Source: Pseudomonadota bacterium
GTDB taxonomy: Bacteria > Desulfobacterota > Desulfuromonadia > Geobacterales > Pseudopelobacteraceae
Assembly (NCBI GenBank): GCA_019352135.1
Contig: JABBNX010000004.1
Location: forward strand, 1 to 64,000
Direction: 5' to 3'
Length of the DNA: 64,000 bases
Part shown: in pieces, positions 1 to 64,000 of the stretch
Numbering within the stretch: position 1 is the first letter of the stretch
How the letters are laid out: every line of letters begins with the position of its first letter
Notes under the pieces: generated by a model
Database searches by the model: none
Seen by the model: the letters and a program-made list of their open reading frames with translations, nothing else
Told to the model about the DNA's origin: nothing
Translations under genes and position numbers: made by a program

Positions 1-274
1 TTTTTTGGGGCAAAACAACATTTTTCAAAGATCGCTACAGAAGTCTAAAGTCCAGTTTCATTCATAAAGTGTATAAATGAAACATCAAGAAAATAACAGG
101 GAACGAGGGGGTGTTACAAGCATTTTGGCAAAAAAGTAATCTTAACCGTACTTTATTTTTCATGAAGCCGGTCAGCAACGCCTGTGGACTGGGTACTGTC
201 TGAATCTGCCATGTTTTAAAAGTTTTGAAATTTAATTATAAGTCAGCGGGTATCAGAACAAACGGGAGCCATAA
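1..274. other. Leader region upstream of selA; no gene seen
   Basis: I see no convincing gene here. The stretch is AT-rich and holds a perfect 8-bp inverted repeat, gtttcatt (55-62) and aatgaaac (76-83), separated by 13 bases. It could be an operator or the remnant of a terminator from a gene to the left of the window. A possible but weak -10 (tataag, 237-242) lies just before selA. The selA ribosome binding site (gggag, about 266) closes the region. Confidence 0.4.
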
Positions 275-1663
275 ATGAAGCAAGAGCTTTTGAAGCAGAT
301 ACCCAAAGTTGATCGTGTTCTGGCCTGGGATCAGATGACTGCCCTTGCGGCCTCTCATCCCCGGACGGAACTGCTGGCTGCGGTCCGGCAAGTGCTTGAC
401 CGTCTGCGTGGTGCCGTTCGCCACAATTCAAGCGTTGATCTATCCCGTGAACATCTGAGCTTGTTGGTCAGCGCTGAACTTGCTTGTCGCTGCCGGCCCA
501 GCCTCCGGGAGGTCGTTAATGGCACGGGGGTCGTAATTCACACCAACCTGGGCCGTTCACCGCTGGCTTTCGAGGCTGAAGAGGCCATCCGCAGAGTTTC
601 TTGTGGGTATTCCAACCTTGAATACGACCTGTCCAGCGGGGTGCGTGGCAAACGTCATGACCATGTGGAAGGGCTTATCTGCGAACTGGCCGGCGCTGAA
701 GCGGCGCTGGTGGTTAACAACAATGCTGCAGCCGTCATTTTGGCTTTGTCGACTCTGGCATTAGGCAGAGAGGTTATCGTCTCCCGGGGAGAGTTGGTGG
801 AAATTGGCGGTTCCTTCCGCATCCCCGAGGTAATGCAGCAGAGCGGGGCGCATCTGGTAGAGGTCGGTGCGACCAACTGCACCCATGTCCGTGACTACTT
901 TAACGCACATAACGATGCTACGGCTCTGCTGCTCAAGGTGCATACCAGCAACTTTGCCGTGGTTGGTTTTACTGCTGAAGTGTCTGTCGAGGAACTATCT
1001 GTTCTGGGGAAAAAAATCGGAGTCCCGGTCATGGCGGATGCCGGCAGCGGCTGCTTGATTGACCTGGCACCGTATGGCATTCCCGGAGAGCCGACCGTCG
1101 GCTGTTATCTGGATGCAGGTGTTGATGTGGTAACCTTTAGCGGTGATAAACTTCTGGGGGGACCCCAGGCCGGCATCATTGCCGGCAAACGGGAACTGCT
1201 TGAGCCGATGAAACGCCACCCGCTGATGCGAGCTTTCCGGATGGACAAGCTATCCCTGGCGGCGCTGGAAGCAACGTTGCGTCTGTATCGCGACGAACGG
1301 CACGCAATTTGTGAAATCCCGACTCTGCGCATGCTCACGGCAACTCCGGTCGAATTGTCGCGAAGGGCAGACCGGCTTGTCCGTTTACTGCGCCGCCGGC
1401 TTCCCAAAACGGTAACACTGTTGAAACATAAGGGCGAATCCAGCGCCGGCGGCGGTTCACTCCCCTTGCTGTGCCTGCCGACAACTCTCCTCGAAGTCCG
1501 TATCAGCGGGCTGTCAGCCCAACAGATCGAGCAGCGACTGCGGGGGGCATCACAACCGGTGATCGGCCGAATTCAGCGGGAGCGTTTTCTGCTCGATGTC
1601 CGCACCATCCTCGAGCACGACATGCCGGCTCTCGAAGCTTCACTCGGAGAAGTTGCTGCTTAA
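275..1663 (+). CDS. selA: L-seryl-tRNA(Sec) selenium transferase SelA
   Basis: PLP enzyme that converts Ser-tRNA(Sec) to Sec-tRNA(Sec) using selenophosphate, in the cytoplasm. The 462-residue product is the usual family length. The N-terminal region contains the typical 'NGTGVVIHTNLGRSPL' block, and the PLP lysine sits in SGDKLLGGPQ (K292). The ATG at 275 follows a gggag ribosome binding site. The gene converges on selB (minus strand), and selC lies 11 kb away beyond an integrated element, so the whole selenocysteine machinery except selD is in this window. The sequence shows no damage. Very sure of the identity. Confidence 0.96.
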   Translation: MKQELLKQIPKVDRVLAWDQMTALAASHPRTELLAAVRQVLDRLRGAVRHNSSVDLSREHLSLLVSAELACRCRPSLREVVNGTGVVIHTNLGRSPLAFEAEEAIRRVSCGYSNLEYDLSSGVRGKRHDHVEGLICELAGAEAALVVNNNAAAVILALSTLALGREVIVSRGELVEIGGSFRIPEVMQQSGAHLVEVGATNCTHVRDYFNAHNDATALLLKVHTSNFAVVGFTAEVSVEELSVLGKKIGVPVMADAGSGCLIDLAPYGIPGEPTVGCYLDAGVDVVTFSGDKLLGGPQAGIIAGKRELLEPMKRHPLMRAFRMDKLSLAALEATLRLYRDERHAICEIPTLRMLTATPVELSRRADRLVRLLRRRLPKTVTLLKHKGESSAGGGSLPLLCLPTTLLEVRISGLSAQQIEQRLRGASQPVIGRIQRERFLLDVRTILEHDMPALEASLGEVAA

Positions 1664-1843
1664 GAGGCTAGGCGCACATATCTGGATAGCTACTTCTGCG
1701 GCGCCTGCCATATGCGTGTGGCTTTTCCCATGAATGACTGCAGGCGGTGCCATGCGAAAATGAGCGGTTCCTCCGGATATTAACTGCGTACTCTCCTCAT
1801 AGTTCTCTCTTATACATACTTGTACACAGAGGAAACGGCAGTA

Positions 1844-3757
1844 CTACAAGCGTTTCCGTAAAACTCGTTTGTCTCCCACTCTGATGGTAACCTTTTCACT
1901 GTCGAAATGTTCCAAGAGCGGAATGAGAAATTTGCGAGACAGTCCCGTCAGTTCACGGTATTCAGGCGGTGTGATCTCTTCCTTTTCGCGAAGATGATGG
2001 ATCAATTTTTCCCGCAGGCCGTCCAAAACCTCGCTGGCGTAGAACAAATCACTGGATATACGCACCGCATCGCCATTTCTGATCAGGATGGCAATATTAT
2101 CGCGGACGGACTTCTCGTCAAAATGGAAACGCTCCATGAGCTCTTTTATGGTGGGAGGCTCAAGTGCTTTTTCCCGCAAAAATGAACTGACGGCCGACGT
2201 CAGCTCTTCTAGCGAAGCGGTTGTTCGCACAGCCTGGCCTGCCAGCATGACGATGTCACGCTCGGGTATTACCAACCCGTCCCGTTCCAGAGCTGACAGA
2301 ATCGGCGTAAAAAAACGCAGGTCACTTCGCTTGGGCAGACGGGTTTTTAGTTCTTCCTTACCCATTCCATGTTTAAGAGGGTTGGACGCCAAAAATGAAC
2401 TCACCTCATCTACCAATCCATTCTTGAGTGAATCAAAAGAATCTCTGGACAGAAACATGCGTGGTTCACGAGTCATTTGAAGAATATCACCGGTACTGAG
2501 GAGTACTGCAAGTGCCGTCTCTGCGGCCTTGCGTGCGATACCGGAGCGCAAGAGAATATCCTCGAATGAAATTCCGGACAGCTTGCTTTGGCCAATGATC
2601 AGGGCGCAGACTCGCTGGTGCTCCTGGCTCTCAAGTGACTCCAGCAGCATCACCGCTTCTTCACTCCGGCGCCTGCGGCGGGGGGGAAAGGGGTCCAACA
2701 CAACACCGCCGCCTATCGTGGTGGCGGGTGAGGCTATGCGCAGTATATAGCTGTCCCCTGAATTGAGCAGGACCGGTTCAGCCAGTCGCAACTGCGCATA
2801 CGTGCTGTCTCCCGGCTGAATGCTATCACGGTCCAGCAGGATAACCTGAGCTTGAACCTCATAGGTAGCCGAATGAAGTTGTACGCTGGTGCGGTGTTTC
2901 AATTCCCGGGGGGCCGTAGAGAGGTGGTCGAGGCGGACATCCACTGCGCGGGTTGTTTGAAACAGATTGCGTGGAACAACAACGTCTCCTCGCCGCACCT
3001 GATCCAGAGCCACTCCCTGCAAATTGACCGCCAGGCGCTGGCCTGCCAAGCCCTTTTCAACTTTGCTGCCGTGAGCCTGGATGCCGCGAACTCTTCCCTC
3101 CCTGCCTGACGGAAGTAGTTCCAATTCATCTCCAACGGTGATTTCGCCTGAGAGGAGAGTGCCTGTCACCACTGTTCCAAAACCGGTCATGGTAAAGACC
3201 CGGTCAACCGGCAAACGAAAGTACCCTTCACGGCGTTTTTCGGCAACATCGTTTGCCAGGCGGGTCAGGACGGTCTTCAGAACATCGAGACCTTCTGCGG
3301 TACGGGACGAAACCGGCACAATCGGGGCATTTTCCAGGAAACTGCCGGACACGAATTCGCGCACCTCCTCGGTGACCAGTTCCAGCCATTCCCGATCGAC
3401 CATATCGCACTTGGTCAGGGCTACCAGGCCGTTTTTGACTCCAAGTAACCGCAGGATATCCATATGCTCCCGCGTCTGTGGCATGATACCTTCGTCAGCG
3501 GCGATTACCAGCATGACAATATCCATGCCGCCAACACCGGCCACCATCGATCGTACAAATTTTTCATGACCGGGAACATCGATTATGCCGAATCTGATGT
3601 CTCCGGAAAGCTCAAGATGCGCAAACCCCAGTTCAATGGTAATTCCCCGCGCCTTTTCTTCCTTCAACCTGTCCGTGTCGATGCCGGTCAGGGCCCGTAC
3701 CAGTGAGGTTTTACCGTGATCGATATGTCCGGCTGTGCCAAGAATGAGATTTTTCAT
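1844..3757 (-). CDS. selB: Selenocysteine-specific elongation factor SelB
   Basis: GTPase that brings Sec-tRNA(Sec) to UGA codons by binding the SECIS element of the mRNA. The 637-residue product has an EF-Tu-like G domain: G1 GHIDHGKT (10-17), the RGITIELGF switch, DVPGH (60-64) and TKCD. These are followed by beta-barrel domains, and the C-terminal third looks like the winged-helix repeats that bind SECIS RNA. The ATG at 3757 has no clear Shine-Dalgarno upstream. Before the element inserted, selC would have lain about 145 bp upstream on the same strand, so selB has probably lost read-through from selC and needs a promoter in 3758-3900 or in the element. Confidence 0.96.
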
Positions 3758-3898
3758 GATTGAAAATTTATGGGAATGCTGCGTCTGAGACTGACACCAT
3801 ACCGGTGCGGTTTTAGGGGGTTTTCACCTTTGTTACACAGTATCTGGTCCTGTTCCATATTGATTTCCGACCGCCTTTTGGAAGACCGACAACAGGAT

Positions 3899-3918
3899 TT
3901 AAATGGGCACATGGGAAT
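3899..3918. repeat. attL of the integrated element (selC 3' end remnant)
   Basis: The sequence ttaaatgg plus gcacatgggaat is the same as the 3' end of selC at 13137-13161, except that five bases (cggaa, the acceptor-stem part) are missing here. The exact 12-bp core gcacatgggaat is at 3907-3918. Just inside, atgggaa (3911-3917) and ttcccat (3926-3932) form an inverted repeat, as core-type integrase sites do. The leftover cannot be a tRNA. Confidence 0.75.
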
Positions 3919-4325
3919 ACAAAAGTTCCCATATACGCTTAGATTAATTAAGTTATTTGCAATGTTATTTTGCTAGATACACCTAAAGTTACACCTAAAA
4001 GTTTCTGTCTATCATGATTTTACGTCAAAACTTGCAGCTGCAATATACTGGAACAGTGGTGACATTCCAATAAGAAACTGCACGGGGAAAAATATCACTA
4101 AAAGGTTTTGTGTATCTGATTTTGTTGCGGTTGTTTTTCTCCAGCTGAGTGCGGTCCCAATATGTTTTTCTGGCCGCGATTGCCATGGGGAGGGGTGGCA
4201 TGAGACGCGCTGCGCCGCTACGGTCACCTCTCTCACTGGGTGCGACAAATTTCCAGAGACTGTTAATCCCTCCGGAGTGTTGACAATGCCCATGTAACCG
4301 ATATACTCACGCCAGAGGTGTCACT
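3919..4325. other. Left end of the element: integrase arm-site motifs and promoter, no gene
   Basis: 407 bases without a credible gene. Two acaccta motifs (around 3980-3986 and 3991-3997, the second as agttacaccta) match those at the integrase end and are likely arm-type sites. A long imperfect hairpin lies around 4190-4240 (ggggtgg paired with tcacctct). A minus-strand ORF at 4012-4293 has no family resemblance and no ribosome binding site, so I leave it out. Confidence 0.5.
4280..4307 (+). promoter_or_regulatory. Sigma-70-type promoter of the secreted-protein gene
   Basis: The perfect -35 ttgaca (4280-4285), a 16-base spacer and the -10 tatact (4302-4307) predict a start near 4314. The ribosome binding site gaggtg and the ATG at 4326 follow directly. 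This gives the first left-arm gene its own promoter, independent of the element's main operon. Confidence 0.65.
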
Positions 4326-4679
4326 ATGAAAATGCTATTTTTATCTTCATTAACGATTTTCGGTTTGTCTATATTTGCTACTACTAAAACCTATGGTTAT
4401 TCTAATTTTGACTCAGTACACAAATATCCGTCTATGGACTGCCATAGTCCTTCTTCGCCACCGATAAGGTCAGAAAGGTTTAGGTATCGATCTCAAATTG
4501 ATGAGTACAACCAGCAAGTTGATCAATATAACTCAGATGTTTATAACTACTTAAGATGCATTAAAGATTATATAGTTGCCGCAGACAATGACATAATAAC
4601 AATTCAGAAGAACAGTGAAGAAGCGGCTAGGAGAGCCGAAGAATACTATTATCCCTTGCCATATGTAAATAGCCGGTGA
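4326..4679 (+). CDS. Small secreted protein of unknown function (element cargo)
   Basis: A 117-residue protein of no family I recognise. The first 24 residues look like a signal peptide (MKMLFLSS, a hydrophobic core ending near TYG), so it is probably periplasmic or secreted. The mature part is polar, starts with a Ser/Pro-rich stretch, has two cysteines (MDCHS and LRCIK) that could form a disulphide, and ends in a helix-prone segment rich in Asp, Glu, Asn and Tyr. The gene is markedly AT-rich compared with the host genes. It has its own good promoter (4280-4307) and a short hairpin just after its stop (4681-4697). Its position in the left arm suggests an accessory 'moron' gene, possibly acting at the envelope. 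Confidence 0.65.
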   Translation: MKMLFLSSLTIFGLSIFATTKTYGYSNFDSVHKYPSMDCHSPSSPPIRSERFRYRSQIDEYNQQVDQYNSDVYNYLRCIKDYIVAADNDIITIQKNSEEAARRAEEYYYPLPYVNSR

Positions 4680-4680
4680 T

Positions 4681-4697
4681 TGGTCTGCGTCAGACCA
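4681..4697. terminator. Hairpin after the secreted-protein gene
   Basis: tggtctg and cagacca form a perfect 7-bp stem around a 3-base loop directly after the stop codon. No T-run follows at once (the nearest is at about 4713), so it may be a 3'-end stabiliser rather than a full intrinsic terminator. Confidence 0.4.
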
Positions 4698-4849
4698 TTG
4701 GCGGAAATGTCCTTTTTCAGAGATTCAAACGATTCGCTGTCCATTATTAACCCATTCCCGCAACAGGTATTCTGTTAAATTCAACAGGTAAATATTTGAT
4801 TTTGTTGATGTTTTTCTATTGACGCCCTCTTTCCCCTGTGTTAGCTTCC

Positions 4850-5011
4850 CGTTTATCCGCACTTACTAAAGCTTCTCCCCTGCTTCCCCCGGCGACTAAT
4901 ACAACGCTACGGGATACATCAACGCCCCCGGTTTCCGCTGAGTGCGTTGGTAGGATGTGCCCTTACCGCAAGGAGGGCAGCACGTAAGTGCGGATAGTCC
5001 TACCGGCGCAC
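4850..5011 (+). ncRNA. Candidate structured RNA, class unknown
   Basis: There is no ORF of note in 4680-5050, but the second half is dense in complementary segments. gtgcg (4942-4946) plus ggtagga (4949-4955) pair with tcctacc (4998-5004) plus cgcac (5007-5011). Inside this, gccc (4959-4962) pairs with gggc (4975-4978). A 13-base segment tatccgcacttac (4854-4866) is perfectly complementary to gtaagtgcggata (4984-4996), which would cross the outer helix as a pseudoknot or act as an alternative fold. caacgc (4920-4925) and gcgttg (4944-4949) also pair. It lies just upstream of the small coupled ORFs, so it could be their leader or an independent RNA. The strand is uncertain. Confidence 0.45.
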
Positions 5012-5050
5012 TCTTATAGTGTCTGGAATCCAAGTTAAGGGGTGTGCAGT

Positions 5051-5251
5051 ATGCAGAAAAACGAACAGTATAAGCGTCTTGAACAAGAGAGACCCGAAGC
5101 AATCAAGGCAGGCATCACTTATGGGGGGCAGGTTGTCCCGTTGGTTGATATGGGGGATTTATCGGCGCTTTCTATTCTCAACCGTGGGAGCTGGTGGGAG
5201 CAAGAAACACTCCGCAATAAATCGGTCGTAATGGCCGGGGGTGCGGCATGA
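5051..5251 (+). CDS. Small element protein 1 of a coupled cluster
   Basis: A 66-residue protein from the ATG at 5051, chosen because aagggg lies 8 bases upstream; an in-frame GTG at 5042 would overlap that site. It is charged at the N-terminus (QKNEQYKRLEQERPE) and has a central VVPLVDMGDLSALSIL segment and a WW pair. I know of no family for it. It ends in VMAGGAA, and its stop overlaps the next start (ATGA at 5248-5251), so the two are translationally coupled. The same C-terminal motif ends the next ORF. It is probably an accessory or regulatory protein of the satellite. Confidence 0.55.
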   Translation: MQKNEQYKRLEQERPEAIKAGITYGGQVVPLVDMGDLSALSILNRGSWWEQETLRNKSVVMAGGAA

Positions 5252-5427
5252 AAAAAGATAACGTTCACCAGGATCTTTTCAGATGGTTATTACAAGATTT
5301 CAAGCCAGGTACAAGGATCGTCGTGTTAAAAGCAGCGATCAAGTACATGGATGATCATACGCAGGCATCCCTAAACGAATTTAAGCGGATAGGTCGCGCT
5401 TGTGTAATGCCAGGGGGTGCAGCATGA
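5248..5427 (+). CDS. Small element protein 2 of a coupled cluster
   Basis: A 59-residue protein whose ATG overlaps the preceding stop and whose own stop overlaps the next ATG (5424). It starts MKKDNVHQDLFRWLLQDF and ends CVMPGGAA, almost the same tail as the protein before it. The tail-encoding DNA, gtaatg followed by a gggggtgc ribosome binding site and atga, is repeated in both, so the tail is largely a by-product of a duplicated ribosome-binding module. I recognise no function. Confidence 0.5.
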   Translation: MKKDNVHQDLFRWLLQDFKPGTRIVVLKAAIKYMDDHTQASLNEFKRIGRACVMPGGAA

Positions 5428-5579
5428 CCATCGAAGAAATGATAGCAGAATTGATTCAGTTGAGATCGATACACGGAAAAGACGCCAGAATACTAGCCAA
5501 CCACGGTGAAACAGCAACACCTTATTTTATCCCGCCTGGTGACGGATGTCCCGGCTATATTTCACTAGAAAGCGAGTAA
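5424..5579 (+). CDS. Small element protein 3 of a coupled cluster
   Basis: A 51-residue protein starting MTIEEMIAELIQLRSIHG, with a helical N-terminus and a Gly/Pro-rich C-terminal part (FIPPGDGCPGYISLE). Its ATG overlaps the upstream stop (ATGA), and the next gene starts 4 bases after its TAA, giving a chain of four tightly coupled genes. I recognise no function. The case rests on coupling and the ribosome binding site, not on homology. Confidence 0.5.
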   Translation: MTIEEMIAELIQLRSIHGKDARILANHGETATPYFIPPGDGCPGYISLESE

Positions 5580-5583
5580 GAAC

Positions 5584-5835
5584 ATGACACGCATCGCAGG
5601 GACCAAAAACAGTACCAACCCGCCCGACGGCATTGAAGCCGCCCGCAAGATGGCGAGAATCAAGGCACACGAAGCCGCCCCCGTATGGGGACTAGACCGA
5701 GTAGAGATATCGCGCTACTGCAACCGGGGAGAAATCCCCGGAGCGGTAAAACTCGGGCGGATCTGGTACGTGACCCCAGCAGGAATGGATAAGCTGTTTG
5801 AAGCAAAGAAAAACAGGGTGCGGCGCCAGGTGTGA
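5584..5835 (+). CDS. Helix-turn-helix (excisionase/MerR-like) protein
   Basis: An 83-residue basic protein. The middle part (about residues 35-75) reads WGLDRVEISRYCNRGEIPGAVKLG and then IWYVTPAGMDKL, the pattern of the helix-turn-helix 17 / excisionase family: a short HTH that reads the DNA, then a strand carrying a W or Y and a 'P..G/A...L' helix. Such proteins act as excisionases or transcription regulators on mobile elements. It lies last in the cluster of four small genes, far from the integrase, so it may regulate the left arm rather than excision. The start at 5584 is coupled to the stop of the previous ORF. Confidence 0.6.
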   Translation: MTRIAGTKNSTNPPDGIEAARKMARIKAHEAAPVWGLDRVEISRYCNRGEIPGAVKLGRIWYVTPAGMDKLFEAKKNRVRRQV

Positions 5836-5862
5836 ATCTTCCGGCCGTCAGAGCATCCATCC

Positions 5863-5890
5863 TTGACATTGAAATTTATATATGTAGACT
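5863..5890 (+). promoter_or_regulatory. Putative promoter of the lipoprotein gene
   Basis: The -35 ttgaca (5863-5868), a 16-base spacer and the -10 tagact (5885-5890) have the same spacing and the same 'act' -10 ending as the promoter at 4280. The gaggtg ribosome binding site and ATG follow at 5901-5912. The two left-arm cargo genes thus have matching expression signals. Confidence 0.5.
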
Positions 5891-5911
5891 CGCTCATAAA
5901 GAGGTGTTGCC

Positions 5912-6328
5912 ATGGAAAAGCTACTCGTATTTGCCGCCGTTGTTTTCCTTTCAGGTTGCGCAGGAACACCACGCCCCACCACAACAGATTTATCAAGCGG
6001 CATGACTCGCCAGGAAGTGCTGCAGAAGTACGTACAACCGGTGAACGCTACCATGTCGAATGGTACGGATTACCTGATTTACAAATTTAATGATCACGCT
6101 TATGGCCGGGACGATAATTCTTACGCCCTTGGTTTCCAGAATAACAGGCTTGTGAGTGTCGCGCCACTACCGGAGGATCAACAAGAAATGGGGCCGATTG
6201 ATAGGGTTTTGCGCTCACGCCGACACTCTGTAAACTATGGCAATTCTTACATAGAAACCCCCGACGCATACGGGCCCGGTGTACATATGGATCAATACGG
6301 CCGGCCTGTGCGAGTAGTCCCTCAATAG
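5912..6328 (+). CDS. Small lipoprotein of unknown function (element cargo)
   Basis: A 138-residue protein with a clear type II signal: MEKLLVFAAVVF then the lipobox LSGC, with the lipidated Cys at position 16 followed by AG, so it is probably carried to the outer membrane. The mature part starts with a Thr/Pro linker, then 'LSSGMTRQEVLQKYVQP', which resembles the small outer-membrane SmpA/BamE-like fold's 'G.t..qv...lG.P' opening, and ends in a His/Asp/Gly-rich tail. The BamE-like reading is only a resemblance. It has its own promoter (5863) and is followed by two terminators. Surface cargo on satellites and prophages often changes phage sensitivity, which would be one testable role. Confidence 0.7.
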   Translation: MEKLLVFAAVVFLSGCAGTPRPTTTDLSSGMTRQEVLQKYVQPVNATMSNGTDYLIYKFNDHAYGRDDNSYALGFQNNRLVSVAPLPEDQQEMGPIDRVLRSRRHSVNYGNSYIETPDAYGPGVHMDQYGRPVRVVPQ

Positions 6329-6345
6329 ATCTAATCTTGAACAGG

Positions 6346-6385
6346 AAAGGCACGAAACCATATTACGGTGGTCACGTGCCTTTTT
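6346..6385 (+). terminator. Intrinsic terminator after the lipoprotein gene
   Basis: aaaggcacg (6346-6354) and cgtgcc (6375-6380) form the stem, followed by ttttt (6381-6385). It lies 18 bases after the lipoprotein stop. Confidence 0.75.
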
Positions 6386-6430
6386 ACTGATTGGTCCCCG
6401 CCCTTTTTGCGTTATTCGTTATTACCGGCG

Positions 6431-6456
6431 CCCGGCCATGCTTCCGGGTTTTTTAC
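6431..6456 (+). terminator. Second intrinsic terminator sharing the same 3' tail
   Basis: cccgg (6431-6435) and ccggg (6444-6448) form a stem followed by six T. The 3' tail tttttactgattggt is the same as that after the first terminator (6381-6395), so the unit looks partly duplicated. Confidence 0.6.
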
Positions 6457-6787
6457 TGATTGGTGTTCTGGTGCATGGCATAAAATAAGGCCGGGATCCC
6501 CAGGGGAGGGAAACCGGCCGTTTCCATATTCACCCTTGTCCGTAAAGGTGCCGTGTCAGGAACACCATGGAAATTCTCAATTCGGGGAAATCCAGTTTTC
6601 TGAGAAAATTCATGGTGCGCTGGCCGTTTTCCTCTTTGTCCCCGTCTGATCTATACCGAGCAGAAAAACTGGCCGGCCATGTTTGGCATGGTTCAAACAG
6701 TGTGCAAAATCCTTCCTGCTGATAGAAAATACACCCTGGTCCGCAGGAGGTCACGACACCCCGTTTCCAATGACATCCGCTCATGGT
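6457..6787. other. Hairpin-rich spacer between convergent arms of the element
   Basis: No gene. ggccgg (6489-6494) and ccggcc (6513-6518) form one stem. caccatggaaattctca (6563-6579) and tgagaaaattcatggtg (6601-6617) form another long imperfect stem. The left-arm (+) and main (-) operons converge here, so these hairpins probably end transcription from both sides. Confidence 0.45.
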
Positions 6788-7624
6788 TTAAACTCCTACG
6801 TTTATTGATTGTCCGAAGCTGCTGGAACCGGAAGTCTGGCCGCCGGTGTTGTTCCATAGGCCCTGCAGATATTCAAGCGGTTTCCATCCTGCCTGATAGG
6901 AATTATTAGCATTGGTCACGTTGAAATTATTGGCGGCTTGCGCCCCTGCCTGGTTGTAGGCGTTTTGTGCTGTGGCCTGGTCTGCTCCTGCCTTTTCATA
7001 AGCACCTGAATAGGCCGCATTGGTGTCGTTTGCTGCTTGCAGTGCCAGCCCTGACGACCAGAGCCCCCGCTTGGCGAGGTTGTTGTCCAGTGCCTGCATG
7101 TCCTTGCCTTTGGCATAATCGAGCCCCTGTGTGTAGCCTCCAGCCTGGAATGCTCCCCCGCTTTGATACTGCGGTGTTTGATAGACAGGGAGATTTATTC
7201 CGCCTGGGTCTGCTGCGCCGGTCGGCATATTCACCGTTGGGTCAGGGGCTTGAAAGTATGCTTTAATACCTTCCATCCCGTTTGCAAACTCCTTGCCGGG
7301 GTCTAATCCGGGGATAAGGGGTGGACTATAGGCTTTCCCTCCTTTGTCATAAGTAGATGAGTTACCGGTTGCATCGTAAAGACTGCCCCATGCACCCGGG
7401 GTGTATCCTGTTTGCATTTGCCCGGGAGCCTGGCTGTTGGTGGCAATGGGGTTAAACGTCGCATTGGACGCGTTCGACATGCTGCCTGTGCCGCCGTATG
7501 GCAGGCCGCTCTGGGTGTAGGTGTTGAGGATGTTACCGATTGAGGAACGGTAAAGGTCCTGCCGCTCTGCCGCTGTTAGTGGTTTGCTCGCTGTCTGACT
7601 GCTGGTTGTGCTTTCTCCGCCCAT
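6788..7624 (-). CDS. Virion-like Ala/Gly/Asn-rich protein (possible DNA-injection or internal virion protein)
   Basis: A 278-residue protein, low in charge, rich in Ala, Gly, Asn, Gln, Ser and Thr, with no cysteine. It opens with a Ser/Thr/Gln-rich stretch, then LTAAERQDLYRSSIGNIL, and the C-terminal half has a segment ALDNNLAKRGLWSSGLALQA followed by repeats of Ala-Asn-Gln helix. This resembles minor virion or DNA-ejection proteins of podovirus- and siphovirus-type phages as I remember them; it is a weak, composition-based assignment. The ATG is preceded by aaaggag. It is the last gene of the main operon, after the small terminase. If it is a virion protein, the satellite alters or builds part of the particle that carries it. 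Confidence 0.55.
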   Translation of the reverse strand: MGGESTTSSQTASKPLTAAERQDLYRSSIGNILNTYTQSGLPYGGTGSMSNASNATFNPIATNSQAPGQMQTGYTPGAWGSLYDATGNSSTYDKGGKAYSPPLIPGLDPGKEFANGMEGIKAYFQAPDPTVNMPTGAADPGGINLPVYQTPQYQSGGAFQAGGYTQGLDYAKGKDMQALDNNLAKRGLWSSGLALQAANDTNAAYSGAYEKAGADQATAQNAYNQAGAQAANNFNVTNANNSYQAGWKPLEYLQGLWNNTGGQTSGSSSFGQSINVGV

Positions 7625-7751
7625 AATGATTCTCCTTTCTGTTCTTTCAATTGAACTGGTTTGGTTACTGGCATCTGTCCTCTTCCAATCTGTGCATTCA
7701 TGTCATAGTCCCCCCCTTATGCTGCAGTTATTCCCCCGGTCGCCGGCACTC

Positions 7752-8300
7752 TCAGAGGATGTCATAATCAGTTCCCTTCGCCGGTCCATATCCGTAGCGT
7801 GACAGGTCCACCGGGCACACATCGACGTTTAGGTTCAGGTTGACATTCTTGGTCGCCGGGTAAGAGTCCGTCAGCTTCAATCCCTCCACTGTGGCCCTGA
7901 GTGATACGTTTGGATCATTACCGTCTACGTGATGCTTGAGGCGCGCTATCAAGTGTCCACGGGTCAGCCCCTGCGCCTCCATGATCGTACTTATGGCAAG
8001 GTTTATGTCTGGGTCCTTCATGAGTCTGTTACCAATGGCCTTGGCCGAATCATACGAACCGACATCAAAGGCAGCGACCGCGCTCTGTGTTTGTGACGTG
8101 CCGGAACAGATCTCCGCGACGAACCGTTGCTCCTTGGCTGTCAGGTTATCCAGAACGGCGGCTTGTGCTGCGTGCTGGCGTAGGCGCTGGAGCCGCTTAC
8201 TTATTGCAGCCGGTGATACGTCGAAATGGGCGGCTATGGCTGTTTGTTGGTCTCCCCGATCTGCCATCTCCAAGAGTAATGCATCGTCTATTTTTCGCAT
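7752..8300 (-). CDS. Terminase small subunit-like protein
   Basis: A 182-residue protein. Residues 1-45 look like an HTH (AIAAHFDVSPAAISKRLQRL). Residues about 52-110 carry the small-terminase pattern 'LTAKEQRFVAEICSGTSQTQ' followed by AAFDVGSYDSAKAIGNRLMKDPDINLAI, as in the Terminase_2 family that recognises packaging sites. The ATG is preceded by aaggag. A small terminase without a large one is what packaging-redirecting satellites carry: it would steer a helper phage's large terminase to the satellite's own DNA. No large subunit or portal lies nearby. Confidence 0.78.
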   Translation of the reverse strand: MRKIDDALLLEMADRGDQQTAIAAHFDVSPAAISKRLQRLRQHAAQAAVLDNLTAKEQRFVAEICSGTSQTQSAVAAFDVGSYDSAKAIGNRLMKDPDINLAISTIMEAQGLTRGHLIARLKHHVDGNDPNVSLRATVEGLKLTDSYPATKNVNLNLNVDVCPVDLSRYGYGPAKGTDYDIL

Positions 8301-8396
8301 TGTGAGGGCTCCTTTGACGTTTACTTTCCCGCCTGGTTCATTTTGTTGATTTGAATAATCTGGTTAATTTTCCCATGATGATAAAAACCGGGTACT

Positions 8397-8597
8397 TTAT
8401 ACGTCCGCCCAATTACCGGTTCTCACACCAGTTAGCCCACAATGCCCACTTTTATTATCGGTGCGACTGAGGGTGACCCATGCTGCACACCCTTCGCCAA
8501 GACATTTATCATTTATGGGTGCGGTTCCGCTTCTGGACCTCCCCGGTTTTGCAAATGGGCACCAATATTCCCCGGCTTCGCTCAATAACATTTTCAT
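8397..8597 (-). CDS. Small cysteine-rich protein, probably metal-binding
   Basis: A 66-residue protein with four cysteines in the order CPFAK, then KCLGEGCAAW, then GHCGL, the pattern of small zinc-ribbon-like proteins common on phages and islands. The start at 8597 is backed by aaggag 8 bases upstream. It lies between the replication gene (with the iteron cluster between them) and the small terminase, all on the same strand. The function is unknown. The conserved Cys spacing and the strong ribosome binding site make it a real gene in my view. Confidence 0.6.
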   Translation of the reverse strand: MKMLLSEAGEYWCPFAKPGRSRSGTAPINDKCLGEGCAAWVTLSRTDNKSGHCGLTGVRTGNWADV

Positions 8598-8636
8598 AAT
8601 TTTTTTCTCCTTAACGGCCTATTTTAACCTTAAAAT

Positions 8637-8880
8637 GCTACCTGTAAGCTACCTGTAAGCTACCTATCCATATTTATAAATAGTTGGTATTAAAGGCTTT
8701 ATGCCACCTATGCCACCTATGCTACCTATTATTCGCACGTATAGAGATTTTATATCTACAGACATTACATTGTCTTTTTTTCGTATAGGCTTTTAAAATA
8801 GGTGCCATACGTGGCTTAGGTGGCATAACATCTATAATTACGGCTAGTTACAATGTTGATAGGTGGCATATAGGTGGCAT
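8637..8880. repeat. Iteron cluster, likely replication origin of the element
   Basis: About ten copies of a tgcYaccta-type motif lie in this gene-free stretch. On the plus strand there are three at 11-base spacing (gctacctgtaa at 8637, 8648 and a variant at 8659) and three at 9-base spacing (tgccaccta, 8702-8728). In the opposite orientation there are taggtgcca (8799) and taggtggca (8817, 8860, 8871). Between the two arms the DNA is very AT-rich (8670-8700 and 8740-8800), as an unwinding region would be. The cluster lies directly after the replication gene. P4 and many plasmids start replication at such iterons. Confidence 0.7.
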
Positions 8881-8886
8881 TTCGTG

Positions 8887-10467
8887 TTATTCCCCCCAAT
8901 CAACACTTGATTTTATTAACGATTCAAAGTGTTTCCGGCACGTTTCCAATGGTGGTACATGGTAGTGATAGGCCTGTGTAGCGCCAATACTCGGGTATTC
9001 GGTTTCAATTTGTCTGTAGCATCTTGATTTCCAACCTTTCGGTAATACTTTGCGGAGAGACATCCCGAATAGAGTTTGCCCCGCTCTATGATGTATCGAC
9101 CTATCGGCCATGTTCGCGATATATGACCCGTAGAGCTTTTCAGTAGGGATATATTTCCAACCACTACCAGGAATGAGCTCCCCCTCAGACAAGCGGTGGA
9201 ACCACCATTGGAAGAACGGGTCAAGGCTCTGCAGCTTTTGTTCAAATAGCCCTGATGTCTGCGGTACATCCCGAATTTGAAAGTCACCCAGATCGTGATT
9301 TTGGAGAGCATGGAGCATTGCAGCAAGACCGTCTGCTTCCATTTCATCTACCAATGCTTTAAAATAGGCTTTGTCCTGCATCTTCGCGTCTGATACGTCC
9401 AGGACACAAAAGCGGCGTTCTTCTAGTCCAGCCGGGACAACCCAGTCATTATTGGAGGCCATAAGGATGTGGAGCATGTTCCGGACAAATACCACGTCAC
9501 GCCCTTTGCCTTCGATCGTCAGTGTAGGTTCGGTGATAACGCCCTTCAAAACAGACTCGCCCTGTTTATCACCAGCCCAAAACGCCTCGTCAGCGAATAG
9601 AAAAACGACATCTCGCAAATGGCTGTTAAAATTCCCTGTCAAGTATTTGCTGCTCGTAATATGCGCGGCGTTCCCTCCGAACAGCTTACACATATAGTTG
9701 CCTAACATGCCCTTGCCTGTGCCGCGCTTCCCACGGAGGACTAAGGCAACCTCTGCTTGTTCCCCCGGCTTCTGAACGGCGGTAGCAAGCCATCCCATTA
9801 CATATTGGTACGCGGTCTCGTTATCGGAACATACAACATGGAAAATATGGTCATGCATCCTCCGCCACGATCCATCTGCTGGCTGAACGGAAAAGCCCCG
9901 CCATAGGTTATAAAATCCCGGCGTTTCCTTGCCAGGCTCCAACGTGATCCCTTCATATTGGCGGCGGTCTCCATGCTTTAACCACACTTCTCCAAGCGGC
10001 TTATACACAGGTTCCCCGGCTTTGCTCTCTCCGAAATATACGATATTGTTTAAGTGGTAGTTCTGGAAGTCGATAAAGCTTGAATGGTGCAGTTCGTTGC
10101 GTCCCATAAGTGCATTCCACGATTCAGCGAATACATAAGTTCTGCCGCCTTCTTTGCTTACAAAGTGCGTTTCATTCAGTTTTGTTACCCTCTCCGTGGT
10201 TTCTTGCTCAGGGTCTGTTCCACCGTTAGGACGTTGCTGGGTATCGGTATGAACTATTTTAGAAGATGTTTTTACCGTCTGTTTTCGTGCGCTTTTCTTC
10301 GCTGTGTCCCTGCTGGGGATAGGGCCATCCCAGGGGATAAATTCACCGTTTTCAGATTTACAGAAGTATGAGTACCCATCCAGACTCCTATCAGGCTCTG
10401 TTTTTGTCACTGGTTGCGGGGTATCCATGAAGATGTCGTAGTAATAAAGTTGCAGGGTTTTACTCAT
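8887..10467 (-). CDS. Replication protein with SF3/DUF5906-type helicase domain
   Basis: A 526-residue protein. Residues 1-110 are a polar, poorly conserved linker. The core has Walker A GKRGTGKG (246-253), a Walker B-like VVFLFADEA (288-295) and the sensor motif LMASNND, which together match the DUF5906/D5-like superfamily 3 helicases of phage and satellite primase-helicases. The C-terminal part (from about 400) looks like a winged helix that may bind the origin. I do not see a clear N-terminal primase catalytic triad, so it may be helicase only. The start has a strong ribosome binding site, gggaggtgatca, and overlaps the previous stop. It probably replicates the element from the iterons at 8637-8880. 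Confidence 0.8.
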   Translation of the reverse strand: MSKTLQLYYYDIFMDTPQPVTKTEPDRSLDGYSYFCKSENGEFIPWDGPIPSRDTAKKSARKQTVKTSSKIVHTDTQQRPNGGTDPEQETTERVTKLNETHFVSKEGGRTYVFAESWNALMGRNELHHSSFIDFQNYHLNNIVYFGESKAGEPVYKPLGEVWLKHGDRRQYEGITLEPGKETPGFYNLWRGFSVQPADGSWRRMHDHIFHVVCSDNETAYQYVMGWLATAVQKPGEQAEVALVLRGKRGTGKGMLGNYMCKLFGGNAAHITSSKYLTGNFNSHLRDVVFLFADEAFWAGDKQGESVLKGVITEPTLTIEGKGRDVVFVRNMLHILMASNNDWVVPAGLEERRFCVLDVSDAKMQDKAYFKALVDEMEADGLAAMLHALQNHDLGDFQIRDVPQTSGLFEQKLQSLDPFFQWWFHRLSEGELIPGSGWKYIPTEKLYGSYIANMADRSIHHRAGQTLFGMSLRKVLPKGWKSRCYRQIETEYPSIGATQAYHYHVPPLETCRKHFESLIKSSVDWGE

Positions 10468-10645
10468 TGATCACCTCCCGCGCCGTCACAATAACGGCGT
10501 TCATGGTGTCATGATCGAATGTACCGAATAGTTGCGTTGTTTGTGAGCTTGTGGTAGGCTTCAGGCACAAATTGTCTTTTGCTTTCCCCTTCTCCAAGCC
10601 CGTTTCCGGTTGCCCCCCGGTTGCGGGTTTCCTGTTTTTAGGCAT
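10460..10645 (-). CDS. Small protein between alpA and the replication gene
   Basis: A 61-residue hydrophilic protein (MPKNRKPATGG, Lys/Thr/Gln-rich, then FDHDTMNAVIVTAREVINE). It overlaps alpA by 8 bases at its start and the replication gene by 8 at its end, with ggaggt before its ATG, so it is part of the same coupled operon. I recognise no family. It could be an accessory replication or regulatory protein. Confidence 0.55.
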   Translation of the reverse strand: MPKNRKPATGGQPETGLEKGKAKDNLCLKPTTSSQTTQLFGTFDHDTMNAVIVTAREVINE

Positions 10646-10892
10646 GGCTTAAAACCTCCCCTGACGATTGAATCAGTGCCCGGATGTCCTCTACACGCCA
10701 ACAGGTTGTGCGCTCTGACAGTTTGATCGAAGCCGGATAACGTCCCGATGCCACGCCCGACCACCATGATGACTTGCTTACGGGGATAATTGGCGCAATC
10801 CCCTTCTTTTTGTCGCCCAAAATTTGCGACAACCTCACAAGACCTGTTTCCGGTAAAACATTTTGTACCGCTTTTGTTTGCTGGCTCTGCAT
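10638..10892 (-). CDS. alpA: AlpA-family transcription regulator
   Basis: An 84-residue protein from the ATG at 10892, chosen because aaggag lies 8 bases upstream; a longer reading from 10934 would run through a terminator hairpin. The sequence LPETGLVRLSQILGD then VSKSSWWSGVASGRYPASIKLS then TTCWRVEDIRALIQ is the AlpA/MerR-like short HTH. AlpA proteins activate replication and excision genes in P4-like satellites and PICIs. It is the first gene of the coupled alpA, small ORF, rep operon and sits behind a folded leader with an intrinsic terminator (10915-11142), which probably limits its expression. Confidence 0.85.
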   Translation of the reverse strand: MQSQQTKAVQNVLPETGLVRLSQILGDKKKGIAPIIPVSKSSWWSGVASGRYPASIKLSERTTCWRVEDIRALIQSSGEVLSHA

Positions 10893-10914
10893 GGCCTGCT
10901 CCTTTTGAGTGAGC

Positions 10915-11142
10915 AACAAAAAAGCCTGTGACAAAACGCCGGAACATAATCAAATGCTCTTGGTGTTTCATCACAGGCTTTCCGAAAAGTCGCGCTTTCG
11001 CGGGGGTCGTTGGTCTGTTGCTTATGTGGTTTGTACCGTATCCGTTGGGCTTCCGCTGCTGCCTGTTTGTCTCAACCGTCTAATTAGTGACGGGGGCTTA
11101 CTCTCCCTTGCTGCTCTGGTTACATCTTTCAAGGGTAAGCCC
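10915..11142 (-). ncRNA. Folded leader or regulatory RNA with terminator, upstream of alpA
   Basis: 275 bases without a gene hold, read on the minus strand: a 13-bp stem (plus-strand arms gggcttac 11094-11101 with ccttg 11106-11110, against caagg 11130-11134 with gtaagccc 11135-11142); ccgtc/gacgg (11076-11080, 11089-11093); a cgcg-aaag-cgcg hairpin (10991-11002); and a perfect 11-bp stem aaagcctgtga (10971-10981) with tcacaggcttt (10921-10931) followed by a T-run. The last is an intrinsic terminator about 30 bases before the alpA ribosome binding site. By analogy with P4 immunity, this may be an attenuator or a short RNA that keeps the element silent. The analogy is my inference. Confidence 0.55.
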
Positions 11143-11167
11143 GGCTTTCACATCGTACCGCGTTACG

Positions 11168-11539
11168 TTATGGTTGGATAAAATGTACCTCTTTCAAATT
11201 ATCATAGTGCGAATGAAACTCAATTCTTCCTTGAAAAAGGGCCGGCATCTCCGGGAACATCTCCATAAATTTAGGCATTGCTTCTTTGAATGTTTTTTTT
11301 AAATGTGCCGCTATCCCTTGATGTCGTATTCCGTAATTTTGGTGTATATTTAAAGGCCTAACTCCAGATTGACTGTCATGGTAAGTACTCATAAGCTGGA
11401 AATCCCAACTTTCCCACTCCTCATCTGTTGTACCCGGCTTGCGTCTCAACTCATAGTCTATTGACCTGAGTACTTCGTATGGATCGCCGTAACGTGAAAC
11501 TGTTCCTTTGCCGGGTATTTTCAAAATAAATCGTTCCAT
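11168..11539 (-). CDS. Protein of unknown function beside the integrase
   Basis: A 123-residue soluble protein starting MERFILKIPGKG and rich in charged and aromatic residues, including TTDEEWESWDFQL and QGRIEFHSHYDNL. I recognise no family. I choose the ATG at 11539; a GTG at 11557 would lie inside the promoter. The upstream promoter places the transcript start about at the ATG itself, so the mRNA may be leaderless. It lies between the alpA operon and the integrase and is flanked by ggtgta(a/c) motifs shared with the element ends, which hints at a role in integration or its control. Confidence 0.55.
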   Translation of the reverse strand: MERFILKIPGKGTVSRYGDPYEVLRSIDYELRRKPGTTDEEWESWDFQLMSTYHDSQSGVRPLNIHQNYGIRHQGIAAHLKKTFKEAMPKFMEMFPEMPALFQGRIEFHSHYDNLKEVHFIQP

Positions 11540-11546
11540 GCCCACA

Positions 11547-11606
11547 AGATAAAGCACCTAATAGGATGGTGTCAACATAAAAAAGACGTAATAGGATGGT
11601 GTAAAC
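11547..11606 (-). promoter_or_regulatory. Tandem promoters with a 30-bp direct repeat
   Basis: taataggatggtgt followed by (c/a)aac occurs at 11559 and 11589, exactly 30 bases apart. Read on the minus strand each copy carries a -35: ttgaca (11575-11570) with -10 ttatct (11552-11547), and tttaca (11605-11600) with -10 ttttat (11582-11577). Both spacers are 17 bases. The repeat covers the -35 and spacer, so it is also a likely operator pair. It contains atggtgt.aac, close to the arm-site motif at the element ends. Confidence 0.6.
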
Positions 11607-11633
11607 CTTCAACGTTACACACTTTTTATGGTT

Positions 11634-12881
11634 TTATGCCGCTTTCTGCTTGAACGGCAACACTTTTGCACCCGCCTTAAGACCGTCCAGGTAATCAGCC
11701 CAGAGCTGCATCATTTTTTTACGCTCATCAAGGTGTGCCGTCCGATTATACGCCCTGCCGTTCGGGTCTTTGACTGCGTGTGCAAGTTGGTGTTCAATGA
11801 AGTCAACACGAAAGCCCAAGATTTCATCGAGTATCGTTCTGGCTGTCGCTCTGAATCCGTGGCCGGTGATTGTGTCGCCATCGAAGTCCATGCGCCGAAA
11901 AGCGGCATTGATAGTGTTGTCGCTCATACATCGGTCGAATGATCTTGTTGAGGGGAAAACATATTTACTATTTCCAGTAAGAGGCTTAAGTGCTGTCAGG
12001 ATCTCTATCGCTCTGACTGACAGTGGTACGAGGTGAGCAACTTTCATCTTCATCTTCTGTGCAGGAATGTTCCATTCAGCCACTTCAAAGTCAATTTCAG
12101 ACCACTCCATATGCCGCAACTCACCAGGCCGCACAAATAGCAGCGGCAATAACTGCAACGCACTCTTGGCAACAAAGCCCCCCTGATATCCGTCTATGGC
12201 TCTGAGTAGTGGTGCAAGTTCCTTTGGGTCCGTTATTGATGACATATGCTTACGTGTCTTGCTGACGGCTGGTAGGTGTTTGCTCAGGCTTGTGGCAATA
12301 TTATATTCAGCCCTGTCTGTCCCAATCGCGTAAACGAATACCTGACTTGCTATCGTTCTACACCGGCGGGCAGTATCAACAGCCCCCCTCTCTTTCACCT
12401 GGTCAAGAATAGTTCGGATGTCTTTGGCTGTGACTTCGGTTATCGGCTTTCCACCGATCCGAGGAAACATATCTTTTTCCATACGGGTCATAATCGTATC
12501 AGCATGGTCTGCTGTCCATGCACTATCACCCAACATTTTCTTGTGCCATTCACGGGCGATACATTCAAAGCTGTTTGCCAGCAATTCTATCTTGGCTGCT
12601 TTGACGGCCTTACGATCTGTCGAAGGGTCAACACCTGCGGCAAGGAGCTTTCGTGCCTCCTCCCGCTTCTCACGGGCTTGTGCAAGTGATATTTCAGGAT
12701 AGGTGCCGAACGAGATGGTTTTGCTCTTGCCTGAGTGGGAATATTTGAAGCGCCACCACTTGCCGCCAGATGTCGCAACAAGAAGAAAAAGACCACCACC
12801 ATCAAACAGGTGTTGCGGCTTGTTTCCGGCTTTGGCTCTTTCTATCTCTAAAGCTCCTAGTGGTAACGTTTTCCTTGCCAT
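11634..12881 (-). CDS. int: P4-type tyrosine integrase
   Basis: A 415-residue site-specific recombinase. The N-terminal 90 residues are the DUF4102 arm-binding domain (LFDGGGLFLLVATSGGKWWR, then ISFGTYPEISLAQAR). A core-binding domain follows (about 105-205) and then the catalytic domain with R251 (RPGEL), H341-x-x-R344 (HGFRATAR), H368 in HQLAH and the nucleophile Y378. All catalytic residues are present, so it should be active. The ATG follows aaaggag, and a gttacacca motif sits between that site and the start. It lies 260 bp from selC and reads away from it, as is usual for tRNA-integrating islands. It integrates into the 3' end of selC. Confidence 0.95.
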   Translation of the reverse strand: MARKTLPLGALEIERAKAGNKPQHLFDGGGLFLLVATSGGKWWRFKYSHSGKSKTISFGTYPEISLAQAREKREEARKLLAAGVDPSTDRKAVKAAKIELLANSFECIAREWHKKMLGDSAWTADHADTIMTRMEKDMFPRIGGKPITEVTAKDIRTILDQVKERGAVDTARRCRTIASQVFVYAIGTDRAEYNIATSLSKHLPAVSKTRKHMSSITDPKELAPLLRAIDGYQGGFVAKSALQLLPLLFVRPGELRHMEWSEIDFEVAEWNIPAQKMKMKVAHLVPLSVRAIEILTALKPLTGNSKYVFPSTRSFDRCMSDNTINAAFRRMDFDGDTITGHGFRATARTILDEILGFRVDFIEHQLAHAVKDPNGRAYNRTAHLDERKKMMQLWADYLDGLKAGAKVLPFKQKAA

Positions 12882-13031
12882 TGGTGTAACTCCTTTCTGC
12901 TGTGATGCCCATATAATAAGCGTTTGTGAACTATTGGTGTAACATCTCGCGACAAAAATAGGAGCAAATGGTGTAAGTTTTTTTGGCTTTTATGAGGTGC
13001 ATTGAAGCTGTTACACCATAAGTTACACCTA
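12881..13031. repeat. Integrase arm-type sites (ggtgtaac repeats)
   Basis: This 150-base stretch has five copies of a tggtgtaac-type motif: ttggtgtaac (12881, 12934), atggtgtaag (12968), its reverse gttacaccat (13010) and agttacacct (13021). The last is found again, base for base with one more (agttacaccta), at the left end (3987-3997). A sixth, partial copy lies at 11614. Such clusters near one core site are what tyrosine integrases of this type bind. Confidence 0.6.
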
Positions 13032-13081
13032 TAATTAGTGGACTGCAAGGGATAATATAGGACAATAAAGGACAATAGATA

Positions 13082-13110
13082 ATAAAAAAGCCCCTAATTT
13101 CAAGGGGCTT
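13082..13110 (-). terminator. Terminator directly downstream of selC, inside the element
   Basis: Read on the minus strand, aagcccc and ggggctt (13104-13110 and 13088-13094) form a 7-bp stem followed by a T-run. It lies about 30 bases after the 3' end of the tRNA but on the element side of the att core, so the element supplies it and cuts selC off from selB. Confidence 0.75.
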
Positions 13111-13136
13111 AAGACTTCTCAGGAGCGTATAAAACA

Positions 13137-13161
13137 TTAAATGGCGGAAGCACATGGGAAT
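13137..13161. repeat. attR: element-host junction within the selC 3' end
   Basis: ttaaatgg, cggaa and gcacatgggaat together form the tRNA 3' end (CCA, discriminator, 3' acceptor strand and part of the T arm, on the minus strand). The same sequence without cggaa is at 3899-3918. The 12-bp exact core is 13150-13161. Confidence 0.75.
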
Positions 13162-13239
13162 CGAACCCACCGGGGAGATTTCTCATCCCCCCCACTGGTT
13201 TTGAAGACCAGGCCGCCCACCAGCGACGGACGTGCTTCC
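13142..13239 (-). tRNA. selC: Selenocysteine tRNA (anticodon UCA)
   Basis: A 98-base tRNA with CCA encoded. The 8-bp acceptor stem ggaagcac/gtgcttcc, the long variable arm (gggggg...ctcccc region) and the UCA anticodon (complement of tga at 13202-13204) in a 7-base loop mark it as tRNA-Sec rather than tRNA-Ser. It is the integration site of the element at 3907-13161, and its 3' end now comes from the element side of the junction; the acceptor stem is fully paired, so the gene should work. A LysR gene lies 25 bases upstream on the same strand. Confidence 0.95.
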
Positions 13240-13264
13240 AAAGAGGAATAGCGCAAAAACAAAT

Positions 13265-14209
13265 TTACAACAATTCGATTGCAGCAGCATTTTCAGAAGT
13301 GTGAAAAGGTGACTGCAAATTAAAAGTCTGAAAGACGGACTCAATAAAATCCTTGAGTAAGGGGTCATGAACCTTGTTCTGATTACAGGCCAATGTACGC
13401 GAACGGGTATTACAAAACCCGGGAATAACGTGTTCACGGAGATTACCCGCATTAATATGGTCAGTAACCAGAGATCTCGATACAAAGGCAACTCCTTGCC
13501 CCTGTAAGGTCGATTGTATTAAACATCTGAGATGATCGTGAATGATAACACCCCTGAAGTTTTCAACAGAGTTTCCTGTTTTGCTTAAATTGTCCTTGAA
13601 AAGGTGACGTGAACTACATCCATCTCGTCGTGATATGAGTCGATGTTTAAAAAACTCTTCGAGCCTGGTTTCCTCGGTTGCAATTCCCAGTGATGGTGAT
13701 GAAATCATGACCATTTCATCTTTGAACAGAGGAAAAAGCGCAAGGTTTTCTTTCTTTAATTCCTCACAGTGCTCAATAACAATAACGTCAAATATTTTAT
13801 CAGCAAGATTTTTAATTAATTGATCTGATTGTTGGGTAATAAACTTGATATCTATTTCATGACTGTTTTTTTTCAGAAAGATATCTAAAACCTTCGGCAA
13901 GAAAACAAAACCGAATGTCGGCGTAAAGCCTATTGAAAACTCTACTTTCTTCCCCAAGTTCTTTACATCATTTTCGAGATCGTGTACAGCCATCAAAATC
14001 ATATTTGTTTTAGCAAGTACTTTCTCTCCTGACGGGGTTGGCTTAAGAGTCGAACCTGAACGGTCTATCAGTTGGCATCCATAGTGATCTTCAAGAAACT
14101 TTATGCGCTGGGATACCGCTGATTGAGTTATACACAGTTCCTGAGCAGCGAGGGAAAAGCTTCCCAGATCCAAAACATATTTGAATGTTCTTAGGTAGCG
14201 CGTTTCCAT
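13265..14209 (-). CDS. LysR-family transcription regulator
   Basis: A 314-residue protein. Residues 1-60 are the winged HTH (FKYVLDLGSFSLAAQELCIT, then QSAVSQRIKFLEDHYG), and the rest is a type 2 periplasmic-binding-like effector domain from about residue 90. The ATG follows gaggt. It is divergent from doxX (14657) across 447 bases and just upstream of selC. LysR proteins usually control the divergent neighbour, so doxX is a candidate target. The C-terminus is unusually long and polar. The inducer is unknown. Confidence 0.85.
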   Translation of the reverse strand: METRYLRTFKYVLDLGSFSLAAQELCITQSAVSQRIKFLEDHYGCQLIDRSGSTLKPTPSGEKVLAKTNMILMAVHDLENDVKNLGKKVEFSIGFTPTFGFVFLPKVLDIFLKKNSHEIDIKFITQQSDQLIKNLADKIFDVIVIEHCEELKKENLALFPLFKDEMVMISSPSLGIATEETRLEEFFKHRLISRRDGCSSRHLFKDNLSKTGNSVENFRGVIIHDHLRCLIQSTLQGQGVAFVSRSLVTDHINAGNLREHVIPGFCNTRSRTLACNQNKVHDPLLKDFIESVFQTFNLQSPFHTSENAAAIELL

Positions 14210-14656
14210 TTTTTACCTCGCCAATTCCACTACGAAACGGCGTAAATATAACAAACTACACATATTAAAGTCAATTTATTTTCACATTATAAAAGCGGTA
14301 AACTGCTTTCTTCGTGGACTGCCTCATCGTGCCGCAATTCTCTTCTACGCTACCTTTGGGTGCGCTCTGATTTTAAAGTTGATTGCGTTGGAAATAACCT
14401 CTTAATTATAGTTTTCTCCTCAAACCTGAGGACTATTGCATTTTTGCTTGAAACCATTTAAAAATAGACCGTGGAGATGGGTAGATGCGTCTGTAATATA
14501 TGTATTTAAATCCTTAGAAATGTGCTATTCAACTGGTTGCCTCCGTTCATTCACTAAGCCCTTCGCCGGAAAAAGCTGCTTTCATTTCTATTTCACGATT
14601 AAATTGCTTATTTAACAATAACAGACTGTTTCTTAAGGAGATTGAGGAGGTTGTAT
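14210..14656. other. Divergent regulatory region between the LysR gene and doxX
   Basis: 447 bases of AT-rich DNA without a gene. A small perfect hairpin, cctca/tgagg, lies at 14418-14430. A LysR-type site (T-N11-A with dyad) cannot be fixed by eye. A strong ribosome binding site (gaggagg, 14644-14650) ends the region before doxX. Confidence 0.4.
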
Positions 14657-15103
14657 ATGGCTAAAGGAAGTTTTGATGCGACAGATTTGTTTGCCCCCTT
14701 GATGCTTCGCATTCCGCTCGGGCTGATCTTCATGGCTCACGGTTCTCAGAAACTCTTTGGTCTTTTCGGTGGTCAGGGATTGACGGGGACATTTAAAACC
14801 TTTGAAGAAAAAATGGGGATTCCGCCTATTTTCACATTGCTGGCGATCATCGCTGAATTTGGCGGTGGTTTTGGCATTTTGACCGGCTTTATGACCCGTC
14901 TCTCAGCAGCGGGAATCTCAGCAGTCATGTTGGTTGCCATCTATAAGATTCATTGGGCCCATGGTTTTTTTCTTAATTTAAACTGCGTCCCCGGTCGCGG
15001 GCAGGGCATCGAGTACAATGCCGCTCTGCTGGGTATGGCCCTCTACCTGATGATTGCCGGAGGCGGCCGATGGTGCCTTGACCGGCTGGTATTCAGGTCA
15101 TAA
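14657..15103 (+). CDS. DoxX-family membrane protein
   Basis: A 148-residue inner-membrane protein with about four hydrophobic segments. It carries the DoxX signature [21 protein letters not shown] with the G-G-x-G loop after it and [18 protein letters not shown] in the second helix pair. Some DoxX proteins are quinone-linked or take part in redox homeostasis, but the substrate here is unknown. The ATG at 14657 is chosen over an upstream in-frame codon because gaggagg lies 6 bases before it. A terminator follows at 15132, so it is a single-gene unit, possibly controlled by the divergent LysR protein. Confidence 0.85.
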
Positions 15104-15131
15104 TAACCTTCACCTATTGTGTTTAAAAATC

Positions 15132-15151
15132 AGGCGGGCTTGCCCGCCTTT
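15132..15151 (+). terminator. Terminator between doxX and prfC
   Basis: aggcggg (15132-15138) and cccgcct (15143-15149) make a 7-bp stem with a 4-base loop, followed by tt. The T-run is short, but the stem is GC-rich and well placed. Confidence 0.65.
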
Positions 15152-15188
15152 CGATTGTCATACAGATTGTTATAAGGAGTTACACCCC

Positions 15189-16772
15189 GTGGAACTGTTC
15201 AACCAGATAGAAGTCGAAAAACGTCGTACCTTTGCCATTATCAGCCATCCCGATGCCGGAAAAACCACGATCACAGAGAAGCTGTTGCTTTTCGGCGGCG
15301 CCATTCAGCAGGCTGGAGAGGTTCGCGCCCGCAAGAGTGCCCGACATGCAACATCCGACTGGATGGATCTGGAAAAACAGCGCGGCATTTCAGTTACCTC
15401 ATCGGTCATGAAGTTTACCTATGATGAATGCGAAATCAATCTGCTGGATACCCCCGGCCACAACGACTTTTCAGAGGATACCTACCGCGTCTTGACAGCC
15501 GTAGACTCGGTATTGATGGTGATTGACTCTGTTAAAGGAGTTGAAAGCCAGACCAAAAAGCTGCTGGAAGTCTGTCGATTACGTCACACTCCGATCATGA
15601 CGTTCATGAACAAGCTTGACCGTGAGGGACAGGAACCGTTTGATCTTCTGGACGATATCGAAAAAAACCTTCACATGCAGACCGCTCCGATAACGTGGCC
15701 GATTGGAATGGGAAAGCGTTTTCGGGGGACCTACCACTTATATACCAAAGAGTTGACCTTTTTTGACGCAGATGCAGATGACGGTACCGGTGAAATAATA
15801 ACGGTTACGGGGCTGAACGATCCACGTCTGGATGAACTGCTTGGAAGTCAGGTAGAAGAACTGAGAAATGACATAGAACTGTTGGAGGGGGCGGCAAATC
15901 CCTTTGATATGCCGGCATACCTGGCAGGAAAACAGACGCCGGTTTTCTTTGGCAGTGCCATTAATACGTTTGGTGTGCAGCAGTTGCTGGATGCTTTTGT
16001 CCAGTATGCACCGCATCCGTTACCACGCGAAACTGCAACTCGTACTGTTTCTCCCTATGAAGAACCCTTCAGCGGGTTTACATTCAAAATTCAAGCGAAT
16101 ATGGACCCGGCTCACCGTGACCGGATCGCGTTCTTCCGGATCTGTTCCGGCAAATTTACCCGGGGGATGAAGGTTCGCCATGTCCGTTTGGGGCGTGACG
16201 TTCAGATCGCAAACGCTACTATATTTATGGCACAGGATCGCACCAATGTGGAAGAAGCCTGGCCGGGCGATATAATCGGCATCCATAATCACGGTACAAT
16301 CAAGATTGGCGATACCTTTACGATGGGTGAAGATCTTAAGTTCACTGGTATCCCGAGTTTTGCCCCTGAACATTTTCGCAAGGTACGTCTGCTCAATCCG
16401 ATGAAATCAAAGGCATTGGAGAAAGGGTTAGTCCAGTTGGCTGAAGAGGGTGCTACCCAGGTGTTTAAGCCTCTGATGGGTTCGGATTGGGTTATCGGAG
16501 CGGTTGGACTGCTGCAGTTCGAGGTGGTTATGCACCGCCTTGAACACGAATACAGTGTTAAAGTGGCTTTTGAACCGGTCAGTTATGTAACCGCTCGCTG
16601 GGTTACCGGTGAGAAAAAGCATATTGAAGATTTTGAGAAGAAAGAAGCGATGCATGTCTATATTGATGGGGAAAGCAAGTTGACCTATATGGCTGGGAGC
16701 CAGTGGCGTCTGGATAATACTATTGAGAGCTGGAAGGATCTGGTCTTTCATGAAACCAGTGAGCACAGCTAA
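15189..16772 (+). CDS. prfC: Peptide chain release factor 3 (RF3)
   Basis: A 527-residue GTPase that recycles RF1/RF2 from the ribosome after termination. G1 is SHPDAGKTT, the switch region has [12 protein letters not shown]3 is [14 protein letters not shown] and G4 NKLDREG; the SEDTYR stretch is typical of RF3 and separates it from EF-G. I choose the GTG at 15189 because aaggag lies 9 bases before it; the open frame continues upstream without family resemblance. The length matches E. coli RF3 (529). A short unknown ORF follows after 3 bases, then a terminator. Confidence 0.95.
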
Positions 16773-16775
16773 GTC

Positions 16776-17006
16776 ATGCCGGTTGGCCAACAAAATCAGA
16801 AGCTGAGAAATAACAGACGTAAAACAGATGGTAAGGCAACCTTGGCGGCTCTTCTCGGTATGTCGTACACCCATTTCCCGCTTATTCTGCCGGGGGTTCA
16901 CCCTCTGGTCGCGCCGCTTATCATGTTTCGTCTGAAACGGCGTGGATTTTCAAACTGCCGGGTTGAAGTGTCAGGAACAGGCCTGATTGTGTATGCGGAC
17001 CGCTAA
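16776..17006 (+). CDS. Small conserved-looking protein after prfC
   Basis: A 76-residue basic protein. Residues 25-50 are hydrophobic (LAALLGMSYTHFPLILPGVH then PLVAPLIMF), and it ends in FSNCRVEVSGTGLIVYADR, which reads like a real beta-hairpin. It starts 3 bases after the prfC stop, so it may be translated by coupling; its own ribosome binding site is poor. I recognise no family. The terminator at 17014 right after it supports a shared transcript. Confidence 0.45.
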   Translation: MPVGQQNQKLRNNRRKTDGKATLAALLGMSYTHFPLILPGVHPLVAPLIMFRLKRRGFSNCRVEVSGTGLIVYADR

Positions 17007-17013
17007 ATAACAA

Positions 17014-17038
17014 AAGGGCGCCCACGTCGGTCGCCCTT
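17014..17038. terminator. Bidirectional terminator between prfC unit and cheB
   Basis: aagggcg (17014-17020) and cgccctt (17032-17038) form a 7-bp stem between two convergent operons. Short T-runs lie on both sides. Confidence 0.6.
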
Positions 17039-17070
17039 CTCTGTACTCAACCGCTCATTTCTTCAACGGA

Positions 17071-18159
17071 TTACATGAACTTCGATATTTCAAAGCCGAT
17101 TTGTCCCAACGGCAGTACCTCATCAGCCACACCTCCGTCAACACAGGCTTTCGGCATGCCGTAAATGGTCGAGGTCGCTTCATCCTGAGCAATCGTAACG
17201 CCACCTTTCTGCTTCAGCATCTGCATCCCTTTGAATCCGTCATTACCCATCCCGGTAAGAATCACTCCCAACATGGCTCCCCCGGTCGCCTCAGCCATGC
17301 TTGATATTAACAGGTCAACCGAGGGTATATACACATATTGAGGGTATAAACTGGTTGGCTGAGTCTTGACGACAATGTGCCCACCCTGCCGAACAAGCGT
17401 GGTGTGCATCCCTCCCGGTGCAATCAGTGCCAGTCCCGGCTTGAGAATGTCTCCGTCGACAGCTTCTCTGATAGTCATGGAGCACTTTGCGTTGAGGCGG
17501 TCAGCATACGGTCCGGTAAACGCCTTTGGCATGTGGATGCCGACGATTATTCCATACGGGAAATTGACCGGGATGCGCGAAAGCACTTCCTGCAATGCAA
17601 CCGGCCCGCCGGTGGAGGCTCCGATGCCGACGTACTGAATCTTCTTCCCGAGGAATTTTGATGACGTCGGCCGGTGCGGCACGGAGATAGCTGACGGTGC
17701 CGGGCGCGTCGATGGTGGAACATTGCCGGGCACGTGGCGTATGCGCGATGCTATCGCTTCCTTTATCTTGCGCATTAACTCCTGGCGGAAAATGTTCTGC
17801 GCATCTGATGAGTCGGTAACGTTTTTCGGAATGTAATCGATTGCTCCGGCGTCGAGTGCTTCGAACGTTGATTTGGCGCCTTCGTTGGTCAGAGTCGAGA
17901 CCATGATGACTTTGGTAGGAGCTTTCGCCATGATCTGTTTCAGGGCGGTAATGCCGTCCATGCGTGGCATTTCGACATCCATCGTAATAAGATCCGGTTT
18001 GAGGGCAATGGCTTTTTCGACGCCTTCCATGCCGTCGGCTGCTGTGCCGACAATATCAAAGGAAGGATCTTTTGATAAGACACTCCGGATAGCCATCCGC
18101 ATAAACGATGAATCGTCAACAATTAATATACGGGTTTTTGCTTGCTGCTGCATTATCAT
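17071..18159 (-). CDS. cheB: Chemotaxis response regulator methylesterase CheB
   Basis: Removes methyl groups from chemoreceptor glutamates (and deamidates glutamines) when phosphorylated by CheA. The 362-residue protein has a receiver domain with D61 (MDVEMPRMDG) and the K in YIPKN, a proline-rich linker (about 145-170), then the esterase domain with GASTGGP (nucleophile Ser), VGIHMP (catalytic His) and GMGNDG (Asp). It is the last gene of the operon cheW-cheA-cheR-HDOD-cheB on the minus strand. An ATG 6 bases downstream is an alternative start. Confidence 0.95.
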   Translation of the reverse strand: MIMQQQAKTRILIVDDSSFMRMAIRSVLSKDPSFDIVGTAADGMEGVEKAIALKPDLITMDVEMPRMDGITALKQIMAKAPTKVIMVSTLTNEGAKSTFEALDAGAIDYIPKNVTDSSDAQNIFRQELMRKIKEAIASRIRHVPGNVPPSTRPAPSAISVPHRPTSSKFLGKKIQYVGIGASTGGPVALQEVLSRIPVNFPYGIIVGIHMPKAFTGPYADRLNAKCSMTIREAVDGDILKPGLALIAPGGMHTTLVRQGGHIVVKTQPTSLYPQYVYIPSVDLLISSMAEATGGAMLGVILTGMGNDGFKGMQMLKQKGGVTIAQDEATSTIYGMPKACVDGGVADEVLPLGQIGFEISKFM

Positions 18160-18185
18160 CAGGGCGTCGCCTTTTGGTCTGTTTA

Positions 18186-19085
18186 TTAGCGTGAGGATGG
18201 GTTGAAAATAGATGATACCAGTTCTTTTACATCAGGAATCGCATCATCAAGTTCATAACAGAAACGTTCCACATCCATCTCGGCCAACGCAGGTGATTCA
18301 TTTTTAAGGATTGTCCAGGCTTCTTCTTCGCTCAAATTGAAACTGATCCATTCGCGACCGCCATAGTTCAATTCACGGACAGTACAGAACAAATCTGAAA
18401 GGTTGACGATGGCACACAGAATCGGATCGACCTTAGCCTCACCAGGGCTATGGTGATATGCGATTACATCACAGTAGGCATCGGGAAAATTCCATTTGCG
18501 CGCAATGCAGAGGCCGATCTCGCAGTGGGTCGTCCCGAGCAGCTCAGCTTCGGCATCGACAAGTTTCACCGGGTGGGTTTTAATATGCTCCAGTACATCC
18601 AAAAATGGGTCGCGCAGGAAGTTACTTAGAAATACTTCGCCGAGATCATGTATAATGCCGGCAATATAGGCTTTTTCGAGATCCTGATAGCCAATTTTCC
18701 TGGCAATAATTTTTGATACCATGCCGACGCCAAAAGAATGTTCCCAGAACGCATTCAGCTCCAGTGCTCCCGATGTCCCGTCAAATGCATTGATTACAGA
18801 TGTTGTCAGAGCCAGTTCGCGAACATGACGCAGGCCGAGGTACACCAAGGCGCGTTTAAGAGAGGTGATTTCCTGATTCGGCTTGTAAACCGGTGAGTTG
18901 ATCAGTTTCATGACCCGTGCAGTCATGACCTGATCCGAGAGCATCAGATCAGCTACGTCTTCAACGCTGACATCAGGATCATCAAGCAACTGCAGAACTT
19001 TGGTTGCGACAATCGGGATGGTAGGGAGATCGTCAACGGCTCCCACCAATATTTCGGCCCGTTCCATCATCAGATTCTTATCCAT
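18186..19085 (-). CDS. HDOD-domain protein in the chemotaxis operon
   Basis: A 299-residue protein of the HDOD family (metal-dependent phosphohydrolase-like fold). The segment 'LPTIPIVATKVLQLLDDPDVSVEDVA' with SDQVMTARVMKLINSPVY is the family start, and IAGIIHDLGEVFL keeps an HD-like pair. HDOD proteins lack the full metal set and act as signalling scaffolds in Geobacter and Xanthomonas relatives. It lies between cheR and cheB with short gaps, so it is co-transcribed and probably feeds into the same chemotaxis pathway. The function within it is unknown. Confidence 0.88.
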   Translation of the reverse strand: MDKNLMMERAEILVGAVDDLPTIPIVATKVLQLLDDPDVSVEDVADLMLSDQVMTARVMKLINSPVYKPNQEITSLKRALVYLGLRHVRELALTTSVINAFDGTSGALELNAFWEHSFGVGMVSKIIARKIGYQDLEKAYIAGIIHDLGEVFLSNFLRDPFLDVLEHIKTHPVKLVDAEAELLGTTHCEIGLCIARKWNFPDAYCDVIAYHHSPGEAKVDPILCAIVNLSDLFCTVRELNYGGREWISFNLSEEEAWTILKNESPALAEMDVERFCYELDDAIPDVKELVSSIFNPSSR

Positions 19086-19103
19086 ATAATAAAACCTCTC
19101 GGG

Positions 19104-19931
19104 CTATTTTTTGTAGCCGAAACCACCGGGAAAGTGAACCGTCTTGAATTTGTCGTTAACGCCGTGCAGGGATTCCGACTGGCCGACAAAGAAGTAACCG
19201 TAGGGCTGCAAATTATTATAAAAGTGCTGGACAACCTTCGATTTTGAAGCGGTATCAAAATAGATCAGCACATTGGCGCAGAAGATGAAATCAAAGCTCT
19301 TCATGAAAATCATTTTAGAATCTTCATACAGGTTGAGCTTGTTGAAGGTGACAAATTTTTTGACTTCAGGAGACAGGATAAATTTACCATTATCCTCACG
19401 GATATACTTGCGTTTGTACACGTCGGGAATATTTCGAACGGAATACGCGTTATAGATTCCTTCTTTGGCCTGGGCGATAACGGTTTCGTTGATGTCGGTA
19501 CCGACAATTTCAATGATCCAGTCTTTCAACAGGGTAGGCCGTTTCTCGAGGAGAATCATCGCCATGGTGTAGGCTTCTTCGCCGGAAGATGAGGCCGCGC
19601 TCCAGATCCGCAGCTTGCGGAATCCCATTTTATTTTTGGCTTCAACAAGTTCGGGAAGCAATTTATTCTCGAGAGCTGCTAATTGCGGAACGTTACGGAA
19701 AAAATAGGTTTCGTTAGTGGTGATCTCATCCATCAGAAACTTTAATTCTTCAGACCCGCGCGGAGATTTGAGCAGCAGGTAATAGTCTTGATATGTTTTT
19801 GAGCCGGTAGCTTCCATGCGGCGGGTAAGTCGACTTTCCAAAAAATATTTCTTGGTAGTGTGAAAATACATACCGCAGATGTTGTAAATAAAATCACGGA
19901 GTTGTTCAAAATCTTTATCGCTGATAGCCAC
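19104..19931 (-). CDS. cheR: Chemotaxis protein methyltransferase CheR
   Basis: A 275-residue enzyme that methylates chemoreceptor glutamates with SAM. The N-terminal helical domain (1-80) carries the RLTRRM patch that contacts receptors, and the SAM domain has FRKLRIWSAASSSGEEAYTMAM and later DFIFCANVLIYFD. It starts at the GTG at 19931 with aaggag in front. Second last but one in the che operon, after cheA. Confidence 0.95.
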   Translation of the reverse strand: MAISDKDFEQLRDFIYNICGMYFHTTKKYFLESRLTRRMEATGSKTYQDYYLLLKSPRGSEELKFLMDEITTNETYFFRNVPQLAALENKLLPELVEAKNKMGFRKLRIWSAASSSGEEAYTMAMILLEKRPTLLKDWIIEIVGTDINETVIAQAKEGIYNAYSVRNIPDVYKRKYIREDNGKFILSPEVKKFVTFNKLNLYEDSKMIFMKSFDFIFCANVLIYFDTASKSKVVQHFYNNLQPYGYFFVGQSESLHGVNDKFKTVHFPGGFGYKK

Positions 19932-20002
19932 ATTTCACTCCTTGGGCGTCATTACCAATGAATCTTCTGCATATTAATTTTTGCAACAAAACCGGTTTTT
20001 CC

Positions 20003-21829
20003 TTATTCGCAGACCTCAGACATTGCAACCGGGTCAATTATCAGGGCAACACGTCCATCACCCAAAATAGTGGAACCGGCAATGCCGGGAATATTTGCCA
20101 GATAGTTGCCAAGCGACTTGATGGCCACCTCCTGTTGTCCAACCAGGCGGGTAACGACTAACCCCATTCGCTTTTCAGCGGCACCGACCACCACGACGTA
20201 ACAAAAATCATTCTCTTCACTGCGTGGTTGGACGTTGAATACTTTTTGCAGCCGAATCAGCGGCAGCACGATATCGCGCAGTTTTAGTACCTCTTGTCCT
20301 CCGATCAGGTGGAATTTGCGCTGATCGACCCGGATCGTTTCCAGGACTGACGAGAGTGGAATGGAATAAATTTCTCCCTCAACTTCAACCAGCAATGACT
20401 GGATAATCGCCAAAGTGAGCGGTAATCGTAAAATGAATTCGGACCCAAGTTCTTTGGTGCTCTTGATCTCGATCAGACCGTTCAACTTTTTGATATTGGT
20501 CTTGACGACATCCATGCCAACACCACGCCCGGAAAGGTCGGTTGCTTTTTCTTTTGTTGAAAATCCGGGCAGGAACAGCAGGTCAAAAACTTCGCGTTGG
20601 CCCATGGCGGCAAACTGCTCTTCAGTAATGAGCCCTTTTTCAATTGCTTTACGCCCAACCCGCTCTGTATCTATCCCACGTCCATCATCCTTGATGCTGA
20701 TGATAATCTGGTTGCCCTCATGCACTGCTGCCAACACGAGGGTGCCGCCGCGCGATTTCCCGGCCGCGAGTCGTTCCTCAGGGGTTTCAAGCCCGTGATC
20801 CATGGCATTACGGATCAGGTGGATCAACGGATCACCTATTTCGTCAACAACAGAACGGTCCAGCTCGGTTTCTTCTCCGACAATGAGCAGTTCAACTTCT
20901 TTACCCAAATCGCGGGACATGCTGCGAACGATGCGGGGAAACTTTTTAAAGACCTTCTCAACCGGTATCATACGCATCTTGAGAACCTGCATCTGCAATT
21001 CGGAGGTGACAAAACTCATGCGTTTCGTGAGTTTGCCGAATTCCTCGTTAAAGTCGGTGCGATTCACATCACTCTGTTGCAGGTCCTGGTTGATTTGAAT
21101 CATACGATTGCGCTCAAGTACCAGCTCGCCGACCTGATTCATGAGATCGTCCAGACGTTTTACATCAACTCTGACCGTAGTGTTATCAGAGAGGTCATCC
21201 CCTTTGCCATCGGTGGGCTTGGGAGGTGCCGGAGCTTTCTTGGGGGCGGCATCGGCAGCCGGTTTTGTGGCGGGGACTGATGGAGCTGCAGGAGGTGGGG
21301 CAGATGATGAATCAGGAGCTGTTGCCGGTTCAGCAGCACGGGGTGTGACTGGTGCTGATGCCGTGTCTCCGGGGGCAGAAACTGGTTCTGATGAAGGTGG
21401 CGGTACAGCGGCTGCCGCCGGGGAAGCCACGGCAGTATCAGTAAGAAACGGTAGTAATTTGCTGATAGTTCCTTCTGTTTCCCGTTCCTGAATTTCGCCG
21501 GCCTTTATATCACTTACCAAAAGCTTGACGAGGTCAGTCGCTTCCAGGATGACATCCATAATCTCGGGGTTTACCACGAGCTCACCCTTACGAAGCCGGT
21601 TCAGCACATCTTCTGTTTTATGGGCCACCTTAACCAGTAAATCAAACCCCAAAAAGCTTGACGCACCTTTAATGGTATGAATCGACCGGAAAATCCGGTT
21701 CATCAGGTCTGTGTCATCGGAAGCTTTTTCAAGAGCGATAAGGTCATCGTCAAGTTTTTCGAGCAGCTCGGTTGTCTCGGCAAGAAAACCGTCGAGCAGT
21801 TCCTGATCTTCGCAATCAATAGGTGGCAT
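20003..21829 (-). CDS. cheA: Chemotaxis histidine kinase CheA
   Basis: A 608-residue kinase that phosphorylates CheB and CheY-type regulators. Order: Hpt domain (1-105) with the phosphorylated H51 in SIHTIKGASSF; a long Pro/Ala/Ser linker (about 130-215) in place of a visible P2 (CheY-binding) domain; dimerisation helix pair (about 220-285); HATPase with HLIRNAMDHGLE (N box), DDGRGID and GRGVGMDVV; CheW-like domain to the end. The linker is low-complexity and contains several runs of AP/SP. The gene follows cheW on the minus strand. The missing P2 is unusual but not unique. Confidence 0.95.
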   Translation of the reverse strand: MPPIDCEDQELLDGFLAETTELLEKLDDDLIALEKASDDTDLMNRIFRSIHTIKGASSFLGFDLLVKVAHKTEDVLNRLRKGELVVNPEIMDVILEATDLVKLLVSDIKAGEIQERETEGTISKLLPFLTDTAVASPAAAAVPPPSSEPVSAPGDTASAPVTPRAAEPATAPDSSSAPPPAAPSVPATKPAADAAPKKAPAPPKPTDGKGDDLSDNTTVRVDVKRLDDLMNQVGELVLERNRMIQINQDLQQSDVNRTDFNEEFGKLTKRMSFVTSELQMQVLKMRMIPVEKVFKKFPRIVRSMSRDLGKEVELLIVGEETELDRSVVDEIGDPLIHLIRNAMDHGLETPEERLAAGKSRGGTLVLAAVHEGNQIIISIKDDGRGIDTERVGRKAIEKGLITEEQFAAMGQREVFDLLFLPGFSTKEKATDLSGRGVGMDVVKTNIKKLNGLIEIKSTKELGSEFILRLPLTLAIIQSLLVEVEGEIYSIPLSSVLETIRVDQRKFHLIGGQEVLKLRDIVLPLIRLQKVFNVQPRSEENDFCYVVVVGAAEKRMGLVVTRLVGQQEVAIKSLGNYLANIPGIAGSTILGDGRVALIIDPVAMSEVCE

Positions 21830-21868
21830 GGTACGCGACTCCTGAACGTTTAATGGAGATAAATTTCA

Positions 21869-22363
21869 TTACATTCCGGTGAACAAATTCTTTTCATCAC
21901 GGGAAAACATCTTCTCCAGATTAAGTAAAACAAGCAGGCGGTCGGCCTGGTTAATAACTCCGGCAATACATTCCTGATCAATGCCACCGGCTACCATTGC
22001 AGGAGATGGTTGGATCTCGCTGCCGGAGATTCTTATGACCTCCGACACTGCGTCAACAATGAATCCCATCAGTTCACCGTCCATGTCCATAACCATGATT
22101 CTGGTTTGTTTGTCGTTCTCAGGTTCAATCAGGCCGAATTTTTTTCTCATGCAGATAATTGGGACAACCTTGCCGCGCAGGTTGATTACCCCCTCAACAT
22201 ACTGTGGGGTGTTCGGTACGCGAGTTACAATCGGCATGCGAATGATTTCGCGAACTTTGAGTACGTCTACCCCATACTCTTCCTGGTCAAGGTTGAAGCT
22301 TACCAGTTGGATAAGTTCATTGTGAGTGTCATCAGTTTTTACCGGCACCAGTGCATTTTGCAT
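21869..22363 (-). CDS. cheW: Chemotaxis coupling protein CheW
   Basis: A 164-residue adaptor that links CheA to the chemoreceptors. It shows the CheW pattern LVSFNLDQEEYGVDVLKVREI, then PNTPQYVEGVINLRGKVVPII and the ILVLLNLEKMF end. I choose the ATG at 22363, 9 bases after aggag, rather than the TTG just before it. First gene of the operon, and so where its promoter should lie (22364-22560). Confidence 0.94.
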   Translation of the reverse strand: MQNALVPVKTDDTHNELIQLVSFNLDQEEYGVDVLKVREIIRMPIVTRVPNTPQYVEGVINLRGKVVPIICMRKKFGLIEPENDKQTRIMVMDMDGELMGFIVDAVSEVIRISGSEIQPSPAMVAGGIDQECIAGVINQADRLLVLLNLEKMFSRDEKNLFTGM

Positions 22364-22559
22364 CAATTAATCTCCTCGAACAAAATGGATGTCCACCAAA
22401 CAGCTGGTACATAGATGCTATCTATGAATGGATACGGGCGGCAATTTATCATGCATATCAATCTATATCAAGCAACATGCAATAAAAAAACAGTCAAAAA
22501 CAAGATTGTAACAGCATGTTACCCGTCACTTCTGAATGAACTTCCCGTGAGTCATTTTA

Positions 22560-22587
22560 TTGACATTTGTTTTAATGTATGTAGTAT
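22560..22587 (+). promoter_or_regulatory. Putative promoter of the sigma-54 regulator gene
   Basis: ttgaca (22560-22565), 16 bases, then tagtat (22582-22587). It lies 40 bases before the start at 22628 and points away from cheW. Confidence 0.5.
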
Positions 22588-22627
22588 GGCAAAAAAGGTT
22601 ACTTATTTCAGGGGGGCTTGATCAGCC

Positions 22628-24028
22628 ATGCGTGGAAACGGCACTATTTTCATAGCAGACAATGATGTGAAAACACGGGATCTGGTGTCGGCTTTTCTCA
22701 GATATCAAGGCTACAGTATTGCCGAAGCAGAAGGTGACGCTCCTCTTTTTGACACACTCCAAAAAAATAATATTGATATTGTTATCGCCGATTTACCCTA
22801 CCTGCAGTCGATAGCTCCCGATTTCAACGAGCGAAGGTCCGTGCTTAATCCTTTGATGATGCTGATCGGATATGGTGAAACAAGGGCTACCGAGCTGAAA
22901 TTACCTGCGAGTGAGACGGTCTTTACGCTTCCGAAACCGCTTAATCTGGATGAGCTGGAAAGTCTTGTCATGCGGGCGCGTGAGTATCAATCCATGAAAA
23001 TGTACGAGAGTGACCGCTCTGCTCAAAATCAACTCCTCTCAACCACCATGATCGGCACAAGTGCGCCGATGCGGGCACTTTTTGAAATGATTACGAAGGT
23101 GGCTGCCTCAAATGCGACCGTCCTGATACAGGGCGAATCAGGAACCGGCAAAGAACTTGCAGCAAGAGCGATTCATCAACTGAGTGACAGGAATGCGAAA
23201 AACTTTGTGCCGGTCAACTGTGCGGCTATTCCTGATGATCTGCTCGAAAGTGAATTGTTCGGCCATGTTAAAGGTTCTTTTACCGGAGCCTATGCTAACC
23301 GGGTCGGCCGCTTCGAGATGGCTGACAAGGGCACATTGTTTCTGGATGAAATTGGTGATATGAAGGCCAATTTGCAGGTTAAATTGTTGCGGGTTCTTCA
23401 AAACAGGGAGTTTGAGCCGGTTGGAGCGTCAAAATCGCAAAAAGTTAATGTCCGTATTGTTGCTGCCACCAATAAAAACCTGGAAGAAATGGTGATCAGC
23501 CGTGACTTTCGCGAGGATCTGTATTATCGGCTCTCGGTTATTCCGGTCACGATCCCTCCGCTTCGTGAACGACGGGAAGACATACCAATACTCATTCATA
23601 CGTTTCTTACGCGCTTTAATGCCGATAAACGCCATGCGGTAAAAGGGATTTCTCGTGACGCGCTTGGAATACTCTGTACCTATGAATGGCCGGGAAATGT
23701 TAGAGAGCTTGAAAATCTGGTAGAACGCCTTGTTATCCTGAAAGGGAGTGGACTTATTGTCCCGGATGACCTGCCGGAGAAGTATCATTCAGGAAAATTG
23801 TCGTATCCCGAGCCGGTTATGGCACACGTCCTGCCGACAGATAATCCGCTTCCCGAGGGGGGGATCTGCCTCAATTCAGCCGTAAATGAGTTTGAAAATA
23901 ATCTTATAATGCAAGCTCTTGCCCGTTCGGGAGGGAATAAAAAAGAGGCTGCTCTTTTACTCAATCTCAAGCGAACCACTCTGATAGAAAAACTGAAGAA
24001 AAAGAACCTGGCTTTCAGCGAGGATTAA
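22628..24028 (+). CDS. Sigma-54-dependent response regulator (NtrC/FlrC-like)
   Basis: A 466-residue transcription activator. The receiver domain (1-120) has an Asp at 55 (VIADLPY) and KP (LPKPLN), but the acidic pocket near the start reads ADND rather than DDE/DD, so phosphorylation is likely but not certain. The AAA+ domain (about 138-375) has GESGTGKE, the contact loop reads GSFTGA rather than the usual GAFTGA, and LFLDEIGD is Walker B. A Fis-type HTH ends the protein (NKKEAALLLNLKRTTLIEKL). It is divergent from the che operon and its stop overlaps the next start (TAATG), so it is co-translated with a transglycosylase. It may control motility genes. Confidence 0.92.
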   Translation: MRGNGTIFIADNDVKTRDLVSAFLRYQGYSIAEAEGDAPLFDTLQKNNIDIVIADLPYLQSIAPDFNERRSVLNPLMMLIGYGETRATELKLPASETVFTLPKPLNLDELESLVMRAREYQSMKMYESDRSAQNQLLSTTMIGTSAPMRALFEMITKVAASNATVLIQGESGTGKELAARAIHQLSDRNAKNFVPVNCAAIPDDLLESELFGHVKGSFTGAYANRVGRFEMADKGTLFLDEIGDMKANLQVKLLRVLQNREFEPVGASKSQKVNVRIVAATNKNLEEMVISRDFREDLYYRLSVIPVTIPPLRERREDIPILIHTFLTRFNADKRHAVKGISRDALGILCTYEWPGNVRELENLVERLVILKGSGLIVPDDLPEKYHSGKLSYPEPVMAHVLPTDNPLPEGGICLNSAVNEFENNLIMQALARSGGNKKEAALLLNLKRTTLIEKLKKKNLAFSED

Positions 24029-24849
24029 TGCTCATGTCGATTCCAATTGAAAATCTGTCATTACTGGGGGCTCTTGCTCCTCTTCGACAAAAAACTGACA
24101 GTAATGCCATTCAGAAGAATAATGGTTTTGCAGAAAAACTCGACAAGGCTCTCGGGAACGGTGACTCTTCCTCGTTCACCGCCGCTGATAATGCCAGGGA
24201 AGCGGCTGAATCTCTCACCCTGCAGATGCTGCAAAACACTCTTGCCCTGTCAGGTGATTCCACTTCAGAAAGCCAAACCAACTCACCCCCACTATCCTTT
24301 TCTTCAGCAAACGCATTTCTTCACGCCTACCGTGACAATCTTGCCGGGGGAGGTGACGCGGCGCCGACCTCTACTGCGCCCGTATCGTCACAGCTTCAGG
24401 ACTTAGCAGATGGTGCCCCGGTCGCTGCTCAAGCAACAGCACAAGATTCCTCACTCCACACTGGGACAGCTTGGCTTGATCCTGTTATTTCCAGGGCGTC
24501 ACAGAAATATGGTGTTGATGCCGGACTGATAAGAGCGGTGATAAAGGCTGAGAGCGACTTCAACCCTCAGGCTGTTTCGCCTGCCGGGGCCCGCGGGCTG
24601 ATGCAGCTTATGCCGGCTACTGCGCGTTCGCTTGGTGTGGCCGATTCATTCGACCCGGAGCAGAATGTTATGGGTGGTACCCGGTTCTTGAAAGATATGC
24701 TCCAGCGTTATGGCGGTAATGTTGACGCAGCCCTGGCGGCATACAACTGGGGTCCAGGTAACGTCGACAAACGTTCCGATCATCTGCCGCGCGAAACACG
24801 CGACTATCTGGCGCGTGTCAAACAGCTGTACGCTACATACAGTGTCTGA
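24028..24849 (+). CDS. Lytic murein transglycosylase (SLT domain), flagellar-type
   Basis: A 273-residue protein. Residues 1-145 are Ser/Ala/Gln-rich and of low complexity with no signal peptide; residues about 150-265 are the SLT domain with the catalytic Glu in IKAESDFNP, then GLMQLMPATA and AAYNWGPG. The lack of a signal peptide and the position beside a sigma-54 regulator and chemotaxis genes suggest export through a flagellar route, as for FlgJ-like enzymes that open the wall for the rod; this is inferred. An in-frame ATG at 24034 is a second possible start. Confidence 0.85.
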   Translation: MLMSIPIENLSLLGALAPLRQKTDSNAIQKNNGFAEKLDKALGNGDSSSFTAADNAREAAESLTLQMLQNTLALSGDSTSESQTNSPPLSFSSANAFLHAYRDNLAGGGDAAPTSTAPVSSQLQDLADGAPVAAQATAQDSSLHTGTAWLDPVISRASQKYGVDAGLIRAVIKAESDFNPQAVSPAGARGLMQLMPATARSLGVADSFDPEQNVMGGTRFLKDMLQRYGGNVDAALAAYNWGPGNVDKRSDHLPRETRDYLARVKQLYATYSV

Positions 24850-24960
24850 TTATTCCACGCTATAATTAAAGATGGCACGCAAAGCAACTACTCCCTTTCT
24901 GATTCAGGATGACCAGGGGTGATTGGGTGCCAGCCTTTCTATTTTCGATACGAGGCACAC

Positions 24961-27297
24961 ATGGCTCCACTCTATATTATCGGCACCGGACCCGGCACTG
25001 TCTGTCACCTTACCGATGCAGCCAAGGAGGCGCTTGCTGTCTCTGACATAATTATCGGGTATGATAATTATGTCGAACTGGTCCGGCCGTTGCTGGCGGG
25101 CAAACAGGTCATATCAACCGGTATGATGCAGGAAGTGCAACGCTGCCGTGAGGCCATTAACCTGGCGCGTACCGGAGAAGCGGTTGCACTTGTCTCAGGT
25201 GGCGATTCCGGAATTTACGGCATGGCCGGCCTGGTGCTGGAACTGGTTGAAATGGATGCCGGGGAGTATCCAAACGCGCCTCGCATTGATGTCCGGATAA
25301 TCCCGGGTATTTCCGCTGTTCAGGCTGCAGCTGCGCTGCTTGGCGCTCCACTGATGCATGATTTTGCGGTGATCTCGTTATCAGACCTGCTGACTCCGTG
25401 GGATCTGATTAAAACCAGATTAGAAGCGGCTGCTCGGGCTGACTTTGTCATCGCCATATACAATCCGCGCAGTAAAAGTCGCAGAACCCAGATACAGGAA
25501 GCACAGAACATCATCCTGGCGCATCGCCCCCCTGAAACCCCGGTTGGAATCGTCCGCAACGCCTGTCGTGAGGGGCAAACGGTTGCCGTTACTACTCTCG
25601 GGCAGATGTTCGACCATGAAATCGATATGACAAGTATTGTCTTGATCGGCAACGCCAGTACCTTCATCGATGCCGAGGGACGTATCGTAACGCCGCGAGG
25701 CTATGCTGCCAAATATGGTCAGGGTGCTGCTGTGGCTGAATCAGTTACAGGGCAGGAGCCGCTTTTGCACCCTGGAGCGGTCATGTTTTGCGGAACTGCC
25801 TCAGATGTCGGAAAATCGATTATCACATCCGGCTTTTGCCGTTGTCTGGTCAAGCGCGGGGTAGGTGTGGCTCCCTTCAAATCCCAGAATATGTCACTTA
25901 ATTCCTCTGTTACCCCTGAGGGAGGAGAGATAGGCCGCGCCCAGGCGGTTCAGGCTCAGGCGTGCAATATTGATCCTCATACCGACATGAATCCGGTTTT
26001 ACTTAAGCCGAATTCGGATATAGGGAGTCAAATTGTTGTTCAGGGGCGGCCTGTCGGCAATATGTCGGTAGCAGAATATGATGCCTACAAGCCGGCCGCA
26101 TTCAAAAAAATAGAGGAGAGTTTTGACCGGCTTCGTCATGCATATGAATTTATTGTTATTGAAGGAGCGGGAAGCATTTCGGAAATCAACCTGAAAAAGA
26201 ATGATATTGCCAACCTCAGGATTGCATTAATGGCGCGATGCCCGGTGATTCTGGTTGCCGACATCGATCGTGGCGGAGTTTTTGCCCAGATTATCGGTAC
26301 GATTGAACTGCTTGAACCGCGGGAACGCTCCTCTATTAAAGGGATAATTATCAATAAATTTCGCGGCGATGTCGATATTCTGAAGCCTGGTATCGACTTT
26401 ATTGAACAGCGTACCGGCGTGCCGGTACTGGGAGTCCTGCCCTGGTTTGCCGATTTGAACCTGCCTGCGGAAGACAGTGTCGCGCTTGGTCAATGTTCCA
26501 AAGCTGTCTGTAACGTGGCTGGCCTCAAAAAAATCCACATTGGTATCCTCAAGCTTCCGAGAATATCCAATTTTACTGATTTCGACCCGCTGCAGAACGA
26601 GCCGGATGTCCAACTCAGTTATGTCGAGATGCCGGATCAGCTGCAGGGTCTGGATATCCTGATTATTCCGGGCAGCAAATCAACCATAGCAGATCTGCAT
26701 TTCCTGATGGAGCGAGGTCTTTATGACGCCATACGCGACTTTAACGGACATATTGCCGGGATATGCGGTGGTTTCCAAATGCTGGGTACAGCGGTGCTTG
26801 ATCCAAACGGCGTTGAATCATCTGTCAAAGAGACCCACGGGCTAGATCTGCTTCCCTCCACAACGGTTCTGTTAATGGAAAAAGAGACTCACCAGGCGCT
26901 GGCGTATCTGGGTGAAGCGGGATTGACCGTCGCTCCAGAATGTAATGGAATTATGACCGGTTATGAAATTCATATGGGTTTGACGACTCTTGACAAGGGA
27001 TTGCGGCCATTCTCACGAATCTTCCGGCGCGGTACTGCCTCGGTTTCAATTGAAGACGGAGCTGTTTCGCACGATGGGAGGATCTTCGGCACCTATCTTC
27101 ATGGCCTTTTCGAAAACAACCGCTTCAGAGAAGTTTATCTGAACGGTATCCGTCTTGAAAAGGGGATGGCGCTCAGCAGCGGAGCACATAAACAGCCGCA
27201 ACCTGATCCGTTTGATCAACTGGCAGAGCAGTTTGGAAAATATCTTGATCTGCCGCGTATGCTGGCAATTTGTGGGCTGGGCAGTGACACCCCCTGA
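24961..27297 (+). CDS. Fused precorrin-3B C17-methyltransferase and cobyric acid synthase (CobJ-CobQ)
   Basis: A 778-residue protein with two B12 enzymes. Residues 1-245 are a SAM-dependent tetrapyrrole methylase of the CobJ/CbiH type (IGTGPGTVCHLTDAA, SGGDSGIYGMA, YNPRSKSRRTQI) that contracts the ring. After a linker, residues 275-778 are CobQ/CbiP: an N-terminal ATPase (FCGTASDVGKS, FKSQNMSLNSSV) and a class I glutamine amidotransferase with C602 in GICGGFQMLG, which amidates four side chains of the corrin ring. I choose the ATG at 24961; a GTG at 24919 is in frame but poorly supported. The fusion joins an early and a late step and is uncommon. It overlaps cbiB. Confidence 0.93.
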   Translation: MAPLYIIGTGPGTVCHLTDAAKEALAVSDIIIGYDNYVELVRPLLAGKQVISTGMMQEVQRCREAINLARTGEAVALVSGGDSGIYGMAGLVLELVEMDAGEYPNAPRIDVRIIPGISAVQAAAALLGAPLMHDFAVISLSDLLTPWDLIKTRLEAAARADFVIAIYNPRSKSRRTQIQEAQNIILAHRPPETPVGIVRNACREGQTVAVTTLGQMFDHEIDMTSIVLIGNASTFIDAEGRIVTPRGYAAKYGQGAAVAESVTGQEPLLHPGAVMFCGTASDVGKSIITSGFCRCLVKRGVGVAPFKSQNMSLNSSVTPEGGEIGRAQAVQAQACNIDPHTDMNPVLLKPNSDIGSQIVVQGRPVGNMSVAEYDAYKPAAFKKIEESFDRLRHAYEFIVIEGAGSISEINLKKNDIANLRIALMARCPVILVADIDRGGVFAQIIGTIELLEPRERSSIKGIIINKFRGDVDILKPGIDFIEQRTGVPVLGVLPWFADLNLPAEDSVALGQCSKAVCNVAGLKKIHIGILKLPRISNFTDFDPLQNEPDVQLSYVEMPDQLQGLDILIIPGSKSTIADLHFLMERGLYDAIRDFNGHIAGICGGFQMLGTAVLDPNGVESSVKETHGLDLLPSTTVLLMEKETHQALAYLGEAGLTVAPECNGIMTGYEIHMGLTTLDKGLRPFSRIFRRGTASVSIEDGAVSHDGRIFGTYLHGLFENNRFREVYLNGIRLEKGMALSSGAHKQPQPDPFDQLAEQFGKYLDLPRMLAICGLGSDTP

Positions 27298-28255
27298 TCC
27301 GCTTATCATCTTTTTGGCGCTTTTGCTTGACCTGATAATCGGCGACCCCCACTGGCTGCCGCACCCGGTCGTTGCCATCGGGCGTTTGATACATGTGCTT
27401 GATAGAGGGTTGCGGTGCGACTGGCTTAATGAACGTCTGGCAGGAATACTGCTGCTGCTTCTGGTGGTGGTTTGCTCTGCCGGCACCACCTGGCTTCTGC
27501 TGGACGTGCTCAACACGTTGCTGCCGTTGGCAGGCTGTATTGCTGCCGTTCTGGTCTCTTCAACCTGCCTGGCCACCCGTTCTCTTCACAAAGAGTCGGC
27601 CCGCGTTGCCACTGCGCTGCTTGCCGGCAACCTGCCGCTGGCCCGCCGCTATCTCTCCTTTATCGTGGGGCGAGACACTGAGCAGCTTGAAGAAGCGGAA
27701 ATATGGCGCGCAGTGGTGGAAACTGTTGCTGAAAATACCTCCGATGGCATTATTGCTCCGCTCTTCTGGCTGACGATCGGAGGGCCGGTTACCGCGATGG
27801 CGTATAAGGGCGTCAGCACCCTGGACTCAATGGTCGGTTATCGGGATCAGCGTTATCTGCAATTTGGGTGGGCGTCGGCACGGATGGATGACCTGCTGAA
27901 CTATATTCCGGCCCGCCTCACTGCATTGCTTCTGGTAGTTGCGGCGCCGATGGCTGGCTGTTCGACTTCAGATGCCCTGCGGATAACGGTCCGGGATCGT
28001 CTGAAGCACCCCTCGCCCAACAGCGGGCACCCGGAAGCGGCCGCAGCCGGCGCCTTGGGCGTGCAATTGGGAGGGGCGGCCAGCTACAGAGGTGTTTCGT
28101 CATGGAAAGAGTATATTGGCGATCAACTGCAGCCGCTTGACGAACGTGCTTACCGCCGCATGATACGATTAATGTATATTTCAACCCTGCTGATGGCCGT
28201 TGTCTGTATAGTTACAGCCTTTTGCCTGAAAGGATCACGTGTCCCATTCATATGA
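27284..28255 (+). CDS. cbiB: Adenosylcobinamide-phosphate synthase CbiB/CobD-type
   Basis: A 323-residue membrane enzyme that attaches aminopropanol (phosphate) to adenosylcobyric acid. It starts with a membrane segment (LIIFLALLLDLIIGDPHWLPHPV, the family signature), and carries ETVAENTSDGIIAPLFW, MAYKGVSTLDSMVGY and the NSGHPEAAAAGALGV stretch. I start at the GTG at 27284, which overlaps the upstream gene by 14 bases; another GTG lies 12 bases earlier. Its end overlaps the next gene by 17 bases, so the three B12 genes are translated together. Confidence 0.93.
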   Translation: MTPPDPLIIFLALLLDLIIGDPHWLPHPVVAIGRLIHVLDRGLRCDWLNERLAGILLLLLVVVCSAGTTWLLLDVLNTLLPLAGCIAAVLVSSTCLATRSLHKESARVATALLAGNLPLARRYLSFIVGRDTEQLEEAEIWRAVVETVAENTSDGIIAPLFWLTIGGPVTAMAYKGVSTLDSMVGYRDQRYLQFGWASARMDDLLNYIPARLTALLLVVAAPMAGCSTSDALRITVRDRLKHPSPNSGHPEAAAAGALGVQLGGAASYRGVSSWKEYIGDQLQPLDERAYRRMIRLMYISTLLMAVVCIVTAFCLKGSRVPFI

Positions 28256-29315
28256 TCATGGCGGTAATATCTTCACCGTTGCCAGAACGCTTGGCGTTGT
28301 ACCTGACCAGATACTGGATTTTTCTGCCAGCATAAATCCGCTTGGCATGTCATTACTGGTGCGCACGGCGTTGATCTGCTCACTCGACATCCTGGGCCAT
28401 TACCCTGATACCAGCCACAAGGAATTGAAGCAGTCACTTGCACAATTCCATGGTCTTTCCCCCGCTCACTTTACGATTGCCAACGGCTCGACCGAGCTGA
28501 TTTACAATCTGCCCGCCATGCTTTCCGGCAAAAAAGCGCTGATCATCTCCCCATCGTTCAGCGAATATGTTCGTGCGCTTAATCAACATCATTGGGAAAC
28601 TCAGCATTTTATCCTGACGCCAGAAAGTAATTTTTCTATCGATACTGAAAAGTTGGAACGGGCTCTGGCGGATGGTGTGGATGCTCTTTTTATCTGCAAT
28701 CCCGGGAATCCCAACGGAACACTCTATCCGCATCGGGTGATAGAAAATATCTACCGCCTCTGTCTGGCGGCTGGTACTTTTCTGGTGTTGGACGAGGCAT
28801 TTATGGATTTTTGCGAGGAAGCCTCGTCCAAACGGATGATCATTCAGAGCGACAATGCTATCGTACTGCGCTCGATGACAAAATTCTTTGGCATCCCCGG
28901 CCTGCGTCTCGGTTATGCCATCAGCAATACCACCCTCGCAGAACGACTCGATTCGATGGGTGGCCCCTGGAGTGTTAATTCGCTTGCTTTGGTCGCAGGG
29001 ACAGCGGCACTGCAGGATGTTCAGCATAATCAGGAGAGTCTGGAGTTTATCCGGCAGGAACGGCGCACTCTTATTGAGCGCCTGGAACAGTTTTCACAGC
29101 TCAAGGTGTATCCTTCGAGCGCAAATTATTTGCTGGTGGAAATCAAAGAGGGCACGAACTCCCATGAACTTAAAGAGCGTCTGTTGCCTCACCGGATTAT
29201 GGTGCGTGATTGCGCCAGTTTCATGGGACTTTCCGGGCAATTTTTCCGGCTTGCGGTTCGTACCGGCGCTGAGAACAATCGGTTGCTGGAATGTCTTGCC
29301 AGAATACTAAAATAA
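28239..29315 (+). CDS. cobD: Threonine-phosphate decarboxylase CobD
   Basis: A 358-residue PLP enzyme of the aspartate aminotransferase fold that makes (R)-1-amino-2-propanol phosphate for the B12 nucleotide loop. It opens MSHSYDHGGNIF, typical of CobD rather than HisC, has FSASINPLG, NPGNPNGTL and the PLP lysine K215 in SMTKFFGIPG. It starts at a GTG that overlaps cbiB, so its product is used together with CbiB. The gene converges on glgC. An alternative (histidinol-phosphate aminotransferase) is unlikely given the context. Confidence 0.92.
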   Translation: MSHSYDHGGNIFTVARTLGVVPDQILDFSASINPLGMSLLVRTALICSLDILGHYPDTSHKELKQSLAQFHGLSPAHFTIANGSTELIYNLPAMLSGKKALIISPSFSEYVRALNQHHWETQHFILTPESNFSIDTEKLERALADGVDALFICNPGNPNGTLYPHRVIENIYRLCLAAGTFLVLDEAFMDFCEEASSKRMIIQSDNAIVLRSMTKFFGIPGLRLGYAISNTTLAERLDSMGGPWSVNSLALVAGTAALQDVQHNQESLEFIRQERRTLIERLEQFSQLKVYPSSANYLLVEIKEGTNSHELKERLLPHRIMVRDCASFMGLSGQFFRLAVRTGAENNRLLECLARILK

Positions 29316-29350
29316 AAAAATGTTGGTACGTATGCCGCTCTAAGCCGATT

Positions 29351-30592
29351 TTACTTGTCCTTCCGCGGCACAACAACAATGCCGGATTCGGTGACAGTAT
29401 AGCCGTTGCTCAGGTCGGAAACCCTGTCATGACCGATTGTAGCGCCATCCGGAATGACTACCCCCTTGTCGATAATCGCCCGTTTGATCTTGACGTGCCG
29501 TCCGATGGTCACATTTTCAAACAGGATGGAATCTTCTACGAGACTGTAGCTGTTCACCTTGCAAAGCGGACCGAGTATGGAACGCCTCACGGTGCTGCCG
29601 CTGGTGATACAGCCGGCACTGACATATGAATCGATGTTAACGCCCCGGCGGTCATCGTCGTCGAATACCGTTTTGGCAGGGGGGTAATTTCCCTGGTTCG
29701 TCAGAATCGGCCACTTGTAGTTATACAGATTCAATTGCGGTGATATATTGATCAGATCCATATTTGCGTCGTAGTATGAATCGATTGTGCCGACATCCTT
29801 CCAGTATCCACGCTCTTCGGCCTTCATACCGGGAATCAGGTTGTCATTGAAATTGTAGGCATATACCTTGTCACCGCTTTCCAGCATCATCGGAATCACA
29901 TGCTTGCCGAAATCAAGATCCTCATAGTGCTTTTTCCCTTCCAATAACACTTCGATCAGTTTCTTGGTGGAAAATATGTAATTTCCCATTGAGGCGAAAC
30001 AGGTGTTTCGCCCCGGAATGGTTTCCGGATCTGCCGGTTTTTCATTAAAAGCGGTTACCCACGAATCATCATCGACGGAAAATACTCCGAAGCGGCTGGC
30101 ATCATCGACGGAAACCTCCAAAGCGGCAATGGTGATGTCCGCCCGGTTCATGCGGTGTGCGTTGATCATCTGGGTGATATCCATCTTGTAGATATGGTCG
30201 CCGCCGAAGATCGCCACATAATCTGCATCAGAGGATTCCACGAAGCGCAGATACTGAAGAATCGCATCGGCGGTGCCCTTGAACCACTCTTCGTTCTCGC
30301 TGCTCGTTTCCGGAGAAATTGCCACATAAAATTCGCCCAGGCCGGTCCACTTTCCCCAGGATTCTCGGATATGCTTGTTCAGGGAATAGGCACGATACTG
30401 CGTCAAAATATAAACCTTTTTTATGCCGGAGTTGAACAGGTTGCTCAATACAAAATCAATAATTTTGTATTTACCGCCAAAAGAAACACCCGGTTTGGCA
30501 CGACGCAGCGTCAGCGGACTGAGGCGCTCACCTTTGCCACCTGCCAGAACCATGGCTATGGTGTTTTTGCCGACATTGTCCATGGAATACAT
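29351..30592 (-). CDS. glgC: Glucose-1-phosphate adenylyltransferase GlgC
   Basis: Makes ADP-glucose, the first step of glycogen synthesis. The 413-residue protein has the nucleotidyltransferase start MVLAGGKGERLSPLT, the RAKPGVSFGGKYKIIDF block that binds substrate and activator, GDHIYKMD and FNEKPA, and a C-terminal left-handed beta-helix (GCITSGSTVRRSILG). I choose the ATG at 30592, with agggggt in front. It stands alone on the minus strand between cobD and murI, without other glycogen genes nearby. Confidence 0.95.
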   Translation of the reverse strand: MYSMDNVGKNTIAMVLAGGKGERLSPLTLRRAKPGVSFGGKYKIIDFVLSNLFNSGIKKVYILTQYRAYSLNKHIRESWGKWTGLGEFYVAISPETSSENEEWFKGTADAILQYLRFVESSDADYVAIFGGDHIYKMDITQMINAHRMNRADITIAALEVSVDDASRFGVFSVDDDSWVTAFNEKPADPETIPGRNTCFASMGNYIFSTKKLIEVLLEGKKHYEDLDFGKHVIPMMLESGDKVYAYNFNDNLIPGMKAEERGYWKDVGTIDSYYDANMDLINISPQLNLYNYKWPILTNQGNYPPAKTVFDDDDRRGVNIDSYVSAGCITSGSTVRRSILGPLCKVNSYSLVEDSILFENVTIGRHVKIKRAIIDKGVVIPDGATIGHDRVSDLSNGYTVTESGIVVVPRKDK

Positions 30593-30805
30593 ACACACCC
30601 CCTGATTATGACTTTGAACGGGGTAACTCTACCGTATTGCTGCGCGCTTGAATATAAAAAAAATGCAATTTTTATTGATCGTTTACAGTGTGTCATACGG
30701 AAAAACTTCCGCATGCGATTGTTGTAAATGGCTTGCCTGAATGATATCAAAAAGTATATGATTCGCTGTTATTGAAAATATATGGATATACGAGGTGATG
30801 TTGTT

Positions 30806-31624
30806 GTGACGTGGAAATCTATCGGCATATTTGATTCCGGCGTGGGGGGGTTGACCGTTTTACGCGAAATAATGCAGGTTCTTCCCCAGGAGGATACGCT
30901 CTATTTCGGCGATACCGCCCGTGTGCCGTATGGTACCAAGTCTCCTGAAACGGTAACGCGCTATGCCGGCGAGATTGCGTCATTCCTGATCAAACGGGAT
31001 ATCAAGCTGCTGGTAGTAGCCTGTAATACCGCTTCGGCAGTGGCGTTGCCTACTCTCAAACGTCAGTTGTCGATTCCGGTCGTTGGCGTCATCGAACCGG
31101 GCGCCCGCCGGGCGGTTGAGGTGACCCGCTCCGGGCGGATCGGTGTCATCGGCACTGCCGGTACCATCCGCAGCAGTGCATACACCCGGGCGATCAAGCG
31201 CCTGAAGCCGGATGCCGAAGTTCTGACCCGTGCCTGCCCGCTGTTTGTCCCTTTGGCCGAGGAGGGGTGGGTAGACAACCAGATTGCCCGGTTGACGGCA
31301 CAAACCTATCTTCAGGAATTGAAAGAATCGGCAGTCGATACGCTGGTGCTTGGATGTACCCACTATCCGCTGCTCAAGGCGATGATAGCGGATGTCATGG
31401 GGCCGGGTGTCGTGCTGGTAGACTCTGCTGAGGAGACAGCCAGAACGGTAGCTGCTATTCTGGCGGACAAAAAGTTGCTCCGCCCTCCAGCTGAAAAAGG
31501 CAACCATAACTATTATGTCAGTGATATTCCTGCCGGTTTTGTCCGGGTTGGTAATCGTTTCCTCGGTGATAAACTGGGAGACGTATTCCAGGTAAGTCTT
31601 GATGAAGAAGAGGGAGTCATCTGA
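30806..31624 (+). CDS. murI: Glutamate racemase MurI
   Basis: Makes D-glutamate for peptidoglycan. The 272-residue protein has FDSGVGGLTVLREI, the first catalytic Cys in VACNTASAVAL and the second in LGCTHYPLL, and GDTARVPYG. I start at the GTG at 30806, 8 bases after gaggtg; the ATG at 30782 is in frame and possible. Its stop overlaps the next start (TGATG), so it is coupled to a GerMN protein. Confidence 0.94.
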   Translation: MTWKSIGIFDSGVGGLTVLREIMQVLPQEDTLYFGDTARVPYGTKSPETVTRYAGEIASFLIKRDIKLLVVACNTASAVALPTLKRQLSIPVVGVIEPGARRAVEVTRSGRIGVIGTAGTIRSSAYTRAIKRLKPDAEVLTRACPLFVPLAEEGWVDNQIARLTAQTYLQELKESAVDTLVLGCTHYPLLKAMIADVMGPGVVLVDSAEETARTVAAILADKKLLRPPAEKGNHNYYVSDIPAGFVRVGNRFLGDKLGDVFQVSLDEEEGVI

Positions 31625-32229
31625 TGTCAACTCACCCGCGAAAAAAAGTCACAATCAGCCTCTTGATACCATTTCTGGTGTTTATACTGTTTTTCAGCAC
31701 CATGATCTGGCAAAAATATCGTTCCAGTCATGAAGTGCCGGTTACACCTCCACAGCAGAACGCAGAGAGCTACCGGTCAATCACTCTCTTTTTTGTTTCC
31801 GACGGGACACGGCTGGCGCGTGAAGCGCGGAAGATTGACCCGTGTGATAACGATACCGCCTGTCTGAAAAGAGTCCTTGACGAGTTGCTGAATGGCCCGG
31901 TTGGCGAATTCGAGGAAGCGGTACCGGAGGGGACAGTGGTTGAATCCGTACGCATGGAAGGGAATGTGGCGACGATTGAATTTAATCATATGTTTTCCGA
32001 TGCCATGCTGTCCGGAAGTTCAGCAGAGATGCTGGCCGTCTATGCCGTGGTTGATACGGTTACCGTTAATTTCCCACAGATACAAAAGGTTAAAATAGAT
32101 ATTGACGGCACCAAAGAGGTCGTCCTGCACCATCTTGATCTGTCTGAGCCGTTGTTGCCGGACTATTCGCTGGAGCAGGTTCCTTCACCGGATTCCGGGG
32201 ATACTCCGTCCGGGGTGACGACTAAATGA
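31624..32229 (+). CDS. GerMN-domain protein, membrane-anchored
   Basis: A 201-residue protein with one N-terminal membrane segment (ISLLIPFLVFILFFSTMIW) and a GerMN domain from about residue 50 to 175 (YRSITLFFVSDGTRLAREARK, then ELLNGPV and SVRMEGNVATIEFNHMF). GerMN proteins are named from Bacillus sporulation and germination but occur widely in non-spore-formers, where the job is unknown; envelope or cell-wall binding is the usual guess. It is coupled to murI, which suits a wall-related role. It contains a Cys pair (DPCDNDTACL). Confidence 0.88.
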   Translation: MSTHPRKKVTISLLIPFLVFILFFSTMIWQKYRSSHEVPVTPPQQNAESYRSITLFFVSDGTRLAREARKIDPCDNDTACLKRVLDELLNGPVGEFEEAVPEGTVVESVRMEGNVATIEFNHMFSDAMLSGSSAEMLAVYAVVDTVTVNFPQIQKVKIDIDGTKEVVLHHLDLSEPLLPDYSLEQVPSPDSGDTPSGVTTK

Positions 32230-32243
32230 AAGGGAATGCCCAC

Positions 32244-34664
32244 ATGAGACCATTTCGTGAAGCAATTCGGGAACAGGTGCTGATCCTTGACGGAGCGATG
32301 GGTACAATGCTTCAGGAACGGGGACTGCAGCCGGGGCAGTCACCGGAAGAACTTAATCTGACCATGCCGGAAGTGGTCGCTTCGGTACATCGCGACTATA
32401 TACAGGCCGGCGCTGATATAATCATCACCAATACCTTTGGCGGAACCCGGTTCAAGCTTGCTCACTATGGGCTGGAAGGCCGTCTGGCTGAAATTAATAC
32501 CCGGGCGGTTGAGATTGCCCGCGCCGAAGCTGGTTCAAATGCCTATGTTGGCGCTTCGATGGGCCCGACCGGACAATTTGTCGAGCCGCTGGGTGAAGTG
32601 TCATTCGACCAGATGAAGGCGGCTTTTCGCGAGCAGGCCGAGGCGCTTGTAACTGCCGGGGCTGATCTGATCAGTCTTGAAACATTTCTTGATATTAAAG
32701 AGTGTCGTGCCGCGGTTATTGCAATACGCGAGGTTTCCGCCACGATTCCGGTTATCGCCATGCTGACTTTTGATGATAAGGGCCGCTCTGTTCTGGGGAC
32801 ACCACCCGAGGCTGCTGCCATCACACTGACAGCAGCCGGCGCTGATATAGTCGGTTCGAATTGTGGACTTGGTGTTGATGGTATTTACGACATCCTCTGT
32901 CGTATGCGCCGGGTGACCGATGTGCCGCTGATCTCGCAGGCAAATGCCGGACTGCCCCAACTTGTTGGTGATTGCACGGTATTTCCCGGCACACCCGATG
33001 AAATGGTCGCGTATCACGAACGGATGATCGCGCTGGGTGTTCGAATCATCGGCGGTTGCTGTGGTACGACTCCGGCCCATATCCGTGCCATGAAACAGGC
33101 ATTGGTGCCACTGCAGCGTATCTGGGCACATGAAAGCAGCCACGGCGGGGTGACGCATCTCTCCAGCCGTTCCGGTTGGACAACCGTTGGCGCAGGCACA
33201 ACTACTGCAATTATCGGCGAGCGGATCAACCCGACCGGCAAAAAGCTCTATTCACAAGAGTTGCAGGAAGGAAAGGTTGCCTATATTCGCCGCGAGGCAT
33301 TTGAACAGGTTCAGGCGGGTGCCACGCTGCTGGATATAAACGTCGGTGCGCCGGGTATTGATGAACCGGCGGCCATGCAACGTGCCATTTTTTGTGCCGC
33401 CGGTGCCGTCAGCGTGCCGCTGGTGCTTGACTCCTCCAACCCCGCTGCGCTGGAAGCCGGACTAAAGGCGGCTGACGGCAAGGTGCTGATCAATTCGGTG
33501 TCGGGGGAAGCAAAAAGCCTCAAAAGGGTTCTGCCTCTGGCAAAAAAATACGGAGCGGCAATAATCGGACTGGCTCTTGATAAGAAGGGTATCCCTGAAA
33601 CGGCTGAGGGGCGCCTTGCAGTGGCCCGCCGCATCCGCACTGCCGCCCGGCGCATCGGTATTCCTGATAATGATATCATTATTGATTGTCTTACCCTGAC
33701 GGTAAGTGCCGAACAGAAACGGGCCGCCGAGTCGCTGCGCGCCATTCGGCTGGTCAAGCAGAAACTGGGGCTCTCAACGGTGCTGGGTGTCAGCAACATT
33801 TCCTTTGGCCTGCCGCAGCGCCCGTTGATCTCCTCCACGTTTTTTGCAATGGCAATGGCGGCCGGTCTGGATGCCGCCATTATCAATCCCAAGGACAAGC
33901 CGATGATGGATGCCTGGCGCTCGGCAATGGTGCTGCTCAACCGGGACCATCAGGCAGCTGCATATATTGAAGCCTATCGTGACCAGCAGGGGGCAGTTGT
34001 TCAACAGGAACCATCGACCGGATCGAGTTATACTATTCTTGAGCGCCTGTCGCAGGCGATTATAGATGGTGATAGCGATGGTATCGTTGCGCTGGTAGAG
34101 CAGGCACTGGCGGAAGGGTTTGCCCCCCTGGAAATCAGCAATAAAGGATTTATGCCCGGCCTGGAAGAGGTCGGCCGGCGTTTTGAACGTAATATCTTTT
34201 TTCTGCCGCAGGTAATGCAGTCTGCCGATACCATGCAGACCGGTTTTGTGCGCCTGAAAGCGGAGATGCATGGTGAGAAATTCAAGAGTCGCGGAAAGAT
34301 TCTGATGGCAACGGTTGAAGGGGACATTCACGATATTGGCAAGAACATCGTATGCACCCTCCTTGAGAACCACGGATTTGAGGTCTTTGATATCGGCAAG
34401 AACGTTTCAGCCGCAACAATAATTGCTAAAGCAAAAGAATATGCGGTTGATGCGGTTGGGCTTTCTGCTCTCATGACGACAACCATGTCAGAGATGGATA
34501 ATGTGCTGAAAAAGCTTAAAAGCGCTGGAGTTACCACTTTTACCATGGTCGGCGGGGCAGTTGTCAGTCAGGAGTATGCCGATCGTATCGGTGCCGACCT
34601 GTATGCAAAGGATGCGATGGAGGCGGTTGCAAAAATCAAAGTTCTTCTTGGCGTTTGCGATTGA
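32244..34664 (+). CDS. metH: B12-dependent methionine synthase, short form without reactivation domain
   Basis: An 806-residue protein. Residues about 1-290 are the homocysteine methyltransferase barrel (DGAMGTMLQERGL, NTFGGTRFKL, the zinc site IIGGCCGTTP). Residues about 315-570 are the pterin-binding barrel (GERINPTGKKL, DINVGAPGIDEP). Then come the four-helix cap (about 600-680) and the cobalamin domain with H696 in DIHDIGKN. The C-terminal SAM-binding reactivation domain of E. coli MetH (about 330 residues) is missing, so a separate reactivating protein is needed; many anaerobes use this form. The start at 32244 follows aaaggga; an ATG at 32226 is also in frame. It may instead methylate another thiol with a different methyl donor. 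Confidence 0.9.
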   Translation: MRPFREAIREQVLILDGAMGTMLQERGLQPGQSPEELNLTMPEVVASVHRDYIQAGADIIITNTFGGTRFKLAHYGLEGRLAEINTRAVEIARAEAGSNAYVGASMGPTGQFVEPLGEVSFDQMKAAFREQAEALVTAGADLISLETFLDIKECRAAVIAIREVSATIPVIAMLTFDDKGRSVLGTPPEAAAITLTAAGADIVGSNCGLGVDGIYDILCRMRRVTDVPLISQANAGLPQLVGDCTVFPGTPDEMVAYHERMIALGVRIIGGCCGTTPAHIRAMKQALVPLQRIWAHESSHGGVTHLSSRSGWTTVGAGTTTAIIGERINPTGKKLYSQELQEGKVAYIRREAFEQVQAGATLLDINVGAPGIDEPAAMQRAIFCAAGAVSVPLVLDSSNPAALEAGLKAADGKVLINSVSGEAKSLKRVLPLAKKYGAAIIGLALDKKGIPETAEGRLAVARRIRTAARRIGIPDNDIIIDCLTLTVSAEQKRAAESLRAIRLVKQKLGLSTVLGVSNISFGLPQRPLISSTFFAMAMAAGLDAAIINPKDKPMMDAWRSAMVLLNRDHQAAAYIEAYRDQQGAVVQQEPSTGSSYTILERLSQAIIDGDSDGIVALVEQALAEGFAPLEISNKGFMPGLEEVGRRFERNIFFLPQVMQSADTMQTGFVRLKAEMHGEKFKSRGKILMATVEGDIHDIGKNIVCTLLENHGFEVFDIGKNVSAATIIAKAKEYAVDAVGLSALMTTTMSEMDNVLKKLKSAGVTTFTMVGGAVVSQEYADRIGADLYAKDAMEAVAKIKVLLGVCD

Positions 34665-34739
34665 ATCAGGAACAGATTGCTATTATATTACGTGATATGA
34701 TAGCGTCAAAACTGGTAGTGACTGGTAATAGGTATCGTA

Positions 34740-35261
34740 ATGGTTCTCGGCTTTAATCACAATCTTATGTACAAGGGAGAGGTTTTTCACGTCCAGACTG
34801 AGGATAGTGGAGTGACCAATCCACACATCATTACATTGCTCTATCGGGGCGGGGTCATCATCAGCTCAAAAAAAACCAGCTATTCTGATATTCTCAGGAT
34901 GGATAATCTGGATGTTGTTGTCGAAGAACTGATGAAAGAACAGCACAAGGAGATGATGCGCCGCCTGAAAGCGGGTGAGTTTGATGAAAAAGCCTTCTCC
35001 TTTGAAGCCAAGCTGATTGAAAACTATGAGATCCCTCTGTTGGCACCGGAAGCAAATCCGGTCGCTGATATTTTTTCCTCCTCATCATCGTCCGGTTCTG
35101 CTTCAAAAAGTGATGTTTCTCTCCTGTTTGAATTGCCGCAGCAGACAGCAAAAAAAGATGTTGCTTCTCAGGAAAAAGAGAGTGCACCATCTGATAAAGA
35201 CAGCAAAGTTGTCAATCTTGATGAAACGATTCTTTCCTTTTTTGGGACAAATGAAAAGTAA
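34740..35261 (+). CDS. Conserved protein of unknown function
   Basis: A 173-residue protein. Residues 1-95 form a compact, well-conserved-looking part: MVLGFNHNLMYKGEVFHVQT, ITLLYRGGVIISSKKTSY, then a helix-rich Glu/Lys stretch. The rest is a Ser-rich low-complexity tail with KK and EKE runs ending in ILSFFGTNEK. I remember similar openings from other deltaproteobacterial genomes but know of no function. It has no signal peptide or membrane segment. It stands alone between metH and cbiO, and its ribosome binding site is weak. Confidence 0.6.
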   Translation: MVLGFNHNLMYKGEVFHVQTEDSGVTNPHIITLLYRGGVIISSKKTSYSDILRMDNLDVVVEELMKEQHKEMMRRLKAGEFDEKAFSFEAKLIENYEIPLLAPEANPVADIFSSSSSSGSASKSDVSLLFELPQQTAKKDVASQEKESAPSDKDSKVVNLDETILSFFGTNEK

Positions 35262-35365
35262 CGTTCATACCTGCCATCCTGTTGCCGTGTCTCCCTGTTT
35301 TTTTCTTCGCGTATAAAATCTGGTACAATGATGAATGGTTCATTGAACTCTGCACCATACAGTTG

Positions 35366-36136
35366 TCAGAGCTTTTTTGTGTCTGCGCTCTTGTTGCAGA
35401 CCGGGCATTCCTGCATGGAAAAAGGCTTTTCCAGGCGACATGCCGCGAGAAGCGCATCATTAAGAAATATGTCACGCGTCGGTCCGTCGGCCATTACGCC
35501 CCCTTCGTAGAGAATAATAGTCCGCGGGCAGAGATCCAGGACCATATCGAGATCGTGACTGGTGAAAATCTTCGTATGGTGAAATTCCCGTAATAGAGAC
35601 ATGAGCTGACGCCGCGCGTAAGGGTCAAGCCCGCTCGTCGGTTCATCCATGACCAGAATGTCGGGAGACATGGCCAGCACGGTGGCAATGGCAACACGTT
35701 TTTTTTCGCCGCCGGAAAGCAAATAGGGTGGCTTGGCGCTCAAATGCCCGGCACCGACACGTTCGAGAGCTTCTCTCACCCGCAGATCAACTTCTGAACC
35801 TGAGAGCCCCAGGTTCAGTGGTCCAAAGGCAACATCTTCGAATACGGTCGGCATGAAAAGCTGGTCGTCAGGATTTTGAAAGACCATCCCGACGGTGCGA
35901 CGGATGTCCGGCAGCGTCCCCTTCGAAAGCCGTGTGTCTCCAATTATGACCTCCCCGGAGGTTGCTTCCAGGCAGCCGTTTAAATGTTGCAGAAGGCTGG
36001 ACTTGCCTGCTCCATTGGCACCGATGATCGCGACCGACTCACCGTGCGTGATGCGAAAGGAAACATCCTTGATGGCTATCGTGCCATCCGGATACACGTG
36101 CTGTAAATTTTTTACCTCGACGATGTGGTGGCTCAT
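35366..36136 (-). CDS. cbiO: Cobalt/nickel ECF transporter ATPase CbiO
   Basis: A 256-residue ABC ATPase that powers an energy-coupling-factor metal transporter. Walker A is GANGAGKSSLL, the Q-loop FQNPDDQLF, the signature LLSGGEKKRVAIA and Walker B ILVMDEPTSGLDP. Its start overlaps the stop of cbiQ (ATGA). The C-terminus ends in a CPVC pair. No cbiM/cbiN substrate subunit is beside it. The divergent nikR gene suggests nickel as the substrate, but the B12 genes nearby leave cobalt open. Confidence 0.9.
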   Translation of the reverse strand: MSHHIVEVKNLQHVYPDGTIAIKDVSFRITHGESVAIIGANGAGKSSLLQHLNGCLEATSGEVIIGDTRLSKGTLPDIRRTVGMVFQNPDDQLFMPTVFEDVAFGPLNLGLSGSEVDLRVREALERVGAGHLSAKPPYLLSGGEKKRVAIATVLAMSPDILVMDEPTSGLDPYARRQLMSLLREFHHTKIFTSHDLDMVLDLCPRTIILYEGGVMADGPTRDIFLNDALLAACRLEKPFSMQECPVCNKSADTKKL

Positions 36137-36945
36137 GGCAGTATTCCGGTAAATAACGCTCCGAGAATGCCGGGAAGATCATAAATCCGCAGTGTGATAA
36201 ATAGGAAAGTCCAGCCGAGAACAAAACAAAGCCCGGTTACGCCGAAGTGCGAGCGTCGGTGGGCATGGAACCGGCCGATAAAACCGCGGGCACGCATGGC
36301 AGTATGAATATGTTCCGCCCTCTGCCAGGTGCGGAGCAGCAGGTGCCCTGCCAGCGAGCCGAAGCTGGCGATGCCGCGTCCCTTTCTGCCGCATGAACGG
36401 AGCTCGCGAGCTCGGGCGGTCCTGCCTGTTTCATCGGCGAGCACGAAAATATAGCGATGCAGAAAAAGCAGTTGCAGAGTAAAAATCTGTGGCGTACCAC
36501 AACGCTCAAGGGCCTGACATACAGCCGTGAAACCGGTAGTTCCTACAAGAATGAATGCCGCCCCGACAGTAAGCAGAGAGCGAATGAGCATTGAAATGAG
36601 AGAAATCCAGCCACCCGAGATCCCCAGAGGTCCGATGTGATACATGACCGCCCGGTCAAAGATCGGGTTGAAGAGCCCCATCATCAGTACGAAGGGGGAG
36701 ATAAACGCTATTTTTTTAACAAAATAGAGAGGCGGCAGGTTGGCGTATGCAATCATCACCGCCGGGAAGATAAAGAACGGAAGCAAGCGGGCAAGTTCAT
36801 ATCGGTCAAACGAAACAACCGATATACTGAATATAATCGTTACCAGCACTTTGGCGCGAGCATCAAGGGCATGAATCGGCGAATCGCTGTTTGCCAGCAG
36901 GTCCAGTCGCTTCAAGTCGCTGACAGCTGCATTAATGGATAGCAT
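36133..36945 (-). CDS. cbiQ: Cobalt/nickel ECF transporter transmembrane protein CbiQ
   Basis: A 270-residue inner-membrane protein with five or six hydrophobic segments and the family's two Ala-Arg-Gly-type coupling motifs (TGRTARARELRSCG around 178 and HTAMRARGF around 219) that touch the ATPases. It is first in the cbiQ-cbiO pair and divergent from nikR across 170 bases, where a metal-controlled operator is expected. Confidence 0.9.
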   Translation of the reverse strand: MLSINAAVSDLKRLDLLANSDSPIHALDARAKVLVTIIFSISVVSFDRYELARLLPFFIFPAVMIAYANLPPLYFVKKIAFISPFVLMMGLFNPIFDRAVMYHIGPLGISGGWISLISMLIRSLLTVGAAFILVGTTGFTAVCQALERCGTPQIFTLQLLFLHRYIFVLADETGRTARARELRSCGRKGRGIASFGSLAGHLLLRTWQRAEHIHTAMRARGFIGRFHAHRRSHFGVTGLCFVLGWTFLFITLRIYDLPGILGALFTGILP

Positions 36946-37002
36946 GATGGGGTGAGATCCTTTAGAAACGAAAGCGCAATTACTTCAGCAGTGACGGAAT
37001 CT

Positions 37003-37029
37003 GTAACACAAATTCAAAAATAATTACAC
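37003..37029. promoter_or_regulatory. Candidate NikR half-sites between cbiQ and nikR
   Basis: gtaacac (37003-37009), 13 bases, then attacac (37023-37029). The first half matches the gtaacac half-site I remember for Geobacter NikR operators, and the 13-base gap fits, but the second half is a direct, not inverted, copy. This is therefore only a candidate. Confidence 0.3.
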
Positions 37030-37115
37030 GGAAAAGCGGGTCTATTCCGGATCGTGACATTTATGACGAAATCGGCTACGATGCGGACGATTCTTCAAAA
37101 GACAAGGGGGCGGGC

Positions 37116-37532
37116 GTGGGACAAACGGTCAGGTTTGGAATTTCTCTTGATGAAAAACTGCTGCAGAATTTTGATCAGCTGATTGAACAGAAGAGCTATA
37201 TGAACCGTTCTGAAGCAATCCGCGATCTTATCCGTGCCTCACTGGTCGAGGAACGGTGCGGAGCGGAGGATCAGGAAGCGGTCGGTACGGTGACGCTGGT
37301 CTACAACCATCACGTCCGGGATCTTGCTGATAAGCTGACCGACCATCAGCATACCCATCATGATCAGATCATATCTACCCTCCATATTCACCTTGATGCC
37401 CACAACTGTCTTGAAGTGCTGGTTATTCGCGGTACTGTTCTGGTGGTAAAACAGATTGCGGATGAACTGATCAGTGTCAAAGGGGTCAAGCATGGCAAAC
37501 TGGTCTTGACCACGACCGGTGAAGATCTCTAG
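37116..37532 (+). CDS. nikR: Nickel-responsive regulator NikR
   Basis: A 138-residue repressor. The N-terminal ribbon-helix-helix domain ([19 protein letters not shown] then [11 protein letters not shown]) binds DNA, and the ACT-type C-terminal domain carries the nickel ligands: a His in THHDQIIS, H-x-H in [10 protein letters not shown] and the Cys at its end. It starts at a GTG 5 bases after aaggggg. Divergent from cbiQO and followed by crcB after 15 bases. It probably represses the cbiQO transporter when nickel is sufficient. Confidence 0.93.
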
Positions 37533-37547
37533 TGGAGAGGGGCTGAT

Positions 37548-37925
37548 ATGAAGACAGCTGCTGCAATAGCCCTGTTCTGCGCCGGCGGCGGGCTTACCCG
37601 ATACTACCTGTCCGGCTGGGTCTACAGCCTGCTCGGGCGGGCCTTCCCGTACGGAACCTTTGTAGTCAACATCATCGGCGCATATCTGATCGGGTTGATT
37701 ATGGAACTTGGCCTCCGCAGTACGGTTATTCCCGATACTCTGCGGATTGGATTGACAGTCGGATTTCTCGGTGGCTTGACGACTTTTTCGACGTTCAGCT
37801 ACGAAACTTTTTCGCTTTTAGAGGATGGTCAGATTCTGGTGGCTTTTGCCAATATTATGGCAAGTATTGCAGCCTGCCTGCTGTTCACCTGGCTTGGAAT
37901 TATTACGGTTCGAACTCTGGCGTAA
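37548..37925 (+). CDS. crcB: Fluoride channel CrcB/Fluc
   Basis: A 125-residue protein with four membrane segments. It carries the Fluc signature GGGLTRYYLSGW, FPYGTFVVNIIGAYLIG and FLGGLTTFSTFSYE, and works as a dual-topology dimer that lets F- leave the cell. There is no fluoride riboswitch in the 15 bases before it, so it seems to be expressed from the nikR transcript. A DUF190 gene follows 13 bases later. Confidence 0.92.
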   Translation: MKTAAAIALFCAGGGLTRYYLSGWVYSLLGRAFPYGTFVVNIIGAYLIGLIMELGLRSTVIPDTLRIGLTVGFLGGLTTFSTFSYETFSLLEDGQILVAFANIMASIAACLLFTWLGIITVRTLA

Positions 37926-37938
37926 GTAAGGATACATT

Positions 37939-38286
37939 ATGACAAAACTTATTGGTGAACAGGTGTTGATGCGGATATTCATCGGTGAAAGTGACCGCCA
38001 CGGACATAAACCGCTCTATGAGGCACTGGTTGAATTGCTTCGGATCGAAGGTTTTGCCGGTGCGACGGTCCTGCGTGGCGTCTGCGGATTCGGAGCCAAC
38101 CGGGTCTATCATACGCAGAAGTTACTGGATCTCTCTGCCGATCTGCCACTGGTTGTTGAGGTGGTTGACTGTCAGGAGAAGATTAATGCTATCATGCCCA
38201 GGATCGACGCTATGATGGGTGGGGGGATGATTACGTTGGAAAAAGCTACTGTTATCCGCTACTCCGCTTCCGCTGAAAGTCAGTAG
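37939..38286 (+). CDS. DUF190 protein linked to CrcB
   Basis: A 115-residue soluble protein of the DUF190 family (VLMRIFIGESDRHGHKPLYE, then GFAGATVLRGVCGFGAN), which has a PII-like fold. DUF190 genes are often found next to crcB, so a role in sensing or controlling fluoride export is likely, but the ligand is unknown. The frame is tight with crcB (13-base gap). Confidence 0.88.
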   Translation: MTKLIGEQVLMRIFIGESDRHGHKPLYEALVELLRIEGFAGATVLRGVCGFGANRVYHTQKLLDLSADLPLVVEVVDCQEKINAIMPRIDAMMGGGMITLEKATVIRYSASAESQ

Positions 38287-38345
38287 TACCGGTTGCCGTT
38301 GCAGTCTTGTTATTGCACATACTAAAATCGAGGATGTAGAGACAG

Positions 38346-39329
38346 ATGCAGAGTAATGCGAAAATTTTTGTTGCCGGGCACCGCGGTATGGTTGGTTCTG
38401 CTATTGTGAGAAAGCTTCATGACGATGGATACACCAACCTGTTGCTTCGCTCGCGAACGGAGCTCGAACTGTGTAATCAGGGCGCGGTTGAAGCATTTTT
38501 TAGCCGGTATCGCCCGGAATACGTGTTTCTTGCCGCTGCGCGGGTTGGCGGCATTATCGCCAACAGCAGCTATAAAGGCGAGTTCATTCATGACAACCTG
38601 ATGATCCAGAACAACATCATTCACAACTCCTGGGTGAACGGCGTCACGCGCCTGCTGTTTCTCGGCAGTACCTGCATCTATCCCAAGTTTGCCCCGCAGC
38701 CGATGAAAGAGGAATACCTGCTGACCGGCCCACTTGAACCGACCAACGATGCCTATGCAATCGCAAAAATAGCCGGAATCTGTCAATGCCGCTCGTATAA
38801 TCAGCAGTATGGCACCAGGTATCTGTCCGCCATGCCGAATAACCTCTACGGTCCCAACGACAACTTTGATCTTGAAAAATCGCATGTGCTGCCGGCCATG
38901 ATCCGCAAGTTTCATGAAGCAAAGCTGCGCGGTGAGGCGTCTGTGACAATCTGGGGGACCGGGACTCCGCTGCGCGAATTTCTTCAGGTCGATGATCTGG
39001 CGGCCGCCTGCGTATTTTTGATGAACCTTGATGACTCCTGTTACAACGCGCTGTTGAATGATCCGGTTGCGCCGGCGTTGATCAATGTCGGCTCCGGCCA
39101 GGAAATTTGTATCCGTGATCTGGCGCTGCTGGTGCAGGATGTGGTCGGCTTTACGGGCGACCTTGTTTTTGATACGGACAAACCTGATGGTACGCCACGA
39201 AAACTGGCAGATTCTTCGCGGATTCACGCACTAGGGTGGCATCATGCCGTTGAGTTGCGGGATGGCATTGCAGGGGCGTACAAGTGGTTTCTGGAGAATC
39301 ACCCGGAAACAGGTTTTTCTAAACCATAA
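38346..39329 (+). CDS. fcl: GDP-L-fucose synthase
   Basis: A 327-residue epimerase/reductase (WcaG/Fcl) that turns GDP-4-keto-6-deoxymannose into GDP-L-fucose. It has the Rossmann start VAGHRGMVGSAIVRKL, the family's AARVGGIIANSSY, the catalytic S-Y-K set (GSTCIYPK, NDAYAIAK) and NLYGPNDNF. It opens the polysaccharide locus, and its partner Gmd is two genes on, with a regulator between. The operator of that regulator begins 3 bases after its stop. Confidence 0.92.
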   Translation: MQSNAKIFVAGHRGMVGSAIVRKLHDDGYTNLLLRSRTELELCNQGAVEAFFSRYRPEYVFLAAARVGGIIANSSYKGEFIHDNLMIQNNIIHNSWVNGVTRLLFLGSTCIYPKFAPQPMKEEYLLTGPLEPTNDAYAIAKIAGICQCRSYNQQYGTRYLSAMPNNLYGPNDNFDLEKSHVLPAMIRKFHEAKLRGEASVTIWGTGTPLREFLQVDDLAAACVFLMNLDDSCYNALLNDPVAPALINVGSGQEICIRDLALLVQDVVGFTGDLVFDTDKPDGTPRKLADSSRIHALGWHHAVELRDGIAGAYKWFLENHPETGFSKP

Positions 39330-39331
39330 TC

Positions 39332-39396
39332 GTTCACAATATGAACAATTTACTTGTACTCACCTTTCTTTCTGTTCTATTGTTCATAATATGAAC
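39332..39396. promoter_or_regulatory. Twin palindromic operators before the winged-helix gene
   Basis: gttcacaatatgaac (39332-39346) and gttcataatatgaac (39382-39396) are two 15-bp near-perfect palindromes whose centres lie 50 bases apart. The second covers the start codon of the regulator gene, so binding would block its own transcription or translation. Confidence 0.72.
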
Positions 39397-40005
39397 GATG
39401 CAGCCAAAAAACCGCTTGATTCATCCCGTTCCCTCCAGCTTCTTTCCGAGATCAGCGGCGAAGAACCGCTTTCACAGCGTGAGCTCTCCCGTCGTCTCGG
39501 CATCGCCGTCGGCCTGGTTAACTCCTATCTAAAAAACCTGGTTTCCAAAGGGTTTGTACGGGTTAAAAACTTCCCCAGCAACCGTTACGCCTATCTTCTT
39601 ACTCCCCAAGGTATAGCCGAAAAAAGTCGGCTCGCCTACCAGCATCTCAGTTACTTTACCAGTCTCTATACCGTAGCCCGGCAGGATTATCTGGATCTGT
39701 TCCGTCGTCTGGAGAATACCGGTGTGCGTGAGGTTGTTTTCTGCGGAGTGGATGAAGTGGCGGAAGTGGCGTATCTGTCGTTGCAGGAAACCGGCTTGAA
39801 GCTGGTTGCTGTTATTGATGATGAGCGTTGTGGGGACATTTTTTTTGGCGTACCGATTATATCTATGGCGAGAGGAGTTCTGCAGATGAGTGCTCCATTG
39901 GTGATTTCCTCTCTGAAGAGGAGGCAGGAACTGCAGCAGAAGCTACATGTCCTTGGCGTCCCATCCGGCATGGTTTTCACCGCCGATGCTGATATGAATT
40001 TATGA
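39391..40005 (+). CDS. Winged-helix regulator with nucleotide-sugar-type sensing domain
   Basis: A 204-residue protein. Residues 12-80 are a winged HTH (LLSEISGEEPLSQRELSRRL, GIAVGLVNSYLKNLVSKGFV, a wing, then LLTPQGIAEKSR). Residues about 105-200 resemble a CoA-binding/Rossmann half (VREVVFCGVDEVAEVAYLSL, VAVIDDERCGDIFFGVPII). Such proteins stand at the head of O-antigen clusters in Geobacter-type genomes. I place the start at the ATG at 39391, which lies inside its own operator palindrome. It sits between fcl and gmd and probably controls the locus and itself. Confidence 0.8.
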   Translation: MNDAAKKPLDSSRSLQLLSEISGEEPLSQRELSRRLGIAVGLVNSYLKNLVSKGFVRVKNFPSNRYAYLLTPQGIAEKSRLAYQHLSYFTSLYTVARQDYLDLFRRLENTGVREVVFCGVDEVAEVAYLSLQETGLKLVAVIDDERCGDIFFGVPIISMARGVLQMSAPLVISSLKRRQELQQKLHVLGVPSGMVFTADADMNL

Positions 40006-40048
40006 AATTGGAATCTCTGGCCGTAACAAGTAGAAGGGTGGCAATGTG

Positions 40049-41005
40049 ATGACTAAAAAAGCGCTTATATGTGGTGTTTCAGGCCAGGATGGGACATATC
40101 TGTCCAAGTTTCTGCTCGGGAAAGGGTATGAAGTCCATGGTACCGCGCGAGACGCCCAGATGGCATCATTCCCGAACCACATCACATTGGGTATACGCGA
40201 TCAAATCAGCTTTCATTCCATGGCGCTTAACGATTTTCGCAGTGTTCTCCAAGTCCTCGTGAATGTCCAACCTGATGAGATTTATAATCTTGCAGGCCAG
40301 AGTTCCGTGGGACTTTCTTTTGATCAACCGGTAGAAACGCTGGAAAGCATCAGTGTCGGGACGCTGAATCTTCTTGAAGCGATTCGCTTTATGAAACTCC
40401 CAATCAAACTCTATAATGCCGGTTCGAGTGAATGCTTCGGCAATACCGGTGGTCAACCGGCAGACGAGAACACTCCTTTCCGCCCGCGAAGTCCATATGC
40501 GGTAGCAAAGGCAACAGCTTTTTGGGAGATCGCCAACTATAGAGATGCATATAACATTTATGCCAGCACCGGAATACTGTTTAACCATGAATCACCCTTG
40601 CGTCCCGAGCGGTTTGTTACCCAAAAGATAGTAAGGAGCGCCTGCCGTATCGCAAACGGGTCCTCTGAAAAACTAAAGCTCGGTAATATTGAAATAGCCA
40701 GAGACTGGGGGTGGGCGCCCGAGTATGTTGAAGCTATGTGGATGATTCTCCAGCAGGATAGGGCGGATGATTTTGTGATTGCCACCGGTGAAACAAACAG
40801 GCTTGAAGATTTTGTGGCCGAAGTATTCAGGTGTGTGGGGCTTGACTGGCGTGATCATGTTGAAAGTGATCCGTCGCTTCTTCGCCCGTCGGAAATAATG
40901 GTCAGCAGGGCGAATCCTGAGAAATCGGCACGAATACTGGGTTGGCAGGCAACCTATCGGATGAAGGATGTTGCGAGAATGATGGTGGAAGAGTTTGTAA
41001 AGTAG
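40049..41005 (+). CDS. gmd: GDP-mannose 4,6-dehydratase
   Basis: A 318-residue protein that makes GDP-4-keto-6-deoxy-D-mannose, the Fcl substrate. It has GVSGQDGTYLSKFLL, YNLAGQSSVGLSFDQP, the Tyr-x-x-x-Lys pair in SPYAVAK and NHESPLRPERFV, followed by LGNIEIARDWGWAPEYVEAMW, all typical of Gmd. It is some 25-50 residues shorter than most Gmd proteins, mainly in the C-terminal region. I use the ATG at 40049; a GTG sits 3 bases before it. Confidence 0.88.
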   Translation: MTKKALICGVSGQDGTYLSKFLLGKGYEVHGTARDAQMASFPNHITLGIRDQISFHSMALNDFRSVLQVLVNVQPDEIYNLAGQSSVGLSFDQPVETLESISVGTLNLLEAIRFMKLPIKLYNAGSSECFGNTGGQPADENTPFRPRSPYAVAKATAFWEIANYRDAYNIYASTGILFNHESPLRPERFVTQKIVRSACRIANGSSEKLKLGNIEIARDWGWAPEYVEAMWMILQQDRADDFVIATGETNRLEDFVAEVFRCVGLDWRDHVESDPSLLRPSEIMVSRANPEKSARILGWQATYRMKDVARMMVEEFVK

Positions 41006-41085
41006 TTCAGTACGTTACTTGCGGTGCCAGAGTTAACTCAATTTCAGAACGATAAGCGGGGCAGTAATAGTGATCAGGATACTGC

Positions 41086-42570
41086 ATGACTGAAGGAACA
41101 ACTGATAGTTCGCATCAGGATTTTCAGGATCTCAAAAAAAAGTCCCTGAAAGGAATGTCGGCGCTTTTTGTCCGGCAGGTGCTGGTAAAGCTGATCTTCT
41201 TTGCCGGCAACATCATTCTGGCTCGCCTGCTGGCACCGCAAATATTCGGTATCTATGCCATAGTTCAGTTCGTGGTCCAGTTCTTCTCCACATTTGGTGA
41301 TGTGGGCATCGGTGCGGCGCTAATCCAGAAAAAGGGGGAATTGAGCCAGGAGGAGCTTTCCACAACTTTCTGGCTGCAGCAGATGCTGGTCTGGCTAGTC
41401 GTTGGCGTTGTTGTCCTGATAGCTCCGCTGGCATTAAAAGTCTATCCGACGCTGCCGCCGGTTGGCGTCCGGCTGATTCGGGCCATGGCGGTCAGTTTCC
41501 TGTTTTCATCATTAAAGACGATCCCGGCCATTCTCATGGAGAGGAATATCGATTTCAACCGGATTGCCTGGGTTGATATTACCGAAAATCTGGCATTTCA
41601 AGTGGTTGCTATTACCGGGGCTTATCTGGGATATGGGGCATGGAGTTTCGTGGCAGCAGCAATCACGCGTGCTTTTCTGGGATCTGTGCTCATTTATGCT
41701 CTTTCGTCATGGCGACCAAGTTTTAATTACCGCTATGAATCGGTCAAGGGTCTGGTGCGATTCGGCTTACCGTATCAGGGAAGTCAAATATTGAATTTTT
41801 CAAAGGATGCGGTTACACCACTGTTCGTGGGTGCATATGCAGGGGTTGCAGCGGTTGGGTATGTCAATTGGGCCAGAAATCTTGCCTTCGCTCCGTTAGT
41901 GATATCTGAAACATTTGGGCGTGTAGCCTTCCCTGCCTTTTCTAAGTTACAGAATGACAAAGCGCTGCTGTCGAGGACCATCGAAAAATCGATCAGAATG
42001 ATCACGTTTGTGATGTTTCCAATAGCCGCTGTTATGATTAGCTTAGCACCGGAAATCACGCATGTAGTTTTCACAGACAAATGGCTCCCTGGACTCCCTG
42101 TGTTTTATTGCTACTGTGTTTCGCTTGTAGGGATCGGAATTTTTCTCCCATTGTATACTGGCGTTCTTGCTCTGGGTAACAGTCATATTCTCCTGTTTTT
42201 GTCAATATTTTTAGTTGGTGCAGAATGGTTGATTGGAGTTGTGTTTACTTTGAAATATGGTTTTTCTGGTGTGGCACTAGGGCAATTTTTATTAGTCCCT
42301 TTTTGCACTTTTGTATACGTAATGATATTAAGATCAAGTTTTGTTGAAGTAAAATTTATAAGAAACGTACTTCCACAGTTTACAACTGCATTTTTTTTAA
42401 CCGTTGCTATTTTACAACTCAAAAAAAAATTTTCAGTTAATTTATTTTCAATATCATTGTTATCAGCAGTTTTATTGTTGTGCTATTTTTTCATTGTATT
42501 GGTTTTTAACAAGAATCTGAAAAATGAAATATTGGACACTTTCCGAAATATTGCAGATAGAAGAGGATAA
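41086..42570 (+). CDS. O-antigen/oligosaccharide flippase (Wzx-type, MOP superfamily)
   Basis: A 494-residue integral membrane protein with about 14 hydrophobic segments. The N-terminal half carries the polysaccharide-flippase pattern (GNIILARLLAPQIFGIYAIV, GIGAALIQKKGELSQEELST, then FGLPYQGSQILN). The first half has the GC content of its neighbours, but from about 42150 on the gene is strongly AT-rich with runs of A and T; the protein stays in frame, so the gene looks like a mosaic of two origins. It would move lipid-linked oligosaccharide across the inner membrane. Confidence 0.85.
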   Translation: MTEGTTDSSHQDFQDLKKKSLKGMSALFVRQVLVKLIFFAGNIILARLLAPQIFGIYAIVQFVVQFFSTFGDVGIGAALIQKKGELSQEELSTTFWLQQMLVWLVVGVVVLIAPLALKVYPTLPPVGVRLIRAMAVSFLFSSLKTIPAILMERNIDFNRIAWVDITENLAFQVVAITGAYLGYGAWSFVAAAITRAFLGSVLIYALSSWRPSFNYRYESVKGLVRFGLPYQGSQILNFSKDAVTPLFVGAYAGVAAVGYVNWARNLAFAPLVISETFGRVAFPAFSKLQNDKALLSRTIEKSIRMITFVMFPIAAVMISLAPEITHVVFTDKWLPGLPVFYCYCVSLVGIGIFLPLYTGVLALGNSHILLFLSIFLVGAEWLIGVVFTLKYGFSGVALGQFLLVPFCTFVYVMILRSSFVEVKFIRNVLPQFTTAFFLTVAILQLKKKFSVNLFSISLLSAVLLLCYFFIVLVFNKNLKNEILDTFRNIADRRG

Positions 42571-42580
42571 AAGGACTTTT

Positions 42581-43411
42581 ATGGGGCACAAAATATCAGC
42601 TGTTATTAATTCGTTAAATGAAGAAGCAAATATTAAGGCGTGTCTTGAGTGTTTAACATGGTGTGATGAAATCATTGTTGTCGATATGTATAGCAGTGAT
42701 GAAACGAGAAAAATAGCTGAAGAATATACGGACAAAATCTTTCTATTTGAGCAGAAAGGTTATGTTGAACCAGCAAGAAAATTTGCGGTAGAGCAGGCTA
42801 CCTGTGATTGGATTCTAATTGTTGACGCTGACGAGTTGATACCAGCGTCTCTTAAAGAACAGATATTATTTGAAATTGAAAAAAACGATGTAGATGTCGT
42901 CTACCTGCCCAGGAAAAATTACATAATGGGTGAATTAATAAAATATTCTGGATGGTGGCCTGATTACCAACTAAGGTTATTCAAAAAAAATACAGTCAAT
43001 TTTACCGATCAAATTCATGCGGGAATCAGAATTGAGGAAAATGCAAGGAAGTGTTTTTTATCAGATGAAGAAAAGAATGGGATAGAACATTTTTCATATT
43101 TTGATGCAGAGCATTTCATCAAAAAGCTAAATGCTTATACCAGTGTTGAAGCAAAACACCACTATGATGATAGAGTGCCATTTAGTTTTAAAAGCCTTTT
43201 CGAATCTTCATTGCGTGAATTTTACAACAGGTACATTAAGTCAAAAGGATATAAAGATGGTTGCAGAGGATTTTTCTTATGTTTAATGATGCTTTTCTAT
43301 CGGGCGATTATTTCTATTAAGCTTTGGGAAAATTACGAAAATAAGGATTCTTCTGTTAGTGATAAATATAATGAACAAAAAAAACGGATTTTAAAAGAAT
43401 ATGCAAACTGA
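42581..43411 (+). CDS. Family 2 glycosyltransferase (WaaE/KdtX-like)
   Basis: A 276-residue cytoplasmic glycosyltransferase. It has the GT2 opening ISAVINSLNEEANIKACLE, WCDEIIVVDMYSSDETRKIAEEY and the metal-binding DADE in WILIVDADELIPA, then YSGWWPDYQLRLFKK, as in the LPS core glucosyltransferases of the WaaE group. I choose the ATG at 42581 with aaaggac before it; the frame is open from 42524 inside the flippase gene. Very AT-rich, like the end of the flippase, so both were probably acquired together. The acceptor is unknown. Confidence 0.85.
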   Translation: MGHKISAVINSLNEEANIKACLECLTWCDEIIVVDMYSSDETRKIAEEYTDKIFLFEQKGYVEPARKFAVEQATCDWILIVDADELIPASLKEQILFEIEKNDVDVVYLPRKNYIMGELIKYSGWWPDYQLRLFKKNTVNFTDQIHAGIRIEENARKCFLSDEEKNGIEHFSYFDAEHFIKKLNAYTSVEAKHHYDDRVPFSFKSLFESSLREFYNRYIKSKGYKDGCRGFFLCLMMLFYRAIISIKLWENYENKDSSVSDKYNEQKKRILKEYAN

Positions 43412-43563
43412 TATGACTGTCAGTGGCCAATAGGTGAAAACGTCTCAGAAATACGATCCAGTTGCGACGCATGAACACTCTGATACACGCAGTTATGATT
43501 CTTAAATTAGGTGAATGCTATCGTCAGATATTCGTTGTTGACATTATGCGTGGTGAATAAGGG

Positions 43564-44460
43564 ATGAATGATTCGTCCAGGCTTGTCTACATCATTCTTC
43601 TCAACTGGAATGGCTGGAAAGACACCATCAAGTGTGTCGAGTCATGCCGAAAACTGACCTATCCAAACTTCCGCATCCTGATCGTTGACAATGGTTCGAC
43701 TGATGGTTCCGAAACTATTCTGCGTGAGCGCTTCCCTGAAATAAAGTTCATCCAGGCCGGCGCTAACCTCGGCTTTGCCGGCGGGAACAATGTGGGTTTC
43801 CGCTATGCACTAGAGCATGGTGCGGACTTAGTGTGGTTGCTAAATAACGATACCACTGTGGATGCCGATGCACTCTCTGCCATGGTGCAGATTACTGAAG
43901 GCGACAAAACTGTCGGCATGGTCGGAAGTAAGATCGTCTATTATGACAATCCGCAGCTGATATGGTTTGCCGGGGCGGTGCTTGATCCGCAAAAAGCATA
44001 CCATCCCTATCATCGTGGCCTGAATGAAGAGGATCGGGGGCAGTACAATGATGTCTGCGAAACTGGATACGTTACCGGGTGCAGTCTTCTCGCCCGCAAG
44101 GAGATGATGGATGCTGTCGGACTGCTGGACGATGGGCTCTTTCTCTATTTTGAAGATGCCGACTGGAGCGCACGGGCAAAAACGGCATTATGGAAACTGA
44201 TGTATTGTCCTGACTCATTAGTATATCACAAGGTTTCACTCAGTGTCGGCGGTGCCGCTTCACCCGCTTTGCTTTACTACACCGCCCGTAACCGGCTTTA
44301 CTTTGTCACCCGCAATTTTCCCGGCAAGTTGATGGGTGCCTTCTTGTATGACTTCTTTGAACATGTGCTGGTAAACGTCAAAAAAGGACGGTTCGCCTGC
44401 GCTCGGGAGGCTTTCCGAGGCATCTGTGATTTCATGAAAGGCAAAACCGGCGTCCGTTAA
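43564..44460 (+). CDS. Family 2 glycosyltransferase (rhamnosyltransferase-like)
   Basis: A 298-residue enzyme with YIILLNWNGWKDTIKCVESC, ILIVDNGSTDGSETIL, GANLGFAGGNNVGFRYAL, WLLNNDTTVD and a later YFEDADWS, the pattern of WcaA/RfbN-type GT2 transferases that add rhamnose or similar sugars. GC content is back to the host level, marking the right edge of the AT-rich patch. The sugar cannot be told from sequence. Confidence 0.85.
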   Translation: MNDSSRLVYIILLNWNGWKDTIKCVESCRKLTYPNFRILIVDNGSTDGSETILRERFPEIKFIQAGANLGFAGGNNVGFRYALEHGADLVWLLNNDTTVDADALSAMVQITEGDKTVGMVGSKIVYYDNPQLIWFAGAVLDPQKAYHPYHRGLNEEDRGQYNDVCETGYVTGCSLLARKEMMDAVGLLDDGLFLYFEDADWSARAKTALWKLMYCPDSLVYHKVSLSVGGAASPALLYYTARNRLYFVTRNFPGKLMGAFLYDFFEHVLVNVKKGRFACAREAFRGICDFMKGKTGVR

Positions 44461-44479
44461 GGCACAGGATACAAATTGA

Positions 44480-45244
44480 ATGAAAACATACAAACTCGGC
44501 AAAGCAGTCCGCAATTACCGTCACCATAAGGTAGGAACGTGCACAGTGTGCGGCAGGTTAACGATCTTCTTCTGTCTTGACCAGGGTTCGTTCCGTAATA
44601 CCATGATTTGCCTTTTCTGCCGCAGCGCAGCGCGCAACCGCCATGTTGCAAAGGCGATTCTCGGAATTGTTGATAGAGGTGCAAAGTCGATTGCCGACCT
44701 GCACGCCAAGGGGGACGTCACCATTTACAACACTGCTACGGACGACTGCTTCAGCAGGGTGCTGCGGAATTATGACGGTTATTTCAGCTCCTGTTACAAG
44801 GAGGGGTTGGACCCGGGCACGGAAATTTCTCCCCGTACTTCCTGCCAGAATATCGAGGCCTTGACTTACCCTGACAACTCCTTTGATTTCGTAGTTTCCG
44901 AGGATGTATTTGAGCATGTCCGCCACCCCGAGAAAGGATTCCGGGAAATATTCCGCGTACTGCGGCCGGGCGGATATCATGTCTTTACGGTCCCTTTCCA
45001 TTTCGACCGCCCCACGTTGGTCCGAGTGGACACCACCGGTGATGATGACATACATCTCCTCCCGCCAGAATACCATGGCGACCCGCTTCGGGGAACTATC
45101 CTGGCCTACCGGACGTTCGGTATCGACCTGTTTGATCAGCTCAATGGAATCGGATTCGAGACGCGGGTAGACTTTTCTTCTTTTGCCGACCGGAACTGCG
45201 GCATCCTCGACAGCTCGGTCTTCGTGTCACGGAAGGAAAGATAA
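44480..45244 (+). CDS. SAM-dependent methyltransferase with an N-terminal Cys cluster
   Basis: A 254-residue protein. Residues 19-50 contain CTVCGRLTIFFC and later CLFCRSAARNRH, two CxxC pairs that could bind zinc. The methyltransferase part runs from about 85 to 220: NTATDDCF, then the class I core YPDNSFDFVVSEDVFEHVRHPEKGF and VLRPGGYHVFTVPFHFDRP. It lies inside the glycosyltransferase cluster, so it probably methylates a sugar or another group on the polysaccharide. The substrate is unknown. Confidence 0.8.
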   Translation: MKTYKLGKAVRNYRHHKVGTCTVCGRLTIFFCLDQGSFRNTMICLFCRSAARNRHVAKAILGIVDRGAKSIADLHAKGDVTIYNTATDDCFSRVLRNYDGYFSSCYKEGLDPGTEISPRTSCQNIEALTYPDNSFDFVVSEDVFEHVRHPEKGFREIFRVLRPGGYHVFTVPFHFDRPTLVRVDTTGDDDIHLLPPEYHGDPLRGTILAYRTFGIDLFDQLNGIGFETRVDFSSFADRNCGILDSSVFVSRKER

Positions 45245-45248
45245 CTGC

Positions 45249-46472
45249 ATGCGCATCCTGATCGTCACTCCCTATTTACCTTTCCCCGGCGCTGACGGCG
45301 GTGGCACCGTGATGTTCAACTTCATCAAGAACGTTTCCGCGCGTCATGAGGTTGTCTGCCTCTCATTTGCACGGCAGCAGGACCTGTCCCACCTTGCTCA
45401 TCTTAAACCCTACTGTGTTGAAGTCATAACGATACCATTCCCCGGCGGGGCAGGGGTATCGACTCTCGGCAAAGTTCTTAGCCTCGCGCGCCGGGTACTG
45501 CATAACCTCCTCTCATTCGCTACGCTCACCCCTGTGGTGGTACGTAAATGCCGGAGCCGGGCCATGGGCGAGGAAATTCGCCGAGCTATCGGGTGGCACA
45601 ATCCTGATGTAGTCCATATCTGCTTCCCACAGATGGCCCACTATGTCGAGGCATGCGCTGGAGTGCCGGCTGTAATGGATACCCTGGATGTCGCCCTGGT
45701 AGGGGTGTTTCGCCGGGCGATGAGCTCACGGCGCATCTGGACCAAGGCATACTACCTAATGCAGTGGTTGTTCTGGGTGCGCTACGAATCCCGCTGGTTC
45801 CCCCGGTTCGGCAAAGTGCTTACGGTTACCCGTCAGGATGCAGCAGCCGTACATATGGTCATGCCGGACCTTGATGTCTACGCGGAAGCTATTGCCGTCG
45901 ATATCGTGCCGCACTCTGCATCGGTACGGGACACTACCTGCAAAATCGGTTTCCTTGCCAGTTTCGGCCATCAGCCCAACGTCGATGCGGCTCTCTATTT
46001 TGCGGAATCAATCCTTCCGTTGGTCAGGAGTCAGATGCCAGCTGCCGAGTTTATCGTGGCGGGGAAGAACCCGCCGTCTCTTCTGCTCAATGCGAAAGAT
46101 CAGGGTGTCACCTGCCTGGGCTTTGTGGAGGATGTGCCCAACTTCTACGGTTCAGTTGACGTAGTGGTAGCGCCGATTCGCTACGGTGGCGGCATCAAGA
46201 TCAAAGTGCTGGAGGCGATGGCCTGCGGTAAGGCGGTGGTTACAACCTCTGTCGGCGCCGAAGGGATCGCGGAGGCTGGCGAGGGTGCTTTTCTTGTTGC
46301 GGACGATCCGGCCGCCTTTGCCGAGGCGGTGGTTGCGCTGTTGTCTGACAAGGAACGGCGCGCGACGCTGGGTGAACAGGCGTGGCAGGTCATTGAACGG
46401 CGCTTTTCGTGGAAGCGGGTGTGCGACGATCTTGATAAAATCTACCAGGCGCTTGGCACGGGTACAAAGTGA
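45249..46472 (+). CDS. Family 4 glycosyltransferase
   Basis: A 407-residue GT-B enzyme. I choose the ATG at 45249, where the family opening MRILIVTPYLPFPGADGGGT begins, rather than an earlier in-frame codon at 45183. The C-terminal donor-binding domain has KIGFLASFGHQPNVDAALYF, the E-x7-E type motif IKIKVLEAMACGKAVVTTSVG and a C-terminal helical end. It is one of several sugar transferases acting in sequence. Its end overlaps the next start (GTGA). Confidence 0.85.
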   Translation: MRILIVTPYLPFPGADGGGTVMFNFIKNVSARHEVVCLSFARQQDLSHLAHLKPYCVEVITIPFPGGAGVSTLGKVLSLARRVLHNLLSFATLTPVVVRKCRSRAMGEEIRRAIGWHNPDVVHICFPQMAHYVEACAGVPAVMDTLDVALVGVFRRAMSSRRIWTKAYYLMQWLFWVRYESRWFPRFGKVLTVTRQDAAAVHMVMPDLDVYAEAIAVDIVPHSASVRDTTCKIGFLASFGHQPNVDAALYFAESILPLVRSQMPAAEFIVAGKNPPSLLLNAKDQGVTCLGFVEDVPNFYGSVDVVVAPIRYGGGIKIKVLEAMACGKAVVTTSVGAEGIAEAGEGAFLVADDPAAFAEAVVALLSDKERRATLGEQAWQVIERRFSWKRVCDDLDKIYQALGTGTK

Positions 46473-47455
46473 AGGTTTCCGTTATCATTCTGACCTGGAA
46501 TGGCCAAGCGTATCTTAAGGAATGCCTGGACTCCCTTGCAGCGCAGACGTTCCGCGACTTTGAGACGATCCTGGTGGACAACGGCTCCTGCGACGGTTCG
46601 GCAGAATACGTGCGCAACACATATCCCTGGGTGCAATTGCTGGAGCTGCCGGAGAACGTCGGCTTTGCCGAAGGAAACAACCGCAGCCTGGCGCTGGCGC
46701 GCGGCATGTATATAGTCACTCTCAACAACGACACGAAGGTTGATCCGGCATTTTTGGCGGAGTTGATCCGTGTTGCGGAGGGCGACGCTCGCGTCGGCAT
46801 GGTGGCGGCCAGGATGCGCAACTACTACCGGCCGGAACGGATCGATGCGGCCGGCCTGAAAATAGGCAGCAACGGACTGGGATACAATATCGGCATCGGC
46901 GAAGTTGACGACGGCCGCTACGACAACGGACCGCTGTTCGGCCCCTGCGGCGGGGCGGCGCTCTACCGTAGGGAGATGATTGACGAGATAGGCTTCTTTG
47001 ACTCTGATTTCTTTGCCTATTACGAGGATTTCGACTTGGCCTGGAGGGCCAGATTGGCCGGCTGGAAGGCGCTTGCCGCCCCGCGGGCGCTGGTGTACCA
47101 CGTCCACTCCGCCACGGGTGGCGAGATGAGCCGCTTCAAGGTCTATTACACGCAGCGCAACAAGTGGTTCGTGATCATCAAAAACTGGCCGACTGCGTTG
47201 TTTGTGCGGCATCTCGTTTCCATACTCTGTGCCGACCTGGCCGCGCTCTGCCTGGCCGTGCTGCGTGGGAGAGGCCTGGCGGCCGTGCAGGCAAGGATAG
47301 ATGTTTTGAGGAATCTCGGCCGGCTTTTGCAGAAGCGGTGCGAGGTGCAGGGTACGCGTAAATTGTCTGATCAGCAGGTGGCGTCGCTTTTTTCGCCACA
47401 TGAACACCTTTTTCTGACCTTCATGCGGAAAATGGGACTGCGGCACAATGACTGA
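46469..47455 (+). CDS. Family 2 glycosyltransferase
   Basis: A 328-residue enzyme starting at a GTG that overlaps the previous stop. It has VSVIILTWNGQAYLKECLDS, ILVDNGSCDGSAEYV, LPENVGFAEGNNRSLALARG, TLNNDTKVDPAF and FFAYYEDFDLAWRARLAGW, all GT2 hallmarks. The C-terminal 90 residues add hydrophobic helices. A long antisense frame (46442-47971, minus) covers it and is only a shadow. Confidence 0.85.
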   Translation: MKVSVIILTWNGQAYLKECLDSLAAQTFRDFETILVDNGSCDGSAEYVRNTYPWVQLLELPENVGFAEGNNRSLALARGMYIVTLNNDTKVDPAFLAELIRVAEGDARVGMVAARMRNYYRPERIDAAGLKIGSNGLGYNIGIGEVDDGRYDNGPLFGPCGGAALYRREMIDEIGFFDSDFFAYYEDFDLAWRARLAGWKALAAPRALVYHVHSATGGEMSRFKVYYTQRNKWFVIIKNWPTALFVRHLVSILCADLAALCLAVLRGRGLAAVQARIDVLRNLGRLLQKRCEVQGTRKLSDQQVASLFSPHEHLFLTFMRKMGLRHND

Positions 47456-47470
47456 TTGTAAGGAACTATT

Positions 47471-48478
47471 GTGAAAATCCTTATCCTGGCGAACATGGGC
47501 GAATCCCTGACCGGCGGCGGCACCTATCAGGCTAATGTCCTGAGGGAACTCGCCAAACGGCATACTGTCAAGGTCTATGAGTCCGATGCTGACCTGGATG
47601 CGGAGTGGGATATCGCCCACTGCCTCAACCTGAAACACCTCTCGCCTGATGTGGCGAAAAAGCTGCGCTGCCCGCTGGTGGTGGACAGCCACGATTATTA
47701 CTGGGTGCGCTATTTCCATTTTTTCTGCCTCGATTTTCCGGTGCGGTTTCTGTTGCAGCAGTACAGGAAGTTCACGTATAAACGGCTTTTTAAATATATC
47801 GACGGCATTATGCTGCACGGCCAGTATGTGTATGACCTTTACGAGCACCCCCATAAATACCTGAACTTCTACTACGGCCTTGACTATAGCGAGATAGAGT
47901 CCCGGCCGTGGGAGGAAAAGGAGAACCTGATTCTGTTTGTAGGGGGGGATTATTTCCGCAAGGGGATTCACCGCCTGCTGCGCGCTTTGCCGCTGGTGCT
48001 CAAAAAAGTGCCCGATGCACGCCTGATGGTGATCGGCAATGACTACGGCTACGTCAAGATGTTTGCCCGTTTTCTTGCCCGGGGGCTGCCGGTGGAGTTC
48101 GTCTACGGCATGCCCCGCGCCGAACTGTACAAAACCTATGGCAAGGCCAAGGCGTTTGTCATGCCGTCGGAGATCGAGGCGATCCCGCTGGTGTCGACCG
48201 AGGCTACCATGGCCGGGGTGCCACCCATTCTCTCCGATGCCGGCGGGAACCCCGAGATCGTCCTGGATGGCAAGACCGGTTTCATCGTGCCGCTCGACGA
48301 TTATTCTCTGCTTGCTGACCGGATCGTACAGTGCTTGGCCGACCGGGATCTTTCGGAGCGTCTTGTGGCTCAGGGGAAGGAATTTCTTGGCCAGTTTACC
48401 ACGGATAGAATGATTGGGCGGTTAGAGGAAATCTATGAGGCGGTGATCACTGAACACTCAAAAAGGCGCCAATTATGA
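47471..48478 (+). CDS. Family 4 glycosyltransferase
   Basis: A 335-residue GT-B enzyme starting at a GTG after aaggaac. The N-terminal part is short for the family (MKILILANMGESLTGGGTYQ), and the donor domain holds ILFVGGDYFRKGIHRLLRAL, VYGMPRAELYKTYGKAKAFV, MPSEIEAIPLVSTEATMAGV and SDAGGNPEIV. Its stop overlaps the next start (ATGA), so it is coupled to the epimerase. The sugar is unknown. Confidence 0.85.
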   Translation: MKILILANMGESLTGGGTYQANVLRELAKRHTVKVYESDADLDAEWDIAHCLNLKHLSPDVAKKLRCPLVVDSHDYYWVRYFHFFCLDFPVRFLLQQYRKFTYKRLFKYIDGIMLHGQYVYDLYEHPHKYLNFYYGLDYSEIESRPWEEKENLILFVGGDYFRKGIHRLLRALPLVLKKVPDARLMVIGNDYGYVKMFARFLARGLPVEFVYGMPRAELYKTYGKAKAFVMPSEIEAIPLVSTEATMAGVPPILSDAGGNPEIVLDGKTGFIVPLDDYSLLADRIVQCLADRDLSERLVAQGKEFLGQFTTDRMIGRLEEIYEAVITEHSKRRQL

Positions 48479-49443
48479 ACGACCACAACAACTTCTATAG
48501 CGGCAAAAAAGTGCTCATCACCGGTGGACTTGGTTTTATCGGATTGAATGTTTCACAGCGTCTCCTTGAACTGGGTGCGATTGTAACAGTCCTGGATAAT
48601 TTTATGCCGACGGATGTTTCCAAGCCGCTGGCTGAAGTCCTCGGTCATATCAAAGTTGCTATTGCAGACATCAGGGATGAAGAGAAGGTCGAGCGGGTTG
48701 TCCGGGATCAGGAGGTGATCTTCAACCTGGCCGGCAAGTCGGGGGCGGCTGACAGCAACAAGACGCCGCTCAACGATCTGGACGTTAATTGCCGCGGCCA
48801 CTTGACGGTGCTGGAAGCCTGTCGTGCCTTTAATCCTGGAGTGACCATCGTTTTTCCCAGCAGTCGCCTGGTCTACGGAAAACCGCTCTACCTGCCGGTT
48901 GACGAAAAACATCCGTTGGCTCCGGAATCGATCTATGCTGCTCATAAGCTGGCGGTAGAAAATTATCATCTCATCTATGACAAACTGCATGGCCTCAAGG
49001 CTACGGTGCTGCGCATCTCAAACCCCTACGGCCCCTTCCAGGCCGGAGAGGGAAGGGCCTACGGGATTGCCAACAGCTTCATCCAGGCGGCGGTATCAGG
49101 AAGGTCGATCACGCTGTTCGGAGATGGTAGTCAGCGGCGTGATTATCTGTATATCGACGATCTCGTCATAGCCCTTCTGCGCGCTGCGTCCGTGCCGGAA
49201 TCCCGCGGCAGGATCTACAATATCGGCGACGGCCAGGGGACGAGCCTGCTGGAATTGGCAGAAATGGCTGTTGCTGCGGCCGGGCAGGGAAGTATTGTTC
49301 ATGTACCCTGGCCGAATGAATATATGGCCATTGAAACCGGTGATTACCTGTCCGACATCAGCCTGGCACGGCATGATCTGGGTTGGGCCCCGAGGGCGGA
49401 GATCCACGAGGGGATTAAGCGTACGGTAGTCAGTTACCAGTAA
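48475..49443 (+). CDS. NAD-dependent epimerase/dehydratase (extended SDR)
   Basis: A 322-residue nucleotide-sugar enzyme with the Rossmann motif LITGGLGFIGLNVSQRLLEL, IFNLAGKSGAAD, SSRLVYGKPLYLPVDEKHPL, the Tyr-x-x-x-Lys pair IYAAHKLAVENYH and RISNPYGPFQ. It resembles UDP-glucose 4-epimerase-like proteins, but I cannot assign the substrate. It closes the first run of overlapping genes of the locus. Confidence 0.85.
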   Translation: MNDHNNFYSGKKVLITGGLGFIGLNVSQRLLELGAIVTVLDNFMPTDVSKPLAEVLGHIKVAIADIRDEEKVERVVRDQEVIFNLAGKSGAADSNKTPLNDLDVNCRGHLTVLEACRAFNPGVTIVFPSSRLVYGKPLYLPVDEKHPLAPESIYAAHKLAVENYHLIYDKLHGLKATVLRISNPYGPFQAGEGRAYGIANSFIQAAVSGRSITLFGDGSQRRDYLYIDDLVIALLRAASVPESRGRIYNIGDGQGTSLLELAEMAVAAAGQGSIVHVPWPNEYMAIETGDYLSDISLARHDLGWAPRAEIHEGIKRTVVSYQ

Positions 49444-49459
49444 TCAGTAAAAACAGCTT

Positions 49460-49487
49460 ACTCATCACTCATCACTCGTTATTCGTC
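49460..49487. repeat. Short tandem 7-bp repeat
   Basis: Four 7-base units stand in a row: actcatc, actcatc, actcgtt, attcgtc. They lie in the 64-base gap between the epimerase and the YfhO-like gene, just before its ribosome binding site (aaggag, 49497). Confidence 0.5.
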
Positions 49488-49507
49488 ACTGCCTTTAAGG
49501 AGAAATA

Positions 49508-51982
49508 ATGTCAGACAAAAAAACGGGTATTCTGGAGCGTGATTCCTTCTACGTTGTGCTGATGACGATCATCATCATCGGGTTTTTCAGGAGAATCCTC
49601 TTTACCGACCAGATTATCCGGGCCTCCGACGTAATCACCCAGTTTTTCTGGGGTGCAAAAGCAGTTAAGGAACAGTCGTTGCTGCAGTTTGTCCAGGGCA
49701 TCCCCACTATTTTTCAGGTCAGCTGGGATACGTTAAGCGATGGCGGTCGGACCCTGGAAGGGGGGTGGAACGCTATCGGTCTCCTGTTTCATCGGTACTT
49801 CATCCAGCATTTTTTCCCCTTTCCCTCCAGTATTGCCTGGCTGGTTGTCCTGGCCATGTGTTGGGGGGCAATCGGTACATTCTTCTATTGCCGCCAGATC
49901 GGGGTCGATCGTCTGGGCGCTTTCACGGCAGGACTTCTTTATGTAATCTGCACCGAGAATGCGTCGTTGATCAACGCCGGCCATATCCAGAAATTCGAGG
50001 CGATCTGCTGGTTCCCCTGGATTTTTCTGTACATGGAAAAGAGTTTGAAAAGCGGAAGACTCTATTATTATGCCTTGACGGCGCTGATGCTGGCGATCCA
50101 GTTTTTCCACATGCACTGGCAGATTTCGTTCTATTCGTGTCTGGCTGTCGGGGCGTACTGGCTCTGGTATGCGGCGGGAAGATTCCGGGAGCAAAGGGGA
50201 GAGTACGGCAGGCAGTTCACAAAGGATTTCCTGCTGGCGGCGGTGTTGGCGGCACTTTTTTTCAGCACCATAGCCATGTCGTTTGCCCCGCTCTACAGTT
50301 GGTCGTAGCAGTCCGAGCGGGGTGAGGCAATAGGGGGAACTGTCGGCCAGGGATCCACGCAGGCCGCTGAGAAGGGTATCGGCTATGACGAAGGTATGAG
50401 TTGGTCCATCCCTCCCGAAGAGCTCTTGACCTATATCGTACCGGGCCTGTTCGGTTATTCCCGCCAGGAAGGAGGCGATATTCCGGCCCCCGGCCAGGTC
50501 TATTACTGGGGCCGGATGCGCTTTACCCAGACCAGCGACTATCTTGGGTTGCTGCCCTGGTTTCTCATACCGCTTCCCCTTTTATTCAGGCGGGACCGTT
50601 ACACCGGCTTCCTGGCCTTCCTTATGGCGGCAACCATGGTTATGGCCCTGGGCAAATACACCTTCGTGTACCGCTTTATGTTCGAATATCTTCCCGCTTT
50701 CTCCAGTTTTCGCGTGCCGAAGATGATCCTCTTTCTGTTTGCCTTTGGCGCTGCCGTATTGGCGGGACGCGGGATGGACGTACTGGCTGACGAATCGGTG
50801 GAAAAAAAGCGGCTTGACCCGTGGTTCTGGTGGTGTGGTGGCGTTACTGTGTTGATTGGATTAATCTGTGTTTCGGTTTTGATAGCGCGGCAACCGATCA
50901 TGGCGGCAATGGAAGAGTTTATTACAGCACCTACGCGCTATCAGAATGGGCCAGGACTTGTTGGGGAACGATTCGGCTTTATGTTGCGTGACGGATTACT
51001 CTCTTTCGGGATGGCTGCAGTCTATCTGGCTGTGATTATTGCCTGGTTCAAAAAACGGCTCCCGACTAAGTTGTTTCTTCCCTTATTGGTACTCCTGGCA
51101 CTATGCGACCTGTGGCGCGTCAATACCCGTTTTCTTGTGGTAACTTCGCCTCCTGCCGCCAAGCAGGAAAGCGTAAAGAACGACATAGTCACCTTTCTTA
51201 AGCCGCGTATCGGTACGTACCGTATGCAGCCCCTGAATAACGAGAATGCGCACTTTTATGCCGACAACGGCTTTGCCAACATATCAGCGTATGTGACCAT
51301 CAGCGAACGTCGCTACAAACAATTCCTGGATGCAATGTCGCTCATGAGTCCCATGCCGGACATCATGAACCTGAAATATCTGGTGATGAACACCAGTGAT
51401 TTCGAATCGCAAAAAAAGGAACTTGAACCAAAATATGCGCTGGTCTTTGTCTCCTCTACTGGTTCAGTTGTCCTTGAGAACAGAACAGTCATGCCGAAGG
51501 CCTGGTTGGTACCTTCGGTAGTGGTGATTCCAGACCCCGGACAGCGTCTCGGAATCATGGCAAATGACCCGAGATTCAAACCGAACCAGATCGCTATAGT
51601 TGAGTCACCTCCTCCTTTTCTGCTTGAACCGTATCCGGCTTCATCTCCCGCAGGATCGGCCGAGGTAACCGTCTATGAGCCGAACCGGATTGTGGTAAAG
51701 GCCCAGGCGCTCAAAAACAGTCTGCTGGTCATTGGTGAAAAATATTATCGCTGGTGGAACGCCACTGTGGATGGCAAAAAGGCCGAGATCGTCCCGGTCG
51801 ATCACGTTCTGCGCGGGGTGTATCTGCAGCCCGGCAATCATCGGGTGGAGTTGGTCTTTGATCCACTGCCGTTCAAAATTGGCAAGTACCTGACATTGGC
51901 GTCTTTGGCGTTTTTTGCGGTGATGGTGCTTCGGGAAATGTGGGCGAGGCAGAGGCGGCGGCTTGAGGGCTGGATATCGTGA
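49508..51982 (+). pseudogene. YfhO-like membrane protein interrupted by one in-frame amber codon
   Basis: Read straight through, the frame from the ATG at 49508 to 51982 gives 824 codons with one stop, TAG at 50306-50308, after PLYSWS. Both halves lie in the same frame and share the same family: N-terminal half with membrane helices and HIQKFEAICWFPWIF, then QSERGEA, GYDEGMSWSIPPEEL, YIVPGLFGYSRQEG, more helices and a soluble C-terminal part (GEKYYRWWNATVDGKKAEIV). This is the YfhO/multi-spanning glycosyltransferase-like family found in polysaccharide loci. The start of the second half (ATG 50396) has no good ribosome binding site. Most likely a recent nonsense mutation, a sequencing error or read-through. 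Single substitutions of CAG, AAG, GAG or TGG could give it. Confidence 0.8.
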
Positions 51983-52107
51983 TAAGCTTCGTCCGCGCTA
52001 TTCCGTTTACAGAAGTAGAACTTGTCTACTGTGCCAATTTCTTAAATGCTGAAATATATTAATTTAGCATTTTAAGTGTCCTGTTGAAGGCTAGAGGGGT
52101 CAAAAAC

Positions 52108-53730
52108 GTGGGTAAAGTTTTTAATTATATAAATATAAAAAACAATCTCCTGGTGCCGCTGTCGCTTTTTGTTCTTGCTTTCGGCTTACGGTATCATTTT
52201 CTCACTACCTATAACTATCCTTTGATGATCCATGAACAGGATGGCGTTGCTTATATGGATTTTGCAAAGCAACTACTGCATTGGAACTTGCTAAACTATA
52301 CTTTGCCACCTTTGTATCCGGCTATTATTGCTGCGTTCTCATTTTTGCCTGTTCCGCTTGAATTCGCAGCACGGCTGGCCTCAATTACAATGGACGCACT
52401 GACAGTCATTCCTCTTTGTTACCTTGCAGGCAAATATCTTGGTCCAGTTGGCGGGTTTGCCACCGGCATCCTCTGGGGGTTCTTTTCTTTCAGCCTTTAT
52501 TTTACCGTTTCTCCACTTAGCCAGTCGAGCTATCTCTGTTGTCTCCTGGCCGGCGTTGCCTTGCTATATCGGGGTCTTGAAGAGGAGCTGTGTGAAGTAT
52601 GGTTGATTGCTGCTGGGGCGTGTTTCGCATTTGCCTATCTGGCAAGGGTAGAGGGGATCATCGGTTTTGGCGGCGGTCTTTTTCTCTGTTTAATTCAGTT
52701 TTTGAGAAAAGGGAAAGATTTTAGGTCAAAAGTCGTTCACCTGTTCTTCTACTTGTCCGGTTTCCTTGTTGCTGCAGGGCCTTACTTAATATTTATCCAT
52801 AACCGGGTCGGCTATTGGACTATTTCTGTCAGGGGTGAACAAGAATTGAAAACACCTGATGCTGTGAACACTCTTAATGCTGCTGGCACGCTTGTTAAAA
52901 ACACAACATCAGGGCTTTCACTCTGGACCAAGAACTTCGGATCTCTTTCGGATTTTATGGTGTTTGTCGGCAATAACGTGAAAGGTTATTTTTTGGTGTA
53001 CGAAAGGATTTTCCCATTATGGGTGCATGGCTTATGTCTAGTCGGTGTAGTCCTGCTGATTGCTACCAAAGGTTGGCGACGTGCATGCTATCCAATCCTA
53101 CTGTTGATTGTGATAACTCCAATATTTCTTTTGAATATTCCCAAAACCCCCTCTTATTTTTATCCTGTTTTTCCATTCGTTTTTATTTGTCTTTTGATGG
53201 GTTATGAAGGGGTTATTACTGGATTTAGCTACGTTTATAGAAGATATGCAGGGGGAACTGCGGCATTTATATTAAATAAAACATATGGTATTCTTCTTAC
53301 CGTGCCAGTTTTTGTGCTAGTCCCTAAGTTTTACGTTGATGCAGACAATGCGTTTCAGGACCCTGGACTTGTGCAACAGGCAAAGCTGACAGAAAAAATT
53401 TATAAAGATGCTGGCGAGTTTATTCTTCATAATTCTGCTCAAGGTGAAACAGTGATTACGCGGTGGGGACTCGTGTCATATTATGCTGATCGGCCACTTA
53501 TGATCTTGCCAAAAGGAGCTGTACAGGACGTTGTAAACTTTGCCAGGAAAAACGGTGCACGCTTCATGGTGATTGATTCCATCGCTGTATATTCTCGAAG
53601 ACAGGAATTGGAAGAGCTTCTGAACCCTCTTTTTGGCAAAACCGTTAATCAGGCCTACGGCCTTCATATTATACACTTAAAGGTAGATTCTGAACTTGGC
53701 GAAGGGTACGTGATATACAAGCTGTTATGA
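52108..53730 (+). CDS. GT39-type membrane glycosyltransferase
   Basis: A 540-residue protein with about 11 membrane segments. The first loop carries the acidic pair expected of GT-C enzymes (HEQDGVAYMDFAKQLL, then YTLPPLYPAIIAAFSFLP), and the C-terminal quarter is a soluble domain (AQGETVITRWGLVSYYADRP). I choose the GTG at 52108 with agagggg before it; a TTG at 52084 is also in frame. It uses a polyprenyl-phosphate sugar, probably made by the GT2 protein that follows. The gene is more AT-rich than its neighbours. Confidence 0.78.
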   Translation: MGKVFNYINIKNNLLVPLSLFVLAFGLRYHFLTTYNYPLMIHEQDGVAYMDFAKQLLHWNLLNYTLPPLYPAIIAAFSFLPVPLEFAARLASITMDALTVIPLCYLAGKYLGPVGGFATGILWGFFSFSLYFTVSPLSQSSYLCCLLAGVALLYRGLEEELCEVWLIAAGACFAFAYLARVEGIIGFGGGLFLCLIQFLRKGKDFRSKVVHLFFYLSGFLVAAGPYLIFIHNRVGYWTISVRGEQELKTPDAVNTLNAAGTLVKNTTSGLSLWTKNFGSLSDFMVFVGNNVKGYFLVYERIFPLWVHGLCLVGVVLLIATKGWRRACYPILLLIVITPIFLLNIPKTPSYFYPVFPFVFICLLMGYEGVITGFSYVYRRYAGGTAAFILNKTYGILLTVPVFVLVPKFYVDADNAFQDPGLVQQAKLTEKIYKDAGEFILHNSAQGETVITRWGLVSYYADRPLMILPKGAVQDVVNFARKNGARFMVIDSIAVYSRRQELEELLNPLFGKTVNQAYGLHIIHLKVDSELGEGYVIYKLL

Positions 53731-53777
53731 CATCTTGTACTGGCTTTGTTCATGTGAGAAAAACTAGTGGGGGAAAA

Positions 53778-54725
53778 ATGCGGGTAGCGGTAGTCATTCC
53801 GTCGTTCAAGGTAAAGAAACACGTTCTGAATGTCATTGCCGGTATTGGGCCTGAAGTTCAGATTATTTATGTAGTTGATGACTATTGCCCGGAATATTCT
53901 GGAACGTATGTTGAGTCGGCGTGCCAGGACGAGCGAGTACGTATTTTGTTTCATGAAGAGAACCAGGGAGTGGGTGGGGCAACCCTTACAGGTTATCGTC
54001 GAGCTTTGCTGGATGGCGTTGATATAATCGTCAAGCTTGACGGCGACGGCCAGATGGACCCTGGGCAGATTCCGACTCTTGTTTCGCCGATAGTAAGAGG
54101 TTTGGCTGATTACACAAAAGGTAACCGCTTTTACTATCTGGAAGGTGTGCAGCAGATGCCGCTGGTACGTTTGCTCGGAAATGCGGCCCTGTCGTTTATT
54201 GCCAAATTTTCCACTGGGTACTGGGATATCTTTGATCCAACCAACGGTTTTACTGCTGTGTATGCCAAGGTGGTGGAACGTCTTCCCTTGGAAAAGATCG
54301 ACAAACGTTATTTTTTCGAGTCGGACATGCTGTTCCGGCTCAACACGGTCCGTGCCGTGGTGATGGATGTACCGGTTTCTGCCAAGTATGCAGATGAAGA
54401 AAGTAGTCTTAATGTATACCGATCAATCCCGGAATTTGCCTGCAAGCATATGCGGAACGCCCTTAAAAGGATCTTCTACAATTATTATCTACGCGATTTC
54501 AGCGTAGTATCACTTGAGCTGTTTTTAGGTGTTGCAATTTTACTTTTCGGCATTTTGGTTGGGAGCAAGGCGTGGATACATTCTGTGCAAACTGGAATTG
54601 TGGCAACCAGCGGCACTGTAATGCTTGCTGCCCTGCCCACGCTTATAGGTATCCAACTTCTTTTGTCATTTTTAACTGCTGACTCCGGAAACGTGCCAAA
54701 GATTCCCTTGCACAAACGATTGTAG
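53778..54725 (+). CDS. Dolichyl-phosphate-mannose-type GT2 synthase
   Basis: A 315-residue protein. The catalytic part has VAVVIPSFKVKKHVLNVIAG, YVVDDYCPEYSGTYVESACQ, HEENQGVGGATLTGYRRALL, IVKLDGDGQMDPGQIPTLV and DIFDPTNGFTAVY, and two C-terminal membrane helices follow. Such enzymes load a sugar onto polyprenyl phosphate, and a GT-C protein (the gene before) takes it up. I choose the ATG at 53778 with a gggggaaaa stretch in front, although the frame is open further upstream. Confidence 0.85.
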   Translation: MRVAVVIPSFKVKKHVLNVIAGIGPEVQIIYVVDDYCPEYSGTYVESACQDERVRILFHEENQGVGGATLTGYRRALLDGVDIIVKLDGDGQMDPGQIPTLVSPIVRGLADYTKGNRFYYLEGVQQMPLVRLLGNAALSFIAKFSTGYWDIFDPTNGFTAVYAKVVERLPLEKIDKRYFFESDMLFRLNTVRAVVMDVPVSAKYADEESSLNVYRSIPEFACKHMRNALKRIFYNYYLRDFSVVSLELFLGVAILLFGILVGSKAWIHSVQTGIVATSGTVMLAALPTLIGIQLLLSFLTADSGNVPKIPLHKRL

Positions 54726-54750
54726 CTTCTTAATATTGACGGTAAAGTAT

Positions 54751-55464
54751 ATGCCCAACGCAACTATTGATGAACTCCGCACCTGTGATCTTCGTATCAG
54801 CCAGCCCCGCCAAGGTTATCGTTATTCGTTGGATCCCTTGCTCTTGGCCCGCTTTTGCCGGGAAGTGAAACCTGGTGGAAGCATCGTTGACCTTGGAGCC
54901 GGGTGCGGCATCATCTCTCTGGTGCTTGCCCGTATCAACACGACTGCTTTAGTAACTGCGGTCGAAAATAATCCTGAAATGGCCGCGCTTGTCGAACAAA
55001 ATATTCATAATAACGGCCTTGCCGGGAGGGCTTCTGTCCTAGCTGAAGATGTCATGGATCTGCGTAAAAAATATCCTGTATCAACCTTTGATCTGGTCGT
55101 ATCCAATCCACCGTTCCGGAAATCGGGAAGTGGTAAAGTCAGTCCGTTGGCCGGGCGCGACAGTGCACGCCATGAAACGACTGCCGGTCTTGCAGATTTT
55201 CTTGCTGCAGCCAAATATCTGGTAAAACCATCGGGTAAAATATGTTTTATCCAACTCCCGTCGCGTTTGCCGGAATTCATGGCGCTCGCTGCAGAGTTGA
55301 AATTGTCTGTGTTGCGGCTGCGGATGATTCACAGCAATGCAGAGTCACCGGCAACCATGTTCATGGCCGAATTGGCCAAAGGGAGACGCTGCGAGTCGGT
55401 TGTGCAGTCACCATTGTTCGTGCGGGATATGGATGGGGTGTATACGGATGAAGTTTGGCAGTAA
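54751..55464 (+). CDS. tRNA1(Val) A37 N6-methyltransferase-like protein (TrmN6/YfiC)
   Basis: A 237-residue SAM-dependent methyltransferase with a RISQPRQGYRYSLDPLLLA opening, SIVDLGAGCGIISLVLA (SAM site) and the NPPF catalytic motif in LVVSNPPFRKSGSG, as in TrmN6/YfiC, which methylates A37 of tRNA1(Val). I use the ATG at 54751. It ends the plus-strand run, and a terminator follows. Other NPPF methyltransferases cannot be ruled out. Confidence 0.82.
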   Translation: MPNATIDELRTCDLRISQPRQGYRYSLDPLLLARFCREVKPGGSIVDLGAGCGIISLVLARINTTALVTAVENNPEMAALVEQNIHNNGLAGRASVLAEDVMDLRKKYPVSTFDLVVSNPPFRKSGSGKVSPLAGRDSARHETTAGLADFLAAAKYLVKPSGKICFIQLPSRLPEFMALAAELKLSVLRLRMIHSNAESPATMFMAELAKGRRCESVVQSPLFVRDMDGVYTDEVWQ

Positions 55465-55481
55465 TTGTGAAAATAAAAAAA

Positions 55482-55508
55482 CCTCCGAGGTTTCAAAAAC
55501 TCCGGAGG
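55482..55508. terminator. Bidirectional terminator between trmN6-like gene and cheX-like gene
   Basis: cctccg (55482-55487) and cggagg (55503-55508) form the stem. A-rich DNA to its left gives a long T-run on the minus strand, and ttgattg follows on the plus strand. It serves the two convergent genes. Confidence 0.75.
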
Positions 55509-55536
55509 CTTGATTGTTTATGCGTGCATATTTGTG

Positions 55537-56403
55537 TCAGTCCTTGACCAGCAGGATCAACTCCATCGTGTCACCACCTATGATGTGAATCGGGAAGCTG
55601 AGTGCCGTATAACCGGCGGTTATAGGCAGGCCTTGTGCCGGCGGGTGAACCGTGACCGGCGGGTTGATGTTGACGATGACTCCCATCTGGGACGCTTTGG
55701 CCGCCACGTTGCCGCAGACGACATTGACGAACTCCATGACGGTGTCTTCCAGTACTTCAGCCGGTTCATCATCTACGGATTCTTCGCTCAGAATAGCTCT
55801 GGCGATCGATTTTTGCAGTTCCTCAGAAACCGAGATGATATAGCGTGCCTCAACATCACCGGCCATGTCCATGGCTGCCAGCATGAAACGAGGGGGGATG
55901 ACAGTTGCTACAGCGCATTTTCCGGGCCGGAACTGCAGGTCAAGCACACGGGTGATCATTTTGTAGGTAAGATCAACCGTCATTTCCCAGATCTTTTCAT
56001 TGGCAGAGCTGATAGGAAGCTCAATGCCGTTCGATACGTACTCGGCTTGATCGGCCTTGAAGGCATCAAGCTGTTTCTGCAGCTCATCTTGTGTCAGAGC
56101 CCCGACCTGTACCAGCGCTTCGCCGATGTACAGATGGGTGTTTTTCTGCCGAGTAACAATATCATTCATCTGCACGAGTGTCAGAAAACCCATTTCAACC
56201 AGCAAATCCCCCAGTTTCATATCCTTGGACATCTGGGCGTTGTGGGCTCTCTGGATATCCGCCGGCGTAACCAGCTTCATTGCTACGGCCATCTCGCCAA
56301 ATTTCAGGTTGTTGTTGTCCTGAAGATTGATAGCTCCCAGCAGCGCGTCGCTGGTGACGATGCCACGTTCAACTAAAAACTGTCCGAAAAATTTAACCGC
56401 CAT
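55537..56403 (-). CDS. CheX-like phosphatase with an N-terminal MshEN-type domain
   Basis: A 288-residue protein. Residues 1-110 repeat the pattern 'FG.fLv..g.vt...L..a...Q' three times (for example FFGQFLVERGIVTSDALLGA and LGDLLVEMGFLTLVQMNDI), the signature of MshEN/GspE N-terminal domains, some of which bind c-di-GMP. From about residue 135 the CheX/CheC-like fold begins, with VLEDTVMEFVNVVCGNVAAKA matching the E...N pair that dephosphorylates CheY. It lies just upstream of a CheY-like gene on the same strand. A plausible job is c-di-GMP-tuned dephosphorylation of that regulator. Confidence 0.75.
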   Translation of the reverse strand: MAVKFFGQFLVERGIVTSDALLGAINLQDNNNLKFGEMAVAMKLVTPADIQRAHNAQMSKDMKLGDLLVEMGFLTLVQMNDIVTRQKNTHLYIGEALVQVGALTQDELQKQLDAFKADQAEYVSNGIELPISSANEKIWEMTVDLTYKMITRVLDLQFRPGKCAVATVIPPRFMLAAMDMAGDVEARYIISVSEELQKSIARAILSEESVDDEPAEVLEDTVMEFVNVVCGNVAAKASQMGVIVNINPPVTVHPPAQGLPITAGYTALSFPIHIIGGDTMELILLVKD

Positions 56404-56439
56404 AGTCCGCCTCGTGTCTAAATCATGGATTTTGATGAA

Positions 56440-56799
56440 TCAGAGTTCCCGCAAGATGCGCAGAACGGTTTCTGCATCGAACGGTTTCGATATGACATTT
56501 TTGGCGCCAAGTCTCAGCGCTTCGGTGAATTTGTCGCCTACCCCGCCGAGGGATGTCACCATCACAACCTTGACCTCTTTATCCATAACTGAAAGTGTCC
56601 GGAGCGCTGTCAACCCGTCCATACCGGGCATGTTCATATCCATGCAGATAATGTCCGGATCTTCAGTATGATTCATCTTGATCGCTTCGGCGCCATTTTT
56701 TGCGTGTCCGACACAGGTGAAGTCGCTTGATTCACTGATTATTTTCTCAAGCTGTCGGGCAACAGAGAGGCTGTCATCAACTACGAGAACTTTTTTCAT
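56440..56799 (-). CDS. CheY-like single-domain response regulator
   Basis: A 119-residue receiver protein (KKVLVVDDSLSVARQLEKII) with phosphoacceptor D54 in CMDMNMPGMDG, the T/S in MVTSLGG and K in ISKPFD. The ATG at 56799 is preceded by aggagg 10 bases upstream; an in-frame GTG two codons earlier is an alternative. It is transcribed before the CheX-like gene and is its likely substrate. The output is unknown. Confidence 0.88.
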   Translation of the reverse strand: MKKVLVVDDSLSVARQLEKIISESSDFTCVGHAKNGAEAIKMNHTEDPDIICMDMNMPGMDGLTALRTLSVMDKEVKVVMVTSLGGVGDKFTEALRLGAKNVISKPFDAETVLRILREL

Positions 56800-56981
56800 T
56801 TCCACGTTTCCTCCTGATGGATTGCTACTGTCCAAATATGCCATAAACCACTGATTAACACCGAAACCACGGGGGAATGTATCTGAAAGCCACACAAATG
56901 TCAAAAGTATGTTTGGCTTTCCATACGATGATTGGGTGTGCTATTATTGCTAAAATTTATCTCAAAGGAGTATCTGGAACA

Positions 56982-58001
56982 ATGAAGAAAATTCATTCAT
57001 CAAGATGGTTTATTAAAGTATTTCTGGTCGCGGCACTTGTGTCATGCGCAAGCCTTGCGAGCGCCGCTGAGCCGGAAGCAAAAAAAGAGAGTTCTGCTGC
57101 CGTTGCCCCTTCCGTTGCGGCTCCGCTTCAGGGCCCTGTCGCACGCGTCAACGGTATCGCTATTGATGCCATTGAACTCCGCCGGGCCAAGAAAGTCCTG
57201 CTGCGCGGACAGACAGTGCCGGCTGCACAGGAAGCGGCACTCGACAGACAGGCGGTTGAGCAGCTGGTATCTGCAGAGCTGCTGTATCAGGCCGCTGCAA
57301 AGATGAAGGTTGCTGATCTGGATAAAGAGATCGATGCCAAGGTGGCCCAGGGGAAAGCCCGTTTTAAAGATGAGCAGACATTCACGAAGGCGATGAAAGA
57401 CCTTGAGATGGATGAGAAGGCTCTGCGCGACTATACACGGCGTGAACTTTTGATTTCCCATTTTGTTGAAACAACCTTCGTGCCTAAAGTAACGGTTTCA
57501 GATGCGGAAATCCGTGCGTTTTATGACAAAAACCCTGATAAGTTCACACAGCCGGAAACCGTCAAAGCCAGTCACATCCTGATTGGAGTTGATGCCAAAG
57601 CCTCTGCTGACGACAAGAAAAAGGCTCGTGAAAAGGCCGAAAAACTGCGGAAAGAGTTGGCTGGCGGAGCTGATTTTGCCACATTGGCCAAGGCAAATTC
57701 AACCTGCCCCAGTAGTCAGCAGGGAGGGGATCTTGGTTATTTTGGCAAAGGGCAAATGGTGCCCGCTTTTGAAAAAGCCGCCTTTGCGCTCAAGCCTGGT
57801 GAGATGAGTGATGTTGTCGAAACTCAGTTTGGCTATCATATCATCAAACTGACAGATAAAAAGCCAGCTGTAGTAACCGGTTTCAATGATGTAAAAGAAA
57901 AAATCGGAGAATATCTCAAAGGACAGAAAGTTAATGAAGCTGTTCAGCAATATCTTGCGGATGCCAGAAAAAATGCCAAGATCGAGATCCTTTTGAAATA
58001 A
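56982..58001 (+). CDS. Periplasmic PpiC-type peptidyl-prolyl isomerase (SurA/PrsA-like)
   Basis: A 339-residue protein with a signal peptide (MKKIHSSRWFIKVFLVAALV, cut near SLASAAEP; an ATG 5-fold closer to the family start than the open frame's first codon). A helical N-terminal chaperone part runs to about 185, and the parvulin domain (about 190-290) has ASHILIGVDAKASADD, CPSSQQGGDLGYFGKGQMVPAF and TQFGYHIIKL. It helps outer-membrane or secreted proteins fold. It starts after aaaggag and ends at a strong terminator. Confidence 0.9.
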   Translation: MKKIHSSRWFIKVFLVAALVSCASLASAAEPEAKKESSAAVAPSVAAPLQGPVARVNGIAIDAIELRRAKKVLLRGQTVPAAQEAALDRQAVEQLVSAELLYQAAAKMKVADLDKEIDAKVAQGKARFKDEQTFTKAMKDLEMDEKALRDYTRRELLISHFVETTFVPKVTVSDAEIRAFYDKNPDKFTQPETVKASHILIGVDAKASADDKKKAREKAEKLRKELAGGADFATLAKANSTCPSSQQGGDLGYFGKGQMVPAFEKAAFALKPGEMSDVVETQFGYHIIKLTDKKPAVVTGFNDVKEKIGEYLKGQKVNEAVQQYLADARKNAKIEILLK

Positions 58002-58034
58002 TCCGGCAGGACAGTTGATGCGTTTGATGTCTTA

Positions 58035-58069
58035 ACGGCCATCCGGAAGAATTCCGGATGGCCGTTTTT
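58035..58069 (+). terminator. Strong intrinsic terminator after the parvulin gene
   Basis: acggccatccgg (58035-58046) and ccggatggccgt (58054-58065) form a 12-bp perfect stem with a short loop, followed by tttt. Confidence 0.9.
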
Positions 58070-58211
58070 CCCTTGATGTGGTTATAAACTGCTTTCACCG
58101 TTATGGCTGGCATGGTAATAAGAACATTGTTCCGTGCCGATTCTACTATAAATGACATCAGCGATTATTTATTTCTGAGACACCTGTTTTTATCGATAAA
58201 CAAGGGGCATA

Positions 58212-61010
58212 ATGAAATTTTCTCGGAGGCACATATTCATAACAGGAGTGGTCACGGCCCTCGTTATACTCCAGACCCTGCTGTCTGGTGCCGTTACTCC
58301 TCTCCATGCCGCCGTTTTTGTCCCGCGCATTCTTGTCATCAATTCATACAATATGGGCTACGACTGGTGGGAAGATGAGATGGCGGGAGTGCGTGCCGGC
58401 CTCGCAAAAGTGTATCCGCGAGTTGAACTGTTTATTGAATGTCTCGACACGAAAAAATTTCACACCAAGAAACATTTTCCTGCCGAAGCCAACCTGCTGG
58501 AAGCCAAGTATGCAAACCAGCATCTCGATGCCATCATTGCCATGGACAACGCCGCGCTGGAGTTTGCGTCGCAGTACCGGCAGCGTATATCTCCCGGCAC
58601 CCCGCTGGTTTTTTGTGGCATCAATGACTATGAACCATCCATGATTGCAGGCCAGAGGCGGATAACCGGTGTTGCTGAAGATCATGATATCTTCGGCACA
58701 CTGGCGTTAGCTCTCAGGCTGCAGCCGAAAACCACCGACGTAATTGTGATTCATGATTATACCGACACCGGCTTGGCCATACGCCGCGAGCTGGAAAAGA
58801 CGGCGCGGCGTTTCCCGGCTGTAAAGCTGCAGTTCATGGCGGAAATGCCGCTTGAAGAAATGGTTGAAAAACTGAAGATGGTCACTCCCGGACATCTGGT
58901 GTTGATGCTTTCCTATACGCGTGAAAAAGGTGGACGAACCTTCAGCCATTTTGAGGCTGCCCGCCTGGTAAGCGGTGCCAGTCCGGTGCCGGTTTATTCA
59001 GTGTATGCGGCGCAATTGGGCAGCGGGGTTGTCGGCGGCCGGATGATGACGGGGCAGATTCAGGGAGAGAAGGCAGCAGAGATGGCCGTGCGCATTATCG
59101 GCGGGGAGCCGCCTGGAAAGCTGCCGGTCATAACCGGTACCTTATCACGCCCTCTGTTTGATTACCGCGTGCTGAAAAGGTTTGGCATACATACCGCTCA
59201 ATTGCCGCCCGATGCGGTTTTAATCAATAAACCTCCTTCAACAGTTGCCATTGATAAGACCACAGTCTGGTTAGGGGCCGTTTTTACCTTGTTCAGCACA
59301 ACAGGTGTGATCGTGCTGGCTTTGAATGTCCGTAAACGGAGGCGTCTTGAAAGGATGCTGTGCCTCAAGATCGACCAGTATCAGGAGTCACAGGAGGAAT
59401 TGCAGGCGACCGAAGAGATGCTGCGCGCACAGGTTGATGAATATCTGCAGAGCCAGGACGACCTTCTGGCAACCGAGGAAATGTTGCGGGTCCAGTTGGA
59501 GGCGGTTGAAGAGAGTTCGCAAAAATTCAAGGCCGTTTTTGAACATTCTCCGCTTGCGGTGGCACTTACCAGTTTGCCGGATGGGACGTTCTGCGAAGTC
59601 AATCAGGCGTTTATCGATATGTCTGGCTACACTCGGGAAGAGACGCTTGGTAAAACCACCATCGAGCTAGGGATCTGGAAGCATAAGAGCGATCGCGACA
59701 ATTATCTGCAGCAACTGAGGGACTACGGCTACGTTCACAACTTTGAAGTAAAAGTGTGCAGGAAGGGCGGCGAGGAACTGGATACGATGGTTTCCTCTGC
59801 GAAATTTAACATCAGTGATCGGCCGTTCGTTTTGGGCATTATCATGGATATAACGGAGCAGAAACGGCTCCAGAACCAGCTGCACCAGTCGCAGAAAATG
59901 GATGTTATCGGTCAGTTGGCAGGCGGTATTGCCCATGATTTCAACAATATGCTCACCGGTATCATGGCTGCGGCCGAGTTGTTGAAGCTGCGCGTGCCGC
60001 ATGATGAGGGAAATCATACATTGATAGACACCATCATTGATGCCGCTACCCGTTCCGCAGACCTGACCCGCGAACTGCTGACGTTCTCTCGCAAAGGGAC
60101 GGCAGGCGCACATGCGGTTGATATCAATGACACTATACATTCTGTCATGAGATTACTGGAACGCACGCTTGATAAGAATATACTGCTCACTGCCCGGTTA
60201 GATGGCGGCAACCCCGCAGTAATTGGGGATCAGACCCAGTTGCAGAACGCCCTGCTCAATCTTGGAATCAATGCACGCGATGCCATGCCGGATGGCGGTG
60301 CGCTTACCTATACAACAGCGGTAAAAACGCTGGATGAAGCGGGCTGCCGCTCGATGGGCATCTCGCTTGCGCCCGGCAACTATCTTGAAATAGCGGTCTC
60401 CGATACCGGTGCCGGTATGGAAAAAGCGATTATAGAGCACATCTTCGAGCCTTTTTTTACCACCAAAGAGGTTGGTAAAGGCACTGGGCTCGGTCTTGCT
60501 GTCGTGTACGGCACCGTTTGCAGTCATCACGGAGAATTGCATGTACAGAGTGAACCGGGGGCCGGTTCGGTGTTTACCATGTACCTTCCGGTAATAGCAC
60601 AGGGAAAAGTCTTTTCTCCGTTGGAAGGAGATGTGATCAGCGGCACCGGTGGCATTCTGCTGGTTGATGATGAAGCGATGCTGCGCAGTGCCGGCTGCTG
60701 CCTGCTCGAAGATCTTGGTTATACGGTGTATCTGGCTGAAAACGGGGAACAGGCGCTGGAGGTGTTTGCCAATCATCGGAGCGACATCTCTCTGGTTATG
60801 CTGGATATGATCATGCCGAAGATGGGTGGCAAGGAGACCTTTCTGCGCCTGCGTGAACTGGCTCCCACCCTGAAAGTGATATTCTGCTCCGGATTCAACT
60901 ACGAAGGGACCGGTGCTGATCTGGTGGAGCTGGGCGCCAGCGGCTTTATTCAAAAACCGTATAACCGGAGAGATCTGAGCCGGGCTGTGGCAGGAGTACT
61001 AAACCAATGA
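58212..61010 (+). CDS. Hybrid sensor histidine kinase with a periplasmic binding-protein sensor
   Basis: A 932-residue protein. Residues 1-35 are a membrane anchor or signal; 40-325 resemble the ABC substrate-binding sensor ([30 protein letters not shown]); a second membrane segment lies at about 347-370. Then a coiled coil with two copies of 'SQ(e/d)(e/d)Lqa/la TEEMLR' (about 390-428), a PAS domain (about 440-560), the HisKA site H575 in AHDFNNML, HATPase ([21 protein letters not shown]) and a receiver with D865 ([11 protein letters not shown]). Its stop overlaps the next start (ATGA), so it works with the sigma-54 regulator behind it. The ligand is unknown. Confidence 0.92.
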
Positions 61011-62422
61011 ATAAAATTATTTCCGCTCATAAGCAGCTGACCATTTTGGTGGTTGAAGATGAACAGTATGTCAGGGAGTCTCTGACGGCGTATCTCGACG
61101 ATATCGGGTTCCGGGTGCTGGCGGCTGAAAACGGCAAGGCCGGGCTGGAGATGTTTCGCCGTGAGAATCCTGACATTGTCATGACCGACCTGCGAATGCC
61201 GGTTATGGACGGTTTTGCGCTGGTGGAAGCGCTTTCTGCAGAAGCGGAACTCACGCCGATTGTGGTCGTTTCCGGAGTCGGTGCGGTCGATGAAGCGGTA
61301 CGGGCCATGCGTTTAGGTGCGTGGGATTATCTGTCCAAGCCTATCATGAATTTTGAAGAGCTGGAGATCACGCTTGAAGGCTGTCTGGAGCGTGCCAAAA
61401 CGCAACAGGAACTTGAGCGCCTGCGTCGCCATCTCTCTGACGGAACATTGGAAGATGAAACAGCTTTCAGCAGCATTATAACAACGTCATCAAGGATGCG
61501 TGCGATCTTCATGTATCTGGAGTCGGTTGCCGCGTCCCGCCGACCGATGCTGATCAGCGGCGAGACCGGCACCGGAAAAGAGCTGATCGCCCGGGCGGTT
61601 CACTCTCTGAGCGGGCTCGCCGGCCCATTTGTGGCGATAAATCTTGCCGGACTGGATGACGCCATGTTCAGCGACACCCTCTTCGGCCATCAGCGCGGGG
61701 CCTACACCGGGGCAGACCGGGCCCGCGACGGACTGATCCGTCGCGCATCGGGCGGTACGCTCTTTCTGGACGAGATTGGCGATTTATCGCCCGGATCGCA
61801 GGTGAAGCTGCTGCGTTTGCTGCAGGAGGGCGAATACCTGCCGCTCGGTGCTGACAAAGTACAGAAAAGTGCCGCCCGGATTGTCGTTGCCACGCATGCT
61901 GATCTGAAGTCCAAGATGGAGAACGGCGTTTTCCGACCTGATCTCTATTATCGCCTCTGCAGCCATCGTGTAGAACTGCCGCCCCTTCGTGATCGCCCCG
62001 AGGATCTTTCGCTGCTGACGGCGCATTTTATGGAGAAAGCCGCCGCTCAGCTCGGCAAACCGGCGCCGGTCGCCCCGGCAGAATTGAATTGCTATCTGTC
62101 GGCCTACCGTTTTCCCGGCAATATTCGCGAGCTGGAGGCGATCATCCATGATGCGGTTGCCCGTTCGGTGAGCCGTATCCTGCCGCTGGATTCAATTGTT
62201 GCGGCGATCGGCAGCGACCTGCGCACTCCGGCATCTTCTGTTCCGGTTGTAAACCACTGTCCCGTCTGTCCGTTCAGCGAAAAGTTTCCGACCCTCAAGG
62301 AAGCCGAGAATCTCCTGATCTCGGAGGCGCTGCATCTGGCCGATAATAATCAGCGCTTGGCAGCCGCTTATCTGGGGATCACCCGCCAGGCGCTTAACAA
62401 GCGCTTGTCGCGCTCGGGTTGA
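61007..62422 (+). CDS. Sigma-54-dependent response regulator paired with the hybrid kinase
   Basis: A 471-residue activator. The receiver (1-125) has D61 in MTDLRMPVMDG and K in YLSKPI; the AAA+ domain (about 155-390) has GETGTGKE, GAYTGA (a variant of the GAFTGA loop), LFLDEIGD and the arginine fingers; the C-terminus is a Fis-type HTH (NNQRLAAAYLGITRQALNKR). Before it lie two cysteines in CPVCPF. It overlaps the kinase by 4 bases and is the likely activator of the -24/-12 promoter at 62608 before the chemoreceptor. Confidence 0.93.
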   Translation: MNKIISAHKQLTILVVEDEQYVRESLTAYLDDIGFRVLAAENGKAGLEMFRRENPDIVMTDLRMPVMDGFALVEALSAEAELTPIVVVSGVGAVDEAVRAMRLGAWDYLSKPIMNFEELEITLEGCLERAKTQQELERLRRHLSDGTLEDETAFSSIITTSSRMRAIFMYLESVAASRRPMLISGETGTGKELIARAVHSLSGLAGPFVAINLAGLDDAMFSDTLFGHQRGAYTGADRARDGLIRRASGGTLFLDEIGDLSPGSQVKLLRLLQEGEYLPLGADKVQKSAARIVVATHADLKSKMENGVFRPDLYYRLCSHRVELPPLRDRPEDLSLLTAHFMEKAAAQLGKPAPVAPAELNCYLSAYRFPGNIRELEAIIHDAVARSVSRILPLDSIVAAIGSDLRTPASSVPVVNHCPVCPFSEKFPTLKEAENLLISEALHLADNNQRLAAAYLGITRQALNKRLSRSG

Positions 62423-62423
62423 T

Positions 62424-62445
62424 GCACCGGCAGAACCACCGGTGC
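62424..62445 (+). terminator. Hairpin after the sigma-54 regulator gene
   Basis: gcaccgg (62424-62430) and ccggtgc (62439-62445) make a 7-bp stem directly after the stop codon. No T-run follows, so it may slow or stop transcription only partly. Confidence 0.4.
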
Positions 62446-62607
62446 GACAAAAGTTGCTGCCGCAACCGGTGTCGCGCAGCGTAACCTAACGATAAATAAC
62501 GTATAACACTATAGTATGTATGGAGTTGTCAATTTACGTCGCACCCCCTCCGTGGTAATAAAACCCCTAACTTGCAGTATTTACAACTAAATTAATAGTT
62601 TCTCCCT

Positions 62608-62624
62608 CTGGCACACTCTCTGCA
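62608..62624 (+). promoter_or_regulatory. Sigma-54 (-24/-12) promoter before the chemoreceptor gene
   Basis: ctggcacactctctgca: the invariant GG (62610-62611) and GC (62622-62623) are ten bases apart as required, and TGGCAC matches the -24 consensus. The start of transcription should lie near 62635. The sigma-54 regulator gene directly upstream fits as its activator. An AT-rich stretch (62480-62600) before it is suited to enhancer binding and looping. Confidence 0.75.
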
Positions 62625-62630
62625 CTCTGT

Positions 62631-62650
62631 CTGGCAGAAATGTCTGCCAG
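62631..62650 (+). other. Hairpin at the predicted 5' end of the chemoreceptor mRNA
   Basis: ctggcag (62631-62637) and ctgccag (62644-62650) form a perfect 7-bp stem with a 6-base loop, about at the predicted transcription start. It may stabilise the mRNA or act as an operator. Confidence 0.45.
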
Positions 62651-62688
62651 CATACGTGCGCATGCGATGGTAATTACGAAGGGGAATT

Positions 62689-64000
62689 ATGAAACTCAAA
62701 GCATACAAGGACTGGAGTATTTTTACAAAAATCATGAGCTTGTCGGTGCTTACCTGGCTGGTATTGTCGTTAGTCACCATGTTCGTGCTGATGCCGTTTA
62801 TTCGTGGGCTGATCATGGCGGAAAAAAAGGCGACCGTGAGCTATCTGGTGCAGGAAGCGACCAGCCAGCTTGCTTCCTACCAGAAACAGGTTGAAGCCGG
62901 AACGCTCACGAAAGAGGAAGCCCAGAAGCAGGCGGCCGAGCGGATTGCTGCCATACGCTATGATGACTCAAACTATCTCTGGATCAATGATCTTGGCCCG
63001 AAGATGATCATGCACCCGATCAAGCCGGAACTGAACGGCACGGATCTGAGTGGCAACAAGGATCCCGACGGCAAGGCACTTTTTGTGGAGATGGCCACGG
63101 TCTGCAAGGACGCGGGGAAGGGCTTTGTTGATTATGCCTGGTCTAAACCGGGGAGCGTCACGCCGGTGCCGAAAATTTCCTACGTTGAACTGTACCGGCC
63201 CTGGGGCTGGGTGGTCGGCACCGGCATCTATGTTGATGATGTCACTGCCCATGTCCGCCAGATTCAGATCGGCATCGGGGTGGGCCTTATGGGAATACTG
63301 GCGCTCAGCATTCTGCTTGCCTGGGTGGTCTCCCGCACTGTCACCGGTCCGATCAAAGCTGTGGTCGACACTATCAGGGATATTGCCCAGGGTGAGGGTG
63401 ACCTGACCCGCCGTCTGCCGATCCTCGGCAAGAATGAGATCGGCGAACTGAGCGAATGGTTCAATACCTTTATCAGCAAGCTGCACGGCATCATTAACCA
63501 GGTATCAGACAGTTCACTGCATCTGGCATCGTCATCTCTCGAACTGCAAACGACATCGAAACAGATGATCGAAAGTATCGCCCAGCTATCGTCACAATCC
63601 ACCTCGCTGGCAACCGCAGGCGAAGAAATGTCGGCCACTTCGGGTGACATCGCCAACAACTGCCACCATGCTGCAGCCAATGCCGGCGGCGCCACCCAGA
63701 AGGCCAACCAGGGCGTGGTCGTTGTCGGTCAATCAATTGCCGTCATGAACACCATTGCCGAACGGGTGCAAAATGCCGCCAGTACGGTTGATGCCCTTGG
63801 CGTCCGCTCAGAGCAGATCGGCACCATTATCGGTACCATCGAAGATATCGCCGACCAGACCAACTTGCTGGCCCTGAATGCCGCCATCGAAGCGGCCAGA
63901 GCCGGAGAACAGGGGCGCGGTTTTGCCGTCGTTGCCGACGAAGTTCGTGCCCTTGCCGAACGGACTACCCGTGCCACCAAAGAGATCGGTGAAATGATCA
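62689..64000 (+). CDS. Methyl-accepting chemotaxis protein (partial, runs off the window)
   Basis: The first 437 codons of a chemoreceptor, start ATG at 62689 after gaagggg. The order is: membrane segment (about 15-40), a single-Cache-type periplasmic domain (about 45-185, with [20 protein letters not shown] and [14 protein letters not shown]), membrane segment (about 193-215), HAMP (about 215-268) and the start of the signalling coil, with the conserved [20 protein letters not shown] hairpin motif near residue 390. It is cut by the window end, so the methylation sites and tip are incomplete. It is preceded by a sigma-54 promoter and the kinase/regulator pair, which probably controls it. Confidence 0.92.

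Follow-up and report, generated by a model that had tools for sequence, protein, structure and literature searches.

The feature described here occupies positions 8636–8879 of the analysed stretch of DNA (the window, 64 kb) and consists of eleven 10-mers that fit WGCYACCTAT with at most one mismatch, arranged as four mirrored blocks. The outer left block (8636–8667, plus strand) contains three copies in 11-bp steps (at 8636, 8647 and 8658) and the inner left block (8702–8729, plus strand) three copies in 9-bp steps (at 8702, 8711 and 8720). The core between the arms (8730–8797) is AT-rich, with 72% A+T as compared to 50% in the window. On its other side, the inner right block (8798–8825, minus strand) comprises three copies in 9-bp steps (at 8798, 8807 and 8816), and the outer right block (8859–8879, minus strand) two copies in 11-bp steps (at 8859 and 8870). 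In the left arm, 44 bp separate the outer from the inner block (counted from the copy at 8658 to that at 8702), and in the right arm 43 bp (from 8816 to 8859). The initial annotation had reported about ten tgcYaccta copies in some 245 bases, in convergent arms around AT-rich DNA, and both points agree with this arrangement; the 11- and 9-base periods which it had assigned to one arm are real, but both arms carry both. The whole putative origin (8633–8882) is an imperfect inverted repeat, in which the spacers between the blocks pair too (fold z about −6).

The periodicity is nearly perfect, with 18 of 18 matching positions when the array is compared with itself at lag 11 and 17 of 18 at lag 9. 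The array has a two-armed repeat score of 9, whereas none of 60 dinucleotide shuffles scored above 4 and the remainder of the 64-kb window does not rise above 5. The word TGCYACCTAT, with up to one mismatch, is found 18 times in the window versus 5.6 ± 2.4 times in shuffles. The motif had been described as unique in the window, which is true of its clustering, as no second cluster exists, but not of single matches: ten lone matches to WGCYACCTAT (at most one mismatch) are present outside the array, including an exact one at 21819. Repeats scattered over the host genome had been named as an observation that would speak against an origin; tandem pairs of the motif were found nowhere in the 3.8-Mb host genome outside the array. 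An Rfam search of the array region matched no family.

The array lies directly 3' of a gene on the minus strand (8887–10467), ending 8 bp past its stop codon. The gene product (526 aa) is a D5/DUF5906 helicase of the SF3 type. In Pfam, it matches DUF5906 (E 3.7e-20), while the VapE-like match and the C-terminal Pox_D5 winged-helix match are slightly below the cut-offs; in PHROGs, the matches are confined to the helicase half of phage primases. Pfam and PHROGs scans, which also covered nine other main ORFs of the element, detected no primase domain. With neither a TOPRIM nor another primase domain, the 526-aa protein differs from the alpha protein of P4-type satellites, in which a TOPRIM primase, a helicase and an origin-binding domain are fused. 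The AlphaFold2 model (54 sequences, mean pLDDT 88) was compared with the PDB in Foldseek; the nearest structure is the C-terminal region of the phage NrS-1 primase, followed by the SaPI5 primase-helicase and by PriRep1 with dsDNA. The last 115 residues form a confident winged helix (pLDDT 91). A fold comparison of this winged helix alone returned no close origin-binding domain (best E 0.028), with weak matches to a DNA-bound replication terminator protein and to Orc1/Cdc6.

Helicase and array are part of an integrated element of about 9.24 kb (3919–13161), which is missing from two related genomes of the same genus (L132 and L133). Both align unbroken down to position 13137 and resume at 3918, the two matches sharing 25 bp at the 3' end of the tRNA, and their sequence contains the intact empty site; this delimits the element as 3919–13161. 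The integration target is the selenocysteine tRNA (tRNA-Sec) gene of this Geobacter-type host (13142–13239, minus strand), the 3' end of which is the att site (attB). The att core GCACATGGGAAT is present on the left (3907–3918), with a flank that is devoid of 5 bp found in the empty sites, and on the right (13150–13161). A tyrosine integrase gene (11634–12881, minus strand) adjoins tRNA-Sec, and 81–82% identical copies are located by tRNA-Sec in two related genomes. Two copies of a TTACACCTA-type repeat (3978–4000 and 13012–13034, both on the plus strand) may be integrase arm sites, as are probably the TTGGTGTAA/TTACACC-type repeats found in both orientations near the right end (12600–13034). 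Two 26-nt direct repeats, 85% alike and 30 bp apart (11551–11606), are situated between the integrase and the next ORF and could be regulator sites. The small regulator gene (10638–10934, minus strand) is AlpA/excisionase-like, with weak matches (Phage_AlpA E 0.034, excisionase PHROG 0.019). One of the two elements with these integrase copies (L146), also at tRNA-Sec, combines an integrase of 81% identity with an unrelated DUF3987 helicase, and inverted 9-bp arrays follow just 3' of the gene for this helicase (11345–11414 of L146). An exchange of the replication module thus seems to have taken place.

The terS-like gene (7752–8300, minus strand) encodes an N-terminal HTH and a Terminase_2 stretch; the Terminase_2 match (29.7 bits, cut-off 26.1) covers 58 aa only, and PHROG 51 is matched with E 1.3e-10. 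Homologues with 42–61% identity occur in six other genomes of the order (L162–L167). Five of the six loci have tRNA genes, several have integrases, and none matched the virion genes used for comparison; this looks like a terS-bearing satellite family in Geobacterales. No relative of the terS-like protein was found among viral contigs. The neighboring 278-aa ORF (6788–7624, minus strand), rich in glycine and asparagine, has a homologue of 53% identity in a 41.9-kb viral contig/prophage, whose major capsid protein is of the SU10 type; the homologous gene belongs to the virion cluster there. The ORF would represent a single structural-type gene within a satellite. One relative of the 278-aa protein was found among viral contigs, and no match among phage records. 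An SU10-type capsid was not found in the host genome by a search in which the control was silent as well. The description of the element as a satellite, originally a guess, is backed by the integrase, the att sites, the size and the terS-like gene. In terms of the features that define PICIs, the element has an integrase at one end with site-specific att sequences and a terS homologue, which is present in some PICIs; of the primase and replication initiator, separate or fused, it has the helicase alone. The element is PICI-like, and it is not classed as a PICI because a primase was sought and not found.

The conservation of the array was analyzed for homologous helicases, which were collected in 141 genomes of this order, in genome contigs and in viral contigs; those of phages and plasmids were listed. 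A locus was considered positive when the two-armed score reached at least 5, with p ≤ 0.01 versus shuffles, within 480 bp 3' of the helicase. After removal of redundant copies, the window and 15 other loci had such an array 3' of the helicase, and none was seen in the segments upstream of the gene or 2 kb distant from it. A second test, independent of the motif, asked at which lag (5–24) the sequence repeats with at least 16 of 18 matches. Lag 9 reached this level in 13 of 33 chromosomal loci; elsewhere one locus did so at lag 11 (the window) and one at lag 12, with zero cases in the upstream and distant controls. The positive loci span other Geobacteraceae, Proteobacteria and viral contigs, and the layout is kept while the 9-mer is usually changed (AGTCCTAGC three times and its inverse in L058, GATTGTTCA three times in L087, TGTCATACC in Geomonas). 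The scan of relatives that the initial annotation had proposed recovers the two-armed 9-bp layout 3' of homologous helicases, with a repeat word that usually differs.

The difference between motifs drops with rising helicase similarity, for the C-terminal part (Mantel p 0.0025) and for the ATPase part (p 0.005). Since both parts track the repeat word, this result does not single out the word-reading domain; a first motif-versus-protein test, in which only the C-terminal domain tracked the word, was dropped after better-chosen motifs gave the same for both parts. In a tree of 109 helicases, one clade from viral contigs is negative throughout (62 of 62), whereas 25 of the 47 others are positive (Fisher p 5e-12, for a grouping that was first noticed in the tree itself). 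The 22 negatives outside the clade are in part explained by short contigs, displacement (L047, at +456) and strict thresholds. The nearest relative by sequence (L017, 49%) has no such array in the 353 bp available on its contig. Locus L022 was at first considered a possible full prophage; its left flank carries chromosomal genes and no terminase or capsid gene was seen, which makes it satellite-like.

Gram-negative PICIs are among the closest known systems: others have demonstrated that their origin has this organisation (Fillol-Salom et al. 2018, PMC6092414), and the 3'-rep region of EcCICFT073 was shown to act as an origin (PMC6092414). In the EcCICFT073 sequence, convergent TGTCTACC-type repeats with steps of ~9 and 11 bp follow a gene with D5_N, DUF5906 and Pox_D5; their periodicity is modest, lags 9 and 11 each giving 13 of 18 matches. 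The window element shares with it the two convergent iteron sets, the AT-rich stretch, the position directly 3' of a DUF5906/Pox_D5 rep gene, the spacing of the repeats at about 9 and 11 bp, and the order of integrase, small regulator, rep and ori. The two differ in the repeat word (TGTCTACC versus TGCYACCTA) and in gene content: EcCICFT073 has D5_N in its rep and possesses capsid genes but not terS, whereas in the window element the rep is a helicase alone, a terS-like gene is present and a capsid gene is absent. BLASTP of the full-length EcCICFT073 rep against the window helicase was not significant. The pri-rep-ori module of SaPIs (SaPI5, PDB 7ola/7om0; PriRep1, 7pds) has the same helicase fold (Foldseek E 3e-11) and an origin 3' of rep (PMC6092414); in contrast to the window element, SaPIs have a Gram-positive host and divergent transcription, and a PDB sequence search with the window helicase did not match the SaPI reps. 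The PICMI satellites of Vibrionaceae, in the parts of the report considered here (PMC10803314), are similarly small, with an integrase, AlpA, few genes and no capsid-remodelling genes, and carry a DUF5906 or DUF3987 primase; unlike the window element, they are described there as inserted at fis and without terS.

The cluster is, with high probability, the replication origin of the 9.24-kb integrative phage satellite, because its layout is conserved 3' of helicases and the published organisation of PICI origins is the same. The elements of an iteron-type origin, i.e., direct repeats, an AT-rich region and an adjacent initiator gene, are all found at the locus. An iteron origin beside the replication gene had been suggested from the outset, and with the adjacent D5/DUF5906 helicase, the conserved layout and the PICI precedent it is the best reading of the array. 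After induction, the element would excise at tRNA-Sec, and the C-terminal winged helix of the helicase may read the repeats. Each convergent arm could then position one helicase ring, the two being placed head to head; the AT-rich core (8730–8797) would melt, the rings would unwind outwards, and two forks would leave. Priming would be supplied by the host (DnaG) or by a helper phage, because the element is without a recognisable primase. The helper phage presumably packages the replicated element, with the terS-like protein steering the helper terminase. Such an origin would carry the PICI type over to Desulfuromonadota and to a helicase that has no primase of its own.

The array is also found between the helicase and the terS-like gene, which is 340 bp off and encodes an N-terminal HTH, and it could accordingly be read as a packaging (pac/cos-like) site or an operator of the terS-like protein. 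Phages offer a parallel. The best helicase matches among phage records include Mesyanzhinovviridae, and in two members of this family AAGTTAAGT-type 9-bp arrays are located in non-coding DNA just upstream of terS: in phage AN14 (L175) at 35588–35615, with another near the start of the genome (164–190), and in phage CN1 (L176) at 24802–24972, in the gap that precedes the gene for the small terminase. Upstream of terS, the array is two-armed in CN1 and one-armed in AN14, and these arrays may be origins or packaging sites. Nevertheless, a packaging or operator function is an unlikely explanation for the window array: arrays trail the helicase at many loci where no neighboring terS-like gene was seen (e.g., L046, L030, L029, L045 and L018), the TerS homologues of other elements are mostly without an adjacent two-armed array, and EcCICFT073 is without TerS, yet its 3'-rep region acts as an origin (PMC6092414).

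As DNA, the array region folds into one long imperfect hairpin (MFE −41.6, z about −6), and the conserved feature might be a large stem-loop (cruciform) 3' of rep, as proposed for pRN1 and phage BIP-1, with the repeats being incidental. In the crenarchaeal plasmid pRN1, a stem-loop of 100 nt is required 3' of the gene for the primase-helicase, a protein with a C-terminal winged helix (PMC4234260). Its essential origin segment is thus placed like the window array; unlike the latter, this archaeal plasmid origin is reported as a stem-loop without iterons (PMC4234260). However, convergent repeat arms necessarily pair, the 9-bp tandem repeats within the arms are conserved although a hairpin has no need of them, and the fold strength among the relatives ranges from z −1.8 to −10.6, which makes the stem-loop very improbable as the conserved feature, although a cruciform may still play some part. 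Least probable of all is that the repeats are operators through which the helicase or a small regulator controls its own transcription, with the origin elsewhere: weak promoter-like matches are present in the region (5 versus 2.0 expected), but the array is 3' of the helicase, not at a promoter, in all positive relatives and upstream in none, and eleven spaced copies with an AT core exceed what an operator needs.

With the array taken as an origin, the main interest lies in the conserved 9-bp grammar, which occurs outside PICIs too. In the tailed-phage contig L058, the gene order is endolysin, primase-helicase, array, HTH gene and large terminase, and in L087 it is primase-helicase, array, tape measure, large terminase and capsid; the layout is therefore not PICI-specific. 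One may speculate, with less confidence than doubt, that two-armed 9-bp arrays make up an origin class common to D5/SF3-type helicases, those of tailed phages included, and not a PICI trait. The step would then stay constant as words diverge, since each arm would template the assembly of one helicase ring, and a 9-bp step would rotate successive sites by ~51 degrees, near the 60 degrees between the protomers of a hexamer. If so, the 9-bp rhythm could locate phage origins that are still unknown, e.g., in Mesyanzhinovviridae. The layout itself (9-bp steps, convergent arms, 3' of a helicase) amounts to a simple rule by which origins can be sought, and if one ring is loaded per arm, the combination of a constant step and variable words would allow a direct test of how a self-loading helicase is placed on duplex DNA.

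The tandem word of the window itself was found in 25 viral contigs, where about one contig is expected by chance for the longer motif-first search, assuming a collection of some 40 Gb. In 13 of the 25, which are closely related (L178, L180, L184, L188–L190, L192, L195, L196, L198, L199, L201 and L202), the word follows a 541-aa gene on its 3' side, at a distance of 187–230 bp. This helicase-like gene, of another family, matches primase families in their helicase half only and gave no tblastn match to the window helicase. The 13 contigs amount to one or two independent cases, but the search that revealed them made no use of the helicase. Contig L182 from the same scan was counted as a chance match, as its neighboring gene looks structural. 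In further large phage contigs, ACTTAACTT-type 9-bp arrays are situated at a distance from the helicase stop codon, at +3.8 kb in L070 and L071, +5.0 kb in L104, +6.8 kb in L074 and +9.2 kb in L080.
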